Source: Chloroflexus aggregans DSM 9485 (GTDB lineage: Bacteria > Chloroflexota > Chloroflexia > Chloroflexales > Chloroflexaceae). Taken from it: DNA of 64,000 nt. The stretch's first letter is position 1, and each line of letters opens with the position of its first letter. A program made the translations under genes and the position numbers. This document shows positions 1 through 64,000 of the stretch, piece by piece. The stretch covers positions 1,563,353 through 1,627,352 of the forward strand of contig NC_011831.1 in NCBI RefSeq assembly GCF_000021945.1, written 5' to 3'. A model generated the notes under the pieces. That model was not told the DNA's origin and searched no databases. It saw nothing but the letters and a program-made list of their open reading frames with translations.

Positions 1-406
1 AGGCCAACGCCGTCTCGGCGCGCGGTACTGGCGGCGCTGCCGCTTCGGCTTCAGCCAAGCGGTCGCCGAGAGCTTTGAGCAGCGAATACTGCACCCCCAG
101 TGGCGCGCCGTAGTGGATGGTGAGTTCGGGCCAGCGTGCGCGCGCCTCGCGCAACGCGACCGGAATATCGTTCTTTTGGTGGCCAGCCGCGCCGAGCAAG
201 AGCGGCAATGCGACGATGCGCTGATAACCGGCGCGAGCGCAGGCATCTATCGCTTGCCCGATCGACGGATCGGCCAATTCAAGAAAACATGGCTGCACAA
301 ACAGACCGAAGCGTTCTTGTACCAACGCCGCCAACTGATGGTATTCGGCGATACCGGCAGCATCGTCGGTACCATGACCGATGAGTAACAGAGCCGTGTC
401 ATTCAT
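1..406 (-). CDS. cbiX: Sirohydrochlorin cobaltochelatase CbiX-like (3' end cut by window edge)
   Basis: The reading frame is open from an ATG at 404-406 to base 1, giving about 135 residues without the C-terminus. The N-terminus reads MNDTALLLIGHGT, followed by a segment rich in small residues containing LPLLLGAAGHQKNDIP. These are the two histidine regions (HG near residue 11, GHxxxDIP) that bind metal in CbiX/CbiK/SirB chelatases, which insert Co2+ or Fe2+ into sirohydrochlorin. The start overlaps the cbiB stop as ATGA, so translation is probably coupled. It is the last gene seen in the riboswitch-led cobalamin operon. A CobN-type late chelatase lies in the same operon, so the metal and substrate of this enzyme are not certain. 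Confidence 0.85.
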   Translation of the reverse strand, partial: MNDTALLLIGHGTDDAAGIAEYHQLAALVQERFGLFVQPCFLELADPSIGQAIDACARAGYQRIVALPLLLGAAGHQKNDIPVALREARARWPELTIHYGAPLGVQYSLLKALGDRLAEAEAAAPPVPRAETALA

Positions 407-1344
407 AGCGTAGACCTCTGCTTGACTAAGCGCATCACCGACAAGCCGAGCAAGAAGCCGGTCACGAGAAACATCACCATTCGCCCGATCCGACGAGCTT
501 CTCGGATGAGTGCAGCATCGGCCATACGTGTACCGGTACCGAGTGTGTAGTGCTCACGCTTGGTCAACACCGTATCCAGCGCACCGGCCATTGCAGCCAT
601 CGGCCAACCGGCATTGGGCGAAGCCGTGCGTCGGGCGTCCCGGATTGCTCCAATGAGCGCCTGCCGACCACGGCGGTTGACGATCTGAGCAGCCAGCGCG
701 ATAAGGAGCGCGGTGAGGCGAGCGGGGAGCCAATTGAATAGATCATCGCTCCGTGCTGCCACTTTACCCAAATATTCAAACCGTTCGGTGCGGTAGCCCC
801 ACATCGCGTCGGCAGTGTTGGTGAAGCGGTATATCAACATCGCCGGTAAACCACCAATTAAGAGCGCCGATACCGGTGCAATAACGCTATCGCTTAGATT
901 TTCTGCCAGCGACTCAATAGCGGCACCGGCCACTTCAGCAGTACTCAAATCGTTTGTTTGCCGGCTTACTAAATGCCAACCGAGTAAACGCCGCGCCTCG
1001 ACCAGATCGCCGGTGGCTAACGCCGTCTCGACTGCGGCAACCGCGCGATCGAGACCACGATAGGCCAACAACAGCGACGCCAGCGCCCCCTGCGCCAGCC
1101 AATGGCGCGGTGCGAGCGCGGCAACGCCGCCGAACATCACCCAACCGCCGGCCAGCCACACCGCCCCCCACGCCAACCGCGCCCCCGGCGCAGCCGGCGC
1201 AAGCCGCTCACCCCAGCGCAACCAGCGCCCCATCACCCCGACCGGATGCAGGTAGTTGGGCGGATCGCCAAAAACGGCGTCTATGACTAAGGCTGCTAAC
1301 GCCGCTGCGGCACGTTGTTGGATGAGGTGAGCTATAGGTGGCAT
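403..1344 (-). CDS. cbiB: Adenosylcobinamide-phosphate synthase CbiB/CobD
   Basis: The 313-residue integral membrane protein matches the usual length of CbiB (about 310-320). Family sequences near the N-terminus are visible (DAVFGDPPNYLHPVGVMGRW), followed by several hydrophobic helices, the SRQTNDLSTAEVAGAAIESL region and NTADAMWGYR. CbiB joins aminopropanol or its phosphate to adenosylcobyric acid at the inner membrane, making adenosylcobinamide (phosphate). It lies downstream of the cobalt importer genes, with a gap of about 135 bases after cbiO that holds a half copy of a dispersed TCATTGCGAG repeat (1426-1435). Its stop overlaps the cbiX start. The ATG at 1344 has only a weak ribosome site (AAGAG). 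Confidence 0.93.
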   Translation of the reverse strand: MPPIAHLIQQRAAAALAALVIDAVFGDPPNYLHPVGVMGRWLRWGERLAPAAPGARLAWGAVWLAGGWVMFGGVAALAPRHWLAQGALASLLLAYRGLDRAVAAVETALATGDLVEARRLLGWHLVSRQTNDLSTAEVAGAAIESLAENLSDSVIAPVSALLIGGLPAMLIYRFTNTADAMWGYRTERFEYLGKVAARSDDLFNWLPARLTALLIALAAQIVNRRGRQALIGAIRDARRTASPNAGWPMAAMAGALDTVLTKREHYTLGTGTRMADAALIREARRIGRMVMFLVTGFLLGLSVMRLVKQRSTL

Positions 1345-1479
1345 AGATACTCTTACCGTGAATGATCCATTCTATTCTATTCATTCTTCCCGTATGAGGG
1401 AGAGACTGCTCCGGGCGCTCCGCGCCTCGCAATGACCGCTATCCCCTCGCCCTTTGCGGCACCGGACAGCCGTCCGGCG

Positions 1480-2223
1480 CTACCACCCTTCCCACGCTTC
1501 CGGTGGTGCAATCAGCATCCGCAACTCTGGATCGGCCCATACCTGTGCCGGCGGTGCGACCGCGACGATCCGGCCCTCGTGCAACACCACGACCAGATCG
1601 GCCCAGCGGCGAGCCAACGCCAGATCATGCGTGGCGAGCACCACCGTCCCACCCTCCGCCACCAGCCGGTCGAACACCTGTACCACCTGGTGCCGTGCCC
1701 ACAGATCGAGACCCGCCGTCGCCTCATCGACCAGTAGGCATTGCGGGCGCATGGCCAAGACGCCGGCCAGCGCTACCCGCGCCTTCTGCCCGCCGCTCAA
1801 CGCATGGGTCGGACGGTCGAGCAGATCGGTCACATCACACATCGCCGCCGCGTCGAGCACCGCCTGCCGCGCTGCGGCGGCGCTCAGCCCCAGATTGAGC
1901 GGGCCGAAGCTTATGTCTTGCCAAACGCTCGCGCTAAACAGTTGATCGTCCGGTGACTGCATCACCAAACCGACGTGCCGGCGTAACCGGTGGAGACCAG
2001 ATCGCGAGTAGTCAACCGGCGCGCCATGGAGCCAGACCCGGCCTTGCTGCGGACGAATGATGCCGCTCGCGACGAGCAGCAGCGTGCTCTTGCCGGCGCC
2101 ATTGCGACCCAGCACGACGATGCGCTGGCCGGCAGCAATCGGCAACGACGCCGCCTGCAAGGCCGGGGTTTGGTTGCCCGGAAACCGGTACGACACCGCT
2201 TCCAGCGCCAGCAATGCCGTCAT
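1480..2223 (-). CDS. cbiO: Cobalt ECF transporter ATPase CbiO
   Basis: The protein has 247 residues when started at the ATG at 2223, which overlaps the cbiQ stop in an ATGA. The longer open frame to 2277 adds residues that overlap cbiQ coding and is not preferred. Walker A (GRNGAGKST), Q-loop (VMQSPDDQLF), ABC signature (LSGGQKARVALAG) and Walker B (CLLVDEAT) are all present in order, with a switch histidine in LATHDLALA. The QSPDDQLF stretch is typical of energy-coupling-factor ATPases. With CbiM, CbiN and CbiQ encoded just upstream, it should energise cobalt uptake at the cytoplasmic face of the membrane to feed corrin synthesis. Confidence 0.95.
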   Translation of the reverse strand: MTALLALEAVSYRFPGNQTPALQAASLPIAAGQRIVVLGRNGAGKSTLLLVASGIIRPQQGRVWLHGAPVDYSRSGLHRLRRHVGLVMQSPDDQLFSASVWQDISFGPLNLGLSAAAARQAVLDAAAMCDVTDLLDRPTHALSGGQKARVALAGVLAMRPQCLLVDEATAGLDLWARHQVVQVFDRLVAEGGTVVLATHDLALARRWADLVVVLHEGRIVAVAPPAQVWADPELRMLIAPPEAWEGW

Positions 2224-2993
2224 AGCCACCACCTCGCCGCCACGAGACTCGCCCCGATCAACCCGCCGATCACCCAAAGCTGCCGGTCAACGGTATAGCT
2301 GAGCGGCAACACCCGCAGCTCGCCGGCAAACCCGCGCGCCGTCAACGCTACTTCCAACGCTTGGCTGCGCCGGTAGGCGACGATAAACAACCGGCTGCCC
2401 AGCAGCGCCGAACTGCGCACGGTCGCCCGCCACGAAGCGTACCCCAACCGCACCGTCTGCGCGGTAACCATTTGGTCGAGCGTATCGAGTAAGACAAAGA
2501 GGGCGCGGTAACTGAGCGCCATCACTTCGATCAGCAACGCCGGCACGCGCAACCGGCGCAACAGCTCGATCAGATCGATCAGCGGCGTGGTCAGGATCAG
2601 AAAATTGAGCGCCGCTGCCGAACCGAGCGCGCGGCTGAGCACGTGCAGCGCCGTTTGCAGCGATCCGCCGGTCGCGCTCAGCCAGAGCGGTCCGAACGGA
2701 ATCGCCCACACCGCTGCATCCGGTGGTTCGTTCCCCACACTGACTGCAATCCCGATCACCGACAGCGCGAGGAACACACTCTCAGCCCCAATGACTGCGC
2801 CGGTCACCCGCAGTGGCACCCGCGCATACCACACGGTCACGGCTACCATCCATCCCAACGCGACCCACCCCACCAGCAGTCGATCGAGCGCCAGACAGAG
2901 CAGGAGCGTCATCCCGGCCAGCGCAGCCTTTTGCAACGGATCGACCGCGCGCAACCGGTTGGTGAAGGCATACCGGTCAATGATTCGCAGCAT
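2220..2993 (-). CDS. cbiQ: Cobalt ECF transporter transmembrane component CbiQ
   Basis: This 257-residue hydrophobic protein has about five to six membrane segments. It carries the two short Ala-Arg-Gly-type coupling motifs expected of T components: SRALGSAAALNF around residue 120-130, and ALTARGFAG near residue 222, which contacts the ATPase. It couples CbiO ATP hydrolysis to substrate release by CbiM. It starts at the ATG at 2993, three bases after the cbiN stop, and ends in an ATGA overlap with cbiO, so the four transporter genes form one tight translational unit. Confidence 0.93.
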   Translation of the reverse strand: MLRIIDRYAFTNRLRAVDPLQKAALAGMTLLLCLALDRLLVGWVALGWMVAVTVWYARVPLRVTGAVIGAESVFLALSVIGIAVSVGNEPPDAAVWAIPFGPLWLSATGGSLQTALHVLSRALGSAAALNFLILTTPLIDLIELLRRLRVPALLIEVMALSYRALFVLLDTLDQMVTAQTVRLGYASWRATVRSSALLGSRLFIVAYRRSQALEVALTARGFAGELRVLPLSYTVDRQLWVIGGLIGASLVAARWWL

Positions 2994-2996
2994 GCC

Positions 2997-3296
2997 TCAC
3001 CGATCACGCCGCTGCCGGCGACCGTGCTGCCAGCCAAAGAAGTACCCGATCACGCCCGCCCCGAAACCGGCTTGCAACGCAAACAGCAGGCTCTCGGTCT
3101 CGCTGCCCGGCGGCTCAAACAACGGCGCAAACCACGGCTCGTAGTCAGGCGCAATTTCAACGATGGCGGCTTCGGCGGCAGCATCGGCCCCACCAAACTC
3201 GGTGTCGCGGATCAGCACGATTGGCGCAATGGCCAAGGCGATCACGACCAGCACCAGCGCCACGACCACCGGCCAAGGCAACGGTTTGACATTCAT
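2997..3296 (-). CDS. cbiN: Cobalt transporter accessory subunit CbiN
   Basis: The protein has 99 residues when started at the ATG at 3296, which overlaps the cbiM stop as ATGA. The reading frame is open further upstream, but that part is antiparallel to cbiM coding and is not a plausible N-terminus. Two membrane helices (about residues 8-30 and 72-90) flank an acidic extracytoplasmic loop with [25 protein letters not shown], which matches the CbiN pattern. CbiN sits next to CbiM and assists metal insertion into it. Length, topology and position between cbiM and cbiQ agree. Confidence 0.92.
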
Positions 3297-4033
3297 GCTC
3301 GCACCCCTTTGATCGCTAGCGCCTGCAACTCGGCGGCGGCATTGGTTTGCAACATATTCATGATCAACACGGTCAGAATCCCTTCGCTGATCGCCAATGG
3401 AATCTGGGTCACGGCAAAGATCGCGCCGAACTTGGCGAAGGCAGCGAGGATGCCACCTGCCGGATCGGGAAAGGCCAGCGCCAGTTGGAGCGACGTGACG
3501 ACGTAGGTTGAGAGATCGGCCAGCGCCGCAGCCAAAAAGACCACCAACCAGAATGGCGCCCGCCCGGCCAACCCGCGCCAGATCAGCCACGCCACAAACG
3601 GCCCGACCACCGCCATGCTAAACGCATTCGCGCCGAGCGTGGTCAAGCCGCCATGGGCAATCAGCAAGGCTTGAAACAGCAAGACAATCGAACCGAGCAC
3701 ACTCATCACCCACGGCCCAAACAGGATCGCCCCCAGACCGGTGCCGGTCGGGTGGCTGCTCGACCCGGTGACGCTCGGCAGCTTCAATGCGCTCAGCACA
3801 AAGGTAAAGGCGGCGGCAAAACCAAGCAGCAACCGCACCTCTGGCTTCTCGCGCACCATGCGCTGAAGCTGGCGAAACCCGATCACCCAAAACGGGATCA
3901 TGACCGCAAACCAAACCAATGCCCACAGCGGCGGCAAGAAGCCTTCCATAATGTGCATCGCATACGCCGGTCGAGCTTCAACGGCGATGAGAATTGCCGC
4001 ACCAAGCACCCCGATGAACCAACGATGTTTCAT
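3293..4033 (-). CDS. cbiM: Cobalt ECF transporter substrate-binding membrane protein CbiM
   Basis: This 246-residue protein has seven or so hydrophobic helices. The first 25 residues look like a cleavable signal peptide ending in AYA, immediately followed by [13 protein letters not shown], the conserved N-terminus of mature CbiM/NikM, whose Met-His binds the metal. [22 protein letters not shown] is the second conserved metal-site region (cited here in two parts: [10 protein letters not shown] and [12 protein letters not shown]). It is the S component of the cobalt importer. The ATG at 4033 is preceded by an AGGAGG-like site (4036-4045). It lies 179 bases after cobT, and that gap holds no second riboswitch or terminator that I can see, so cbiM is probably read from the same transcript. 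Confidence 0.94.
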
Positions 4034-4212
4034 TACCAGCCTCCTCTTCGGTATTCAGCAACGGCGACCGAACGTGAGATAACGAACAGATAGTTGCCGG
4101 TAGTATCGCTGCGTGCGGTAGACAAATATGCCTCGATACCTTTTCCGCAACCGCAAGAGCAAGAGGGTGAGCGGGAGCAGTCATCACAACTCCCGCTCGT
4201 CCCGACGACGCA

Positions 4213-5274
4213 CTACGCCTCCTTCTTCTCCGACACACCGGCTTCGGCGAAGGTAGCCATCTCATCAAGTACCTTGCAGGCCGCCTGGCAGAGCGACATT
4301 GCCAGCACAGCACCGGTACCTTCACCGAGTCGCATATCGAGATCGAGCAATGGTTTCAAATCGAGACGGTCGAATACCGCCGCATGGCCACGTTCGACCG
4401 AGCGGTGACCGGCGATCATGTAGTTGACGGCGGCAGGGGCCAGTGTGGCTGCGATCAGAGCCGCCGCCCCTGAAATGAAACCGTCAATCACGACCGGCAC
4501 CCGTCGCGCTGCCGCACCAAGGATAACGCCGGCCAGGCCACCGATCTCCAACCCACCCACTTTCGCCAGCACATCGAGACCATCGCGCGGGTTGGGTTGG
4601 TGCAGCACCAGCGCTCGCTCGATCACGGCAATCTTGCGCGCCAAGCTAGCATCATCAATGCCGGTACCGCGCCCGGTCACTTCCGCCACCGGTCTTCCGG
4701 TAATTGCCGCCACCACCGCACTCGCTGCCGTCGTGTTGGCAATACCCATTTCGCCGGTGGCTAACAGGTCTACTCCACTATCGATCGCCTCGTTAGCACA
4801 AGTAATCCCCACCTCGATGGCCTGCTGTGCAAGATCACGGCTCATCGCCGGCTCCTGGCTAAAATCAGCCGTGCCATAAGCAAGTTTGCGGCTGACCAAT
4901 TCGGGATGGGACGGCAAATCAGCCGCGACGCCAATATCCACTACAATCACCTGCGCCCCTACATGGCGGGCCAGCACATTAATTGCCGCACCACCACGTA
5001 AAAAGTTCAGCACCATTTGCGGCGTCACCTCGGCGGGAAAGGCGCTCACGCCTTGGCGGGCTACCCCGTGATCGGCAGCCATCACGATCACCGCCGGTTT
5101 GGTGAGACGGGGCCGTTCGCGTCCGGTGATACCGGCAATCCGGATCGAGAGTTCCTCTAATCGGCCCAGCGAGCCGGCCGGCTTGGTGAGCATGTCTTGC
5201 CGGCGGCGAGCTGCCGTTGCCGCCTGATCATCCAATGGGCCAATGTGATTGATAGTTTGCGTGAGCAGCGACAT
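4213..5274 (-). CDS. cobT: Nicotinate-nucleotide--dimethylbenzimidazole phosphoribosyltransferase CobT
   Basis: The protein has 353 residues, the normal family length, when started at the ATG at 5274, which is preceded by AAGGAGG at 5277-5285. The open frame extends upstream only because it runs through the 14-bp repeat array, and that extension is not coding. Recognisable segments are KPAGSLGRLEEL, the GEMGIANTTAASA glycine/threonine loop and the C-terminal LGEGTGAVLA carrying the catalytic glutamate. The enzyme makes alpha-ribazole phosphate for the lower ligand of cobalamin. It sits between cobN and cbiM in the cobalamin operon. Confidence 0.95.
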   Translation of the reverse strand: MSLLTQTINHIGPLDDQAATAARRRQDMLTKPAGSLGRLEELSIRIAGITGRERPRLTKPAVIVMAADHGVARQGVSAFPAEVTPQMVLNFLRGGAAINVLARHVGAQVIVVDIGVAADLPSHPELVSRKLAYGTADFSQEPAMSRDLAQQAIEVGITCANEAIDSGVDLLATGEMGIANTTAASAVVAAITGRPVAEVTGRGTGIDDASLARKIAVIERALVLHQPNPRDGLDVLAKVGGLEIGGLAGVILGAAARRVPVVIDGFISGAAALIAATLAPAAVNYMIAGHRSVERGHAAVFDRLDLKPLLDLDMRLGEGTGAVLAMSLCQAACKVLDEMATFAEAGVSEKKEA

Positions 5275-5312
5275 ACAACCTCCTTCATAAACGTATATCC
5301 ACGCGCGACTAG

Positions 5313-5578
5313 AGAGCCGCACCCAAAGAGCCGCACCCGGAGAGCCGCACCCGGAGAGCCGCACCCGGAGAGCCGCATCTGTAGAGCCGCACCCGGAGAG
5401 CCGCACCCGGAGAGCCGCACCCGGAGAGCCGCACCCGGAGAGCCGCACCCGGAGAGCCGCATCTGTAGAGCCGCACCCGGAGAGCCGCACCCGGAGAGCC
5501 GTGCCCGGAGAGCCGCATCTGTAGAGCCGCACCCGGAGAGCCGCACCCGGAGAGCCGCACCCGGAGAGCCGCACGACC
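5313..5578 (-). repeat. Tandem array of nineteen 14-bp units between cobN and cobT
   Basis: The array has nineteen perfect-phase 14-bp units. On the transcribed strand the unit is GTGCGGCTCTCCGG. Most copies are identical, units at 5369, 5453 and 5509 carry an ACAGAT variant, and the one at 5495 carries a single change. The array fills the cobN-cobT gap almost completely. A 14-bp period cannot encode a constant peptide, so the open frames seen across it are artefacts. The first unit after the cobN stop is the 3' arm of a hairpin (5567-5586). Confidence 0.97.
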
Positions 5579-5586
5579 GTGCGGCT
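5567..5586 (-). terminator. GC hairpin directly after the cobN stop codon
   Basis: AGCCGCAC and GTGCGGCT form a perfect 8-bp stem with a four-base loop (5575-5578), starting on the base next to the cobN TAA (5587-5589). There is no T-run, so it may act as an RNA-stabilising or processing hairpin rather than a true terminator. The 3' arm is identical to the core of the 14-bp repeat array. Confidence 0.6.
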
Positions 5587-8500
5587 TTACTGTTGTTCAC
5601 GGAGGGCTTCGCCCTGCGCCAGTACCGCTTCGATAGCTGCCTGCGCTTCCGCCGACGGCGATTGCCACATGCCACGACCAATCGCCTCATTCAACCGTTC
5701 GGCGATCGCTTGCAATGCCCACGGATTGACCTCTTGCAACCATTGCTGTACCTCCTGATCGCGCACGTAACGCTCGGTTACCTGTTCGTACATCCAATCG
5801 GCGAGTACCTGCGCCGTGGCGTCGTAGCCAAACAGGTAATCAACCGTGGCTGCTAATTCAAGACCGCCTTTGTAGCCGTGTCGGCGCATGCTCGCAATCC
5901 ACTTTGGATTGACAACTCGTGCCCGAAACACCCGCCGCGCTTCTTCACGTAAATCACGAGTACGCGGACGGGCAGGGTCACTGCTGTCACCGAAATAACG
6001 GGCGGGGTTACGACCACTAAGCGCGCGGATGGTCGCGATCATACCACCGTGAAATTGGAAGTAATCGTCGCTGTCGAAAATATCGTGTTCGCGGGTGTCT
6101 TGATTTTTGGTAGCGACCTGCACCATACTGAGCGCCGCCGCAAATGCTGCCTCCGCCGGCACGCCTTGCTCAGTTGCGGTGTAGGCATAGCCACCCCACT
6201 TCAGGTACACCCGCGCCAGATCAGCGTCGTTGCTCCAGTTTTGGCCGTCGATCAGTTGTAGCATCCCGGCCCCGTAACTGCCCGGCGGACTGCCAAAGAT
6301 GCGGTAACGCGCTTCGCGTTGGGCAGTGGCCGGATCACTCCCCTGCTCGACTAACGTTTGCTTCATCATCAGCGCATGCTTCCGCGGGAAGTTCAGCTCC
6401 GGCGGTTCGTCTAACTCAATCACCGCTTGCACCGCCTGATCGATCAACTCGATCAAGTGGGGAAAGGCGTCGCGGAAGAAGCCACTGATCCGGCAAACAA
6501 CATCGATCCGCGGACGGCCCAGCTCGGCGAGGGGGATTATCTCAAACCCGGTGACGCGCCGGTTTTCGCGTTGCCAGCGCGGGCGCACGCCGAGCAGCGC
6601 CAAAACTTGCGCCACATCATCGCCGGCAGTTCGGATGAGACTGGTGCCCCAGATACTGATCCCGACGCTCTCGGGGATGGTGCCATATTCACGTTGGTAA
6701 CGCTGCACAAGATCGTTCGCTAAACCTTGACCCGTTTCCCACGCCGCCATACTCGGGACACTGCGCGGATCAAGACTGTAGAAGTTGCGACCGGTAGGCA
6801 ATACATGAGCCATACCGCGCGTCGGCGCACCGCTCGGCCCCGGCGGTACGAACCGGCCGGCCAGTGCGGCGATGAGATGGGCAATTTCGTCGGTAGCACT
6901 TTGGCGTAATTGAGGAACGATCCAGTCACAAGCGTAGCGCAACGCTCCGGTGACCGGCCCGTGATCGCTATGTGCCGGCAACGTCTGTCTAAGAATATCG
7001 GCGATTTTCGTACTATCCCAATCGACAGTATGAAGCCGGCTCAGTATGTACCGGCATAGATCTTCAATATGAGCGATACAATCAGCATTGGTGAGCCATT
7101 GGTCAGCATCTGCTCGCCGTCGGCCCGGCTGGCTCTGCAACGAATGCCAATCTTCATCCAACGCAGCCGCAACGCTGGCCGGCAAGCTCGGTGCGTGGAG
7201 GTTGGGTAAACGGAGCAGGTGGTAGACCAGATCGATCAACTGCTCATTTGCCGGCATCGTACCGAGAATGTGTAACCCATCACGGATCTGCGCGCCGGTC
7301 AGTTCACACAGATAGCCTTCGATGTCTTCGAGTAAATGTGCAACTTCGCGCCCTTCCAATTCGGCCAATACCGTTGGTGTGCCATCTTCGAGCACACTCC
7401 CATCCCAATCGTGGGTATGATCACCGTGATCGGCTTGCAAGATGTAGCGCAGATCGTCGGCCAACTGGCTGCGTTGCAGCACCTCCCAAATCTGGCGCTG
7501 CAAGAGCGGCAGCTTGCTCGGATCGAGCCGCTCCATGCGATAATATTCATCGACCAGTTGCGCTAATTCGGCCAAATCACCGTATGCGCCGGCACTGGTC
7601 ATCGGCGGGGTGAGATGATCGACAATTACGGCATGTGACCGTCGTTTGGCCTGCATCCCTTCGCCGGGATCGTTGATGATGAAGGGGTAGATCAGCGGCA
7701 GATCGGCCAAAAACGGATCGGGAAAACACGCGGCACTCAACCCAATTCCCTTGCCCGGTAACCATTCCAGCGTACCGTGTTTACCGAGATGAATGATCGC
7801 ATCGGCGCGCCACTCATCGCGCAACCAGCGGTAGAGCGCATAGTAGTTGTGTGGCGGCGGCAGGTCGGGCCGGTGGTAGATGGCGTTCGGATCCATATCG
7901 TAGCCGCGCGGCGGTTGCAGCGCGACGAATACATTGCCAAATGCGATTCCGGCCAACGCCACTTCACCACGATGAACGTATGCCTGACCCGGCGGCGGCC
8001 CCCATTGGCGGATCATCGCCGTTTGTAACTCCGCTGGCAATTCATCAAACCAACGCCGGTAGGTCTCGGCAGGTACCCGGTACGCACGGGCAAGTTGCTC
8101 GGTCGTGAGCCACGTCTCATCATACGAGCAACGCTCGATGAGATCGACGATGAGTTGATCGCCGGTTGCCGGCAGATCGGCGACCGTATACCCTTCGGCT
8201 TGCAACGCCGCGAACAGACGCATCAACGATGCCGGTGCATCAAGCCCAACTGCGTTCCCGATCCGCTGTGCCTTGGCGCTGCTGTTGGTTAAGATGATCG
8301 CGATCCGCTTTTGCGCATTCGGTTTGCGCCGCAACTGGGCTAAGCGCCACACGATCCCTGCCAATCGCCTGATCCGTTCGTGGTCGGGAACCGACTGGGC
8401 CGGCATAGCGCCATCTTGCTCTTTAAACGCGACCGGTACCGTGATAATCCGGCCGTCAAGTTCGGGCAACGCAACGTTCATCGCCGTATCGAGCGGCCCT

Positions 8501-9807
8501 AACCCACGACCATCGCGTTGCCACGCCGCCCGGCTGGTACTACTGACCAACGCCTGCACTACCGGCACATCAAGTTGCGCAAAAGGATGCGGTGTCTGAT
8601 CACCCAGCGCAAAACTCAGGGTCGAGACCAACACATCGAATGGACCGGCTTGTTGGAGCAGATCGAGTGCGATTGGTAATCCGGCAGCGTTCGTCTCTTT
8701 GAGTGACTGGGTGTAGACCGCTCGTACCTGTAAACCGTGCTCCTGCAAGCCTTCGATCAGGGCATCGACAAAACCGGTATTGCCACCGAGCAGATGGGCA
8801 CGGTAGAAGATCAATCCGGCCACCGGCGCCTCAGAGATGGCCGGCCCAGATGCGACCTTCGACCGCCGGCGAGGTCGAGGTGGGGTATAAATCCCATGCA
8901 TCGGTAACGCCACCGGCGGATCGTAGCCCCAACCACTCACCAGCAAGTGGTCGCTCAGACACTGCAAGCCATTGGCGAGATTAACCGCACCACCGGCTTG
9001 AAAATAGTTCGCAATGAGCATCGCCAGTGGCACCCCGACGGTCGAACGTGCCATGAGATCAGGATCGGCTTGCTCAACTGCCGGCAAACAGAGAAGAAAA
9101 CCACCGGTAGTCGCTGCCCAACGCTGTAAACGGTCAAGTCCGTAGGCAAACGCCGCCGGACTGTGTAATCGCACCACCACAATCGCCGCTGCGGGCAATT
9201 GCTGTTCGAGCAATTGATCGATTGCCGGAGGATCGGTCAATCGACCGATATGAGCCATCTGCACCGGTGCAAATCCCTCCGGCAACAACTGCTGCGCCTG
9301 CGCCAACGCCAGCAAATCGGTATCGGCTTGACTCAGCACCAGTATCCCGTTACCGGTCATCACCGGTAGCGACTCGCGCTCTGTTGGTGGCGTGGCGAGA
9401 CCATCCCACGCAAAAGCGTTAAATAGGTGTGGACGAAGTGCCGGTGGCGGTGCCGGTGGACGTTCGGCAACCAGTAGCTCCTCGATAAAGTCGTAGAGGA
9501 TCGGGATAAGCGCCGGATCGTTTAGGGAATGAAACCAATAGGGCCGACCATCGAACAGGAGCAGGGCCACATTCGCCAACGGGCATGGCCCTAAACAACC
9601 GCCCTGACTAAGATGAACCCGGTTGCGTAACCGTCGCCGTTCCCATTCCGTGTGGTAGAGATCGGTCGGCACTGGGGCAAAACCACGTTCGGTATGACCA
9701 CAACAGCAGCCGGTGGCACAGACGATCAGCATCCCACGCCGAGCACCGGCATTGACCAGACGCCCATCGAGACGCTGTACCATATTGCGCTTGATCTGTT
9801 CGGCCAT
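5587..9807 (-). CDS. cobN: Cobaltochelatase large subunit CobN with N-terminal ferredoxin-like domain
   Basis: This 1406-residue protein is longer than usual CobN (about 1250). The first 110 residues carry cysteines at 30, 34-36, 71 and 75 (CATGCCCG and CLGPC), the pattern of thioredoxin-like [2Fe-2S] ferredoxins. The rest is CobN/BchH chelatase, with [40 protein letters not shown] and [12 protein letters not shown]. These match CobN rather than the BchH encoded at 18065, which has [12 protein letters not shown] at the equivalent place. It should insert Co2+ into hydrogenobyrinate diamide, and lies under the B12 riboswitch between cobO and cobT. No CobS/CobT chelatase ATPase partner is in the window, so BchI/BchD-type subunits may serve. 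The start is supported by GGAGGAGG next to the ATG at 9807. Confidence 0.9.
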   Translation of the reverse strand: [1406 protein letters not shown]

Positions 9808-9846
9808 ACCTCCTCCGTCACCGAGATATTGCAGCGCGGCAATACC

Positions 9847-10455
9847 TCAGTATTCAATCCCCGGCTGAGCGCGAATGCCCTGATCGCGAAACGGATGCTT
9901 CACCTCGTGCATCTCCGTCACCAAATCGGCATACTCGATCAACTCCGACGGCGCATACCGACCGGTAATAATCAGATGCAACATCGGCGGCTTATGCGCT
10001 CTGAGCCACGCCACCACCTCGCTCGCCGGCACCCACCCATAGTGCATCACATAGGTAAACTCATCGAGCAAAAAGACATCGTAATCGCCGCCGGCAATCT
10101 GCTGCTTCGCCACTTCCCAGCCGTGCAGCGCCCGTGCTTGGGTCTCATCAAGATTCCGACTCGTCCACGTGAAGCCATCACCCATCGGCGTCAGCGTAAT
10201 GCCCATGCGTTTCAGCGCACGCAACTCGCCAAAGTTTGCCTGTTCGTGTTTGATAAACTGTACGCCACCTACCCGCATATCACGGCCCCAAGCGCGCAAC
10301 AAAATGCCGAGGGCCGCCGTCGTTTTGCCTTTACCGTTACCGGTATTGACAATCACCAAGCCCTTCGGCGTATGGCTAGCCCGCACCGCCTTACGGCGCT
10401 CTTTCGCTTCTGGTGATAAACCCGGCTCCACAGGAGTTGTCGTCTCGTCCGACAC
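9847..10455 (-). CDS. cobO: Cob(I)yrinic acid a,c-diamide adenosyltransferase (BtuR/CobO type)
   Basis: The protein has 202 residues from a GTG at 10453-10455 with AAGGAG six bases upstream (10462-10467). The longer frame to 10485 would begin inside the riboswitch terminator region and is rejected. The P-loop [12 protein letters not shown], the [13 protein letters not shown] region and [16 protein letters not shown] are characteristic of CobA/CobO/BtuR adenosyltransferases, which move the 5'-deoxyadenosyl group of ATP to reduced corrinoids. It is the first gene after the cobalamin riboswitch, so it should be off when cobalamin is plentiful. cobN follows after about 40 bases. Confidence 0.95.
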
Positions 10456-10482
10456 AGCACGCTCCTTATGTTGACATATAAA

Positions 10483-10513
10483 CAAAAACCCCAGCCGTTC
10501 TCGTCGGCTGGGG
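10483..10513 (-). terminator. Intrinsic terminator of the cobalamin riboswitch
   Basis: CCCCAGCCG and CGGCTGGGG form a perfect 9-bp stem (10489-10497 with 10505-10513, loop of seven) followed on the minus strand by TTTTTGTTT. It lies between the aptamer and the cobO start, so it is the likely expression platform. Confidence 0.92.
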
Positions 10514-10582
10514 TCATGAAACGATAACGCAAAAATGCGCTTCGTTCATCCTCCTTGGCGCGAGAAGGGCTGAACGAGAACA

Positions 10583-10704
10583 CATCGCGGCAGGCGTCCT
10601 GGCTTCCGGCGTAGTACATCCGGTTACAGTTGCGACACAGCGCTGGACTTTCACCAGCTTCCACCTTTACGCCCTAGCATCCGGGCTAACGGGTCACCGC
10701 GATG
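10583..10704 (-). ncRNA. Cobalamin riboswitch aptamer
   Basis: Read on the minus strand, this stretch holds the diagnostic order of conserved B12-element segments: GGTGGAAGCTGGTGAAAGTC, then TCGCAACTGTAACCGG, then GGAAGCCAGGACGCCTGCC. It is closed by an outer helix of CATCGCGG (10697-10704) with CCGCGATG (10583-10590). It sits about 70 bases before a strong intrinsic terminator and about 130 bases before the cobO GTG, the arrangement of a transcription-attenuating riboswitch. It should control the block cobO-cobN-cobT-cbiMNQO-cbiB-cbiX. Confidence 0.96.
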
Positions 10705-10787
10705 AGTATGGAATTGCTTACGTGCAAACGTACTGTGATTATAACACAACTCTATCCAGGAACCTGCTACGCCTCGCGCAAAGGCAC

Positions 10788-12305
10788 CTACTTCAGAAAG
10801 AGATGATACGCCGGATTATCACTCTGCTCGCGATAGGGATAGCCGAGGCGCGACAATGAAGCGTAAAACCGATCAAGGTCAGCATCAGGCACCTGAATCC
10901 CGGCCAGCACCCGACCATGGGCGCTGCCGTGATTGCGGTAGTGGAACAGACTAATATTCCACGAGGCATCGAGCGATTCGAGAAACTGCAACAACGCCCC
11001 CGGTCGTTCGGGAAACTCGAACGAGAAGAGACGCTCATCGGTTGCTTCCGGTGCGCGTCCCCCAACCATATGGCGCAGATGGATAATCGCCAACTCATCG
11101 TTGGTCAAGTCAACGACGGTATAGCCGGCCTGACGCAACCGATCGGCCAGTTCATGGCGCTGACGCGCGTCGGTCAATTGGATACCGACAAAGACGTTGG
11201 CATCGGGACGCGGTGCATAGCGATAGTTGAACTCGGTGATATTGTGCGGCCCGATCACCCGGCAAAACTGTTTAAACGAACCGGGTCGTTCGGGAATGGT
11301 CACGGCAAACAGTGCCTCGCGCCGTTCACCGATCTCGGCCCGTTCGGCAACGTGGCGCAGGCGATCAAAGTTCATATTCGCACCGCACGTCAGTGCAACC
11401 ACCGGCAGATCGGCACCGTGTTCGGCACTATATCGCTTCAAACCGGCAACAGCCAACGCCCCCGCCGGCTCCATAATTGCGCGCGTATCCTCAAACACAT
11501 CCTTAATCGCCGCGCACACCTCATCGGTCGTAACGCGGACAAAATCATCAACGTAGCGCTGCACAATCGCAAAGGTATGCTCGCCGACGCGCCGCACCGC
11601 TACGCCATCAACAAAAATGCCAACTTGATCGAGCGTCACCCGATAACCGGCCCGCACGCTCTGATACATCGCATCGGAATCATCTGGCTCAACGGCGATA
11701 ATCTCGATATTGGGGTTGATGCTCTTGAGAAAGATGGCAATTCCGGCGATCAAACCGCCGCCACCAACCGGCACAAAAACCCGATAGCGCTCAGCCCGCA
11801 TCTGCTGCGAAATCTCGAGTCCAATCGTCCCCTGGCCGGCAATCACCAACGGATCGTCATAGGGATGGATAAACGTCAGCCCCAACTCTTGTTGTAAGCG
11901 GTAAGCGTAGGCTTCGGCGTCACTATAGCTATCGCCGTAGAGCACGACCTCGGCATTACGACGACGGCAGGCGGCAACTTTAATCTCCGGCGTTGTCACC
12001 GGCATCACGATCAGCGTGCGAATGCCCAACTGCTGGCCAGAATAAGCCACCCCTTGGGCGTGATTACCGGCCGAAGCCGTAATCACACCCCGCTCCTTCT
12101 CGGCAGGGCTAAGATGGGCCATACGGTTGTAGGCACCACGCAGCTTAAACGAGAAGATTGGGAGGAGATCCTCACGCTTAAAAAAAATCTTTGTGCCAAG
12201 CCGCTCACTCAATAACGGTGCAAAGTGCAATGGAGTCTCTTTCACCACATCGTATACTCGACTGGTGAGAATACGTTGCACGTAGGCAAAATCAGGGTTC
12301 GGCAT
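10788..12305 (-). CDS. ilvA: Threonine ammonia-lyase, biosynthetic (IlvA)
   Basis: The protein has 505 residues from the ATG at 12305, with AAGGAG about ten bases upstream. The start lies inside the last codons of the GGEF gene, so the two are overlapping and co-transcribed. The PLP lysine lies in FSFKLRGAYN near residue 60, with a glycine-rich phosphate loop (PVGGGGLIAG). Two regulatory ACT-like domains follow (ERPGSFKQFCR near residue 340 and ERPGALLQFLESLD near 430), as in the isoleucine-feedback-regulated long form. The enzyme deaminates threonine to 2-oxobutanoate for isoleucine synthesis. It is the expected full length. Confidence 0.96.
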   Translation of the reverse strand: MPNPDFAYVQRILTSRVYDVVKETPLHFAPLLSERLGTKIFFKREDLLPIFSFKLRGAYNRMAHLSPAEKERGVITASAGNHAQGVAYSGQQLGIRTLIVMPVTTPEIKVAACRRRNAEVVLYGDSYSDAEAYAYRLQQELGLTFIHPYDDPLVIAGQGTIGLEISQQMRAERYRVFVPVGGGGLIAGIAIFLKSINPNIEIIAVEPDDSDAMYQSVRAGYRVTLDQVGIFVDGVAVRRVGEHTFAIVQRYVDDFVRVTTDEVCAAIKDVFEDTRAIMEPAGALAVAGLKRYSAEHGADLPVVALTCGANMNFDRLRHVAERAEIGERREALFAVTIPERPGSFKQFCRVIGPHNITEFNYRYAPRPDANVFVGIQLTDARQRHELADRLRQAGYTVVDLTNDELAIIHLRHMVGGRAPEATDERLFSFEFPERPGALLQFLESLDASWNISLFHYRNHGSAHGRVLAGIQVPDADLDRFYASLSRLGYPYREQSDNPAYHLFLK

Positions 12306-14052
12306 AGCGAGACAACTCCTTCGTGCCGCAGACACAATTGCGCCCACGTTGTTTGGCCAGGTAAAGCGCCCGGTCGGCATCAACGACTAATGAAGATGGA
12401 TCAGGATGAACATCGGCCTGAAAACTGGCAACCCCAATACTCAAGGTCATCGAGATGAGATGACCATCAATGGTAAAAGGGACGGACATGACATGCTGAC
12501 GCAACCGCTCGGCAGCCAACAAAGCCGATTCGTATCGTGTTTCCGGCAAGATCAAGCCATATTCCTCGCCACCATAGCGGGCCAAAATATCGACATCACG
12601 CACATACCGACGGCAACGCAAGGCTACCTCGCGTAACAATTTATCACCGACGACATGACCGTATGTGTCGTTCACCTGCTTAAAATGGTCGAGATCAATC
12701 ATCGCAATGCTCACCGGTGTGCGATAACGGCGCGACCGCTCGATCTCGTGGTGGAGGATTTGGAAGAAATGCCGGCGATTCACCAGTTCGGTCAACACAT
12801 CAGTAATCGTCAACGACTGGATGTGGGCAAAGCGCATGGCGTTGTGCAATGCTCCTGCAACGGTTGCGGCCAGCAATTCGAGTGCGCTCAGATCGGACAT
12901 CGCATAGACATCGCGCTGATCGCTACCGACAACCAACGCACCAATGATACGATCATCAACGATCAACGGTGTTGCCATAAACGATCCCTCTGCCAGATTG
13001 CCTTCAAGCTCGGGCAATGGCTGGGCGCCGGGCACCGCTAGCATCTGCGCACCTGATAAGCGCAACGATACCCCAAACCGTAAAACATAGCCGGCTAAGC
13101 CGTGTGTCACCGGCCAGCGTTGTACCGGTTGACGACCATCTGGTGTATACACATAGACATATTCGGCCGTCCGTTGATCGACGAGCGTTGCAATCATAAA
13201 TCGGCTATGACGAACCAGACGCGATACAGCACGATGAATGGCTTGATACAGTTGTTCGAGGTCGAGGGTAGCCCCCATCTCCAGACTAGCCTGGTACAGC
13301 GCATACCGCTCATCGGCATTGCGCATAGCCCGCTGATACATTCGTGAACTATGCAGAGCAATCGCCGTCTGGAGGGCAATGGCCTGCAAGATGTCACGAT
13401 CCGATTCCTGGAACGGCTCATCACGCATACGGTAGAGGGCGAGAATCCCCAACGGTGTATTGCCATAGACGATCGATGTTGCCAGTAATGAGCGCACCCC
13501 ACGATGAACCAGTTCGGGCAGCGCTACCGGATGGTTGGGATAATCGGCAATAAGAATCGACGTTCGTTGCTTGATGAGCTGCCACATCAAACCACGCCGC
13601 TGTGTCACAATCGGAGTAAGGGTATTAACCGGCAGGTTGACCAGATGGCCGATGGTTAACCGTTCACGTTCGGGATCGTAGAGCGGCAACGAACCGGCAT
13701 CGGCGTCGAGCAGCTCCATCGCAAAACGCACCACTTGCTCCAACACGTGTTCGATATCGAGCTTACTCGAAATAGCAATCACCATCTCGCTTAACCGATG
13801 ATCGGCACGGCGAACAGACACGGCTTGCAAAGCGATCAGGAAGGCAAACGTCGTGCCTGCTTCGTTCAACAACGGTTGGCGGGTAACGGTATAACGACGA
13901 CCTTGCAACAATACTTCGTTTTCCGGCTCAGCATGCACCAGATCAGGTAAGAGAGGAGTAACGTCAGGTAATAATGGACGTAGGGCTTCGCTGCAAGCTA
14001 CTACCTCACCGGACGGTGAAACCAGTACCGCAAGCTGACAAGAACCATCCAT
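12292..14052 (-). CDS. Diguanylate cyclase with two GAF domains
   Basis: The protein has 586 residues from the ATG at 14052, which has AAGGTGGAG just upstream. A frame opening at 14127 exists but has no ribosome site. A short PAS-like N-terminal part (about 1-75) is followed by two GAF domains (about 85-245 and 255-410) and a GGEF domain. The active site is GGEEY at 494-498, a conservative change from GGEEF. Five residues before it lies RDVD (485-488), the allosteric product-inhibition I-site. It should therefore make cyclic di-GMP in the cytoplasm in response to small ligands sensed by the GAF domains, with feedback control. No membrane segment is evident. It overlaps ilvA by 14 bases, and threonine aldolase lies upstream, so amino-acid genes surround it. 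Confidence 0.92.
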   Translation of the reverse strand: MDGSCQLAVLVSPSGEVVACSEALRPLLPDVTPLLPDLVHAEPENEVLLQGRRYTVTRQPLLNEAGTTFAFLIALQAVSVRRADHRLSEMVIAISSKLDIEHVLEQVVRFAMELLDADAGSLPLYDPERERLTIGHLVNLPVNTLTPIVTQRRGLMWQLIKQRTSILIADYPNHPVALPELVHRGVRSLLATSIVYGNTPLGILALYRMRDEPFQESDRDILQAIALQTAIALHSSRMYQRAMRNADERYALYQASLEMGATLDLEQLYQAIHRAVSRLVRHSRFMIATLVDQRTAEYVYVYTPDGRQPVQRWPVTHGLAGYVLRFGVSLRLSGAQMLAVPGAQPLPELEGNLAEGSFMATPLIVDDRIIGALVVGSDQRDVYAMSDLSALELLAATVAGALHNAMRFAHIQSLTITDVLTELVNRRHFFQILHHEIERSRRYRTPVSIAMIDLDHFKQVNDTYGHVVGDKLLREVALRCRRYVRDVDILARYGGEEYGLILPETRYESALLAAERLRQHVMSVPFTIDGHLISMTLSIGVASFQADVHPDPSSLVVDADRALYLAKQRGRNCVCGTKELSRYAEP

Positions 14053-14162
14053 ACTCCACCTTGTTACACCGCCAAGGCTGAACACCTTACCTTGCTCGCC
14101 CCGTCTCTTAGCCCGATGAACATCCACAGGCGAAGCGATACCGAACGCAGCGACGAGCCAAC

Positions 14163-15236
14163 CTACGCCAACAACTCAGCAGCTACCGCGATCACATGCT
14201 CGATATGCGACCGCTCGATCCCATAATGGGTCACTGCACGAATACTGGTTGAACCCATACTTCCCATCAAGATTCCCCGTGTCCGCAGTGCGGCCAGAAA
14301 CTCACTCACACTCAACCGGGGATGGACAAAGGTAAAGCGGACAATATTGGTCTGCACTCTGTTCAGATCAATCTGAATCCCAGGCAATTCGGCCAAACCG
14401 GCGGCCAGTAAACGAGCATTGGCGTGATCGACGGCCAACCGGTCGATCATCTGGTTCAGAGCGACGATACCGGCAGCGGCGATCACACCTGCTTGCCGCA
14501 TTCCGCCCCCCAGCATCTTTCGTACCCGCCGTACCCGTTTGATCACCGACGCCGGACCGGCCACCAGCGAGCCAATCGGCGCTGCCAATCCCTTCGAGAG
14601 ACAGAACATCACCGTATCGACGTGAGCGGTCAAGGCCGTAACCGGCACACCCAACGCGATTGCCGCATTAAAAATGCGCGCACCGTCAAGATGCAACGGC
14701 AGATCGTGCGCACGGGCCAAGGCGTGTACCCGGGCCAGATAATCAGGAGTTAATACCACACCACCGCACCGGTTATGGGTGTTCTCGAGGCAAATCACAC
14801 CGGGCGGGGCAAAATGGGCGTCGTCTACCTTCGTGGCTGCAACTTCCAACAGATCAAGATCGATTCGGCCATCAGCAGTGTTAGGCAACGGATGGTACAC
14901 CAACCCACCCAACGCACTCGCACCACCGGCTTCGTAATGATAGATGTGGCTTTCGCTGCCGAGGATCACCCGTTGCCCGCGCTGACAATGAGCGAGTAGC
15001 GCCGCCAGATTCCCCATTGTCCCGCTCGGAACCAATACTGCCGCCTCTTTACCGACCATTTCGGCGGCCAAACGCTCGAGCGCATTGACCGTCGGATCCT
15101 CACCGTACACATCATCACCGAGCACGGCATCAGCCATTGCCGCTCGCATCGCCGGGCCAGGCAGTGTTACCGTATCGCTCCGCAGATCGATCCGATCTGC
15201 CATCGATTCGGCATCAGACACAACATAGCCTTCCAT
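14163..15236 (-). CDS. ltaE: Low-specificity L-threonine aldolase
   Basis: The 357-residue fold-type I PLP enzyme begins [18 protein letters not shown] around residue 17, the family N-terminal signature. [14 protein letters not shown] and the PLP lysine in [13 protein letters not shown] near residue 205 are also present. It splits threonine or allo-threonine to glycine and acetaldehyde. The ATG at 15236 has GGAGG seven bases upstream. It shares direction with the GGEF gene and ilvA, and competes with IlvA for threonine. Confidence 0.94.
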
Positions 15237-15603
15237 CAGACCCTCCGGTGGACGAAACGATTTGCTGGTGAACCATTATAGCACGGTACGAAGCCTTGTT
15301 TGCTTTACCCTTATGCAATAATACTGACCATAGTTTGCCGACCAACGACGACATGTTGAGCAATTTTCATGGCATTATCGTGCGATATTCACCAAATTTA
15401 ACCAAGCGCAAAGATTTTGCACAATGATTGTCTATATTCCATGAGATTGACTCTCATGCTACAATTTGTTTGAACGTTCGTAGTTTTGATTCAGCACTAC
15501 ATTACCCTGGTAACTCAACCCGGTCTATAAGTTCGAGCACGGTTTCATACTTTGTGAACGTAGTACCAATTTTGGACTACATGCATAGCTAGAGGAGAAC
15601 AAC
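15237..15603. other. Divergent intergenic region upstream of ltaE and bchM
   Basis: The 367 bases between divergently read ltaE and bchM are clearly AT-richer than the flanking genes. I see no open frame or convincing sigma70 pair. The only distinct structure is the dyad at 15440-15458. Promoters for both the ltaE and the bch-hem transcripts must lie here. Confidence 0.6.
15440..15458. promoter_or_regulatory. Candidate operator dyad upstream of bchM
   Basis: CATGAGA and TCTCATG flank a five-base spacer (TTGAC), a perfect 7-bp inverted repeat about 145 bases before the bchM start in AT-rich DNA. This is the geometry of a dimeric repressor or activator site. The protein is unknown and no copy was noticed elsewhere in the window. 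Confidence 0.35.
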
Positions 15604-16284
15604 GTGCTTGAGGTCTCGCAGCACAAAGCTCAATTGCGCGACTATTTCAACGGTTTGGGCTTTGAACGCTGGTCGGCAATTTACGGCAACGCCCCCCTCT
15701 CCCTTGTCCGCCAAAGTATTCGGGAAGGGCATAACCGGATGCTGGCTGTGGCCGATACCTGGTTAGCCGATCAACCGCACCCAACTACTGCCCTCGATGT
15801 TGGCTGTGGCGTAGGCTTATTTAGCCTCATGCTGGCCCGCCGTGGCTATCGGGTTCGGGCAGTCGATATTGCGCCGCAAATGGTCGCTGCTACCCAACGT
15901 GCCGCACTCGCAGCCGGTTTCGCCGATCGGATTGAGTGCAGTGAAGCCGATATCGAGTCATTGCAGGAGCCGGCACAGGTGGTTGCCTGCTTTGATGTGT
16001 TGATCCACTATCCGCAACCCCTCTTCGGTCAGCTCTGCACCCATCTTGCCCGGCTCACCGAGCATACCCTGCTGCTGACCTACGCACCGTACAATTCGTT
16101 GCTCGCCGCGTTGCATTGGATCGGTGGTTGGTTCCCACATAGCCAGCGCCGTACCGAGATCCAGATGATCCGTGACCGTGAAGTGATGGAGATTCTCACC
16201 CGCGCCGGTCTGCGCGTCCATCGCCTCCATCCGATTCGTAGTCGGTTTTATCACGTTACCTTGATCGAGGCCCGCCGCAGATGA
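15604..16284 (+). CDS. bchM: Magnesium-protoporphyrin IX O-methyltransferase BchM
   Basis: The 226-residue class I SAM methyltransferase has YFNGLGFERWSAIYG near residue 14, the characteristic BchM/ChlM opening. The SAM-binding motif I is ALDVGCGVGLFS (about 61-72), and HYPQP and LLTYAPYN follow. It methylates the C13 propionate of Mg-protoporphyrin IX, making the substrate for AcsF two genes downstream. It starts with GTG, preceded by AGAGGAG at about 15591-15597. It is the first gene of the plus-strand bch-hem run. Confidence 0.95.
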   Translation: MLEVSQHKAQLRDYFNGLGFERWSAIYGNAPLSLVRQSIREGHNRMLAVADTWLADQPHPTTALDVGCGVGLFSLMLARRGYRVRAVDIAPQMVAATQRAALAAGFADRIECSEADIESLQEPAQVVACFDVLIHYPQPLFGQLCTHLARLTEHTLLLTYAPYNSLLAALHWIGGWFPHSQRRTEIQMIRDREVMEILTRAGLRVHRLHPIRSRFYHVTLIEARRR

Positions 16285-16382
16285 GATACCTGGCACGGCA
16301 ACGTTTGCCTTACGGTATCACCGGTCAGCTAGACCGCGTTTTATAAGGTTGTAGTTCAGAAACACAACTACAGGAGCAAACC

Positions 16383-16718
16383 ATGCGACGATTGCTGGTA
16401 GTGATGGCCCTTGGTGCAGTCGCTTTCATCCTGCACAAGTGGTACAACCGCGAGGTGCTGCTGGAGGGTGAGGGTTTCGTCCGCTTACAGAGCGAGCATG
16501 AGCACTTCCACTTCCACGTCGATCTCCCACCGGGGATGGAGATTCAGCCTGGTGATACGCTCGAAATTATGCATTTGCCACCGACCGAAGACGGACGTAC
16601 CAACGGTGAGATTTGCTACCGCAGCCCCATCCGGCTGTATAAGGCAAGCTGGTTGCGACGTTTCCTGACCAAGAAGAGTAGCCTCGTCGAGATCAACGAG
16701 CTGGTCGAACACCCGTAA
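16383..16718 (+). CDS. Small membrane-anchored protein of unknown function between bchM and acsF
   Basis: This is a 111-residue protein of no family I recognise. It has a clear ribosome site (CAGGAGC) before the ATG at 16383. Residues 4-18 form a single hydrophobic helix, likely a membrane anchor. It is followed by a soluble part with a histidine-rich strand (HEHFHFHVDLPPGMEI, about 39-54), a GDTLEIMHLPP segment and a basic C-terminal stretch (WLRRFLTKKSS). It fits tightly between bchM and acsF (98 and 64 bases either side), so a role at the Mg-protoporphyrin methyl ester step is plausible. AcsF in some phototrophs needs a small helper protein. That role is inference only. Confidence 0.75.
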   Translation: MRRLLVVMALGAVAFILHKWYNREVLLEGEGFVRLQSEHEHFHFHVDLPPGMEIQPGDTLEIMHLPPTEDGRTNGEICYRSPIRLYKASWLRRFLTKKSSLVEINELVEHP

Positions 16719-16782
16719 GGTTGGTATCGGGTACGAAGCCCGTGGCGTGATTGGTACAAACAGGATCGCAAAGGAGCAGAGC

Positions 16783-17910
16783 ATGTTTTGGATCAACCCG
16801 TTGATGATGGAAATGCCCGGTGAGTTCAGTCGCACGACCCGCCATGCCCTCAAAGAGGCCATTCTCTCACCTCGGTTCTACACCACCGATTTCAAAGCCA
16901 TCGACAAACTTGAAATCGATCGCAACGGTCTGCGCGACGAATTCGACTGGATTCGCGACGAGTTTGCCTACGATTACAACCGCACGCACTTCCGCCGCAC
17001 TGACGAGTTTCTGCAAAACTTTGATGATATGCCTGAACGCGATGCGTTCATCGATTTTCTCGAGCGCTCATGCACGGCTGAGTTTAGCGGTTGTCTGCTC
17101 TATGCCGAGATGGTCAAGCATTTACACGATCCAACCTTACGGGCCATCTTTAAGTATATGAGCCGAGACGAAGGTCGCCATGCCGGTTTTCTGAACCGCA
17201 CAATGGCCGATCTGAATGTCGCCCTCGATCTTACCGTCTTGCAGAAGCGCAAGAAATACACCTACTTCCAACCCAAGTTTATCTTCTACTCGGTGTATCT
17301 CTCGGAGAAAATAGGCTATTCGCGCTACATTAACATCTACCGTCACCTGGAACAGAACCCGCAATACTGCATCCACCCGATCTTTAAATGGTTCGAGCAG
17401 TGGTGCAACGATGAGTATCGTCACGGCGAGTTCTTTGCACTCCTGATGCGCTCGCAACCGGAAATGCTCGAAGGAGCCAACCGACGCTGGATTCGCTTCT
17501 TCTTGCTCGCCGTCTATGCGACGATGTATCTGAATGATGCCCGCCGAGCCAATTTCTACGCCGCTCTCGGCCTTAACTGGCGCGATTACGACCAGAAGGT
17601 CATTCGGCTGTGCAACGATATTGCCACGCAAGTCTATCCAGAAACGATGAACCTCGACGATCCGCGGTTCTTTGGTTATATGGACAAGCTGGTTGAATAC
17701 GACCGCAAACTGCGTGAACTGGAGGGACGCAAAGACCCGGTAGCGCTGGCGCAATCGACCCGGCTCAAGGCAGCGATTGCGCTCCGCTTGCTGGCGATCT
17801 ACCGGCTGCCTACCCGTAAGACAACCGAGGCGATTCGCTGGAAGGGGTTACCCGGCTTCCCCAACTACCCCGGCCCCAATCGGCCACAGCGCGTCGCAGC
17901 AGCAGATTGA
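16783..17910 (+). CDS. acsF: Aerobic Mg-protoporphyrin IX monomethyl ester oxidative cyclase AcsF
   Basis: The protein has 375 residues from the ATG at 16783 with AAGGAG six bases upstream. The open frame starts 36 bases earlier but lacks a site there. Diiron ligands are visible as EFSGCLLYAEMVKHL with SRDEGRHAGF (first E and ExxH pair, about 100-150) and FEQWCNDEYRHGEFF (second pair, about 205-220). It uses O2 to form the isocyclic ring E of (bacterio)chlorophylls, turning the methyl ester made by BchM into divinyl protochlorophyllide. The O2-independent cyclase bchE is not in this window. Use of an oxygen-dependent enzyme agrees with the oxygen-dependent HemF further down the same run. Confidence 0.96.
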   Translation: MFWINPLMMEMPGEFSRTTRHALKEAILSPRFYTTDFKAIDKLEIDRNGLRDEFDWIRDEFAYDYNRTHFRRTDEFLQNFDDMPERDAFIDFLERSCTAEFSGCLLYAEMVKHLHDPTLRAIFKYMSRDEGRHAGFLNRTMADLNVALDLTVLQKRKKYTYFQPKFIFYSVYLSEKIGYSRYINIYRHLEQNPQYCIHPIFKWFEQWCNDEYRHGEFFALLMRSQPEMLEGANRRWIRFFLLAVYATMYLNDARRANFYAALGLNWRDYDQKVIRLCNDIATQVYPETMNLDDPRFFGYMDKLVEYDRKLRELEGRKDPVALAQSTRLKAAIALRLLAIYRLPTRKTTEAIRWKGLPGFPNYPGPNRPQRVAAAD

Positions 17911-17984
17911 AGCTGTCCGAGCGGTAGAGGCGTAACGACGCAATAGCGTGTCTGTACACGCAGGTTATCGCCTACCGGCCTTGG

Positions 17985-18016
17985 CGGCAGGAGTTGGTCC
18001 TGCCGTCAGGGGTTCT
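17985..18016 (+). terminator. Hairpin between acsF and bchH
   Basis: CGGCAGGA and TCCTGCCG (17985-17992 with 17998-18005) form an 8-bp stem with a five-base loop, followed by GGGGTTCTCTTTT. The T-tract is imperfect, so it may only attenuate or protect a processed acsF message. It lies in the 154-base acsF-bchH gap. Confidence 0.45.
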
Positions 18017-18064
18017 CTTTTGCTTGAACACCGGTTCTGCCTATACAACTGGTGAGGAAGACCA

Positions 18065-21000
18065 ATGCACTTCGTGGTTCTAACTATCGACGGTAATCAT
18101 CGCCCGGCGCTGCTGGCAGCCGCCGACCGTCTTCGGCGCGAACACAAGGTTACGCTGAGCCTGGCGGTGTACGATGCGGCGACTCTGCGTGATGCAGCGG
18201 GATGGGCACAGCTCGATCGTGATTTAGCGATTGCCGATTTTGTCTTTGGCGCACGACTATTTAGTGAAGAGTTGGTGCGTCCGCTGGCCGAACGGCTGGC
18301 CCACTACGAAAAGCCAACCCTGATTATTACCTCCAACCCGGCATTGATCCGCTGTACCCGCATCGGAGGCTTCTCCCTGCGTCGCGAGAGCGATACCGAG
18401 CCGGGACCACTACGACGGTGGGTGCAAAAACTCCGTCCTCAAGGCGGGGCCGGTGAAGCGCGGCGCCAGTTGGCAATTTTGCGCAACCTGAGCAAGGTGT
18501 TGAAGGTTATTCCCGGCACGTCACGTGATCTCTATACCTATATCACCAGCCACCAGTATTGGCTGAACGCTTCGCCGGAAAACCTCTACCGTTTGCTCTG
18601 TGTCTTGATCGCACGCTACGGCCCGCAGCCGCGCCCAAAGCTCCCCCAGCTCGATCCGCTGAGTTACCCTGAAACCGCACTGTACCATCCTGATGCACCG
18701 GAGTTATTTGCCTCACTGAACGATTATCGCCGTTGGCGCGGTAAGCGTATTCCCAAGGGTGGCAGCGTTGGCATCTTGACCCTGCGCACGGTTGTCCTGA
18801 GTGGTAATACACCTCACATTGATGCGCTGGCAAGGGCCATCGAGGCCCGTGGGCTAGAGGCTCGCATTGCCTACGCCGCCGGTCTCGATCTACGACCGCT
18901 GCTCGATAAAGAGCTGGCCGATGTTGATGTATTGGTCAATGCAACCGGCTTTGCCCTGGTTGGTGGTCCTGCCGAGAGCCAACCGCAGCAAGCTGCCGAG
19001 GCCCTCACCCGCTTCGACCGACCGTATCTGGGGTTGGTGCCCTTGGCTTTTCAGCGTATCGATGACTGGCGCGCCGATGATAACGGTCTCACGCCGGTGC
19101 AGCAGGCCTTAAGTGTGGCGATTCCCGAACTCGAAGGTGCTGCCGAACCGTTGATCTTCGGTGGGCCGGCAGCCGACGGGCAGCGCTTCGCACCGGCTTC
19201 AGCCGAAATCGAACAAATTGCCGACCGGATCGTCCGTCGGGTTGCGTTGCGACGCATGCCCAATGCGCAGAAGCGGCTGGCAATTGTCATCTATAACTTC
19301 CCCCCGGCTCTTGGTACCGTTGGTACGGCGGCCTATCTCGATGTGTTTGCCAGTCTGTATCACCTGCTCAAAGCCCTCGCTACCGATGGTTATCACGTTG
19401 AGGTGCCACACAGTGTCGATGAACTGCGCCATCTGTTGTTGGCCGATGGCCCGGCACAAGGGGCCGATGCCCACATCGCCGATTGGCTGAGCGCCGATGA
19501 GTATCGCCGTCTCTTCCCGGCCTATACCGAGATCGAACCGTATTGGGGTCCGGCGCCGGGTGAATTGTGGCGAGATCAGCGCGGTATTCGGATTCTTGGC
19601 CGCCAGTTTGGCAATGTGTTTATCGGAGTGCAGCCCAGTTTCGGTTACGAACGTGACCCGATGCGGTTGCTCCTCGCCAAAGATGCTGCGCCGAACCATG
19701 CTTTTGCCGCTTTCTACACATGGATTACGCACAAATTCCGGGCCGATGCGGTGATCCATCTTGGCACCCATGGCGCGATGGAGTTTATGCCCGGTAAGCA
19801 AGTTGGACTGAGCGCGCGTTGCTGGCCGCTGCGCTTAATCGGTCCACTCCCTAACTTTTATGTCTATAGCGTCAACAACCCCAGCGAAGCAGCGATTGCG
19901 AAACGACGCGGGGCGGCGACGCTGGTCAGCTATCTCGTTCCGCCGGTACAACAGGCCGGTCTCTACAAGGGGTTACGGGTGTTACGAGATACCATCGACC
20001 AGTACGAACGCCAACCCGATCCTGCGCTGCTGGCCGATTTGCGTGATCGGGCAGCGCAACTAGGTATTCCAATGGCGAACAGTGGTGATGACCAGGCCGA
20101 CGTGGCCGGTCTTGCCCACGAGCTGCTACGCATCGAGCAGCGTATGATCCCGCTCGGCTTGCACGTCCTTGGGCAACCACCTGCACCGGCGGAACTGGCC
20201 GACTTTTTGTGGCTCTACGCCAGCCTCCAACCCGGTGGTGGTTTACCGACCCTGATTGCCCAAGGTATGCGGATCGATTATCAACAGCTTTGTGCGCGGC
20301 TGAGCAGTGATCTGGCGGCACAACAGCAGATGCGCGCGATAGAGGCGCGCGGGAGAGCGGCAATGCTGGCCTATGCCGAAGCACCGAACGCTGAAGCCGG
20401 CGCCCATGCTGCTGCAGCGCACCTTGCCGATCTCGTACCGGCGGCGGCCTTGAAGCCCCTGTGGCCAAAATTGGCCGAATTACGCGCCGGCTTGCTCGCC
20501 AATAACGAGTTACGCAACTTGTTGCACGGCCTACGCGGTGGTTTCATTCCGCCATCGCCCAGCAACGACGCAGTACGCAACCCGGCCGTTCTCCCAACCG
20601 GTCGGAACCTCTTTGCCCTCGATCCGTATCGCGTACCCACCCCGGTATCGATGCAGCGTGGCGAAGCGTTGGCAAACGAACTACTCGCCCGTCTCCGCGC
20701 TGAGCAAGGCGCTTGGCCGCAGAGCATCGCAATTGTACTGTGGGGTACCGATAACCTTAAGAGTGATTGCGAAGGGGTCGCACAGGTCTTGGCCCTGATC
20801 GGCGCCCGTCCGGTGATCGACGAACTCGGTAACGTGGCAGATGTTGCGCTGCGTCCGCTGACCGAACTCGGTCGCCCCCGTATTGACGTGGTTGTGACGG
20901 TGAGCGGTATTTTCCGCGACCTGCTCGGCAACCAGATGCGCTTGATCGACCGCGCCGCGTATCTGGCCGCTACCGCCGACGAACCGGCAGAGTGGAACTT

Positions 21001-21802
21001 CATCCGCGCCCACGCGCTGGCCCAAGTGGCCGAGACGGGCATCTCGCTGGAAGAAGCAGCGATCCGCGTGTTCGCCAATGCTCCCGGTAGCTACGGCGCC
21101 AATGTCAACTTTCTCGTTGAGAGTGGGACATGGGAAAGTGAAGATCAGCTCAGCGATGCCTTCTTGTCGCGTAAGAGCTTCGTCCGCACTGCCAATGGTC
21201 AATGGCGCGAAGCACGTGGTCTCCTTGAAGGAGCGTTACGGCACGTCCAAGCCACGTTCCAAAACATTGATAGTTTTGAAGTTGGTCTCACCGACATCGA
21301 CAACTACTACGAGAATCTCGGTGGGATCGCCAAGAGTGTAGAACGGATTCGTGGTAATGCACCACCGGTATTGGTTGCCGATGCGATCAGTTCACCCGGC
21401 GCGAGCCGCATCGCCTCGATTGAGACGATGCTACGGCTTGAAACACGGGCCAAGCTGCTCAACCCCAAGTGGCACGAAGCAATGCTGGCCCACGGCTTTG
21501 CCGGTGTCCGTGAGATCGAGGCGCGCGTCGGTCATACCTACGGTTGGAGCGCCACGGCCAACGCCGTCGAAGGGTGGATCTACGATGAGATCGCCGCTAC
21601 CTATGCCCTCGACGATGCAATGCGTGAGCGGATGGCCGCCCTCAACCCATCTGCTACCGCCGGCGTTGTTCGCCGTCTCCTCGAAGCTGCCGGACGTGGC
21701 TTTTGGGCTGCTGATGAAGCAACACTCAACCGCCTGCAAGAGATTTATCAAGATCTCGAAGATCGGCTAGAAGGCATTACCGAAGAGAGGAGTGTAGGAT
21801 GA
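18065..21802 (+). CDS. bchH: Magnesium chelatase subunit H (BchH)
   Basis: The protein has 1245 residues, the normal BchH length. It starts [16 protein letters not shown] and carries [20 protein letters not shown] near residue 565, then [14 protein letters not shown] and [17 protein letters not shown], all typical of the Mg-branch chelatase family. It binds protoporphyrin IX and inserts Mg2+ with BchI and BchD, which are not encoded in this window. It is distinct from the riboswitch-controlled CobN at 5587-9807. It stands after acsF and overlaps the next transporter gene by ATGA. Chloroflexus is known to have more than one BchH paralogue, so which one this is cannot be settled here. Confidence 0.94.
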   Translation: [1245 protein letters not shown]

Positions 21803-23097
21803 ACTGGTTGAAGATGATCCGTTTAGGCATGATCCACATGGCTACCGCCGTTAGTCTGGTACCGATTACCGGCGTACTCAACCGGATCATGATCCACGAA
21901 CTCGGCATTATGGCCAGCGTTGTGGCAGCGCTGATCATCCTGCCGCACCTCTTCTCGCCTATTCAAGTATTCATCGGTCAGTTCTCTGACCGGCATCCAC
22001 TGTGGGGGTATCGGCGCACACCCTACATCGCACTGGGGATCATCCTCTGCGTCGTTGGCTCGGCGCTTACGCCGTTTGCCGCCTTTGCAATGGACGCCAA
22101 CTTCTGGCCGGGGTTAATACTGGCACTGCTCATCTTTGGTATGTGGGGTATCGGTTTCAACGTTGCGGTTGTCTCGTACCTCTCCCTTGCCAGCGATCTG
22201 TCACCATCGCATCTACGCTCGCGTACCATTGCGGTCATGTGGTTTATGATGATCACCGCCGTGATCGGAACGGCAATCGGGGCCGGCCGCGCACTAGAGG
22301 ATTACTCTCCCACTCGCCTCATCGAGGTCTTTGCGATTTGTGCCGGTGTTGCCCTGTTGATTAGTGTGCTTGGCCTCATCGGGCTTGAGCCGCGCAACGC
22401 CGTTCCGGTCAGCCATGAAGAACGACATAGCGCCGCCAACTCGGTCCGCACCGTCGTGAGTGATCCGCTGGCGCGACGCTTCTTCGTCTATCTGATGCTG
22501 ATGTTGTCGGCTATTCTCGGCCAAGACGTATTACTCGAACCGTATGGCGCTCAGGCATTTGCGATGAATGTGCGTGACACCACCCAGTTGACAGCAACGT
22601 GGGGTGGGGCGACTCTACTGGCACTTTTGCTGCACGGTTTCTTCTTTAGCCGATGGTTAAGTAATAAGCGCGGGGCGGCAATTGGCGGTATTATCGCCGC
22701 CAGTGGTTTGACCCTGATTGCGCTTAGTGGCATCTTACACCTGCAACCTCTCTTTGTACCTTCAGTAGCTTTACTCGGTTTTGGTACCGGCATCGCCACT
22801 GCCACCAACCTCGCGCTGATGCTCGATATGACTACACCGCAACAGGTTGGGCTGTTCATCGGTGCGTGGGGTGTCGCCGATGCCGCGGCCCGTGGGTTGG
22901 GGAACCTGCTCGCCGGTATCATCCGTGACATCACCGCGCTGGTCGTCGGTCCAACCGGTGCTTACGTGACCGTCTTTCTGATCGAGGCGCTGATTCTCTG
23001 CACTGCACTCATCCTCTTACGAACAATTGATGTCAGCGCCTTCCGCAGCCAGCGCCGTGAGTTGGGCCAGTTGGTGGCCGTCATCGGCGATGCGTAG
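21799..23097 (+). CDS. BCD-family MFS transporter (PucC/LhaA-like)
   Basis: This 432-residue protein has about twelve membrane helices. The N-terminus (MNWLKMIRLGMIHMATAV), GQFSDRHPLWGYRRTPYI between helices 2 and 3, and GIGFNVAVVSYLSLASDL are features of the bacteriochlorophyll delivery (BCD) family of the major facilitator superfamily. Members such as PucC and LhaA help assemble light-harvesting complexes and are thought to handle bacteriochlorophyll in the membrane. The start overlaps the bchH stop as ATGA, so the two are co-expressed. Substrate is not shown by sequence. Confidence 0.9.
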   Translation: MNWLKMIRLGMIHMATAVSLVPITGVLNRIMIHELGIMASVVAALIILPHLFSPIQVFIGQFSDRHPLWGYRRTPYIALGIILCVVGSALTPFAAFAMDANFWPGLILALLIFGMWGIGFNVAVVSYLSLASDLSPSHLRSRTIAVMWFMMITAVIGTAIGAGRALEDYSPTRLIEVFAICAGVALLISVLGLIGLEPRNAVPVSHEERHSAANSVRTVVSDPLARRFFVYLMLMLSAILGQDVLLEPYGAQAFAMNVRDTTQLTATWGGATLLALLLHGFFFSRWLSNKRGAAIGGIIAASGLTLIALSGILHLQPLFVPSVALLGFGTGIATATNLALMLDMTTPQQVGLFIGAWGVADAAARGLGNLLAGIIRDITALVVGPTGAYVTVFLIEALILCTALILLRTIDVSAFRSQRRELGQLVAVIGDA

Positions 23098-23137
23098 AAA
23101 AATATAGATATATGCAGATTTTGAAACTGAGATAGGG

Positions 23138-23211
23138 TATAATGGAACAGCCCGTGCCGCGGCAACGGCGCACCGGCACGGGGCAATCGGGTCGTTATGT
23201 TCAACGACCCG
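23138..23211 (+). promoter_or_regulatory. TATAAT box and two perfect hairpins in the hemA leader
   Basis: A TATAAT at 23138-23143 is followed at once by two hairpins. CCCGTGCCG pairs with CGGCACGGG (23151-23159 with 23174-23182), and CGGGTCGTT pairs with AACGACCCG (23188-23196 with 23203-23211, six-base loop). Neither has a T-run. They lie 61-121 bases before the hemA ATG, so they would be in its 5' leader. No good -35 box is seen 17 bases before the TATAAT. Confidence 0.5.
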
Positions 23212-23271
23212 ACTGGAAGAGGGAGTCAGTCGTTTACCGTATACACATTGCAGAGCAAAGGATCAAGGCCT

Positions 23272-24633
23272 ATGAATCTGTTCCTTGCCGGTCTCGATCA
23301 CACTACCGCGCCGGTCGAGATTCGCGAACAACTGGCCTTTAGCCAAACCGACTTGCCTTCCGCACTCTTACAACTGACTCAAGCCGACAACGGTTCGCCA
23401 CCGCTATTCACCGAAGCGGTCATTCTCTCAACATGCAACCGAGTCGAGATTTACGGCGTTGCGAACCCGGGCACGACAGCACAGCACGTGGTCGATTTCT
23501 TGGCTAACTTTCACCGCCGCCCCGCCGGTAGCTTCGTTCATACCCTCTACTTTTACCAGGGTGAGGCCGTTGCCCGCCATCTGTGCGCGACTGCCGCCGG
23601 GTTACGCTCGCTCGTTCTTGGCGAGGCACAGATACAAGGTCAGGTACGGAGCGCCTACGAAGCCGCCCAACGGATCGGCAGCGTCGGATCAGTTTTGCAC
23701 CGCCTATTCCAGATCGCATTGGTTGCCGGTAAACGGGTACGCCACGAGACCACTATTGGCAAAGGTGCAGCCAGTGTCTCGCAAGCCGGGGTTGAACTTG
23801 CACGTCGCCGGCTCGGTGATCTGCGCGGACGCGAAGTGCTGCTGATCGGTGGTGGTGAAGTGAGTGAATTGGCGGCCCAGAATCTGATCGCTAACGGCGC
23901 CGACCGGTTGACCATTGTCAATCGCACATCGAGCCGTGCCGCTGCATTGGCCGAACGGTACGGTGCCGAGATGCTCGATTTCGGTGCATTACCAGAAGCG
24001 CTGGCCCGCGCCGATATTGTGATCAGCTCGACTGCCGCTCCGGTTCCGATTATTTACCGTCACCACATCGCCGAAGCACTTTCCCATAAACAACGGATGC
24101 GTGCCTGCGGCGATTGTGACCCGCCGGCAATGTTGCTGATCGATTTGGCCGTCCCACGTGATATTGCCGCCGATGTAGCCGAGTTGCCCGGTGTTTACCT
24201 CTTCACCGTCGATGATCTGCGAGAAGTGGTTAGCCACACGATAGAGCTACGTAGTGCCGTGATAGATATTGCTAATCAGATTGTTGAAGAGCAAGTACGT
24301 GAGTTTAGTGATTGGTTGCGCACACAAGAGGCGCTGCCGGTGTTGACAATGCTTCGTCAGCGGGCTGAAGAAGTGCGAAACGAAGAACTTACTCGCGCTT
24401 TGCGCCGTCTCCACGATCTCTCGCCCGAACAACGGGCCGTGATCGAGGGGTTGTCCCGCAGTATTGTCAATAAGCTGCTCCATCCGCCGACCCGCTGCCT
24501 ACGTGAAGCCGCTGCACACGGTCAGGGCAAACGTTATGCAACGATGCTCGCCGAGCTGTTTAATCTGGAACATGCACTTGAGCACAAGGCCGGTGCCATG
24601 GGCAATACCGAATTGACCGATCGTATGAGGTGA
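23272..24633 (+). CDS. hemA: Glutamyl-tRNA reductase HemA
   Basis: The protein has 453 residues from the ATG at 23272, where the [20 protein letters not shown]-terminus matches the family. The frame is open further upstream, but that part runs through the leader hairpins. [12 protein letters not shown] near residue 50 holds the catalytic cysteine, [11 protein letters not shown] follows, and the NADPH-binding [13 protein letters not shown] lies near residue 195. It reduces glutamyl-tRNA to glutamate-1-semialdehyde, the committed step of the C5 route to all tetrapyrroles. It heads the hem genes. Its partner HemL lies five genes downstream. Confidence 0.96.
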
Positions 24634-24717
24634 GCGACGTAAACCCTAGAGCACGTCCGCTAGACGCTCAGTTGCAGGAATACATCGGTATGACTGTTTG
24701 AATAGACGAGAGGAACT

Positions 24718-25692
24718 ATGGCACGCTTACTACTCGGCACCCGCGGCTCGGCCCTGGCCCGTACTCAATCAGAATGGGTCGCTAACGTCTTACGCAATAC
24801 ATTTGCCGATCTGTCGGTCGAACTACGGATCATTACCACGACCGGCGATCGGGTGCTCGATGTAGCTCTATCGGCGGTCGGCGACAAAGGTCTCTTTGTG
24901 AAAGAGCTGGAGCAAGCCTTGCTCGCCGGTGATGTTGATCTATGTGTGCATAGCGCTAAAGATATGCCGACAGCCACTCCACCCGGACTAATGCTTAGCG
25001 CTTTTCCGGTGCGCGAGGATCCGCGCGATGTGTTGGTCGTGCGTCACGCCGACGTAGGCACCGATCTTGCAACGCTCCCTACCGGAGCGCGCATCGGCAC
25101 CTCGAGCTTACGCCGTGCCAGCCAGTTGCGCTACCATCGCCCTGATTTGCACCTGAACGATGTGCGCGGTAATGTGGATACACGACTACGGAAGCTTGCC
25201 TCGGACCAGTACGATGCCCTCATTCTGGCGGCGGCCGGATTACGTCGGTTAGGGTTGTGGGATGGTACGCCCGGTGCGAGCATCGGCGCAGCGCTGGTCT
25301 ATCCCCTCGATCCATCGGTGATGCTACCGGCGGTTGCACAGGGCATTTTGGCCGTCGAGACACGCACCGACGACGAGACGACCAACCGCCTCGTCGCTGC
25401 CCTCGATGACTCGGCAGCACGCACAGCCGCACTGGCCGAGCGAGCATTCCTTCGCCGGCTCGAAGGCGGCTGTCAGATACCGGTTGCCGCTCATGCCGTT
25501 TTGACCGAAGCCGGCTTGCACTTCCGTGGTATGGTTGGCGCACTCGACGGAAGTACACTGGTCTTTGCCGAGCAAGTCGGTGATCCGGCTCAACCCGAAG
25601 CCGTCGGTATCGCGGTGGCCGAAGCAGTATTGGCCCAAGGTGGCGAAGCGATTCTGGCCGCGATCCGCAGTCAGCAGGAGGCGCAACGATGA
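24718..25692 (+). CDS. hemC: Hydroxymethylbilane synthase (porphobilinogen deaminase) HemC
   Basis: The protein has 324 residues. LLLGTRGSALARTQS at the start and DLCVHSAKDMPT near residue 80 are family signatures, and IGTSSLRRASQL lies near 130. The dipyrromethane cofactor cysteine is in EGGCQIPVAAHA near residue 258. It polymerises four porphobilinogens to hydroxymethylbilane, the substrate of HemD, whose start overlaps its stop in ATGA. GAGAGGA lies just before the ATG. Confidence 0.97.
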   Translation: MARLLLGTRGSALARTQSEWVANVLRNTFADLSVELRIITTTGDRVLDVALSAVGDKGLFVKELEQALLAGDVDLCVHSAKDMPTATPPGLMLSAFPVREDPRDVLVVRHADVGTDLATLPTGARIGTSSLRRASQLRYHRPDLHLNDVRGNVDTRLRKLASDQYDALILAAAGLRRLGLWDGTPGASIGAALVYPLDPSVMLPAVAQGILAVETRTDDETTNRLVAALDDSAARTAALAERAFLRRLEGGCQIPVAAHAVLTEAGLHFRGMVGALDGSTLVFAEQVGDPAQPEAVGIAVAEAVLAQGGEAILAAIRSQQEAQR

Positions 25693-26453
25693 GTGTGCTT
25701 GTAGGTCGTCGGATAGCCATCACCCGTCCGGCAGGCCGCGGCGATACACTCGCTGCACGATTGCGCGCACTCGGCGCCATTCCGTTACTCACGCCGCTCA
25801 TCGCGTATGCACCACCTGCCGATCCGGCCCCACTGCAACACGCGCTGGCCCAACTCGCTGCCGGCACGTATGATTGGCTCGTGGTCACAAGCCGGCAAGC
25901 GGTCCAAGTGTTAGCCGAGGCCACAGTGCCGACAACCACAGCCATCGCTGCTGTTGGGAAGGCAACCGCTGCCGATTGCCGCCGCACCTGGGGGCGCGAA
26001 CCGGCCGGTGTACCTGATGAGGAACTCGGAGCCGCGCTACCGAACGTTATGGGCACGCTCACCGGGAAGCGGATATTGCTGCCGTGCGCCGACATTGCCC
26101 CATCAACACTGACCGCAGCACTCCAAGCAGCCGGTGCAATTGTTGATCGGGTAACTGCCTACCGCACGATCAGTAGTCCGGCTGCCGCCGAACTCGCCGC
26201 TGCGCTACGGAGCGGTACGATTGATGCAATTGTACTGGCCAGCGGATCGGCCGCTCGCCAAATACCGGCCCTCTTGCCGCCACAAACTCAGTGTCCACCA
26301 TTAGTCTGCATTGGGCCGAGTACTGCTGCCGTCTGCACAGAATTGGGACTACCGGTTGCCGCCATCGCTATACGCCCCAACGACGATGCATTGCTGGCGG
26401 CGTTGGAACGGGTTTTTCTCAGTCAGGATGCGCAACCTGTGAGCGGGTTTTGA
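25689..26453 (+). CDS. hemD: Uroporphyrinogen-III synthase HemD
   Basis: The 254-residue protein, of normal length for this poorly conserved family, begins LVGRRIAITRPAGRGDTLAA and has DWLVVTSRQAVQVLAE near residue 60, AVGKATAADC near 95, and VLASGSAARQ and CIGPSTAAVC in the second lobe. It closes the tetrapyrrole ring with inversion of ring D. Its start overlaps hemC by four bases. Uroporphyrinogen III made here is the branch point between the haem/chlorophyll and the corrin genes on either side of this block. Confidence 0.93.
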   Translation: MSVLVGRRIAITRPAGRGDTLAARLRALGAIPLLTPLIAYAPPADPAPLQHALAQLAAGTYDWLVVTSRQAVQVLAEATVPTTTAIAAVGKATAADCRRTWGREPAGVPDEELGAALPNVMGTLTGKRILLPCADIAPSTLTAALQAAGAIVDRVTAYRTISSPAAAELAAALRSGTIDAIVLASGSAARQIPALLPPQTQCPPLVCIGPSTAAVCTELGLPVAAIAIRPNDDALLAALERVFLSQDAQPVSGF

Positions 26454-26538
26454 TTGTATGGATTGTCAGAGACAGCTTACGGAACCGGAGGTATAACCTC
26501 CCATCGGTCAGTCTGACGATGTTTCGCTACCCTGGAGT

Positions 26539-27603
26539 ATGAGTATGGAAATACTGTCATCACGTTCCCCGGCTACGAACGGCATTGGTCAACAATTACC
26601 GGTGCCAATCCAGCGTCCCCGTCGCCTGCGCATTAGCCCGGCGCTGCGCGATCTAGTGCGTGAAACGCGGCTCACACCGGCGCAACTGATCGCCCCTATC
26701 TTTGTCCGTCACGGCCACAATCTGCGTGTCGCGATTCGCTCCATGCCCGGCCAATATCAATTGTCGCCCGATCAGGCGGCGCAAGAAGCCAAGCAATTAG
26801 CAGAGCGCGGCATTCGTGCCGTGCTGCTCTTCGGGATCCCCGCGCACAAAGATGCTTGTGGTAGCGAGAACGCCGATCCCGATGGAATCGTACCGCAGGC
26901 GATACAGGCTATCAAAGCAGTCGTGCCGGGCATGGTAGTGATTAGCGATATGTGTTTCTGTGAGTACACCGATCACGGTCATTGCGGTGTGCTCAACACC
27001 CCCGATCGCAGTGACTTCCAACCGCAGCTCGGTGAGGGCTATCTGCTCAACGATGCCACCCTCAGCCTCCTCGCCGAAGCCTCGGTCGTGCATGCCCGTG
27101 CCGGAGCCGATATTATCGCACCCTCCGGTATGATCGACGGTATGGTCGCTACGATCCGGGCTGCCCTCGACACTGCCGGTTTTACCCACACCTCGATCAT
27201 GAGTTATGCTGCGAAATACGCCAGCGCCTTCTACGGCCCCTTCCGCGACGCCGCCGAAAGCCCACCCAAATTCGGCGACCGCAGCCAGTATCAGATGGAT
27301 CCGGCCAACGCACGCGAAGCAATCCGCGAAGTCGATCTCGATGTGGCCGAAGGCGCCGACATCTTGATGGTCAAACCGGCACTCGCCTATCTTGACATCA
27401 TTCGGCAGGTTCGCGACCGCCATACGCTGCCATTAGCCGCCTACCAGGTCAGCGGTGAATACAGTATGGTCAAGGCTGCTGCACTACAGGGCTGGCTCGA
27501 TGAGCAGCGCATCGCTCTCGAAACCCTGACTGCGATCCGTCGCGCCGGTGCCGATATGATCATTACCTACTGGGCGAAGGAAGCTGCCGAATGGCTGGAC
27601 TAA
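26539..27603 (+). CDS. hemB: Delta-aminolevulinic acid dehydratase (porphobilinogen synthase) HemB
   Basis: The protein has 354 residues. DMCFCEYTDHGHCG (about 135-148) holds the three cysteines of the zinc-binding subtype. The Schiff-base lysines are in SYAAKYASAFYGPF and MVKPALAYLD. It condenses two 5-aminolevulinates to porphobilinogen. Two starts are possible: 26539, and 26545, which is better spaced (seven bases) from GGAG at 26534-26537. The product differs by two residues. It lies 85 bases after hemD. Confidence 0.96.
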   Translation: MSMEILSSRSPATNGIGQQLPVPIQRPRRLRISPALRDLVRETRLTPAQLIAPIFVRHGHNLRVAIRSMPGQYQLSPDQAAQEAKQLAERGIRAVLLFGIPAHKDACGSENADPDGIVPQAIQAIKAVVPGMVVISDMCFCEYTDHGHCGVLNTPDRSDFQPQLGEGYLLNDATLSLLAEASVVHARAGADIIAPSGMIDGMVATIRAALDTAGFTHTSIMSYAAKYASAFYGPFRDAAESPPKFGDRSQYQMDPANAREAIREVDLDVAEGADILMVKPALAYLDIIRQVRDRHTLPLAAYQVSGEYSMVKAAALQGWLDEQRIALETLTAIRRAGADMIITYWAKEAAEWLD

Positions 27604-27659
27604 AGTTGCTTTGCACGTGTCCCACCGAATAATGGACCATCACACCAGCGAGGAGATCA

Positions 27660-28730
27660 ATGCGTGATCGTTTTCTACGAGCATGCCGCCGCCAACCGGT
27701 TGACCGTACACCGATCTGGCTGATGCGACAGGCCGGGCGCTATATGCCTGAATACCGCGCCGTCCGTGAGCGCTATGGCTTTTTGCAGATGGTGAAAACG
27801 CCTGAAATCGCTGCCGAAGTAACCCTACAACCGATAGCAGCGTTCGGGGTCGATGCAGCGATTATTTTTGCCGATATTTTGCCACCGCTCGAAGGGCTAG
27901 GCTTGCGGCTCACCTACGAGAAGGGTGAAGGACCGGTCATCCATAACCCGATCCGGCATCCGCACGATGTTGCTACCCTACACCCCTGCGACCCACGCGA
28001 GACGGTTGCCTATACCCTCGACGCAGTGCGTTTGGTGAAGCGAGAACTGAACGGTCTCCCGTTGATCGGCTTCAGCGGCGCACCCTTTACGTTAGCCAGC
28101 TATGCCATCGAAGGCGGTGGTTCGAAAGAGTACCGCCTCACCAAACGGTTTATGTACGAACAGCCGACTGCCTGGCACGACCTGATGGAACGGCTGGGTA
28201 CGTTGGTCGCCGAATATCTGATTGCCCAAGTCGAGGCCGGCGCCGATGCCGTCCAAATCTTCGATAGCTGGGCCGGCACACTCGCACCGGCTGACTACCG
28301 CGCTTACGTCTTACGCCACACCCAAAACGTGGTGGCAACCGTCCGTGCCCGCCTTGGTGCAGCCGCCCCGCCGATCATCTATTTCGGCACCGATATGGCC
28401 GGATTAGCGGGTGAATTACGTCAACTCGGCACCGATGTGCTTGGCGTCGATTGGCGGATCGACCTCGACGTGGCGTGGGCGCAGTACGGCTACGAACACG
28501 CCGTCCAGGGTAATCTCGATCCAATGACCCTCTTCGCCCCACCCGAACTGATCGCCAGCCGGGCACGTGAAATCTTACAGCGCGCCGGTGGTCGTCCCGG
28601 CCACATCTTCAACCTTGGTCACGGTATTCTTACCGAAACACCGGTCGAACACGTGCGCTATCTCGTCGAATTTGTCCAATCGTACCCGCTGCCAACGACC
28701 ACTCCCGCCTTGCAGGAGGTTATGCAATGA
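27660..28730 (+). CDS. hemE: Uroporphyrinogen decarboxylase HemE
   Basis: The protein has 356 residues. [16 protein letters not shown] near residue 20 is the family signature, and [17 protein letters not shown] near 140, [14 protein letters not shown] and [16 protein letters not shown] follow. It decarboxylates uroporphyrinogen III to coproporphyrinogen III, committing flux to haem and bacteriochlorophyll rather than corrins. GAGGAG precedes the ATG at 27660, and the stop overlaps the hemL start in ATGA. Confidence 0.97.
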
Positions 28731-30043
28731 CCATTGCTACCGAGCGTTACAGCCGTTCACAGGCCAACTTTGCCGCAGCTCAAGCTGTTATTCCCGGTGG
28801 TGTTAATTCCCCGGTACGCGCTTTTCGCGGAGTTGGTGGTAGCCCCATCTTCTTCGAGCGCGGCCAAGGCGCCCACATCTGGGACGTTGATGGTAACCGG
28901 TATATCGATTACGTGCTCTCGTGGGGACCACTCTTGCTCGGTCATGCCCACCCGGCGGTTGTCAACGCGATTGCCACGCAAGCCCAACGCGGAACCAGCT
29001 TTGGTGCGCCGACCGAACTCGAAACCGACTTAGCCCGGCTTGTGCTCGATCTCGTGCCGTCGATCGAACAGATTCGCTTTGTCAATAGCGGCACCGAAGC
29101 CACGATGAGTGCGCTTCGGCTTGCCCGTGCCGCCACCGGACGCCGCCTCATCGTCAAGTTCAACGGCTGCTACCACGGTCATGCCGATATGCTGCTCGTG
29201 CAGGCCGGCAGCGGCGTTGCGACCCTTGGCCTACCCGATAGTCCCGGCGTACCGCCAACCGTTGCCGCCGATACCATCACCATCGAATATAACGATCTCG
29301 ACGCCGCAGCCGATCTCTTTGCCAGGCGTGGCAGCGAGATTGCCGCCGTGATCGTCGAGCCGATTGCCGCCAATATGGGATTTGTCCTTCCCAAACCCGG
29401 TTTCCTCAGCGGTCTCCGCGAACTCACCCAACAGCACGGTGCCATCTTCATTCTCGATGAGGTCATGACCGGTTTTCGGGTTGCCCCTGGCGGCGCCCAA
29501 GCCCTCTGGAACCTCGATCCCGATCTTACCTGTTTGGGAAAAGTGATCGGTGGCGGCCTACCGGTCGGCGCGTATGCCGGTAAGCGCCATTTGATGCAGT
29601 TGGTCGCACCGGCCGGCCCGATGTATCAGGCCGGTACCCTGAGTGGCAACCCGCTGGCAATGATCGCCGGCCTGACCACGCTCCGCACCGCGTTTACCGA
29701 CGACAACACCGCTTTTCAGCGGGCTGTTACGCTCACCACCCGACTTGCGAACGGTTTGCGCGAATTGGGTGAACGCTATCGCATTCCATTACAAGTCGGC
29801 AATGTGGGTACGATGTTCGGTTGCTACTTCCTGCGTCACGCCGATGCGCAGATCACCAACTACGTTGAAGCGAAAGCCAATGCTGACACCCAACGGTATG
29901 CTCGCTTCTTCTGGGCAATGGCCGACCGCGGCATCTACCTTGCCCCCTCACAGTTTGAGGCCGGCTTTGTCAGCACTGCTCATACCGACGCCGACATCGA
30001 CCAGACGCTGACCGCAGTGGAGGAAGCGTTCGCCCAACTGTAA
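28727..30043 (+). CDS. hemL: Glutamate-1-semialdehyde 2,1-aminomutase HemL
   Basis: The 438-residue class III aminotransferase has [16 protein letters not shown] near residue 20, [15 protein letters not shown] near 120, and the PLP lysine in [17 protein letters not shown] near residue 270, preceded by [11 protein letters not shown]. It converts the HemA product to 5-aminolevulinate. Its start overlaps hemE. Placement late in the run suggests that the whole C5 module is transcribed together. Confidence 0.97.
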
Positions 30044-30131
30044 CCAACGCCGAGGCGTAAAGGGTTTGGGTACGCCACCAGCGCGTTCCGCCGCACCGCA
30101 AGCCGGCAGCACGACCAAGGATCATCCTAAC

Positions 30132-30206
30132 CCTTTGCGCCCTTCGCGTTCTTTGCGCCTTTGCGTTTATCCGTTTGCGTCTTTGCTTGCTTTGCGTCTT
30201 TACGTC
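30132..30206. repeat. Degenerate CTTTGCG-type short repeats before hemF
   Basis: About eight imperfect copies of a 7-9 base word CTTTGCG(T/C) lie head to tail between hemL and hemF, ending just before the hemF ribosome site. The surrounding 177-base gap has no open frame. The function is unknown. Such pyrimidine-rich decaying repeats look like dispersed genome repeats rather than regulatory sites. Confidence 0.6.
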
Positions 30207-30220
30207 AAAGGAGACGACCT

Positions 30221-31129
30221 ATGACCATTACCGACACTCGTTCGCTTGTGCATGAGCTGATGCGCACCGGTCAGCAAAACCTCTGCGCTGCCTTTGAAGA
30301 GATCGACGGACACCAACGTTTTGTCGCCGAGACGTGGGAACGACCGGGAGGAGGTGGCGGTACGGCGCGCGTCATGACCGACGGTGCCGTCTTCGAGCGC
30401 GCCGGGGTCAACGTGTCGGCAGTGTATGGCGAAGAGGTGCCACCGAGTATCTGGCAACATCGCCCCTCAACCCGCGGCCAACCCTACTTCGCCACCGGTA
30501 TCTCGATGGTTCTTCACCCACGCAACCCTTACGTTCCCGCCTTTCACGCCAACTTTCGCTACTTCGAGGCCGGTGACGACTGGTGGTTCGGTGGTGGGAT
30601 GGATCTCACTCCTAACTACGGATTTGCCGAAGATGCACGCCATTTTCACGTCACGCTTCGCGACTACTGCGGACGCCACTCCATCGCCGATTATCGCACG
30701 ATGAAAGAGACCTGTGATCGCTATTTTTTTCTCAAGCACCGTAATGAAATGCGCGGCATCGGCGGCATCTTCTTCGACGATCTCCACCCAGACGGGCCAG
30801 ACGGCTTCGATCGCGCGTTTGCGTTCGTCAGCGATGGCATCACCACTATTCTCGACGCCTACCTGCCGATCGTGCGCCGGCGCATGCACACCCCTTACGG
30901 CGAACGCGAACGTTCGTGGCAGCTCTACCGACGGGGTCGGTATGTTGAATTCAACCTCATCTACGACCGGGGGACGCTCTTTGGCCTACAGACCGGCGGC
31001 AACATTGAAGCCATCTTGATGTCATTACCGCCACTAGCGCGCTGGCAATTCAAATATCAGCCCGAACCAGGATCACCGGAAGCGGCGATGGCCGAGTTTC
31101 TCAAACCGCGTGACTGGGCAGAGGAATGA
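30221..31129 (+). CDS. hemF: Oxygen-dependent coproporphyrinogen III oxidase HemF
   Basis: The protein has 302 residues from the ATG at 30221, preceded by AAAGGAGA. An open frame from 30161 crosses the CTTTGCG repeats and is not used. WERPGGGGGTARVM near residue 40, HPRNPYVPAFHANFRYF near 100, WWFGGGMDLTPNYGF and DRGTLFGLQTGGNIEAI are HemF signatures. It converts coproporphyrinogen III to protoporphyrinogen IX using O2. The anaerobic hemN is not in the window. It ends the plus-strand hem run. Confidence 0.96.
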   Translation: MTITDTRSLVHELMRTGQQNLCAAFEEIDGHQRFVAETWERPGGGGGTARVMTDGAVFERAGVNVSAVYGEEVPPSIWQHRPSTRGQPYFATGISMVLHPRNPYVPAFHANFRYFEAGDDWWFGGGMDLTPNYGFAEDARHFHVTLRDYCGRHSIADYRTMKETCDRYFFLKHRNEMRGIGGIFFDDLHPDGPDGFDRAFAFVSDGITTILDAYLPIVRRRMHTPYGERERSWQLYRRGRYVEFNLIYDRGTLFGLQTGGNIEAILMSLPPLARWQFKYQPEPGSPEAAMAEFLKPRDWAEE

Positions 31130-31223
31130 AACGAACCGGCTAAACGTAACGTAACAAAAAGTGCTGCCGCTGACCGGATATTGCGAGACAACATCCAAAT
31201 CGGCGGCAGTATCTCTACGTAGG

Positions 31224-31298
31224 TGGTGAGCCGGGTGGGGATCGAACCCACGACCCTCTGATTAAAAGTCAGGTGCTCTACCACTGAGCTACCGGCCC
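31224..31298 (-). tRNA. tRNA-Lys (anticodon TTT)
   Basis: On the minus strand GGGCCGG pairs with CCGGCTC as the acceptor stem. D-arm GCTC..GAGC, anticodon loop CTTTTAA on a CTGA/TCAG stem, and T-arm GGGTTCGATCCC follow, with discriminator A and an encoded CCA (31224-31226). The total is 75 bases. Confidence 0.97.
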
Positions 31299-31484
31299 GC
31301 CGTTGGGTAGTATATCCGAGTCTGGCCTCGGCGTCAACTACACCAAACAACTTACTACATTATCTCGCTATACAGCACCACCACCCATTGTGCCGGCGTC
31401 ACGGCGGTAGGTTCACTGCTACAGTCTCACCCATCAACCTGTAACAGTTCTGCCTCCATTCGCTCTCGCCATCGCAGCGAACAC

Positions 31485-32210
31485 CTAATTTTCCACTCGG
31501 TGGAATGCTTCGGCGAGCGCCAAACCAAACTCTTTGCCCCGCTCAGCAGCCCATTGCCGCACCATCTGCGCTAACTCAGTCTGATCCGTTCCCAACTGCG
31601 AGACGTGGCAGCGCAATGCAGCCAGTTTTCGCTCGATGGTGGCACTAATATCTACGGCATAATTCAACACCGGCGCACCGGTGATGTAAAGTTCGCGCAC
31701 CTTACACGGTCGATAGCCTTCGGCCAAGAGTTCTGGAAAATCCCATCCGTTCTGTGCCGCCGGATACACCGCTGCAAGGGTGGCATTGGCAGCAGCGAGA
31801 TGATCGGGGTGAAACCGCGGGATGGAGTACTGCGGTGTCCAGACCCGGTCAGGTGATTGGCAGACAACCCGCTGTGCGCGTACACGGCGAATCTGGCGGA
31901 CAATATCTCGGCGCAGTTCGAGAGTTGGTTGCAGCATCCCATCCGGGTAGTCGAGAAACACGACCTCTTTGAGACCAAGTACCTCCGCCGCTACCCGTTG
32001 CTCTGCCTTGCGGATGTCACTGATATGGCGACGGGCTACCGGGCCAACATCGGTGGCATCATCAGGCCCACCACCACCACCGTCGGTACAGATCACTAAG
32101 GTAATCTCCCACCCTTCAGCGGCCCATGCGGCTAAGGTACCACCACAACCAAATTCAGCGTCGTCTGGATGCGCGACAACGACAAGTGCAGTACGAGGTT
32201 CGTTCGTCAT
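31485..32210 (-). CDS. PIG-L/LmbE-family N-deacetylase
   Basis: The 241-residue protein has VVVAHPDDAEFGCGGTLA near the start. The HPDD zinc-binding motif (Asp/His) and the third ligand in RFHPDHLAAANA near residue 135 are both present. Members remove acetyl groups from N-acetylglucosamine-type or related substrates (phosphatidylinositol glycan, mycothiol or bacillithiol precursors, antibiotic intermediates). The exact substrate cannot be read from the sequence. AAGGAG lies before the ATG at 32210. It is alone on this strand between the tRNA and the ferredoxin gene. Confidence 0.9.
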   Translation of the reverse strand: MTNEPRTALVVVAHPDDAEFGCGGTLAAWAAEGWEITLVICTDGGGGGPDDATDVGPVARRHISDIRKAEQRVAAEVLGLKEVVFLDYPDGMLQPTLELRRDIVRQIRRVRAQRVVCQSPDRVWTPQYSIPRFHPDHLAAANATLAAVYPAAQNGWDFPELLAEGYRPCKVRELYITGAPVLNYAVDISATIERKLAALRCHVSQLGTDQTELAQMVRQWAAERGKEFGLALAEAFHRVEN

Positions 32211-32420
32211 GGTAGCTCCTTGGCAAGGTATTTGCTGATAGGTAGCATACCATGACTTTACAGGTATGCTGCAATGAGCATGGTTTGCGAGCAGCGTTGA
32301 GGAAAGACACGATAGCGATGACAGCAGATACTCTCCCTCTCTCCCCTCCCCCGCGCACGAGAGAGGCTAGGGTAGAGGGAGAATTACCACAGCGAGGAGA
32401 TAATCCGCCGTTGTCCCTAC

Positions 32421-33038
32421 CTAGCCGGCCTCGCTAGCTCGCCGAACCTCAGCAGCAGCCGCACGCACCCGATCGAGCGGATCACGAGGTGGAGGCGGTA
32501 CCGGCGCATTCAATGTCGTTTCCACCACCTTGCCAAAATCGGCAATCCACCGACTAAACTGTTCGACCGATTGCCACGGATTCAGCAAACGACCTAATCC
32601 TATCCGAGATACCGCGTTGAGTAAATTAAACGGATATCCGGTAATCTGATCGATACTTTGCTGCCCCATATTAGCCAGTAAAGCGGCCGCATTGGACAAG
32701 GCATTGGTACCGGCGGGTGGATTGATCACCGCAAAGGTCTGCCGACGCAACAGTTCAGCATTGGTCAAAACGGTGATCGGCCCTCTCCCCCGCACAGCAG
32801 CCTGGCATCCCAAGCGCCACCCTTCTTGTAGCCGCTGCTCGGGAATCCAGTTCTTCTCTAGCTCAGTTGGTGGATTGAGTGACTCACTGCCGGCAAGTAC
32901 CTTGACTTTACACGTTTGACAAAAACCGGTACCGTTACAGACAAAACCCATATGTGCGCCATGGCGTCGACCAATATCGAGGAGTCGTTCACCGGGCCGG
33001 GCCTCCATCTCGACATCGTTAATGGTGACCGTAGGCAT
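32421..33038 (-). CDS. [2Fe-2S] ferredoxin with C-terminal amphipathic extension
   Basis: The protein has 205 residues. The first 95 are a plant-type ferredoxin fold with the cluster ligands in CNGTGFCQTCKVKV (about 34-47) and a final cysteine in WRLGCQAAV. The last 110 residues are not ferredoxin. They are a mildly hydrophobic, Ala/Leu/Asn/Gln-rich stretch (SNAAALLANMGQQSIDQITG, then FNLLNAVSRIGLGRLLNPW) and a basic tail. Ferredoxin fused to a membrane- or envelope-associating tail is the architecture of the chlorosome proteins CsmI/CsmJ/CsmX of green sulfur bacteria. A chlorosome envelope role here is therefore possible but unproven. AGGAG precedes the ATG. Confidence 0.8.
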   Translation of the reverse strand: MPTVTINDVEMEARPGERLLDIGRRHGAHMGFVCNGTGFCQTCKVKVLAGSESLNPPTELEKNWIPEQRLQEGWRLGCQAAVRGRGPITVLTNAELLRRQTFAVINPPAGTNALSNAAALLANMGQQSIDQITGYPFNLLNAVSRIGLGRLLNPWQSVEQFSRWIADFGKVVETTLNAPVPPPPRDPLDRVRAAAAEVRRASEAG

Positions 33039-33143
33039 AATCTGTTCTCCTGTTTCGGAAAAGGCTTATATTATCATTGTACCGTGATTCTCGGGCAAGT
33101 AGTGGTATGATAGCAATACAGGGTTAATTGATAACAACAGAAC

Positions 33144-34079
33144 GTGAACGTTGCACGTATTCTTCCTGTGCTTATCAATCACTACCAGAATTGTCGTCTC
33201 GCCGCCGCCATACCGCATTACCGGTCGTCTGCTTTGGCCGATCTGATGTGGTGCAATATTCACGATATGTTGCGTGGATTTGGGATAACGCAACCATCGT
33301 GGATCTACGGAATTGCTGCGCTCGTTGCTCGTCTACCGGCCCGACGGTTCGCCGAACAACTCCTCGTGTTCGACGAATTGGTCGGCAAAGCCGGATTACC
33401 GACAGGGAGCCGGTGGATCTGTAGCCAATTTGCCCCAGGTTTGCGGATCGACGGCCCACAACCGCCACGCACCGGCCCATTACTCGTGGTCGCCAATCAT
33501 CCTGGTCTGCTCGATGCGGCAGCTCTCATCGCAGCGCTAGGTCGTACCGATCTGAAGATTATTGCGATTGCTCGTCCGCTCCTACGGGCTTTGCCGAATA
33601 CGGCAGCGGCGATTATTCCGGTGGGTACGACCCCAACCGGACGCATGGCCACGCTTCGTATGGCGATACGCCATCTGCAGCAAGGTGGTGCAGTCTTAAC
33701 GTTCCCTGCCGGTCGGATCGAGCCTGACCCGGCGCTTGATCCAACAGCGATGATGAGCCTGGCCGAGTGGTCAACCAGCCTCGATCTGTTTGGCCGGTTA
33801 TCACCTGACATCCCTGTGGTAACGGCCATCGTTAGCGATGTCCAAGCTCCGGCAGCACTGCACCATCCGTTGACTCGCCTTCGTCGCGAACCATCGGAAC
33901 GACGGTGGTTAGCGGCAATTTTGCAAGTGTTGTGGCCGCATCTCGCCACAAATCCGGTGCGCATCCGGTGGGGACCACCGCTCGTCGCCAACACCAGCTT
34001 GCGTTCGACGGTGCAAGTAGTGGCAGAGCAGTTGATACGGCAAGTGACACCCGTTGAATATCGCGAGACAAGACCATGA
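33144..34079 (+). CDS. PlsC-like lysophospholipid/glycerolipid acyltransferase
   Basis: The 311-residue protein carries the acyltransferase motif I as VVANHPGLLDAAA (NHx4D, near residue 118) and a motif III variant, TFPAGRIEPD, near residue 188. Such enzymes transfer acyl chains to lysophosphatidic acid or similar acceptors at the membrane. The frame starts with GTG at 33144 and lacks a good ribosome site. Internal ATGs (around 33247 and 33268) are alternatives. The stop overlaps the MFS gene start as ATGA, and ribA follows, so three unlike genes share a transcript. Confidence 0.8.
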   Translation: MNVARILPVLINHYQNCRLAAAIPHYRSSALADLMWCNIHDMLRGFGITQPSWIYGIAALVARLPARRFAEQLLVFDELVGKAGLPTGSRWICSQFAPGLRIDGPQPPRTGPLLVVANHPGLLDAAALIAALGRTDLKIIAIARPLLRALPNTAAAIIPVGTTPTGRMATLRMAIRHLQQGGAVLTFPAGRIEPDPALDPTAMMSLAEWSTSLDLFGRLSPDIPVVTAIVSDVQAPAALHHPLTRLRREPSERRWLAAILQVLWPHLATNPVRIRWGPPLVANTSLRSTVQVVAEQLIRQVTPVEYRETRP

Positions 34080-35284
34080 CATTAAACCATCATCGCTACA
34101 TTGTCGCCGGTTCGGTCCTGGTTGATATGCTGGGATACGGCTTGATTATGCCGTTACTCCCGTTTATGGTACAGAAGTGGGGAGGTAACGCGACGATCAT
34201 CGGGTTGCTCGGCTCACTGTATGCGCTGATGCAATTGCTGGCGGCACCGCTGCTCGGGGCGCTTTCCGACCGCGTCGGACGACGACCGGTTATTTTGGGC
34301 TGCTTATTCGGATCGGCATTGGCATATAGCTGGCTAGCCCTCGCCGACTCACTCCCTTTACTGGCGGCCGCCATCGCTCTTGGCGGGGTAGCCGGTTCGA
34401 GCATGCCGGTGGCGCAGGCTTACATTGCCGATGTCACGTCGCCAACCGAACGAACTCACGGCTTCGGGCTGCTAGGTGCGGCATTTGGGCTTGGCCTGAT
34501 CGGTGGAGCTGCTATCGGCGGCTTCCTCAGCCAGTTCGGATTAGCCCTGCCCCCACTCGTCGCCGCTACCATTGCCCTGAGCAACGCTATCTACGCCAGC
34601 ATTGTCTTACCCGAGTCGTTACCACCAATGCGCCGCCATGCATCGTCGTTGCCCTTCCGCAACCTGTTCGGATCGGCGCTCATTGCGTTACAAGCCTCAT
34701 CGGTGCGACCGTTGTTGATCGCGGTGATGCTACTCAACATCACATTCGCCGGTTTACAAAGTAATATTGCACTCTACACACTCACCCGTTTCGGCTGGGG
34801 ACCAGATCAGAATGCGATCTTGTTTGTCTTTGTGGGGCTGTGTGCTGCCCTAACGCAAGGTGTGCTCATCGGCAAGTTACAATCACGGCTTGGCGATGCA
34901 TGGTTAGCCAGCGGTGGTCTGGGGCTGATGGCCCTCGCCTTTGCCTTTGTCAGTGGTGTATATACGGATTGGCTTCTCTTTCCGCTCGCCGCGCTTCTCG
35001 CCATCGGGATGGGGCTAGCCGTACCGGCCATCACAAGCCTCGTCTCACGACAGGCCGGTGAAAACCGGCAAGGAATTGTGCTAGGCGGGATGCAGGCATT
35101 GATCAGTGTAGCTCTCCTGATCGGGCCGGCCAGTTTCGGTTTCCTCTTCGACCGGTTTGGCAGCACTACACCCTATCTCGCAGGAGGCATGCTGTTGATC
35201 GGCGCATGGCTTATGACAACAATAACCATCGCCAACCCGTCTATTCTTATTCGTTCTGCTGAAGATCCAGAGGCTCAGGTATGA
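34076..35284 (+). CDS. MFS efflux transporter, TetA-like
   Basis: The 402-residue protein has twelve predicted helices. [19 protein letters not shown] in helix 1, the helix 2-3 loop motif [15 protein letters not shown] and [15 protein letters not shown] place it in the drug:H+ antiporter family near TetA-type tetracycline and multidrug exporters. Substrate is unknown. It lies in an overlapping set with the acyltransferase upstream and ribA downstream (ATGA at 35281-35284). Confidence 0.85.
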
Positions 35285-35901
35285 CAACAGAATCTTCACC
35301 CGTTCTCATTACCCGTGCGGCGATGGCCGATTTACCAACCAAATTCGGTCATTTTCAGATTATCGTCTATCTCGATGCTGAACAGAAAGAACAGATCGCG
35401 CTGACGTGCGGTGACCTAAACGGCTCAGAGCCGGTCCTTACCCGACTCCATTCCGAATGCTTAACCGGAGATGTCTTCGGCTCACACCGTTGCGACTGCG
35501 GCGAACAACTTGCTGCCGCGCTCAATGCAATTCAGCAGGCCGGGCGCGGCGTGTTGCTCTACCTGCGGCAAGAAGGTCGTGGGATTGGGTTGGTCAATAA
35601 GATTCGGGCGTATGCGCTCCAACAACAAGGACTAGACACAATTGACGCAAATCGCGCTCTCGGACTACCCATCGATACTCGCGACTACGGCGTTGCAGCG
35701 GCTATCCTGCGTGATCTTGGCGTTCACACCGTCCGTCTTCTCACCAACAATCCCGCCAAAATCACCGGTCTCGAAGAGTGTGGCATTACGGTATCCGAAC
35801 GAGTTCCGCTTCAAATTCCGGCAAACGTGTATAACGCCCTGTATCTCTTAGCCAAACAACTCCGTATGGGGCACCTACTCGATAGCCGAATGCTTTTGTA
35901 A
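35281..35901 (+). CDS. ribA: GTP cyclohydrolase II RibA
   Basis: The protein has 206 residues, the size of a stand-alone RibA not fused to RibB. Zinc cysteines are in [20 protein letters not shown] (about 58-77). [10 protein letters not shown] holds the catalytic arginine region, and [13 protein letters not shown] lies near the end. It opens GTP to start riboflavin synthesis. Its start overlaps the MFS gene. A bidirectional terminator follows about 80 bases after its stop. Confidence 0.96.
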
Positions 35902-35980
35902 CCACTGATGACGGAGAAGATTGCACCACCACCCCTCCTGCGCAGGGGAGATAGTCGAGCAGTATACCCCTCGCCACCAC

Positions 35981-36010
35981 AAAAAGGCGACCCCAACGGG
36001 TCGCCCTTTT
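35981..36010. terminator. Bidirectional intrinsic terminator after ribA
   Basis: GGCGACCC and GGGTCGCC (35986-35993 with 35998-36005, loop CAAC) form a perfect 8-bp stem with AAAAA on the left and CTTTT on the right. It serves convergent transcripts of ribA and the NYN-domain gene. Confidence 0.9.
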
Positions 36011-36100
36011 CCGGGCCTCACGCCGTCGCCCGCACCGGTGAGCGAGAGGCCAAGCCAGCGGTGTGGGGCATACCGGGAACGAGAGCCATAGCTCTTCGCA

Positions 36101-36727
36101 TCATTCCTTAGCTGCGGTGACTTGTGGTACGCGGAAAAGAGTTTTAAAGACGGTAGCGTAGCGGGGATCACGTTCGAGATCGTTCACGTTAAACGCATAG
36201 TTGCAGGCGGTGATCAAGCGCCCATTGACGCGGCTATTCCGTTGCGGCGAATCGTATTCAAAATAAAAAACACCGACACGCACGCCGTGCTTCATCACCG
36301 TGCGCGCCAGTGGTGTCAGATCACCATCACCGGTTACGAGCACGGCCACATCGATCTTCCCCTCCATCACTCGCTCCATCACATCAACCGCCAACGACAC
36401 ATCGACCCCTTTCTCATGTCCACTCGGTGCCATCGGCACATACTTCGGCTCGATCCCGGCGTGCATCAGATCGAGGTGGCGATTGCGCTCAATGAAAAAC
36501 TGCTTTTCATTGGTCTGTGATGCAGGGAAAAGACCCTGATGCCAACTCGCATAGACAATGCGGTGCATCGCGTAACGCTGCTCTTTGCTGCTGATGAATT
36601 GCTCGATCAATCGGTGAAACGGCGTAAACGACAGCCAGCCAACTTTCTTCTCAGCGTAAAAGTATGTTTGCGCATATGAGAAGTATGAACCATCGTAGAA
36701 AACACCGATTCGACAAAAGTTATTCAT
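36101..36727 (-). CDS. NYN-domain (LabA/DUF88-like) putative RNase
   Basis: The protein has 208 residues from the ATG at 36727, with AGGAGG eight bases upstream. A frame opening at 36775 has no such site. The acidic residues of the PIN-like NYN fold are visible in GVFYDGSYFSYAQTY (about 7-21), GVDVSLAVDVMERV near 115 and VLVTGDGDLTPLARTVMKHG near 135. Members are metal-dependent RNases or RNA-binding proteins, and the LabA branch is known from cyanobacterial clock output. Target is unknown. It is convergent with ribA. Confidence 0.87.
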   Translation of the reverse strand: MNNFCRIGVFYDGSYFSYAQTYFYAEKKVGWLSFTPFHRLIEQFISSKEQRYAMHRIVYASWHQGLFPASQTNEKQFFIERNRHLDLMHAGIEPKYVPMAPSGHEKGVDVSLAVDVMERVMEGKIDVAVLVTGDGDLTPLARTVMKHGVRVGVFYFEYDSPQRNSRVNGRLITACNYAFNVNDLERDPRYATVFKTLFRVPQVTAAKE

Positions 36728-36801
36728 GGCGTTCCTCCTACGAAAACATCCATTACAATGACAACGAACGCACATGAAAGATATTCGTTTGGATTTCAGC
36801 T

Positions 36802-37572
36802 TTACTGACCCATCATCCGCACTGCCCGCAGACTAGCCGCAGCATCAATCCGTGGTGAATATTCTAAACCAACATAGCCATTGTACGAATGTTCGCGCAA
36901 AATACCAAAAATATGCTCATAATTAATCTCGCCGGTACCGGGTTCGTGCCGTCCGGGCACATCGGCAACATGAATATGACCGATAAGATCAAGATTCGCC
37001 AAAATACGGCGGGTCAGGTTACCTTCACTAATTTGCTGATGATAACAATCGAACAACAACTTCACGTGTGGTTGCCCAACCGCGCGCACAATCGCAAACC
37101 CTTCATCAGACGACCACAAGAAGCTCCCCGGATGATCAAGCGGATTACGCGGTTCGAGTAAGAGGTTCAAACCGGCATCAGAAGCTGTTTCTGCTGCTTC
37201 TTGTAATGCCTCGATGAGACACGCCCGTTGCGAGGCCAGATCAAGATCCGGACGGATAACCCCCCCATGCACAATCAGATTGTCGCAGGCCAAATCGACC
37301 GCCAGTGCTGCACTTCGACTAATCTCATCGCGGAATTGAGTACGCTGATCGGGATCGTTTGGCGATGCCTCACTTCCCAAAATAGCTACACAATGCAGAC
37401 GTAACGCTGTCTGTAGGGCAATGGTAATGTTCATATCCTTGCCCCGTCGCGTCCAGAACTCGTAGGCGCGAAAACCCAGATCGGCAATATGCTCCAGCCG
37501 TTGCTCAAACGGTCGATCGGTGAAGATCATATCGAGACAGACTGAGAAGCGGAGGGGTGCGAGGGTCGACAT
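36802..37572 (-). CDS. Sugar phosphate isomerase/epimerase, hydroxypyruvate isomerase-like
   Basis: The protein has 256 residues from the ATG at 37572, which is preceded by GAGG. It is a TIM barrel of the xylose-isomerase-like AP-endonuclease-2 superfamily. Likely metal ligands are the glutamate in LLLEPRNPLDHPG near residue 150, FDCYHQQ near 183, HIHVADVPGRHEPGTGEINY near 210-230, and GYVGLEYSPR near the end, which is the arrangement of Hyi-type enzymes. Substrate is not certain. It shares strand with the NYN gene but is separated by about 75 bases. Confidence 0.82.
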   Translation of the reverse strand: MSTLAPLRFSVCLDMIFTDRPFEQRLEHIADLGFRAYEFWTRRGKDMNITIALQTALRLHCVAILGSEASPNDPDQRTQFRDEISRSAALAVDLACDNLIVHGGVIRPDLDLASQRACLIEALQEAAETASDAGLNLLLEPRNPLDHPGSFLWSSDEGFAIVRAVGQPHVKLLFDCYHQQISEGNLTRRILANLDLIGHIHVADVPGRHEPGTGEINYEHIFGILREHSYNGYVGLEYSPRIDAAASLRAVRMMGQ

Positions 37573-37706
37573 CTTCAACCTCACTTTTCTGCGCAACAAC
37601 CGTTCTGACGCATACCAGACGGGACAATGCAAATCAACATGTAGTTTTCGTTCCTAATGTGTAGCCCAAGTACCCTGATCCCTTGCCCTATTATACTCGC
37701 GATTAG

Positions 37707-38072
37707 CTTATTCTGTGGCATCGTAGCAGCAACCCGCCACTATTTCGCGAAAGACAGCTCATCGGATCCGCTGTTACGCAACTGGATGCGGTACATCACT
37801 GCTCCGGCAGTTGGTCACTCTACGACGTTCTCCGGCTGCAACGACAAACAACGTTCACTATTACCGGTAACGAGACCAATATCGGCTGCATCGAAATCAC
37901 GCCAATCGCTCCGCAAGGCCGAATATCGCCTGAGTACATCAAGGACGAATTACAACCATCATCAAGATCAGAACCGACCGGGTTGTCGATCGCTGCGAAG
38001 CGCGAACCAGGTGACCTTCTTTCACCACGGATTCGAGGTTACATTGTAGCACGCAAGAATGTACGCGGGTAG
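37707..38072 (+). pseudogene. Start-less open frame, possible gene remnant
   Basis: The 533 bases between the isomerase gene and the SDR gene contain a frame open from 37707 to a TAG at 38070-38072. It encodes about 121 residues of ordinary composition (for example YDVLRLQRQTTFTITGNETN and GCIEITPIAPQGRISPEYIK) but has no ATG or GTG start and no ribosome site. It reads like the C-terminal part of a protein that lost its front. I cannot name a family. A second overlapping frame (37657-38049) has low-complexity composition and is less convincing. Confidence 0.35.
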
Positions 38073-38105
38073 TAATATCTCGAACACCCAGCCCATCACT
38101 CACGC

Positions 38106-38882
38106 TCATTCTTCCCAACGAAAGGCACGTGCTAATACTGCTTCGACCACACCCGGCGCCAAGCGACTCGCCATCAGCGCCAGGCGATCCATCCAGCTCA
38201 CATACGCAAGACGCGGCTCGGTTCGGGCTGCCCGCAGAATAGCACGTGCCACCACTTCCGGCGCAACACCGGGCGGGGCAATCCGGCGCCGCTCACGACC
38301 ACGCCCCAGCCGTCGTTGATTAAAATCGGTACGGGTCGTACCAGGGCGGACCACCGTCACCGCAATGCCGCTGCCGTGCAACTCGATGCGCAGGGCGTTG
38401 CTGATCTGTTCAAGCGCCGCTTTCGCAGCCGCGTAGCCGCCCAAGTACGGCAACGGTTGCACGGCCAACACCGATGAGACATTGATGATCTGGCCACGTC
38501 CGACGGCACGCATCACCGGCACGACAGCCTGCATAAGCCAGATCGGACCAAGCAGATCAACCGCCAACACTCGCTCAAGGTCGTGGCGAGCGAGCGTACT
38601 CACCGGACCGGTCAGGCCAATTCCGGCGTTATTGATCAAGATGTCGACTCGACCGTATGTTGCTCCTGCACGTTCCACCAATTGCGCACAAGCAACCGGA
38701 TCGGACACATCGGTCGGTACCGAGAGGGCTTGCGGCAGTTCGGCTGCAATCTGCGCTAACGTATCTGCCGAACGGGCGGCTAACACCAATCGTGCGCCGG
38801 CAGCAGCGAAACAACGGGCGGTGGCAGCGCCAATCCCACTAGAGGCACCGGTAATAATGACAACGCGATCACGTGGGTCCAT
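38106..38882 (-). CDS. Short-chain dehydrogenase/reductase (SDR)
   Basis: The protein has 258 residues from the ATG at 38882 with AGGAG upstream. The longer frame to 38981 runs through a GC-rich palindrome region and is rejected. The cofactor motif is TGASSGIG (about 11-18), then NNAG near 88, and the catalytic Ser and YxxxK in NVSSVL and YAAAK near 138 and 155. It is a classical NAD(P)-dependent oxidoreductase. The C-terminal extension of about 60 residues, rich in Arg and Ala, suggests the ketoreductase-like subgroup. Substrate unknown. Confidence 0.88.
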   Translation of the reverse strand: MDPRDRVVIITGASSGIGAATARCFAAAGARLVLAARSADTLAQIAAELPQALSVPTDVSDPVACAQLVERAGATYGRVDILINNAGIGLTGPVSTLARHDLERVLAVDLLGPIWLMQAVVPVMRAVGRGQIINVSSVLAVQPLPYLGGYAAAKAALEQISNALRIELHGSGIAVTVVRPGTTRTDFNQRRLGRGRERRRIAPPGVAPEVVARAILRAARTEPRLAYVSWMDRLALMASRLAPGVVEAVLARAFRWEE

Positions 38883-38972
38883 GGCGTGAACTCCTGATTG
38901 GGATGCGCCGGGGCTGCACGGCATATGTGGGGCCGCACCGCCGTGCGCTCCGGGGGCCGCACCGTATCCGCA

Positions 38973-38994
38973 GGGCCGCACTGCCGTGCGGCCC
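38973..38994. repeat. GGGCCGCAC palindrome at the 3' end of the lyase gene
   Basis: GGGCCGCAC and GTGCGGCCC form a perfect 9-bp stem with loop TGCC. Its outer base is shared with the stop codon of the adjoining lyase gene (38994-38996). Related imperfect copies lie at 38934-38965. The same core occurs at 5567-5586 and in the 34-bp array at 40806. Confidence 0.85.
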
Positions 38995-39944
38995 TACCGC
39001 GGGGATGATTCACGATCACGCAGGTGTTTGCAGATACCTGCTTTGATTGTTTGACCGGGCACCTCGTGACCTAACATCCGCTCTAACTCACGGGCCGTGT
39101 TCATCAATGCTGGCAGATTTAATCCGGTTTTAATACCCATTTCATGCAGCAAATGTACGACATCTTCGGTACAGAGATTTCCGGGAGCACCGGGGGCAAA
39201 CGGACAACCACCGATACCACCAATACTCGAATCAAAGAGATCGACTCCCATCTGCAAGCCGGCCAGCAGATTCGCCAACCCTGCACCACGTGCGCTGTGC
39301 AGATGCAACCGTAACGGCTGACGCGGGAAGCGTGCGCGAAACGCGCGCACCACTTCTTGCACGAGCAATGGATGCGCCATACCGGTCGTATCGCCTAACG
39401 TCAGTTGCTCGGCACCGACATCAAGCAAGCGTTGACAAATATCGAGCACACGCTCGACCGGAACATCACCTTCAAACGGACACCCGAACGCCACCGATAC
39501 TACTGCATCGAACGGTTTTCCCGCTCCGTGTACCAGTGCCGCCATTTCTGCCACCTGCGTCAACGACTGCTCGATGCTCATGTTCACATTACTACGGTTG
39601 TGACTCTCACTTGCGCTGAGAAAGACCTGCACCACATCAGCACCGGCAGCCAATGCGCGTCGCGCACCAATCACGTTTGGCGCAATCGCACTATAGGTGA
39701 TGCCCGGATGACGCTTAATACCGGCAAATACCGCTTCGGTATCGGCCATCTGTGGTACCTGCTGCGGTCGCACAAACGCCCCGACTTCAATCGCCTGTAG
39801 GCCGGTTGCCGACAGCATATCGATCAACTTCACCTTCTGGGCGGTACTGAGAATCACCGGTTCATTTTGCAGACCATCGCGCGGGCCAACTTCACGAATA
39901 TGCACGAACGTCGGTAGTGGGGCACTTTCCATCACGGTCATCAT
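38994..39944 (-). CDS. Hydroxymethylglutaryl-CoA lyase family protein
   Basis: The 316-residue TIM-barrel DRE-metallolyase has EVGPRDGLQNEPVIL near residue 20, with the catalytic Arg-Asp, and LRLHLHSARGAG near residue 208, with the metal-binding HxH. In HMG-CoA lyases the residue after the second His is usually Asp, and here it is Ser. The catalytic cysteine loop is GGIGGCPFAPGAPGN near 240. It should cleave HMG-CoA or a related acyl-CoA such as citramalyl-CoA, which matters in Chloroflexus because of its 3-hydroxypropionate cycle. The exact substrate is open. Its stop codon is embedded in a palindrome, and its start has GGGGAGG. Confidence 0.88.
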   Translation of the reverse strand: MMTVMESAPLPTFVHIREVGPRDGLQNEPVILSTAQKVKLIDMLSATGLQAIEVGAFVRPQQVPQMADTEAVFAGIKRHPGITYSAIAPNVIGARRALAAGADVVQVFLSASESHNRSNVNMSIEQSLTQVAEMAALVHGAGKPFDAVVSVAFGCPFEGDVPVERVLDICQRLLDVGAEQLTLGDTTGMAHPLLVQEVVRAFRARFPRQPLRLHLHSARGAGLANLLAGLQMGVDLFDSSIGGIGGCPFAPGAPGNLCTEDVVHLLHEMGIKTGLNLPALMNTARELERMLGHEVPGQTIKAGICKHLRDRESSPR

Positions 39945-40174
39945 CGACCTCCCCTGGCAATGTAGGAACGTTCATTTGGCTTGTATAGTAGAAAGGCGCA
40001 TCTGGATTGTCAAATGATGTTCAAAACAAATCTCCAAGTATTCAGGTCAATAATTGCGTTGAAACACATCAGTAACTCTAGTGTAACCTATTCTTCTACG
40101 CTGACAACAGACCGGCATCACGCGAGGTGCAGGCAATGGGAAGAACAGCGGCTAACGCTGAATGGAGGTTTCCA

Positions 40175-40723
40175 ATGGACTGGACGAAGCAGGCGAACGA
40201 CATGATCAAGCTGTGGACGGGCACACAGCAGAAGGTATGGGAAAGCTGGATGGCCTCGATGCAATACATGGCAGCTCCGCAGAGCGCTGAGGCGTGGCAG
40301 AAAACGGTCGATAGCTGGCGGGGTGCAGTAAAGCAGGCACTCGAAGCACAGGTCGAGCTAACCCGGTTGTGGGCAGAGACGGTCGCTGCCAATAGTGTTA
40401 ATATGCCAACGATGCCAACGGTACCGGGGATGCCGGCGATGCCCGGTATTAATCCCGTCTCGCCGACTGCTGTGGTCGAGTGGAGCCGGCAGGTGCTGGA
40501 GATGACTCGTAACTTCAACGAGAGCCAAACCCGCTTTATTGAGGGTTGGTTCGATATGCTGAAGAAATCAGATCCGACCAATGTTATGCGTGGCTGGGAC
40601 GCAAACCAAGTGCAAAAAGTGATGCAGAGCTGGCAAGAGGCGATGCAGCGTGTCATTGAGGCGCAGGCCGAGCTGGGTAAGGTGATGATGGGCATTGTCA
40701 ATGGTGCGATGGACAAGAAGTGA
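40175..40723 (+). CDS. Phasin-like / polyhydroxyalkanoate-associated helical protein
   Basis: The protein has 182 residues from the ATG at 40175 with GGAGG seven bases upstream. It is nearly all helical, amphipathic and rich in Trp, Met and Gln (WTKQANDMIKLWTGTQQKVW, WMASMQYM, WQEAMQRVIEAQAELGKVMM), with a central Met/Pro segment (MPTMPTVPGMPAMPG, about 86-102). This resembles phasins and the PhaE-type helper of class III PHA synthases. Chloroflexus stores polyhydroxybutyrate, so a granule-surface role is reasonable, but the family call is by composition rather than motif. A strong terminator follows. Confidence 0.65.
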   Translation: MDWTKQANDMIKLWTGTQQKVWESWMASMQYMAAPQSAEAWQKTVDSWRGAVKQALEAQVELTRLWAETVAANSVNMPTMPTVPGMPAMPGINPVSPTAVVEWSRQVLEMTRNFNESQTRFIEGWFDMLKKSDPTNVMRGWDANQVQKVMQSWQEAMQRVIEAQAELGKVMMGIVNGAMDKK

Positions 40724-40742
40724 TTGCGTCCTATTCCATTAC

Positions 40743-40775
40743 CCCTCTCCCATTCGTGGGAGAGGGATTTTTATT
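40743..40775 (+). terminator. Intrinsic terminator with TTCG tetraloop after the phasin-like gene
   Basis: CCCTCTCCCA and TGGGAGAGGG (40743-40752 with 40757-40766) form a perfect 10-bp stem closing a TTCG tetraloop, followed by ATTTTTATTT. It ends 30 bases before the 34-bp array. Confidence 0.95.
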
Positions 40776-40805
40776 TACCCAATCGGCCGTGCGCCACCCA
40801 GTACA

Positions 40806-41299
40806 GCCGCACGGCAGCGCGGCTCGTGCGGCGCATCCGGCCGCACGGCAGCGCGGCTCATGCGGCGCATCCGGCCGCACGGCAGCGCGGCTCGTGCGGC
40901 GCATCCGGCCGCACGGCAGTGCGGCTCATGCGGCGCATCCGGCCGCACGGCAGCGCGGCTCATGCGGCGCATCCGGCCGCACGGCAGTGCGGCTCATGCG
41001 GCGCATCCGGCCGCACGGCAGCGCGGCTCATGCGGCGCATCCGGCCGCACGGCAGCGCGGCTCATGCGGCGCATCCGGCCGCACGGCAGCGCGGCTCATG
41101 CGGCGCATCCGGCCGCACGGCAGCGCGGCTCATGCGGCGCATCCGGCCGCACGGCAGCGCGGCTCATGCGGCGCATCCGGCCGCACGGCAGCGCGGCTCA
41201 TGCGGCGCATCCGGCCGCACGGCAGCGCGGCTCATGCGGCGCATCCAGCCGCACGGCAGCGCGGCTCGTGCGGCGCATCCGGCCGCACGGCAGCGCGGC
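40806..41299. repeat. Tandem array of 34-bp units (14 complete plus one partial)
   Basis: There are fourteen full 34-bp units with starts at 40806 + 34n, and an 18-base fifteenth copy. Each unit holds a GCCGCACGGC-AGCGCGGC hairpin-forming half and a CTCATGCGGCGCATCCG half. Only a few single-base variants occur (CTCGTG in units 1, 3 and 14, AGTGCGGC in units 4 and 6, one CCAG). The period is not a multiple of three, so the reading frames across it are spurious. The array fills the gap between the phasin terminator and the rtcB stop codon. Confidence 0.97.
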
Positions 41300-41300
41300 C

Positions 41301-42620
41301 CTACGAATCTTCGCCGCGGGCGCCGGACATGACGACGACTAATGGCCGCATACGCGCGACCGGTCGGATTAACCCGGCGGCGATTTGGACCTCCATCACC
41401 GATTCGATATCTTTGTAGGCCAAGGGTGACTCATCAACGGTCAGGCCGCGCACCAACACCCCTGCCTCACGCACGACTGCCGCCGCCATCGCCGGAGTGA
41501 TCGTGCGACGGGCCTCGGCCCGGCTGAAGCGACGTCCCGCGCCATGAGCAGCGCTGGCAAGGGTAGCTTTATCACCGAGACCTTCGACAATGTAACTTGC
41601 CGTCGCCATTGAGCCGGGAATAATGCCGAGTACCCCCGCCTCCGCCGGGGTCGCACCTTTACGATGAATCACCGTTCCGTCAGGTTGCTCCCAGGCGAAG
41701 TTGTGATGATTTTCAATGACCTGTGTCACCTTCAAGCCCAATGCACGCGCAAATCGAGCATGGATCACTTCGTGATTCGCACGGGCAAAATCACCGGCTA
41801 ACCGCATCGCCAACAAATACTCTTGGCCGGCTTCGCGCTCGGTGCTCAACCAGCCATAGGTGCGCGGAATCCCTTTGGCAATTACGGCGGTCTCGCGGTC
41901 GGCCAACTCGGCATAGTAGTTGGCAATCCTGGCCCCTACCCCACGACTACCGCTGTGGGTTAAGAGACCAACGAACGGTTGCCCGTTCGTCAACCATTCC
42001 CCAATGACAATTTCGGCAAAATGGTTTCCTCCACCAGAGGTCCCGATCTGTACCCTCGCCAGTTCGTGCAGTTCACGCAGGAGTTTCGTCGCTCGCCAGC
42101 GCGAATCGGTGAGAATCGGGTGATCGGCAACCGGCTTTTTTGGTGAACCAATGCCGAATACGGTCACTTTGCTTAGTGTCTCAAGGAGTAGTTGCCGATC
42201 GCGGCGAGCATCATCTGGAGTAAGTTCGGCAAAGATCGAAAGGTGCATCCGACAGCCAATATCAACCCCAACTTGATACGGCGCAACGGCACGGTCATAC
42301 GCGATTACACCACCCACCGGCAGCGCATACCCCTGATGTGCATCGGGCATCAGTGCTCCACGGATCGCCGGTGGTAAGCGTAATGCCATTCGGATCTGCT
42401 CAATGGCTCCCGGCTCCACCAGATGCTCACCGACAATTTTCAACGGCTGCGGGGTATCGCGGAGCCGCAGCTCCGTTGGCGGAGTACCGTAGCGAGCCGC
42501 GATCGCTTGCCGAATCATGGCGACATCCATCCCCTCTTTTAGCATCTGTTTCGCTTCACGACATATCCTGCGAAAGCTGGGATGATCGGTGTAATCGGCC
42601 AGCAATTTGGCAGGTTTCAT
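41301..42620 (-). CDS. rtcB: RNA-splicing ligase RtcB
   Basis: The protein has 439 residues. DAHQGYALPVGGV and VGVDIGCRMHLS near residues 95 and 118 hold the metal-binding Asp/Cys, SGGGNHFAEI near 200 the GMP/Mn site, THSGSRGVG near 225 and the ENHHNFAWEQ histidines near 315. The guanylylated histidine lies in ASAAHGAGRR near 365. It joins 2',3'-cyclic phosphate or 3'-phosphate ends to 5'-OH RNA ends. No archease gene is near. The start has AAAGGAGGTG. The TAG stop directly adjoins the last half-unit of the 34-bp array. Confidence 0.94.
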   Translation of the reverse strand: MKPAKLLADYTDHPSFRRICREAKQMLKEGMDVAMIRQAIAARYGTPPTELRLRDTPQPLKIVGEHLVEPGAIEQIRMALRLPPAIRGALMPDAHQGYALPVGGVIAYDRAVAPYQVGVDIGCRMHLSIFAELTPDDARRDRQLLLETLSKVTVFGIGSPKKPVADHPILTDSRWRATKLLRELHELARVQIGTSGGGNHFAEIVIGEWLTNGQPFVGLLTHSGSRGVGARIANYYAELADRETAVIAKGIPRTYGWLSTEREAGQEYLLAMRLAGDFARANHEVIHARFARALGLKVTQVIENHHNFAWEQPDGTVIHRKGATPAEAGVLGIIPGSMATASYIVEGLGDKATLASAAHGAGRRFSRAEARRTITPAMAAAVVREAGVLVRGLTVDESPLAYKDIESVMEVQIAAGLIRPVARMRPLVVVMSGARGEDS

Positions 42621-42786
42621 CGGTGTTTCACCTCCTTTCTAGTTCTAAGATGTGTCTTTCTGAGTTACTGCAACCGTGGCGATAGTATAACCTTATATAT
42701 TATGTCACCTTCTTGGCATCGGGAGATCATCTGCCAACATCCGCCTGTGGATGGAGCGAAAACAGTGTACCAATGCGGCAATCGTG

Positions 42787-44745
42787 CTAACGCACCGGCG
42801 TCAACCAGACAAATCGGTACGGTGGCAGTACGAGCGCTTCATTCGCCGAAACCGGTTGATCACTCACCAGATCGAACAGTTCCACACCGGGGCCATACAT
42901 ACGTAGCAAATTACCGGCAATGGTCTGCGGATACTCCGAGAAGTTGGTCAGTACCAACACGCGCTGAGCGCCGGTTTGCCGCACATACGCCAATACGTGC
43001 CGATTATCGCTACGCACAACTTCCATTGCACCATCGCGCAACGCCGGCAACGAAGTCCGCAATCGAATCAACTTGACTAATTCACTAAAAATCCGTCCCG
43101 GTACCGTTGACGGATCGTGGCGCCGATCCATCGCCGCTTGATTACGTACCGGACGATGCACCCAACGACTGTCATCGGCTTTGGCCGGATCGTTGACATA
43201 CCCATAATCGTTGAGTGTCCCTACCTCATCACCCAGATAGATCAGCGGAATCCCACCGATACTCAGGATAACGCTGTGCAGCAAGAGAATCCGCCGGATT
43301 GCCGTCTCGATAGCGGTCGGATCACCATTACTGAGAGCCTGTTCCAGCCCCGCCAACGATGCCAGTGTCCCCGATACACGCGCATCACCGGTATCAGGGT
43401 TTTCTTGGAATGGTAAACCGCGAGCAAACGAACCGGGAAAACGCCCGGTATAGAAAGCGTTGAGAAACTGACGGTGGCCCCACGGATCAATCCCAACCGC
43501 ACGCGCATCGTTGTCATCAAACGTCCAGCCAATGTCGTCGTGTGAACGGAGATAGTTGATCCACGCACAACCCGCCGGTAACCGGAAGCGATGGCTCAGT
43601 GAGTGAGCTAACAATTTTACTTCGCGCGTCGCTAACGTTTCCCACAGTAATGCCATCAAGAGTGGGTTATACGATAATTGACACTCATGCGGACTGATAT
43701 AACTCAAGACATCATCAGGATGGACAATTGCCTCTGATTTAAAGAGCAGAGCCGGTGCAGCAATGCGAGCAATCGCATTAAACGCTTGGATAATCTGATG
43801 TGCTTCCGGCTGATTCTCACAGTTGGTGCCCATCCGCTTCCAAATGAACGGTACCGCATCAAGCCGCAGAACGGCCACCCCCAGATTAGCAAGAAAGAGC
43901 ATCTCGGCAGCCATCGCCCGAAACACGGCTGGATTGGCATAGTTGAGGTCCCATTGAAAACTGTTGAAGGTCGTCCACACCCAGCGCTGCATATCGGGTC
44001 GCCACGTAAAGCTACCGCGCCGTACCGTCGGGAATATCTCGCGTAGTGTGCGCTCGTATGCATCAGGCAAAGTACGATCAGAGAAGAGGAAATAGAACTC
44101 TTGATAATCTGGATCACCGGCCTGCGCCCGCTGCGCCCATTCGTGTTCGTCAGAGGTGTGGTTGAAGACGAAATCCAACACCAGACTGATACCGGCGCAC
44201 TCAAGTTCACGGGCCAATGCCGCCAACTCTTCCGTAGTACCGATCTGCGAATTCACCCGCCGGTAGCTACTGACTGCATAGCCACCATCGTTATTGCCTG
44301 CCGGTGCTTCAAACAACGGCATCAAATGCAGATAGGTCAAACCTAGCTCATTGAAATAGGGGATAAACTCGCGCAGCCGATGGAGGGTGCCACAGAAGCG
44401 ATCGACATAGAGTACGCCACCTATCATCCGTTCCGATTGGAACCACTCATGATCAGCTTCGCGTACTGCATCGCGCTGCTTGAGCCAATCTGGGCGCTCG
44501 TACCAACTGTTGGCCATCGTGATTAACAACTGTTCAAGATGGTAAAAAAAGTCGTACTGGTGTCCGTACAAGCTCAGCAACAACCCAAACAGACGAGGCC
44601 ATTCCCGGCGCAATCGCTGCTCGAATGCAGCCCAATCAGCAGCATTACCACCGGCAGCCGTAAACGATTGCTCCACGCGCGGCAATAGGCGCGCCAACGA
44701 CCGCGCTGCCTCACGTGATAGATATTCCCGGTCACTCATACCCAT
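42787..44745 (-). CDS. Amylosucrase-like GH13 alpha-glucan enzyme
   Basis: The protein has 652 residues from the ATG at 44745, eight bases after GGAG. The frame's earliest start is a GTG at 44754. An all-helical N-terminal domain of about 100 residues precedes the GH13 barrel, as in amylosucrase (GH13_4). Catalytic residues are in [20 protein letters not shown] (nucleophile Asp), [13 protein letters not shown] (acid/base Glu) and LRSHDDIGW (transition-state Asp). The [14 protein letters not shown] segment after the nucleophile is also amylosucrase-type. It should cleave sucrose and build alpha-1,4-glucan, or hydrolyse sucrose. Trehalose-type activity is less likely. No signal peptide is seen. 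Confidence 0.87.
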
Positions 44746-44840
44746 CCCACACACTCCAACTGCCCGCTTTAGCAGTCGTTTCTAATGCAAGTATCGCCGA
44801 AAACAGGGAAACTGGCAATCGCTGCCGACGTTCCCAGTTA

Positions 44841-44947
44841 TCATTGCGAGCTGCCACAGGCGGCGAATCAATCCCCCGTGCGCACGGAAGCGGAGCCGGC
44901 CCACCGAAGGGAGCGAGTGCTGCGAGCGGTGCGCGCCCTCGCAATGA
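44841..44947. repeat. 107-bp element bounded by TCATTGCGAG inverted repeats
   Basis: TCATTGCGAG at 44841-44850 and its exact complement CTCGCAATGA at 44938-44947 enclose about 87 bases of GC-rich, partly self-complementary sequence. A half copy, CTCGCAATGA, lies at 1426-1435 in the cbiO-cbiB gap next to similar GC-rich sequence. It looks like a short non-coding dispersed element. It lies in the 267-base divergent gap between the GH13 gene and the ABC permease. Confidence 0.65.
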
Positions 44948-45012
44948 AAGACAGACTAGTCATCACGCACGGCGGTAACGCCTGCACCGCTTCATGGTAA
45001 GATAAAGCCGCT

Positions 45013-45786
45013 ATGGAAACGATGACTACACCACCCAACCTGGTTCACCGTTTCGTTCCGGCGTTGGCGCTCGGCATCGCGCTCTTGGCGGTGCTCGAAT
45101 GGGGACTACCCGCTGCCGGCATTCCTGCATATCTCCTGCCACCACCGTCACGGGTTATCATCGCGGCTTTACAGCCAGAAGTTCGCTTAGCCTATCACAC
45201 CATCGCTACGGCCGGCGCCGCATTGCTCGGCCTTGCCGTCGGTACCCTGATCAGTTTCATTGTCGCCGTTGCTTTTCTCTTTTCCCGCCCGCTCGAAGAC
45301 GCCCTCTACCCGTGGGTCTTGCTCGGCCAGAGTTTGCCCTCAGTCGCCTTGGCGCCGCTGCTTACCATTTGGCTAGGTGAAGGGCTTGCGCCCCGCGCAG
45401 CAATGGCAGCTCTTTTCGCCGGCTTTCCCCTGCTCATCGCCACCATCAGCGGCCTCCGCCGACCGGCGCCCGAACAATTGGCGATGATGCAAGCGTATGG
45501 CGCGTCACAATGGCAAATCCTGCGCATGCTACGCCTACCGGCAGCGTTACCGTTTATCTTCAGCGGGCTGCGCGTCGCCGGTGCGCTGGCCGTGATCGGC
45601 GCACTGGTGAGCGAGCTGGCCGGTGCCGGCCGTGGGTTGGGCTATCTGATCACCACCTCGACCTACCGTTTAGCTACCGACCGCGCCTTTGCGGCTGTAG
45701 CTGCGGCCGCCGGATTGGCCCTCGCACTGCACGGTGGTTTCCTCTGGCTCGAACGCACGATTGTCTACTGGGAACGTGATCGGTAA
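45013..45786 (+). CDS. ABC transporter permease, SsuC/TauC/ThiX-like
   Basis: The 257-residue protein has six hydrophobic helices. The coupling (EAA) motif is QLAMMQAYGASQWQILRMLR near residue 160, facing the missing ATPase, and PPPSRVIIAAL near residue 40 is the usual start of this family. Such permeases import sulfonates, nitrate-like anions or thiamine pyrimidine precursors. The substrate-binding protein gene follows at 30 bases. No ATPase gene is next to them, so an ATPase from elsewhere in the genome must be used. Confidence 0.88.
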   Translation: METMTTPPNLVHRFVPALALGIALLAVLEWGLPAAGIPAYLLPPPSRVIIAALQPEVRLAYHTIATAGAALLGLAVGTLISFIVAVAFLFSRPLEDALYPWVLLGQSLPSVALAPLLTIWLGEGLAPRAAMAALFAGFPLLIATISGLRRPAPEQLAMMQAYGASQWQILRMLRLPAALPFIFSGLRVAGALAVIGALVSELAGAGRGLGYLITTSTYRLATDRAFAAVAAAAGLALALHGGFLWLERTIVYWERDR

Positions 45787-45816
45787 TCTAACGTTGCAAT
45801 TAATACGAGGGTGCGT

Positions 45817-46944
45817 ATGTTAGGCCGTTTGCGACGACACCTTGCTGATGAATTACTACATACGATCAGGCGCTTCCACACAAGTTGCGGAATGTTCCAT
45901 TGTAGAGATCACGCAAGCCGTCAGGTTATCCTGATGCTTCTCACCATCTTTGTCATCACAACCGGTTGTAGCAACCCAACTCCCACCAACAATGACACGC
46001 GCGGTACACCAGAAGTGACCGACGTTACAATGCGTTTGCAATGGTTACCGCAATTCCAATTTGCCGGTTATCTCGTCGCCGAAGCGCGCGGCTACTACCG
46101 CGACGCCGGTCTCAACGTAACTATTCTCCCCGGCGGGCCTGATGCCGTCCCGCTCCCCTTGGTTGCCACCGGCGCCAACACCTTTGGCAGCACCGGCGCC
46201 GATACTATTTTGATCAGTCGCGCCCAGGGGATCGAGGTCGTAGCGCTGGCAACGTGGTTCCAAGTTAGTCCGGTTGCATTCATGGTACATCGCGACAGCG
46301 GCATCCGCTCGCCGCAAGACTTCGTCGGCCGGCGGGTAGCGATGTTCTACGGAGATAATGTTGAAACCGAATATCGAGCGTTGCTGGCCGCCACCGGCGT
46401 CGATCCAACCAGCATCAACGAAATCCCCGGCGACTACAGCATCGCTCCCTTTCTCGAACGACGGGCCGATGTGTGGCCGGTCTATGCGACCGACCAGCCC
46501 TACACCGCTCGCGCAGCCGGCGCCGACATCGAGCTGATTGTCGCCCGCGATTACGGCGTCGAACTGATGGGGGATGTGCTCTTCACCACTGCCGAATTCG
46601 CCCGTAAGAACCCCAACACCGTGCGCGCGTTTGTCCAAGCCACGCTGCGCGGTTGGCAAGACGCGATTACCGACCCGGCAGCAGCCGTCAATATCATTTT
46701 GGCCCGTAACCCTGATTTTGATCGCGGCCATCTTGAATTTGAGGCGACGGAAACGATTAAACTGCTGCGCTACGGTATTGGCGCGCGCTGTGTCGGAGCT
46801 AGCGACCAGCAGGCATGGGCCAAAGAGGCCGAACTGCTGCGATCGCTAGGGGTGCTGAAAACGGCGGTTGATCCGGCGACGGTGTTGGTCACTGATGCGG
46901 TTGACGACTATTACCGCGCACGCGGCATTGAATGCCAGCGGTAA
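45817..46944 (+). CDS. ABC transporter substrate-binding lipoprotein, NMT1/THI5-like
   Basis: The protein has 375 residues if started at ATG 45817 (GAGG upstream). GTG 45811 and ATG 45934 are alternatives. A hydrophobic stretch ends in a lipobox, ITTGC, so the mature protein should be lipid-anchored outside the membrane. The stretch lies unusually far from the first two starts, with about 40 residues before it. The mature part shows RLQWLPQFQFAGYLVAEARG, typical of NMT1/THI5-like periplasmic proteins (ThiY, SsuA). A pyrimidine (thiamine precursor) ligand is a reasonable guess. It pairs with the permease upstream. Confidence 0.85.
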   Translation: MLGRLRRHLADELLHTIRRFHTSCGMFHCRDHASRQVILMLLTIFVITTGCSNPTPTNNDTRGTPEVTDVTMRLQWLPQFQFAGYLVAEARGYYRDAGLNVTILPGGPDAVPLPLVATGANTFGSTGADTILISRAQGIEVVALATWFQVSPVAFMVHRDSGIRSPQDFVGRRVAMFYGDNVETEYRALLAATGVDPTSINEIPGDYSIAPFLERRADVWPVYATDQPYTARAAGADIELIVARDYGVELMGDVLFTTAEFARKNPNTVRAFVQATLRGWQDAITDPAAAVNIILARNPDFDRGHLEFEATETIKLLRYGIGARCVGASDQQAWAKEAELLRSLGVLKTAVDPATVLVTDAVDDYYRARGIECQR

Positions 46945-46953
46945 ATACGAATG

Positions 46954-46977
46954 GGGGACGCACGGCGGTGCGTCCCC
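46954..46977. terminator. Hairpin between convergent genes
   Basis: GGGGACGCAC and GTGCGTCCCC form a perfect 10-bp stem with loop GGCG, placed between the convergent substrate-binding protein and pepF genes. It lacks T-tracts. The CGCAC..GTGCG core is shared with the palindromes at 5567 and 38973. Confidence 0.6.
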
Positions 46978-46993
46978 GCGCCCGTCGATCACG

Positions 46994-48802
46994 TTACGGT
47001 GCCAACTGTTCCAATTGGCTGACCAATTCAGCAAACGTATCCATCGCGGCCTGAATCGGCGCCGGCGAGGTCATATCAACACCGGCGTCGCGCAGCAGAT
47101 CGATTGACGACCGCGACGAACCGCTGCGCAAGAACCGCAGATACCGTTCAACCGCCGGCTGGCCCTCGTTGATAATCTGGCGGCTCAGCGCCAGGGCTGC
47201 CGACAAGCCGGTCGCATACTGATACACGTAGAACTGATAGTAGAAGTGCGGAATGCGCAGCCACTCATACGCCAGCTCATCATCGATCACCAACTCAGGT
47301 CCGTGATACCGCACAACCAACTCACGGTAATGCTGGCTCAGCGCATCAGCCGTGAGAGGTTGACCACGCTCGGCTTGCTCATGCATCCACAGCTCGAAGG
47401 CGGCAAACATCGTCTGGCGGAAGATAGTACCGCGAATCTCTTCGATCTGCTGGGCCAGCAACCGCCGCCGCAACGCCTCATCAGCACCGCTTTGCAACAT
47501 GTAGTGGGTCAGCAGCGCCTCGTTGAGCGTCGAAGCCACTTCGGCGACGAAGATGGTGTACTCGCCATAGACGAACGGCTGAGTGGCGCGGGTGAAGTAC
47601 GAATGAAGCGAGTGGCCCAATTCGTGGGCGAGGGTAAAGACATCACGCAGCCGGTCTTGGTAGTTGAGCAAGATGTAGGGCGGCGTCCCATACGAACCGC
47701 CGCTATAGGCACCACTCCGCTTCCCCACATTCTCATACACATCGATCCAACGCCGCGTAAACATCTGATCGAGCGCCGCACCATACTCAGGGCCGAGCGG
47801 ACGGAACGCCTCACGCATCAGATCACACGCCTCACGGTAGGGAATGGTCATTTCCACATCGGGCACTGGCTGCACATAGAGATCGTAGAAATGCAAGTCA
47901 TCTAAACCCATGAGGCGTCGCCGCACGGTCAAATAGCGATGAAACCGCGGCAAATTAGCCTCAACGGTCGCGATCAGGTTATGGTACACCTCGACAGGAA
48001 TTTCATTCGGAGCAAGCGCCGCCTCTAGCGCCGATCCGTAATTGCGCAACCGGGCCTCGATCACGTGCGAGCGGATCGCCGCGCCGAGAGTGGTGGCAAG
48101 CGTGTTACGGAAGGGCAAAAACGCGCTGTAGTACCCCTTGAACGCATCACGCCGCACCCGCCGGTCATGGCTTTCGAGCAAACGACCATAGCGCGCATGT
48201 GACAACTTCACCGGCTGACCCTGCTCATCCTCAATTGTCGGAAATTGCAAATCCGCGTCGGTCAACATCGAGAACGTAGCGTATGGCGCACGGACAATAT
48301 CGCTCAACGCTGCCATCACCTGCTCAACCTCAGCCGAGCGGATATGCGCCCGCTGGCGGTTCAGCTTCTCTAAGGCATAGCGATACACTTGCAAGCCGGG
48401 GGTAGCCGCCAACCACTCGTCCAGCGTTTCCGCCGGGATCGTCAAAATCTCTGGCTCAATAAACGCCAGCACCGCTTGTATCCGAGCCGCAAAACTACCG
48501 GCCCGCTCGGCCAAACCCTGCCCTACCGGATCGGTACCATCGCTATCCTTGCGATGGAGAGCATAGACATACAACGCATGCAGTCGCTGCGCCACCTCAT
48601 CACGTAACGTCAATGCTGCCAGCAACTGCGCCGGCCCCTGCGCCAGCGTCCCTTGCAAGGCGGCTAACTCTTGCGCACGCGCTTCAACCGCGCTACGTTC
48701 TTGTTCCCACGCGGGGACATCGGCAAAGATTTGAGATAGATCCCACGTATATTCGACCGGTATTTCGGCCCGTGTGGGAATACTGTTCGCAGATAAGGTC
48801 AT
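46994..48802 (-). CDS. pepF: Oligoendopeptidase F
   Basis: The protein has 602 residues from the ATG at 48802, with AAAGGA upstream. The frame to 48850 adds an unsupported leader. The M3 zinc-metallopeptidase signature is FTLAHELGHSLHSYFT near residue 385 (HExxH), with the third ligand Glu in EVASTLNEALLTHYML. It degrades short peptides in the cytoplasm. It is of normal length, and is the last GC-rich gene before the AT-rich island. Confidence 0.95.
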   Translation of the reverse strand: MTLSANSIPTRAEIPVEYTWDLSQIFADVPAWEQERSAVEARAQELAALQGTLAQGPAQLLAALTLRDEVAQRLHALYVYALHRKDSDGTDPVGQGLAERAGSFAARIQAVLAFIEPEILTIPAETLDEWLAATPGLQVYRYALEKLNRQRAHIRSAEVEQVMAALSDIVRAPYATFSMLTDADLQFPTIEDEQGQPVKLSHARYGRLLESHDRRVRRDAFKGYYSAFLPFRNTLATTLGAAIRSHVIEARLRNYGSALEAALAPNEIPVEVYHNLIATVEANLPRFHRYLTVRRRLMGLDDLHFYDLYVQPVPDVEMTIPYREACDLMREAFRPLGPEYGAALDQMFTRRWIDVYENVGKRSGAYSGGSYGTPPYILLNYQDRLRDVFTLAHELGHSLHSYFTRATQPFVYGEYTIFVAEVASTLNEALLTHYMLQSGADEALRRRLLAQQIEEIRGTIFRQTMFAAFELWMHEQAERGQPLTADALSQHYRELVVRYHGPELVIDDELAYEWLRIPHFYYQFYVYQYATGLSAALALSRQIINEGQPAVERYLRFLRSGSSRSSIDLLRDAGVDMTSPAPIQAAMDTFAELVSQLEQLAP

Positions 48803-48992
48803 AGCACGATTCCTTTCTTGTAACCGTGAAGAATCATATGGGCACAGCAAAGCCGTGCCCGTTCTTTCGTTCGCTCTTGCATTATAAGCTGACTCAGCAA
48901 GTTTTTGCGTCAGAACAATTGGGTCATTGGCTACGGTTCAATAAGCCGTGCCAAACGGAATCGGCCACAGATCGGCACGGATATGACGGATT

Positions 48993-49017
48993 AGCACGGA
49001 TTATAACAATCCGTGCT
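48993..49017. repeat. AGCACGGATT inverted repeat
   Basis: AGCACGGATT and AATCCGTGCT form a perfect 10-bp stem with loop ATAAC. A further GGCACGGAT copy lies 18 bases to the left. This is the form of a dispersed CACGGAT-type repeat rather than a gene-specific site. Confidence 0.7.
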
Positions 49018-49142
49018 GATCCCGTCTGTACCATATCCATACGTGTTTCTTTTCAGGATACAGCCGCACTTTCCTATCTAGAATAGGCCATGGATCGGCA
49101 AGAGTGTGGTGAGGAACAGTCCCGAGTACATTCATTCACCTG

Positions 49143-49179
49143 ACTATGTCTTTCAGGTTAACCTGTCCAAAGACATAGT
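49143..49179. repeat. Long inverted repeat with nested palindrome near the island edge
   Basis: ACTATGTCTTT and AAAGACATAGT (49143-49153 and 49169-49179) are perfect 11-bp arms. The spacer itself contains the palindrome CAGGTTAACCTG (49154-49165). It could be a terminator-like cruciform, a regulator site or an end of a mobile element. No partner copy was found on the right within the window. Confidence 0.6.
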
Positions 49180-49415
49180 TCGTGCAACTAGCTGTGATCT
49201 CCAAGAAACCGGGATATACCGTTGGTCACTTTCCAACGGGAGATACGAATGTAATAGATGATCACACAGATCAGCCACATCCGTGGCAGATTGATCGCTC
49301 CTGTTTACTACAACAGGGAAAGGAAAAGTATGTCTTTTTGAAAAGCGTATTACTTAATAGTGCCAGTCAGCAATAAAATTACTTCGTAAGCGTAATTTAT
49401 TTATTAATTTTTAAC

Positions 49416-51509
49416 TTACACATCTTTATTGATAACGTAATATGGCTGAATAGAAGTTTTTACTATGACATCTTTTTGTCTTTTTCCTTCTAAATACTGA
49501 TAATAGAGTTCTTTATATGCATCTACTTGATTTCTATATTTTCTCATTTCTTCTCTCAGAAATCCTGCAACGTATCCCTTTATTTCATCCGGTACATCTT
49601 TCATTTGGAATTCTGACGGATCACCTCCACATTGCCTGTCAAACCATGCTTTAAACTGTCCCCCCCAAGGCTGGTCAAAACAGCGAGAGAGATCAATCGG
49701 TTTGTAATCGACAATATAGTGCTTATCCCCTCTAATAACAACTTTATCGAGTTCTACATAATCACCGTCACCTTTAGGCACTTTCAGCTCAACAAACCGT
49801 TTACCGTTGATAAAATCTTCTGGATGCCTTTGTAATTCAACGATTTGCGCTACACGATGAGTAAAAGTACCTCTAACACTAGAGGGTATTTCCGCTGCGT
49901 CGCATTGTTTTGCCACGTAGGTTAATAGAGAGACCAAATCTTTCGATCTATCGTCAGGTAGTAAACTTTCATACGATAAGTCGTACTTGCTCAATGCTTC
50001 ATCGAGCTTTTCAATATACCGATCACAAGTCTCCTCTAAAGCTTCTCTGCTTATGAATTGCGCTTCCACCGGCTCGGCCTCATCGACCACCGGCTCGGCC
50101 TCATCGACCACCGGCTCGGCCTCATCGACCACCGGCTCGGCCTCGTCCACCACCGGCTCGGCCTCATCGACCACCGGCTCGGCCTCATCGACCACCGGCT
50201 CGGCCTCATCGACCACCGGCTCGGCCTCATCGACCACCGGCTCGGCCTCATCGACCACCGGCTCGGCCTCATCGACCACCGGCTCGGCTTCGTCCACCAC
50301 CGGCTCGGCCTCATCGACCACCGGCTCGGCCTCATCGACCACCGGCTCGGCTTCGTCCACCACCGGCTCGGCTTCGTCCACCACCGGCTCGGCCTCATCG
50401 ACCACCGGCTCGGCCTCATCGACCACCGGCTCGGCCTCGTCAACCACCGGCTCGGCTTCGTCCACCACCGGCTCGGCTTCGTCCACCACCGGCTCGGCCT
50501 CATCGACCACCGGCTCGGCCTCATCGACCACCGGCTCGGCCTCATCGACCACCGGCTCGGCCTCATCGACCACCGGCTCGGCCTCATCGACCACCGGCTC
50601 GGCCTCATCGACCACCGGCTCGGCCTCATCGACCACCGGCTCGGCCTCATCGACCACCGGCTCGGCCTCGTCCACCACCGGCTCGGCCTCATCGACCACC
50701 GGCTCGGCCTCATCGACCACCGGCTCGGCCTCATCGACCACCGGCTCGGCCTCATCGACCACCGGCTCGGCCTCATCGACCACCGGCTCGGCCTCATCGA
50801 CCACCGGCTCGGCCTCATCGACCACCGGCTCGGCCTCGTCAACCACCGGCTCGGCCTCATCGACCACCGGCTCGGCCTCATCGACCACCGGCTCGGCCTC
50901 ATCGACCACCGGCTCGGCTTCGTCCACCACCGGCTCGGCCTCATCGACCACCGGCTCGACGTCGTCCACCACCGGCTCGGCCTCATCGACCACCGGCTCG
51001 GCTTCGTCAACCACCGGCTCGGCCTCATCGACCACCGGCTCGGCTTCGTCAACCACCGGCTCGGCCTCATCGACCACCGGCTCGGCTTCATCGACCACCG
51101 GCTCGGCCTCATCGACCACCGGCTCGGCCTCATCGACCACCGGCTCGGCCTCATCGACCACCGGCTCGGCCTCATCGACCACCGGCTCGGCCTCATCGAC
51201 CACCGGCTCGGCCTCATCGACCACCGGCTCGGCCTCATCGACCACCGGCTCGGCCTCATCGACCACCGGCTCGACGTCGTCCACCACCGGCTCGGCTTCG
51301 TCAACCACCGGCTCGGCTTCATCGACCACCGGCTCGGCCTCATCGACCACCGGCTCGGCCTCGTCCACCACCGGCTCGGCCTCGTCCACCACCGGCTCGG
51401 CCTCGTCCACCACCGGCTCGGCCTCATCGACCACCGGCTCGACCTCATCGACCACCGGCTCGACGTCGTCCTCTTCCTTACCTAGGAAATCATTTTCTGA
51501 GCTTGTCAT
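49416..51509 (-). CDS. Repeat protein: 66 EPVVDEA heptapeptides plus C-terminal PD-(D/E)XK-like domain
   Basis: The protein has 697 residues from the ATG at 51509. A TTG at 51542 would add 11, and neither has a strong ribosome site. Residues 17-481 are 66 uninterrupted copies of EPVVDEA plus a final EPV, strongly acidic and without Gly or aromatic residues. Residues 482-697 are globular and include THRVAQIVELQ, ELDKVVIRGDKHYIVDYKP (D588, D601, K603) and RNQVDAYKELY (Q661, Y665). A histidine helix, an Asp, a DxK strand and QxxxY in this order match RecB/Cas4-type PD-(D/E)XK nucleases. A REase-fold toxin domain is an alternative. It is the last gene of the seven-gene AT-rich cluster, 56 bases after the HerA-like ATPase. 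No known homologue is recalled. Confidence 0.8.
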   Translation of the reverse strand: MTSSENDFLGKEEDDVEPVVDEVEPVVDEAEPVVDEAEPVVDEAEPVVDEAEPVVDEAEPVVDEAEPVVDEAEPVVDDVEPVVDEAEPVVDEAEPVVDEAEPVVDEAEPVVDEAEPVVDEAEPVVDEAEPVVDEAEPVVDEAEPVVDEAEPVVDEAEPVVDEAEPVVDEAEPVVDEAEPVVDDVEPVVDEAEPVVDEAEPVVDEAEPVVDEAEPVVDEAEPVVDEAEPVVDEAEPVVDEAEPVVDEAEPVVDEAEPVVDEAEPVVDEAEPVVDEAEPVVDEAEPVVDEAEPVVDEAEPVVDEAEPVVDEAEPVVDEAEPVVDEAEPVVDEAEPVVDEAEPVVDEAEPVVDEAEPVVDEAEPVVDEAEPVVDEAEPVVDEAEPVVDEAEPVVDEAEPVVDEAEPVVDEAEPVVDEAEPVVDEAEPVVDEAEPVVDEAEPVVDEAEPVVDEAEPVVDEAEPVVDEAEPVVDEAEPVVDEAEPVEAQFISREALEETCDRYIEKLDEALSKYDLSYESLLPDDRSKDLVSLLTYVAKQCDAAEIPSSVRGTFTHRVAQIVELQRHPEDFINGKRFVELKVPKGDGDYVELDKVVIRGDKHYIVDYKPIDLSRCFDQPWGGQFKAWFDRQCGGDPSEFQMKDVPDEIKGYVAGFLREEMRKYRNQVDAYKELYYQYLEGKRQKDVIVKTSIQPYYVINKDV
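50067..51461 (-). repeat. 21-bp in-frame tandem repeat encoding EPVVDEA (66.4 copies)
   Basis: There are sixty-six 21-base units plus 9 bases, without a single indel. Most copies are identical at the DNA level. Variation is mainly synonymous (Ala-Glu written GCCTCA/GCCTCG/GCTTCG on the plus strand, Asp or Val third bases), and three units near the ends or middle read DDV or DEV instead of DEA. The array is far more GC-rich than the gene around it. Confidence 0.98.
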
Positions 51510-51565
51510 TTCGTTTGTCTTATCAGAGCGTATAGAATACAACCAGTACAGAAGGTACTGTTTAA

Positions 51566-54301
51566 CTAACCAAAGATTAATTTAAAGTATTTTGGATATG
51601 GTCGAGTCAACCGGTAAAGGAACCATTTAATAGCTCTTCTATCATCAGGCTTTATTTTTTTATTGGATTTGTTCGAAAGATATTTACCAGTTATATCAAA
51701 AAGTTGTTCTAAATTCTTCTTTCCATCTGACACTTGCTGTAGACAGTCAAATAGTTCTGGTGGAAACTTGAACCCTGACACTACTCTACCTCTCTCTTTT
51801 TGTTCAAACCTTCCCATGCTCAAAAAAACTTCATCCACTTCACTTCGTATATCACTCTGCAACTTAATCGGTATCACCCGAATCAATGCTGGTTGACTTA
51901 GACCCTCACGAAAAACGATGGCCTGACCACGCTGTAGCGTAGTGGCAAATCGACTTTGCCGCTCATTGAAATTCATGGCTGCTCCAAGAATGTCACGGTC
52001 CTCACGCGCAGTAAGACGGTGCATGATTTTGAGATTCGTATTTTTAATTGCTTCTGGGATAAGCTTTGATGGCAGCTGCTCAACAATCACTAACCCTTCA
52101 CCACGTGAACGAATTTCAGCCAACATATCAGCAAACAATTCAATGGCCTTACCACGCGTATTAGCTGAACCTTCCTTGCTCTCTCGTGTTACATTTTCCA
52201 GTAATACGTGTGCTTCTTCGATTAACGTTACGTGGCGAAGTGATTCACTATTCGTTTGCTGTTCATAATATTCATACATTGCCATTAAGATAAAAGCCAT
52301 GATCAGTGCTTTCTCTTCTTTGTTGCCAATTTGATTGAGCTGAATGATTGTTGGCTTTTGCAGAATATCCTTTAATCTATTCTCAAAAGAAGGAAATCCC
52401 TTATTCCGAGGCTGCAAAATACTACCTATAATCCCCTTTTGGAGATGTTGCAAACGTAACTCAATTGCTGCTTTTAAATTGCTTTTAAGTTCACCTTTAT
52501 ATCCAAATTTATCAATCGTTTCTTTAGCTTTCACAAGATCATCAAGCGAAGGCACATCTTCATCAGCTAAATCCTGCTCTATTGGTACAGAGTCACTAAT
52601 AAAGAACGACTTTTCTGCGAACTTCTCTCGATAAGCTTCATACAGAACTTCTTTTAGCAGCATGCTTTGCACATCACTGAGAGGAAAAGCTGCTTCGAAA
52701 CACGAGGTAAGGTAACTAAGATGAGTGTTTAGGCTAACCCCCTTTCGGATGTAGAATGGATTAAACCAGATTGGGTCATCAAATCTCCCCGGTACAAAGA
52801 AGTCAGGATAGGGAGGATCAGCTATTTCATCGGCAAAAGCCAAATCACCATATTCAGATTTTACCGGTTCAATAACCAAATACGGTACTTTATGCCTGTG
52901 TAGCTCAGTGATAAGCCGTTTACTTGTAGTTGATTTACCACTACCGGTCGAGCCGGTTATCAAAACATGCCTCGTTAAATCATCGAGCGAGATAGAAGCA
53001 ACTCGTGATTTGTCCAACAAACCAATTCGACTGTCGATATACTCTCCAATCTTGATATACTTGATACTATTATGAGCAGCATCTTCTTCTTCAAGCTGCC
53101 ACGAAGTGAAAGGGTTAGCCGGAAATGATCTAACACCGGGAATCCCACCTGGTGGCAAGATTGGCAATTGCAACAATGCTGCGGCACCAATATCATCAAT
53201 AATCAGACGCGCAGGGTCATCATCAGATCGTTCAGGTGTATCAAGACGAATGAATCGCACATTATTGACCGGCAATTTATCAATATCTACCTCGCACCGG
53301 TAACATTGATAGCTAACTATGCCAGCACTGCGCGGACGCAACCTATCGGTAACAGCGCGATCAATGACCGGATCAATAGTCCGATCACTCGGCACAGCCG
53401 CATGCACTCGCCAGCGGAACAAAGAATCTTTCGACTGAATTATACGCTGCGCAGCATTCTTTACTATTTCAAGTTGAAATTTTGGTGTCTTACTTCCCTC
53501 ATTTATCAAATAAAGCCAATAATCTAGCAATGGCTTATTCATAGGATATAACTTATCTTTGAGAATGTCTACCAAAATCTTTCGAGGGTCATCATCCCGT
53601 AAACCGTTCACAGTTATTGAGAGATTTATTTCAACTCTTTCTAATAGTTTCTGCCAGTTTTCTAGAACATTGGTCACATTCTCATCGACTTCGATAGGGG
53701 CAACAGTAAATCCAATCATAATGGGACAAGCCTGTTGGAGAAGTGTTCGTAGTAAAGTGTGCGAGCCGTCTGTACTCAATTCAGGTGCCACCCAGCAATT
53801 TGCAATTTCAGCGCCTAACGTAACTAGAAACGGGCTTTGAACCCATTCATAGTATGTCAAACTCATTGGCTCCCGAAACGGCTGTTCACAAATCTGCTGC
53901 ACCTCTTCACGTGTAAGCATACGCAAGCGAAAGTCGAGATCATACGGAAAGGCGTTATGAAATTGTCGCCAGACTAGTTCCGGATCACCAGCGTTTTCAA
54001 CACTTACAAGGTAAAATAGCCGTAAACGCTGCGGTGCGTGCGGGTCGCAGACCATACGCAATTCGAATTGCGCGGTACCTCGCAAAAAACTAAGTGCATG
54101 CACAAATGTTTTCTGTCGCTCAATCACTTTCTGCATCAACTGGTTTTGCTCCTCTAACGACAATCCTTCATCCCAGAAATCAGGCAACCCATCGACCTCT
54201 GCTCCAAAAATCGCGCGTGGTGTTATAAATTCGTTATTTTTCGGTTCCCAAAATTTGTTATTTTTCGGTTCCCAAAAAGTCTGATCGAACCCATGTTGCA
54301 T
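51566..54301 (-). CDS. HerA/DUF87-type ATPase
   Basis: The protein has 911 residues from the ATG at 54301 with GGGAGG six bases upstream. Residues 1-420 are a large unassigned region. It is followed by Walker A GSTGSGKST (450-458, K456), then EPVKSEYGDL typical of HerA/VirB4-like ATPases, and Walker B HVTLIEEAH (E695/E696). LADMLAEIRSRGEGLVIVEQ (sensor region) and an arginine in LTAREDRDIL follow. Members form hexameric rings that move DNA or polypeptide. The family often sits beside nucleases in repair and defence loci, and a nuclease-like protein gene follows here. A 24-bp in-frame duplication (FWEPKNNK twice, about residues 9-25) marks the N-terminus. No membrane segment is evident. Confidence 0.88.
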   Translation of the reverse strand: MQHGFDQTFWEPKNNKFWEPKNNEFITPRAIFGAEVDGLPDFWDEGLSLEEQNQLMQKVIERQKTFVHALSFLRGTAQFELRMVCDPHAPQRLRLFYLVSVENAGDPELVWRQFHNAFPYDLDFRLRMLTREEVQQICEQPFREPMSLTYYEWVQSPFLVTLGAEIANCWVAPELSTDGSHTLLRTLLQQACPIMIGFTVAPIEVDENVTNVLENWQKLLERVEINLSITVNGLRDDDPRKILVDILKDKLYPMNKPLLDYWLYLINEGSKTPKFQLEIVKNAAQRIIQSKDSLFRWRVHAAVPSDRTIDPVIDRAVTDRLRPRSAGIVSYQCYRCEVDIDKLPVNNVRFIRLDTPERSDDDPARLIIDDIGAAALLQLPILPPGGIPGVRSFPANPFTSWQLEEEDAAHNSIKYIKIGEYIDSRIGLLDKSRVASISLDDLTRHVLITGSTGSGKSTTSKRLITELHRHKVPYLVIEPVKSEYGDLAFADEIADPPYPDFFVPGRFDDPIWFNPFYIRKGVSLNTHLSYLTSCFEAAFPLSDVQSMLLKEVLYEAYREKFAEKSFFISDSVPIEQDLADEDVPSLDDLVKAKETIDKFGYKGELKSNLKAAIELRLQHLQKGIIGSILQPRNKGFPSFENRLKDILQKPTIIQLNQIGNKEEKALIMAFILMAMYEYYEQQTNSESLRHVTLIEEAHVLLENVTRESKEGSANTRGKAIELFADMLAEIRSRGEGLVIVEQLPSKLIPEAIKNTNLKIMHRLTAREDRDILGAAMNFNERQSRFATTLQRGQAIVFREGLSQPALIRVIPIKLQSDIRSEVDEVFLSMGRFEQKERGRVVSGFKFPPELFDCLQQVSDGKKNLEQLFDITGKYLSNKSNKKIKPDDRRAIKWFLYRLTRPYPKYFKLIFG

Positions 54302-54337
54302 ACACGCCTCCCATTTAATTATGTTAGTTCGTAGTTT

Positions 54338-55495
54338 CTAAGAGGTTTTACGCCCGCGCAAATATGTAATCACCCGTTGGATAACATTGACAACATCACC
54401 GGAAAGATCGCCGTTCCATATCCGTGTAGGGTTTGGTGTCGTGCCGACAAGGACTCTAATGACCTTATTGCCCGAAAGTTGCAACTTTATATATTGAGAT
54501 GGTTCATCAAATGATATAAGATAGTCATTATTCTGCTTTCTAACATCACGAACACCTGCGATTTCTCTAATCTTTGTAACTATCGGGTCTTGCAACACTT
54601 GCAACATCGGCGGCTCCCTCATCGGCGACGGAAGTCTAGGAGACGGCGAGAAATGCTCAATCAATTTCTCAAATTGCTCACGTGATGCGTGAGCGGCAAG
54701 AATTTGCGCGAGTGAACTAGCCGAATTCGGATCGATCAGCGAAATAGCTGCTGGTATAAGTTCTGGCGGCAGGCTCAACAGAGACTGAATCTTCTCAAGC
54801 AAACGACGCTGTTCTTTTTCAGCCATCTCTGCATCGATAAGCCTGATCCTTCTAATGTGCTCGGCCTGTAGTTCAAGCTTCAATTTCTCAACTCCCAGGA
54901 GACGTTCAATCTCAATTTTAATTTGATCGCGCTGTCTGCGTTGTTCTAAACTTAACTGATGCTCATCATATACTTTTTGCGCTGCAACATTGGCCTGTGC
55001 AATAGCCTGTACCCTTCCGATCAATTCTACCACCTGCGCAGTCTTAACAGACAACCGATAGCCATTACCATCAACAGTACCTTCAATCTGTTCCAGAATA
55101 TCAACATGCTCTTGACTAAAATCAGCAGTATTATAATGTCGAACCATGCTTCGCAACTTTTTTTTCAGATCGCCAAAAACCATTTGGCTAATTTCATCGG
55201 GTTTGTAACAAAGTAATTCGTTTCCATGAATAAGCTCGTACATTACATCAATATCACCGACTAGAGATTGCCTATCCCGCAAAAGCACATCACCATCCCC
55301 AAGAATAACGGTAAATAATGCTCGCTTCCGCAAACCTTTAAACCGCTTTTGCCACAAAAATTGTACTATACTCTGAACGCGTTTCCAGGACCCCGTCTCT
55401 TCCTCATACAACTCGTAGTCGTTATCTTTTATTTTTTGCAAAAAACCGCTAGTTTTCTCATCAATCATCAGTTCCGGATCGTTGACAAATCGCAT
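54338..55495 (-). CDS. Coiled-coil protein of unknown function
   Basis: The protein has 385 residues from the ATG at 55495, with AAAGGA eight bases upstream. The frame to 55531 is less likely. The N-terminal third contains an alpha/beta-looking part with FTVILGDGDVLLRDRQSLVG. The middle is a long charged coiled coil (about residues 150-250, RRQRDQIKIEIERLLGVEKL). A Pro-rich hinge (SPSPRLPSPMREPPM) leads to a C-terminal domain of about 100 residues. The layout loosely resembles SPFH/band-7 proteins, but I cannot assign a family. It lies between a small membrane protein and the HerA-like ATPase (36-base gaps), so it may connect the membrane and ATPase parts. Confidence 0.75.
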   Translation of the reverse strand: MRFVNDPELMIDEKTSGFLQKIKDNDYELYEEETGSWKRVQSIVQFLWQKRFKGLRKRALFTVILGDGDVLLRDRQSLVGDIDVMYELIHGNELLCYKPDEISQMVFGDLKKKLRSMVRHYNTADFSQEHVDILEQIEGTVDGNGYRLSVKTAQVVELIGRVQAIAQANVAAQKVYDEHQLSLEQRRQRDQIKIEIERLLGVEKLKLELQAEHIRRIRLIDAEMAEKEQRRLLEKIQSLLSLPPELIPAAISLIDPNSASSLAQILAAHASREQFEKLIEHFSPSPRLPSPMREPPMLQVLQDPIVTKIREIAGVRDVRKQNNDYLISFDEPSQYIKLQLSGNKVIRVLVGTTPNPTRIWNGDLSGDVVNVIQRVITYLRGRKTS

Positions 55496-55530
55496 AGAAA
55501 TGTCCTTTCTCGCTAGAAGTTGAACAACCA

Positions 55531-55917
55531 CTACGATGCTACGGTCAGGTTTCGTTCACCAAGGAGAATCCCTTGCAGAGCGCTAACTGCAAGCAAGATA
55601 GCACCGCCGCGGTGATAATCGCTATCTGCAATGAAGAAGCTGAAGGCAAAGATAATCGCAACTACATCCCAAAATCGTGTTGTGCCACTCGAAGATCCCC
55701 ATGTTGCAAGCTGCGCGCCAAGGTCTGGCTGAAAAACGCACAACGAATACAACCCTGCAACTAAGAGTACAAATATAATACCATATACCAACCAGAAATT
55801 CCATCCTATTTCGATGAAACGTTGATTTACACCCGTGATATCAAGCAACCATGCCATACACGAGGTGGCAATACTAACCACGTATAGATTGACATCTTTC
55901 CAAGTTATTTTTCTCAT
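55531..55917 (-). CDS. Small integral membrane protein of unknown function
   Basis: The protein has 128 residues with three to four hydrophobic helices: about 10-27, 38-62 (WNFWLVYGIIFVLLVAGLYS), 83-97 (VVAIIFAFSFFIAD) and 105-118. No motif is recognised. Its ATG shares a base with the stop of the large tubulin-like gene upstream (TAATG), so the two proteins are translationally coupled and may form one membrane complex. Confidence 0.78.
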   Translation of the reverse strand: MRKITWKDVNLYVVSIATSCMAWLLDITGVNQRFIEIGWNFWLVYGIIFVLLVAGLYSLCVFQPDLGAQLATWGSSSGTTRFWDVVAIIFAFSFFIADSDYHRGGAILLAVSALQGILLGERNLTVAS

Positions 55918-58900
55918 TATGGCTCCTTTACAACAATGACGAGTGGCTCAAGTAGTACCTTATTATTACTATCTTGAATGTACCCGCGTCGAACACGGCA
56001 CTTGATGGTACCGCCTGGCAAACTCTGATCGGATTCTTCGCCAATCGCCGTACCGTGAATTTGTGGATCGTAGCGTTCGCCTCGCTCAGGCACTAGTGGT
56101 CGAATGTGATTACGAGCCAACCAACCATCAATTAATCGGAATATGTCGCTCAAGCAATGACGCACCCTATCGGCGAGCGCTGGATTATCGTAAACATAGC
56201 AAAGCCCCTTTAAAGCTTTCACTACATCCTCTGGGTTTGGAGTAAGACTTTGTTGTAAAAGCGGTCGTATTTGCTCTTCTACTTGTTCTAATTCCAGCTC
56301 AATCCATCGATCTGCCACGTTACTACGAGCAGCATCGAGAAGATTTTGGATATTGTGTCCCACTTTATCAAAGCTATCGTTCATCTTCTCATCTCCTGTA
56401 ACGCCATCGGTTGGCTGTGAGACCGCCAAATGAGCAAAGTCTCCAGCTATCGCTTGAGCATCTTGGCCAGTTTGATCCGGCATTGCCGATTGAGCTAAAC
56501 CACCCTGCTCCAGACTCGCTAGCTGCGACAAGACCGACGGTGTGACAGTTTGGGTTGCCGCTTGCGAAACAAACATCCAACGGTTGTGCATCTCTGACCA
56601 GCGGGTAAGCTGAGCTGGCTTAAAACCGCCTATAATTCGAACCAACATGATTCGGTATGGATCAGCCCAACTAAGTAGCTCACACATACCTAAATTCTGT
56701 ACAATCTGCAGCGCAATCAGGTTCCTACGACCTTCTGAAGCTAGTAGGCACATCATTTCTATCGGTAGGTTTTGAGCATCATCAGCCAAGGTAAAAATCG
56801 GCTGCACAATCTTCACCCATGGTACACTCGATTTACTGATCCGCATTGCCCATTCTTCAAGGTTCTGAGTAGCAAGATACGTACTTATTGGGCGAATATG
56901 ATGATCTTTTACTACATCGCCTATCTGTCTTCTCACATTATCAAACACTTCTTCTTTCGTGATTAGAGTAGGCCACACATTGTTCAGATCAGCATGGTCG
57001 TGAAGCCAAGAAGTAACTAGTGGTCGTCGATGCCGTTGGATTGCAGCTTCTACATCATAGTGGAAGGATTGAATTAACTCCTTAAGGTCAACAACAGAAT
57101 ACTCTTGATACGTCTCCTCCGGCGGCTCCTCTGCGAAACGTGCATGTTGTTGCTCTAGCTCAGCATGCAAGCGTTTAAGCTCCGCTTTCAAGTAATATTC
57201 GAGCCTACCTTGCAGTCGAGTAAGCACTTTTAGTCGCATTAGAATCAGTGCTTCCACTAGTTGGGTCTGCTGTTCTCTACAAACGTATTGCCTCGCCCAG
57301 AATAAGTATAGACGAACTACGAACCATGGCAACAATGTGATGATTGCTAGTCCGCCTAGACACAGAATGATCAAACCCACCGCTGTACTGCGAATTGCTG
57401 CCTCTGATCCCTCACCCAACATTGCCCGCAGTAAGTCTAATGGCGGTCTGTAAATGCCTTGTAATAAACCATCGTAGTAGAACTGATAACACACTATGCC
57501 AATCAAGAAGACACGTAGCAGAAGCGCTTGCGGACGAGGAAAGAACGGTGTTACGTTCTTTACTCGTTCTAGCGGTGAAACTCGCTGTACCGAGCGCCAA
57601 CCCTTCTTGAGACGATTAAGCACATCTTCTTGTATGGATAGCTCTTTCTTGGTTTCAATAACGGCGTTTCTGACCTGCTCAATGATGCTTTCCGTTAATC
57701 TTATTGCTCTGACCAATCCTTGCTCACCAGTACGTAATTGAGTCTGAATAGCTTCATCACATATTTTCTCTATTGAACGTAAACAGTCTTTATAATCACG
57801 AATAGTTTCACGAAACTGTCTAAGAAAACTATCTATCTGGCTATTTTCACTGTCGATTCGTTCGTCGATTGTTTGTAACGACTCGTCAGGACTCAGCAGG
57901 TCTGGCCCGCGAATATACAACGATACCTGCGGTATACGGATACGACTGAGACTTTGCAATAGACGGCGTGAAGAGAACCGCCCATACCACCGAACAAATA
58001 CCTGCGGTATACGGATACGACTGAGACTTTGCAATCGGTCAACGTTATTCACTATGGTTACAACGATTTTTCCTTTCTGCTTCGTCTGCCCAATTTCATA
58101 TTCTTTTGTTAACTCAAGACGGTTTTGATTTTCTGCTACATCCGATTGATACCGTCTCCTAACGGCGTTTAGAACCGCTACGTTCAACTCCTGCTGAATT
58201 TTCTGCTGAATTTCTTTTTTGAGATCGTCCCATCTCAATTGCTCAGCCTCTGTCAGCAAACGGACACGCACTAAGTTGGCAACAATAGTGTTGGTCAGAT
58301 TATCATATAGCCTGACCAACGGTACAACAAGCGATGAAATACCTATTCCAATGTATAACGGATGATGAGTCGGGCAATCAGCAGTATATGAACGATCAAT
58401 TATTGACAGCAAATCACTATGCAAACATGCTTCGATCATATCACTGATAAGCTGAACTATTTCCGCTGGATTATAGGTTGCCGGACTTGTTGCATTATTT
58501 TGCTTTACATTATCAATCAAAAATACTTTATCAAAGCTAATTTTCTCTGGAATAAGATCGCATGCAAATACACGTGCAAATGTTTGCTGCCAATCTGGTG
58601 ATTGTGCAAGCCTGTTACCTTCCTCCAACAATTCATATGTCAGGGCATCTCGTTCCAGTGCCTTGCGTTTACCATCCTCCCACTGTGCAGTAACAAATAC
58701 TCCGACCAGCTCATAATCATACGGATCACCAAACAGGAAGCGGATCAGATACGCTAATGGCCACAGCAATGCGCGACCTTCCGGTGACCACGTTGCACCA
58801 ATAACGAAGACGGTTGGTCGGACATGATCGGTTAGTGACAACTTAATATGTGCGCGCACCTTGTGATAATGTGACGCAATCTGTTGAGCATGATCGGTGA

Positions 58901-59168
58901 GTGTTTCGCGAGTGAGAAAACGTTGCCGATGCTCTTCAAATGACAATTTTTCCCAATCAGGCAACTCACTGACATCGGAAGGGAGCATCCAGAAGCAAAC
59001 ATCGGTTACATCTGTAATGAGCGGTGAATAAAACTCTTTGTACGTTTTGTAACGACGTTCCCATTCATCACGGATCAACCAGCCAATCTCGCCCAACCCT
59101 ACTATTATTGTAGGTTGCAACGAGTACAGCGAACGCTCTTGGTCAATTGATCGATACAATACATTCAT
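55917..59168 (-). CDS. Divergent tubulin-like protein with coiled coils and two membrane helices
   Basis: The protein has 1083 residues from the ATG at 59168. The frame to 59228 would overlap the upstream gene. The N-terminal 350 residues follow the same plan as the tubulin-like protein at 59203: TIIVGLGEIG (24-29) against TLVIGLGGTG, FDKVFLIDN against FDTVFLVDR, and IGIGISSLVVPLVRL against IAGVSTASLVLPVRP. Where the partner has the nucleotide loop CGGTGSG, this protein has ATWSPEGR (125-132), so GTP binding is probably lost. Charged coiled coils follow, then two membrane helices (about 545-565 and 591-620) and a long cytoplasmic tail with another coiled coil. I infer a membrane-anchored pseudo-tubulin partner. 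Confidence 0.72.
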   Translation of the reverse strand: MNVLYRSIDQERSLYSLQPTIIVGLGEIGWLIRDEWERRYKTYKEFYSPLITDVTDVCFWMLPSDVSELPDWEKLSFEEHRQRFLTRETLTDHAQQIASHYHKVRAHIKLSLTDHVRPTVFVIGATWSPEGRALLWPLAYLIRFLFGDPYDYELVGVFVTAQWEDGKRKALERDALTYELLEEGNRLAQSPDWQQTFARVFACDLIPEKISFDKVFLIDNVKQNNATSPATYNPAEIVQLISDMIEACLHSDLLSIIDRSYTADCPTHHPLYIGIGISSLVVPLVRLYDNLTNTIVANLVRVRLLTEAEQLRWDDLKKEIQQKIQQELNVAVLNAVRRRYQSDVAENQNRLELTKEYEIGQTKQKGKIVVTIVNNVDRLQSLSRIRIPQVFVRWYGRFSSRRLLQSLSRIRIPQVSLYIRGPDLLSPDESLQTIDERIDSENSQIDSFLRQFRETIRDYKDCLRSIEKICDEAIQTQLRTGEQGLVRAIRLTESIIEQVRNAVIETKKELSIQEDVLNRLKKGWRSVQRVSPLERVKNVTPFFPRPQALLLRVFLIGIVCYQFYYDGLLQGIYRPPLDLLRAMLGEGSEAAIRSTAVGLIILCLGGLAIITLLPWFVVRLYLFWARQYVCREQQTQLVEALILMRLKVLTRLQGRLEYYLKAELKRLHAELEQQHARFAEEPPEETYQEYSVVDLKELIQSFHYDVEAAIQRHRRPLVTSWLHDHADLNNVWPTLITKEEVFDNVRRQIGDVVKDHHIRPISTYLATQNLEEWAMRISKSSVPWVKIVQPIFTLADDAQNLPIEMMCLLASEGRRNLIALQIVQNLGMCELLSWADPYRIMLVRIIGGFKPAQLTRWSEMHNRWMFVSQAATQTVTPSVLSQLASLEQGGLAQSAMPDQTGQDAQAIAGDFAHLAVSQPTDGVTGDEKMNDSFDKVGHNIQNLLDAARSNVADRWIELELEQVEEQIRPLLQQSLTPNPEDVVKALKGLCYVYDNPALADRVRHCLSDIFRLIDGWLARNHIRPLVPERGERYDPQIHGTAIGEESDQSLPGGTIKCRVRRGYIQDSNNKVLLEPLVIVVKEP
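57923..58035 (-). repeat. In-frame 75-bp duplication with identical 38-bp copies
   Basis: The same 38 bases occur at 57923-57960 and 57998-58035 in direct orientation, a period of 75 bases (25 codons). This repeats LQSLSRIRIPQV within the pseudo-tubulin gene. The identity suggests a recent duplication. Confidence 0.95.
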
Positions 59169-59202
59169 GATACTTGATCTTACTACTGTCTTCAAAATAG
59201 CA

Positions 59203-61494
59203 CTACACCAAATCCGGCAACCGGCCATCGCTCCAGTTCTTATGAATATGAAGCGTTTCCTTCTGGGTCTTCATGAAATACTCATATGCCTTTTTCAATT
59301 CAGGCAGGTCGCGAAGATCGGCGATTCGATAACCAAAGCTAATAACCAGCACATCTATTCGATTAGGGGTTCCGGTATCTACATGGTAGTAGCTATCAAA
59401 ATCAGAAAGTACACTATCAGGATCGTGCCTTTCCGCCGAGGTAAGTAAAGGACTGTATCCAATCAGACGTTGTACTTCAATATCACTCGCGTGCTCAGTT
59501 CCCAAACGAGCATTGTCAATACGTAGGAAAGGCTTTTCGGAGCGTAGCTTCAGATGTCGCAGTGGATCAATGGGTGATCCTCTCGATTCAGTGCTTGTAT
59601 TGCTATAGTATTGAATATTGTTGTAGAACCACCGAAGATAACGAATGGCAGTCCAACTCTCACTAAGCATCGGGTTAACAAAGCCTTGAACGGTCTCTAG
59701 ATAGGCCTTAACCGGATCATGATTAGGTGGATGATCAAGAAACAGCTTATGTTCACCCTTCTCAAACTTGTAAACGAGGTTAAAGACTGCATGCAGGCCA
59801 ACCTCATTAATCAGTTTAGCTCTGTTATCACCTGACAGTGATGCTAAAGAAAAGACAAATCGATCAATTGGCCATTGTGCATTCGGCAAATTACCCGGTG
59901 CAGGTACCTCGCGTTCGTAACCCAACTCTGTTACCAACTCAAAGAGACTCAGATTGTTCTGCGGCGATTTTGGTTCTGACATTGATTGCGGACGAGAAGG
60001 AACAACGTTAGATAATTGTTGCTGCATCATAGCATGCCAATCCTCATAATAAAACCTTAACTTCCTTACAAAATCGCTCACATTTTTTATCGAAGCGATG
60101 TTTTTTCTGATATGATTGATCACTGCATCTACCGGTGATTCGCTTACATGGTTTTTACCAAAAATTTTTCGTTTAAATCTATTTAACCAAAAGTCATCCG
60201 GGTCATCCGGCTCTAATTGAATTTCTGAAATAACAGATGCAACATGGTCAAGACCTTTCTCTGTATATAAATCTTTCAGCTTTTGTTGCAGCTCTTTGTA
60301 GAGTTTTTCAACATTTTCATCTGTTAATTCTTCTTGCAACCACTTATTTATTGATTCTTGAATGTTTTTTAACGAATCCTTAACAGTACTGTTTTGTTCT
60401 TGCAAAATATGCTCTTGCAAGATTCGCATTCCCATCATCTCAACATGCACTTGTACTGGACGAACCGGAAGCACAAGTGACGCCGTTGAAACCCCAGCAA
60501 TAGCCAAAGCAAACTTGTTCTGCTGCTCGCTAGCAAGATCGTTCAGATTCTCACGCTTGCTAGCCGCCTCACGACCAATTGGAGTGACCGTATCAAGGTA
60601 GATAACTTGACCAATCATTTGCTTGACTTCATCAATACTGCTCAACCCTTCACTACCATTGTCGCGATCAACAAGAAAGACTGTGTCGAAGGGTCGACGT
60701 ACATACATCACCTGTTTAGCGCCATCCGGAGTCTGGTAGGCATAGTCTGGAAAGGTAGCTTCAAATTGCTGCTGACCGCTCAGATAGTAATTCAGTTCTT
60801 TCAGTGCTGCATAGGCATTGCCTTGAATGCGTAAACGTTGAACATAGCTGGCAATCTCTTGTAAAAATACCGATGGCATAACAAAAACACCACAAATTTC
60901 GCCATCGTCACCTAGCTTACTGCGAACCCGAAACGCTACATCGAGCAGCAAACCCGAACCGGTACCGCCGCAGAGCGATGACACAATATACACTCGCACT
61001 TGACCTGTGCGTTCGGTGCGGATTCCTTGCTTCTCTACCTGCTCATTCTCGGCAATTTGCCGAATCTTGTCAAGCTTGGTATCAAGACGGTGAGCAAACT
61101 GTCCCCAACGAGCATACAACGACAAGCGACCGACTAATCGACGCTGACGTGCGCCACGGAAGATTGATCCTGTCACTACTTGACCATTTGGCCACCAATC
61201 CTTGATATGCGGATGCTGATCTAGATGATCCAGTACCTTCCCCGCATTGAAGTCACCAATATAGGCAATCTCACGGTCAAGAATTCGTTCTTCACCGGGC
61301 ATATTCTGGGGCATCTCTGTATCAACGACGAGGAACTCTAACACACCCGGCATCGGTTGCATTGACTGACGGATGCGACGTTTGAGCTGCCGGATGACAT
61401 CGACTCCAGTGCCGCCGAGACCGATGACAAGAGTAGGTCTGATAAATAGGGCAGATGGAATATAAACTTGAGTCGGCTGCAATGTTGTAGTCAT
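59203..61494 (-). CDS. Bacterial tubulin-like GTPase (Tubulin_2-type)
   Basis: The protein has 763 residues. It carries PTLVIGLGGTGVDVI (about 20-34), the first beta strand and nucleotide loop of the tubulin/FtsZ superfamily. YIVSSLCGGTGSGLLLDVAF follows (CGGTGSG at 175-181), the tubulin signature. FDTVFLVDRDNGSEG near 275 and ASLVLPVRPVQVHVEMMG near 340 complete a GTPase domain. The last 400 residues are a helical and alpha/beta extension absent from FtsZ. It is clearly not the cell-division FtsZ. It should bind GTP and polymerise or act as a switch at the membrane. It sits 46 bases after the Ig-like/VWA gene and 34 bases before the degenerate tubulin gene. Confidence 0.86.
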   Translation of the reverse strand: MTTTLQPTQVYIPSALFIRPTLVIGLGGTGVDVIRQLKRRIRQSMQPMPGVLEFLVVDTEMPQNMPGEERILDREIAYIGDFNAGKVLDHLDQHPHIKDWWPNGQVVTGSIFRGARQRRLVGRLSLYARWGQFAHRLDTKLDKIRQIAENEQVEKQGIRTERTGQVRVYIVSSLCGGTGSGLLLDVAFRVRSKLGDDGEICGVFVMPSVFLQEIASYVQRLRIQGNAYAALKELNYYLSGQQQFEATFPDYAYQTPDGAKQVMYVRRPFDTVFLVDRDNGSEGLSSIDEVKQMIGQVIYLDTVTPIGREAASKRENLNDLASEQQNKFALAIAGVSTASLVLPVRPVQVHVEMMGMRILQEHILQEQNSTVKDSLKNIQESINKWLQEELTDENVEKLYKELQQKLKDLYTEKGLDHVASVISEIQLEPDDPDDFWLNRFKRKIFGKNHVSESPVDAVINHIRKNIASIKNVSDFVRKLRFYYEDWHAMMQQQLSNVVPSRPQSMSEPKSPQNNLSLFELVTELGYEREVPAPGNLPNAQWPIDRFVFSLASLSGDNRAKLINEVGLHAVFNLVYKFEKGEHKLFLDHPPNHDPVKAYLETVQGFVNPMLSESWTAIRYLRWFYNNIQYYSNTSTESRGSPIDPLRHLKLRSEKPFLRIDNARLGTEHASDIEVQRLIGYSPLLTSAERHDPDSVLSDFDSYYHVDTGTPNRIDVLVISFGYRIADLRDLPELKKAYEYFMKTQKETLHIHKNWSDGRLPDLV

Positions 61495-61540
61495 AGTAAC
61501 TCGCCTAGTGTTAGTATAGGAATGATGTACAACGAATGTC

Positions 61541-64000
61541 CTAGCTCAAAGCGAATATAGGAGAGACCATTAAGACCAACAATAGCCAGAGAAAAAATTG
61601 GGCCAGTCCACTAGTGTATGGTTTATACTCAACAGATTTACTATCAATTACTTGTTTCTCACCGAGACGAAGTACTTTTTTTGCTGATGGAGATAATACT
61701 TTAATTTTGCGACCAGGTAACGCCCTGATACGTAGCTCGTTGAATTTTCTAAGATTCTTCACCTCTCTACCATCAACAATAACTTTTCCGTGCTGGACAG
61801 GAAAGATATACAACACAAGGAAAACTACAAGAAAAAATATCCCTAAAACAATAATTGCCGGTACTATTCCTCTCCACAGATATTCCCACCATCCATACAC
61901 CTGAACCTGAACTACTAATTGTTTTGGCTCATTATCTTTACTGAAGACAGGATCGCTTGTTAGCGTCACTGTGTAAGTACCACTATTGAAAAATAACCAT
62001 CTGTTAAGACGAAGCTCAACTGTCTTAATGAATGTATTCTTGCTGATTCGTGTTTCATCTATCCACTGTGTAACAAACGTATCTGGCGAGTAACGCTCAG
62101 TATCTTTCTTAACCAATTCCACCCTAGGTGGTTGATAAGTGACCGGTATCTTATCATCGAAGCTCACAGTTGCAGTAAGCGGAATGGTTAACGTAGGTTG
62201 CCAAAATGGCAGCCAAAATCCCCAAATCGCCGAAAACGTATCGCTTGGTGGAGCAATCAACTCAACCACTGTACTCTTTTTTTCGCCCCTCACCACTATT
62301 CTCGGTGAAGGGTTGATCATTACTGGCGGGTCAGTTTTCAACTGCACACTAACTTCATATTCACCAGGAGGTAATGATGAATCAAATCTAACATCGACTT
62401 GATAACGGCGAGTATCGCCGTCTGGTGATGGTGGTTCCGGTTGAAGAGATGCATAACTACTAGGATAGGTTTGGTTCGACCCTCGCACCGACTCAACGAT
62501 AAATGTGATTGACGGCCAATTTTCAATCCGACATCCGGTTAGCACCACATGCGTTCGCGCTGCTGACCGAAGAGGTGTGATTGGTCCATCAAAATCGAGT
62601 GCCGTATTTGATATGTTGATTCCAGTCTGCGGTACAGTGAAAGTAATAGGGATACTCTGGAACATTACCTTGTGCTTGTCTGAGTCCACTTTTATATTCA
62701 CGCGATACTGACCTGCTTCCATCCCGTCTGGTAGATTGATTTGAAAGGGACAACGAACCTTCTTATCAGCTACCATAAAGCCTTGTGGACAGAGCGCAAT
62801 ACTGCTCTCGGACAAGGTGTTAACAGACCGTCCGTCACGCGAAATTTCACTCACTTGGAAACGAACTTCGTCGGGTTGCAGCAAGAATGGGGCATTTAGC
62901 ACAATGGTGCCTTCCAGCAACCGATCATCACATCGTATCGTTGGCGCTAATTGACTCTCACTCTCATTCAAACTGATGAACGATGGAACGGTTTCAGGTT
63001 GTTGATCAACTAGTGCAACATTAAACCCAAGATACTCTACTTCAGCAATCACTTTCACGATGTATTCACCGCTAGTAAGTAATGGCTTCGTTTGAACACG
63101 GTTCCCATCAAATGGCACTAAATCATTATAGTTACTCGGTCCGGTAACGTACATTGATGTATTTTTATGACCTTCTGGCAAATTAGCTTCAACTGTGAAC
63201 GAACCATCTGAATTATGTTCGACAGAAGTAATGGTTACATTCATTTTTGGATCATTCGGTAGTACTCGAACAGTAAAGCACTTCCAAAGGGAGAGCGCAT
63301 TAACCGGTGCGAACTCAACCGTGACGTACACGTATTCCGAGTCTTTTCCGATATCTTTCAGAATAGTCCACAGAGTAGTATCGGGACCCTTTTCAAGCGG
63401 TAGGACACGACTGTCAGCTTGATCGCGGCTGTCCAACGGACATTGCTGCAAATTTACACGCAATCGCACATCCTGAGTTTGCAGCACACCATCAACTGTG
63501 AAGCCAATCAAAGTGTTCTGACCACGAATTAGTGCTGGGTTCTTTAAACCGGGATAGCGAGGACGAATGCGAATATCAGATCGAAAGAAGGTGAATGCAC
63601 TAATCGATTCAGTTGGGACGTTGGCAGTAAACTGCCATGCACCTGCAATATTAGTGCCAACGTCAGCTTTGTAGCGAGCTGTAACGTAATTTTCATTTTC
63701 CTGAATGTCATACTCTTTTACCCCATTCGGCCTTTGTTGTTCAGTAATTTTAGGCGTTTGATTAAAAATGCCCTCGTTTGGGTAGAAAACAAATGTTACA
63801 TCAGCAAGACGCTGCGATGAAGCTACACTCGCTTGAAAGATCGTTTGATCGCGATCAGGATTACCACGCGGATTTTCAACATCAATATAGACACCCGGCT
63901 GTAAATCAGTTATCACCTTCGCAAAGGCACGAGCGATACTTGCCGGATCATCAATCTCGATTACAGTTTGTTTGTTATCACGAAATATTTGTAGTGTCTT
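61541..64000 (-). CDS. Membrane protein with Ig-like repeats and probable VWA domain (5' end cut by window edge)
   Basis: There are 819 visible residues with no start. The frame continues past 64000, so the GTG at 63916 is not the true start. The first visible part, VIEIDDPASIARAFAKVITD, is the usual end of a von Willebrand A domain in bacterial VWA-membrane proteins. Several beta-rich Ig-like repeats follow (for example LPEGHKNTSMYVTGPSNYND and LPPGEYEVSVQLKTDPP). A membrane helix (IVPAIIVLGIFFLVVFLVLY, about 710-730), a small soluble segment with DGREVKNLRKFNELRI, and a final hydrophobic helix (FFLWLLLVLMVSPIF) end the protein. Most of it should be extracytoplasmic. It is the first gene of the cluster seen here, 46 bases before the tubulin-like gene. 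Confidence 0.7.
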   Translation of the reverse strand, partial: KTLQIFRDNKQTVIEIDDPASIARAFAKVITDLQPGVYIDVENPRGNPDRDQTIFQASVASSQRLADVTFVFYPNEGIFNQTPKITEQQRPNGVKEYDIQENENYVTARYKADVGTNIAGAWQFTANVPTESISAFTFFRSDIRIRPRYPGLKNPALIRGQNTLIGFTVDGVLQTQDVRLRVNLQQCPLDSRDQADSRVLPLEKGPDTTLWTILKDIGKDSEYVYVTVEFAPVNALSLWKCFTVRVLPNDPKMNVTITSVEHNSDGSFTVEANLPEGHKNTSMYVTGPSNYNDLVPFDGNRVQTKPLLTSGEYIVKVIAEVEYLGFNVALVDQQPETVPSFISLNESESQLAPTIRCDDRLLEGTIVLNAPFLLQPDEVRFQVSEISRDGRSVNTLSESSIALCPQGFMVADKKVRCPFQINLPDGMEAGQYRVNIKVDSDKHKVMFQSIPITFTVPQTGINISNTALDFDGPITPLRSAARTHVVLTGCRIENWPSITFIVESVRGSNQTYPSSYASLQPEPPSPDGDTRRYQVDVRFDSSLPPGEYEVSVQLKTDPPVMINPSPRIVVRGEKKSTVVELIAPPSDTFSAIWGFWLPFWQPTLTIPLTATVSFDDKIPVTYQPPRVELVKKDTERYSPDTFVTQWIDETRISKNTFIKTVELRLNRWLFFNSGTYTVTLTSDPVFSKDNEPKQLVVQVQVYGWWEYLWRGIVPAIIVLGIFFLVVFLVLYIFPVQHGKVIVDGREVKNLRKFNELRIRALPGRKIKVLSPSAKKVLRLGEKQVIDSKSVEYKPYTSGLAQFFLWLLLVLMVSPIFALS

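Follow-up and report, generated by a model that had tools for sequence, protein, structure and literature searches.

Does the tubulin-like protein FtsZl1 of Chloroflexus aggregans act together with a second tubulin that has lost its nucleotide site? The question is raised by the gene that follows FtsZl1 in the stretch of DNA analyzed here, which we call the window (64,000 nts of C. aggregans DSM 9485, NC_011831.1, positions 1,563,353–1,627,352, forward strand). All window features described below lie on its minus strand. The gene in question (55917–59168) is an intact open reading frame of 1083 aa, referred to as the pseudo-tubulin. Directly upstream lies the gene of an active FtsZl1 (Tubulin_2) protein of 763 aa (59203–61494; Pfam Tubulin_2 E 3e-60, 204.8 bits), whose T4 GTP loop CGGTGSG is intact at residues 175–181 (60952–60972, a position taken from the copy on the closely related contig L006). 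The pseudo-tubulin frame is open further, to an ATG at 59228, overlapping the end of this upstream gene. A profile search of the PDB with an alignment of active FtsZl1 returned mostly apolipoprotein-like helices and no tubulin or FtsZ, and the viral contigs searched held no relative of the active protein. Both genes share an operon with that of a 1017-aa vWA protein (61541–64000, running past the window to 64594; full ORF L003:894-3947), which gave weak vWA family matches and carries a hydrophobic N-terminus, DxSxS at 41 and strong hydrophobic segments at 910 and 998.

The original prediction, made from the sequence, took the pseudo-tubulin for a duplicate of its neighbor recognizable by shared landmarks. 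We found these landmarks at the predicted residues (GLGEIG 24–29, GATWSPEGR 124–132, FDKVFLIDN 212–220 and SSLVVPLVRL 278–287), and in a 57-row alignment they share columns with the neighbor's GLGGTG, CGGTGSG, FDTVFLVD and ASLVLPV. The first corresponds to the T1 loop (59082–59099). Its Glu is peculiar to the C. aggregans genome: the L006 copy of the pseudo-tubulin, 95% identical, reads GLGGIG. The second landmark marks the place of the lost T4 loop (58773–58799; GGTGSG in actives). The GTP-binding loop GGGTG(S/T)G is missing and SPEGRA occupies its alignment columns, which bears out the predicted replacement of the nucleotide signature by ATWSPEGR. Nor does the motif survive elsewhere, since a scan of the whole 1083-aa chain detected no GGTG. 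Because the T4 loop is lost, we infer that the protein is non-hydrolysing. Among 301 Chloroflexota genomes, the pseudo-tubulin matched only itself and, weakly, a C-terminal region in one other genome (34%, G284); in GTDB contigs its match is in L006.

We then examined its relation to the active protein statistically. The Pfam Tubulin_2 match is weak and below the curated cut-off (E 0.21, 11.2 bits versus 27; residues 138–320 against profile positions 162–355). Comparison of the single sequence with a profile of 27 active N-termini by local hhalign gave a score of 51.4 (E 2e-6) over residues 113–306, above all of 60 shuffles (at most 20.9) and the reversed sequence (16.4). Other parts of the chain scored 12.8 (residues 401–830) and 19.1 (651 to the end). 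Among 105 control ORFs, 102 scored 26.2 or less, and the three above (56.2, 44.5 and 36.5) proved to be genes directly downstream of FtsZl1 in loci L040, L058 and L041, previously unlisted as partners. Similarly, a two-row alignment of the window and L006 proteins scored 51.5 over residues 113–306, with 60 column shuffles at 22.5 or less. Global-mode hhalign over residues 1–367 gave E 2e-9 with a span forced by the mode, so that residues 1–112 are placed by the T1 landmark alone. Thus, of the predicted alignment over the first 350 residues, profile statistics uphold 113–306, and the FtsZ-like N-terminal domain (approximately residues 1–345, 58134–59168) is detectable by local profile comparison. 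On this sequence evidence the pseudo-tubulin is a divergent, degenerate homologue of the adjacent FtsZl1 protein, as had been proposed.

The prediction also placed coiled coils and two membrane helices after this domain. One membrane helix is strong (residues 600–618, 57315–57371, Kyte-Doolittle 2.55). The other, at residues 542–560 (57489–57545), is a borderline candidate, its value of 1.54 being matched by peaks in the active protein (1.55); in the L006 copy both mid-chain segments pass, with more than 1.6 at the second. A crude heptad score used as coiled-coil proxy gave 5 windows versus a shuffle mean of 2.0 and a shuffle maximum of 7, and long helices after the N-terminal domain appear only in a low-confidence model (AlphaFold, full length, 2 rows: mean pLDDT 32.5, pTM 0.23). 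Residues 1–350, modeled from 4 rows (both paralogues from the window and L006), had strands and helices in an order that a Rossmann/tubulin core would allow, at low confidence (pLDDT 41.6, pTM 0.40).

Next we asked how often FtsZl1 has such a neighbor. The survey comprised 41 loci, namely 40 Chloroflexota regions from 35 genomes and contig L006, and left out 11 weak ones among 57 Tubulin_2 matches (in nine other genomes, and once in G293). Not all loci are independent, because several are close relatives (L051, L052 and L054; L006 and the window) and L073 (G137:C206) may continue L037 (G137:C539). ORFs were called mechanically: N-termini were overextended in L040, L041 and L053, two were trimmed by hand for the 57-row alignment, and the active gene of L064 was masked by a longer frame on the opposite strand. 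With a score threshold of 27, chosen after the control scores were known, the gene after FtsZl1 counted as a tubulin-like partner in 22 of the 41 loci, and the pairing recurs over six Chloroflexota family labels. The arrangement beside an active paralogue is thus far from unique to this genome. The GGTG motif is kept in 27 of 29 active rows versus none of 28 partner rows (none of 27 without L072, counted as a partner row although its tubulin-like gene, which is loop-less, is itself the Pfam match). At least two mid-chain hydrophobic segments were present in 16 of the 22 partners and one in two more; the L041 and L045 partners have none, and that of L040 none at the expected place. For 17 cognate pairs, the distances among actives correlate with those among partners (Mantel r 0.92, p 0.0002), a correlation confounded by species descent. 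Four loci (L039, L043, L067 and L075) have an active FtsZl1 for which no partner was found, and in four others (L042, L044, L071 and L074) the neighbor is large or cut and scores below the partner line. Neighbors on Thermaceae plasmids (686 and 677 aa; L076 and L081), considered as possible partners, scored 28.9 with a combined profile and 18.0 with the active profile, and 14.6 reversed.

A single partner family that includes the window protein was unsupported by direct similarity. In phmmer comparison with the other partners the pseudo-tubulin was similar to its L006 copy only, and local comparison with the profile of the large partner group gave E 0.23; the L036 partner matched that profile weakly (E 0.012). 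With so little direct similarity, 'partner' denotes a class defined by position, by homology to actives and by the missing loop; such a class may have arisen more than once. In a tree that leaves out the L048 active and the L074 and L058 partners, the pseudo-tubulin joins the L048 partner (98/93), a join flagged as two long branches, and the window active joins other actives. AU tests rejected neither a clade of the window active with the window pseudo-tubulin (p 0.16) nor one of all partners (p 0.09).

Taken together, we lean towards seeing the pseudo-tubulin as a degenerate, usually membrane-anchored FtsZl1 paralogue, which probably belongs to a vWA-FtsZl1-pseudoFtsZl1 module as the partner subunit. 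The recurrent pairing suggests that the filament machine has two parts, one of them a dead, anchored subunit. In such a machine, the active paralogue would bind GTP and assemble, and the pseudo subunit would dock on it through retained tubulin-tubulin surfaces. Unable to complete its own nucleotide site, the docked subunit would mark the end or start of the filament and tie the assembly to the cytoplasmic membrane, beside the probably outward-facing vWA protein. The original prediction had likewise suggested that it could cap or seed filaments of the active paralogue.

The pairing and the lost GTP loop would fit equally well if the two proteins did not co-assemble and the pseudo domain instead acted from the membrane as a regulator, removing or blocking FtsZl1 subunits, with its tubulin fold only a docking surface. 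The long branches of many partners and the dissimilarity of the window protein from the others speak for such a regulator. Two architectures favor an anchor or subunit instead. In L046, the active and degenerate domains are joined in one chain of 3513 aa (GGTGSA at 193, AGGMSG at 2605), a fusion that suits a detachable inhibitor less well. Furthermore, partnerless FtsZl1 proteins of one genus bear mid-chain membrane segments of their own, in cis (L068, L069 and L070; one segment in L066). We regard a regulator as rather unlikely.

It is more doubtful still that the pseudo-tubulin is a divergent active enzyme, which binds nucleotide or another ligand through a changed loop. Several partners do carry a Gly/Ser stretch at the T4 place (GPSTSP, GRADSP, GGMSG) and many keep a T1-like strand-loop. 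Against this, every one of the 28 partner rows is without GGTG at T4, GGTG turns up just once in the partner chains listed, at residue 173 of L053, which is 23 residues before the aligned loop, and the window T1 loop has Glu in place of the Gly of L006.

A generic Rossmann-like pattern with landmarks matching by chance would agree with the Pfam result taken by itself and with Foldseek, which for the weak 1–350 model found nothing at E<=0.001 and ranked short-chain dehydrogenases at the top and TubZ at 12 and 29. We consider this very improbable, since the hhalign score beats shuffles, column shuffles, reversed sequence and the control ORFs, and other partners match actives directly: by phmmer, the L036 partner finds the L036 active at 5.1e-40, and the L064 and L061 partners find actives at 4.4e-7 and 4.6e-5. 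The L036 partner even exceeds the Pfam Tubulin_2 cut-off (61.6 versus 27 bits, profile 175–354), and when 11 partners of the large group were combined into a profile, local comparison with that of the actives gave E 2.8e-13. Finally, a decaying duplicate en route to loss, to which the whole-gene dN/dS of 0.90 versus the L006 copy might point, is scarcely credible and a decayed pseudogene disfavored, as both copies have an intact frame, codons 1–350 differ by only about 8 substitutions (3 synonymous, 5 nonsynonymous), and partners without the loop are found repeatedly in the phylum; values near 1 were obtained for several genes, from small substitution counts.

What an anchored partner subunit might be used for is suggested by the surroundings of the module. 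Downstream of the pseudo-tubulin gene, and overlapping each neighbor by 1 base, lies the ORF of a 128-aa hydrophobic protein (55531–55917; no NCBIfam family). It is followed by a 397-aa protein with no family assigned (54338–55531; dN/dS 1.14 versus L006) and a HerA/FtsK-type ATPase of 911 aa (51566–54301), matched by Pfam DUF87 (E 1.2e-12) and by the PADLOC mad8 and HerA models, with the NCBIfam CedD and antiphage HerA models far under cut-off. The protein of 49416–51542 contains a 21-bp tandem repeat of 66.5 copies in its gene; its C-terminal domain might be a PD-(D/E)XK nuclease, judging from motifs recognized by eye only (best PDB E 0.53), and PADLOC gave no match. The module and the ATPase occupy a 17.5-kb low-GC island (42–45% in five island genes versus 58%), which three congeners lack between the two genes that flank it here: matches to these genes are 17,558 bases apart here versus 109, 1,033 and 1,066 bases there. 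Tubulin_2 was found in none of six congeners. Two other loci adjoin CRISPR genes; in L040 type III-D cas genes, RT and Cas1 surround the triad, and in L041 RT, Cas1 and a CRISPR array are nearby.

In the 40 Chloroflexota regions, phmmer detected nothing at 0.01 that matched the HerA, 397-aa or 128-aa proteins, which puts them outside the common core. Among the loci examined, the HerA and 397-aa proteins are confined to the window and L006, so the link to defence comes from context, and a defence role of the FtsZl1 module is plausible. The anchored assembly could then cooperate with the co-directional HerA ATPase in a mobile conflict island, probably directed against invaders. In its boldest form, which we put forward only tentatively and hold to be doubtful as a whole, FtsZl1 would be a two-subunit tubulin with one subunit permanently nucleotide-dead and serving as membrane-bound end or seed. 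Such a design would parallel alpha/beta tubulin but have come about independently of it, perhaps repeatedly, and its filaments would work together with HerA or type III CRISPR in mobile islands directed against invaders. If the defence context is true, a cytoskeletal filament would join the anti-invader repertoire.

Eukaryotic tubulin has a nucleotide-locked subunit, for which a dead bacterial tubulin subunit would be a comparison case. In chloroplasts, ARC3 acts on active FtsZ. ARC3 and the archaeal FtsZ paralogues that lack the customary motifs, the latter mentioned by Makarova and Koonin (2010, PMC2875224), are degenerate members of the FtsZ superfamily too, in another architecture and another context. 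Tubulin genes also occur in the predicted GAP1-N2/DO-GTPase conflict systems (Kaur et al. 2020, PMC7159879), which combine tubulin and vWA as in the window and whose Firmicutes versions have two tubulin genes with coiled coils; neither tubulin is stated to be inactive in the account of these systems. Altae-Tran et al. (2023, PMC10910872) described CRISPR-linked vWA systems that also contain kinase, phosphatase, transmembrane and tubulin proteins. These systems tie vWA, transmembrane and tubulin proteins to CRISPR loci, like L040 and L041, and their description does not present the transmembrane protein as a tubulin paralogue. The window module is of the same type as the FtsZl1 operons of PMC2875224, in which vWA, FtsZl1 and membrane proteins were predicted to form a membrane-remodelling complex and for which a figure legend lists C. 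aggregans among the species. Most other genes of these operons are reported there as lineage-specific, without recognizable domains. The operon type is thus known, while a degenerate FtsZl1 partner is apparently undescribed in that treatment. Since FtsZl1 has no identifiable T6-H7 elements, the paper left open how or whether filaments form, and its discussion of these operons leaves the membrane contact unexplained; a degenerate, usually anchored partner is a candidate answer to both.

The pseudo-tubulin (window 55917-59168, minus strand, 1083 aa) had been predicted to be a paralogue of the tubulin-like protein next to it, and comparison with active FtsZl1 proteins agrees with this. Pfam returned Tubulin_2 at E 0.21, insufficient alone. 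Scored against a reference profile built from 27 active N-termini, the pseudo-tubulin sequence by itself reached 51.4 (E 2e-6, residues 113-306), with 60 shuffles at 20.9 or below and the reversed sequence at 16.4; its homologue in L006 scored 63.5. A two-row alignment with the pseudo-tubulin gave a local score of 51.5 (60 column shuffles, 22.5 or below), its span over residues 1-367 (E 2e-9) being a product of global mode and no evidence. Among 105 control ORFs, 102 scored 26.2 or below; the other three (56.2, 44.5 and 36.5) turned out to be partners previously unlisted, each lying immediately after an active FtsZl1 (in L040, L058 and L041). At the level of sequence, homology to active FtsZl1 is real over residues 113-306; for residues 1-112, tubulin-likeness would depend on the T1 landmark and on the alignment, in which the landmarks run in register with the neighbour, as predicted.

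We then consider the T4 loop. In the joint alignment GGTG occupied the T4 columns in 27 of 29 active rows, L042 (GGTNSG) and L067 (GLTGSA) being the exceptions, versus 0 of 28 partner rows, which were chosen by gene order and not by motif (except L072). The window pseudo-tubulin reads SPEGRA there, and the claimed replacement of its nucleotide signature stands. The sole GGTG among the listed partner chains was at residue 173 in L053, 23 residues ahead of the aligned T4 place. The pseudo-tubulin is a paralogue that has lost its GTP loop.

In the complete genome (4,684,931 bases; window C1:1563353-1627352) the genes concerned are all on the minus strand. In downstream reading order, the series opens with a vWA protein (1017 aa; 61541-64594; L003:894-3947) whose start lies outside the window. 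Next come the active FtsZl1/Tubulin_2 (59203-61494) and the pseudo-tubulin, then two smaller proteins, one hydrophobic of 128 aa and one of 397 aa, and lastly a HerA-type ATPase (51566-54301) and a protein with repeats (49416-51542). Neighbouring frames in this list overlap or sit at most 46 bases apart, which suggests that the seven genes form a single operon. The last one, of 60% GC unlike the remainder of the island, contains a 21-bp repeat (66.5 copies, 50066-51462); both strands there have long open frames. Elsewhere in the genome are two genes of the ordinary FtsZ/tubulin family (PF00091 above cut-off; G000:C1:3510294 and 2787043).

Of 400 Chloroflexota genomes sampled, 45 had Tubulin_2 matches. 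The 41 loci compared comprise 40 regions, drawn from 35 of those genomes, and L006, a MAG contig labelled Acidobacteria (MAG J014) with the same genes from vWA through HerA. The L006 proteins are 82-95% identical to those of the window, at 44% GC, and its label perhaps reflects a wrongly binned contig or a recent transfer. A partner, which we define as a downstream gene with a score over 27 to the active profile, was present in 22 loci (L006, L036, L040, L041, L045, L048 to L062, L064 and L065). L046, from the window's family, has active and degenerate tubulin-like domains in a single 3513-aa frame (7298-17836), L073 is a short contig starting within a partner that may continue L037, and L072 has a tubulin-like gene without GTP loop (2966-5533) and no active gene seen on its short contig. 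Four contigs (L037, L038, L047 and L063) stop before any partner position; in four loci (L042, L044, L071 and L074) a large or cut neighbour scored below the partner line, and in four others (L039, L043, L067 and L075) no partner was found. In the last four (L066, L068 to L070), one long FtsZl1 carries its own mid-chain hydrophobic segments, with vWA downstream. Separately, L043 encodes downstream of active FtsZl1 a 1569-aa protein (14068-18774) with a vWA domain and, over residues 739-780, a short match to positions 1-43 of the Tubulin_2 profile (23.5 bits, below cut-off). Partner-bearing genomes, fusion included, carry six family labels (f1, f13, f17, f24, f29 and f43). Some partners matched actives directly by phmmer (L036, 5.1e-40; L064, 4.4e-7; L061, 4.6e-5), the L036 one also matching Pfam Tubulin_2 (61.6 bits, profile 175-354). 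The original observation is real and pairs of this kind recur; the active/partner pairing is general, and a partner role of the pseudo-tubulin is likely.

Direct similarity does not support a single partner family that includes the window pseudo-tubulin. The only phmmer match of the window pseudo-tubulin among other partners was the L006 copy, and it did not match a profile of 11 large-group partners (E 0.23), a profile that did match actives (E 2.8e-13). Partners may descend from degeneration of FtsZl1 on more than one occasion. A tree built from 54 N-termini placed the window active protein with other actives and the pseudo-tubulin with the L048 partner (98/93), the latter grouping flagged by the tree program as a meeting of long branches. 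AU tests rejected neither a local pair of window active and pseudo-tubulin (p 0.16) nor a single partner clade (p 0.09). Active and partner distances correlated over 17 cognate pairs (r 0.92; permutation maximum 0.568), a pattern to which common ancestry of the species can also give rise.

The module looks like part of a laterally acquired island, judging from flank spacing, GC contrast and congeners. A peptidase homologue and an MFS transporter (named by sequence reading) flank the island, and their matches are 17,558 bases apart in the window versus 1,033 (G118), 1,066 (G134) and 109 (G052); within the stretches from G118 and G134, similarity to the window is confined to these two genes. The two matches are on separate contigs in G206, G267 and G400, and G086 has the peptidase match alone (39%), on another contig. 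The HerA, 397-aa, pseudo-tubulin, active and vWA genes have 42-45% GC versus 58% ahead of the peptidase, and none of six congeners had a Tubulin_2 match. Relative to L006, dN/dS was 0.18 for the conserved tubulin domain of the active protein, 1.08 for HerA and 1.14 for the 397-aa protein (51566-55531), and 1.3 and 2.2, with few changes, for mid-chain stretches of both tubulins. This pattern, from small counts in the L006 pair alone, resembles an arms race.

Two membrane helices and coiled coils had also been predicted for the pseudo-tubulin. One hydrophobic segment is strong and the second only borderline (two pass threshold in the L006 copy); coiled coil was not confirmed. At least two mid-chain segments, starting between 508 and 847, occur in 16 of 22 partners and one in L049 and L050; none was seen in L041 and L045, nor at the expected place in L040, and the L058 count is limited by a contig end. 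The long FtsZl1 of L066, L068, L069 and L070 (1208-1387 aa as called) have an intact GGTGAG loop. L066 has one segment of its own and L068 to L070 two or more, with vWA downstream, not upstream, and no partner gene seen. We think that the partner's contribution would be to attach the system to the membrane, the best clue being these partnerless FtsZl1 of one genus (L068 to L070) with segments in their own chain. The pseudo-tubulin might hypothetically cap or seed filaments.

A defence role can be hypothesized for the module. In L040 the vWA-tubulin-pseudotubulin triad lies between type III-D Cas10d/Cas7/Cas5 and an RT-Cas1 pair; L041 has RT and Cas1 on the downstream side, and opposite them lies a CRISPR array whose best repeat family counts 62 copies. 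Two Thermaceae plasmids (L076, Allomeiothermus silvanus; L081, Thermus oshimai) carry a vWA-tubulin pair, then one gene, then brxL, with RecQ-family helicase genes nearby and, in one, an IS element between; the intervening 677-686 aa gene could not be demonstrated as a partner. L036 neighbours encode a PP2C phosphatase, a vWA-FHA protein and a Ser/Thr kinase scored by PADLOC PD-T4-6 models (best 2.7e-81), possibly just through a common kinase domain. The Tubulin_2 family as a whole is not bound to defence, since mutants have linked its Synechocystis member sll0445 to phototaxis (PMC9880817).

An FtsZl1 partner without GTP loop was not found described in the literature covered, most subscription journals and all supplements lying outside its scope, which is weak evidence for a novel component. 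Its setting is familiar: PMC2875224 already presents FtsZl1 and its vWA operons, PMC7159879 predicted conflict systems with tubulins, including two-tubulin loci of Firmicutes, and PMC10910872 CRISPR-adjacent vWA, transmembrane and tubulin proteins.
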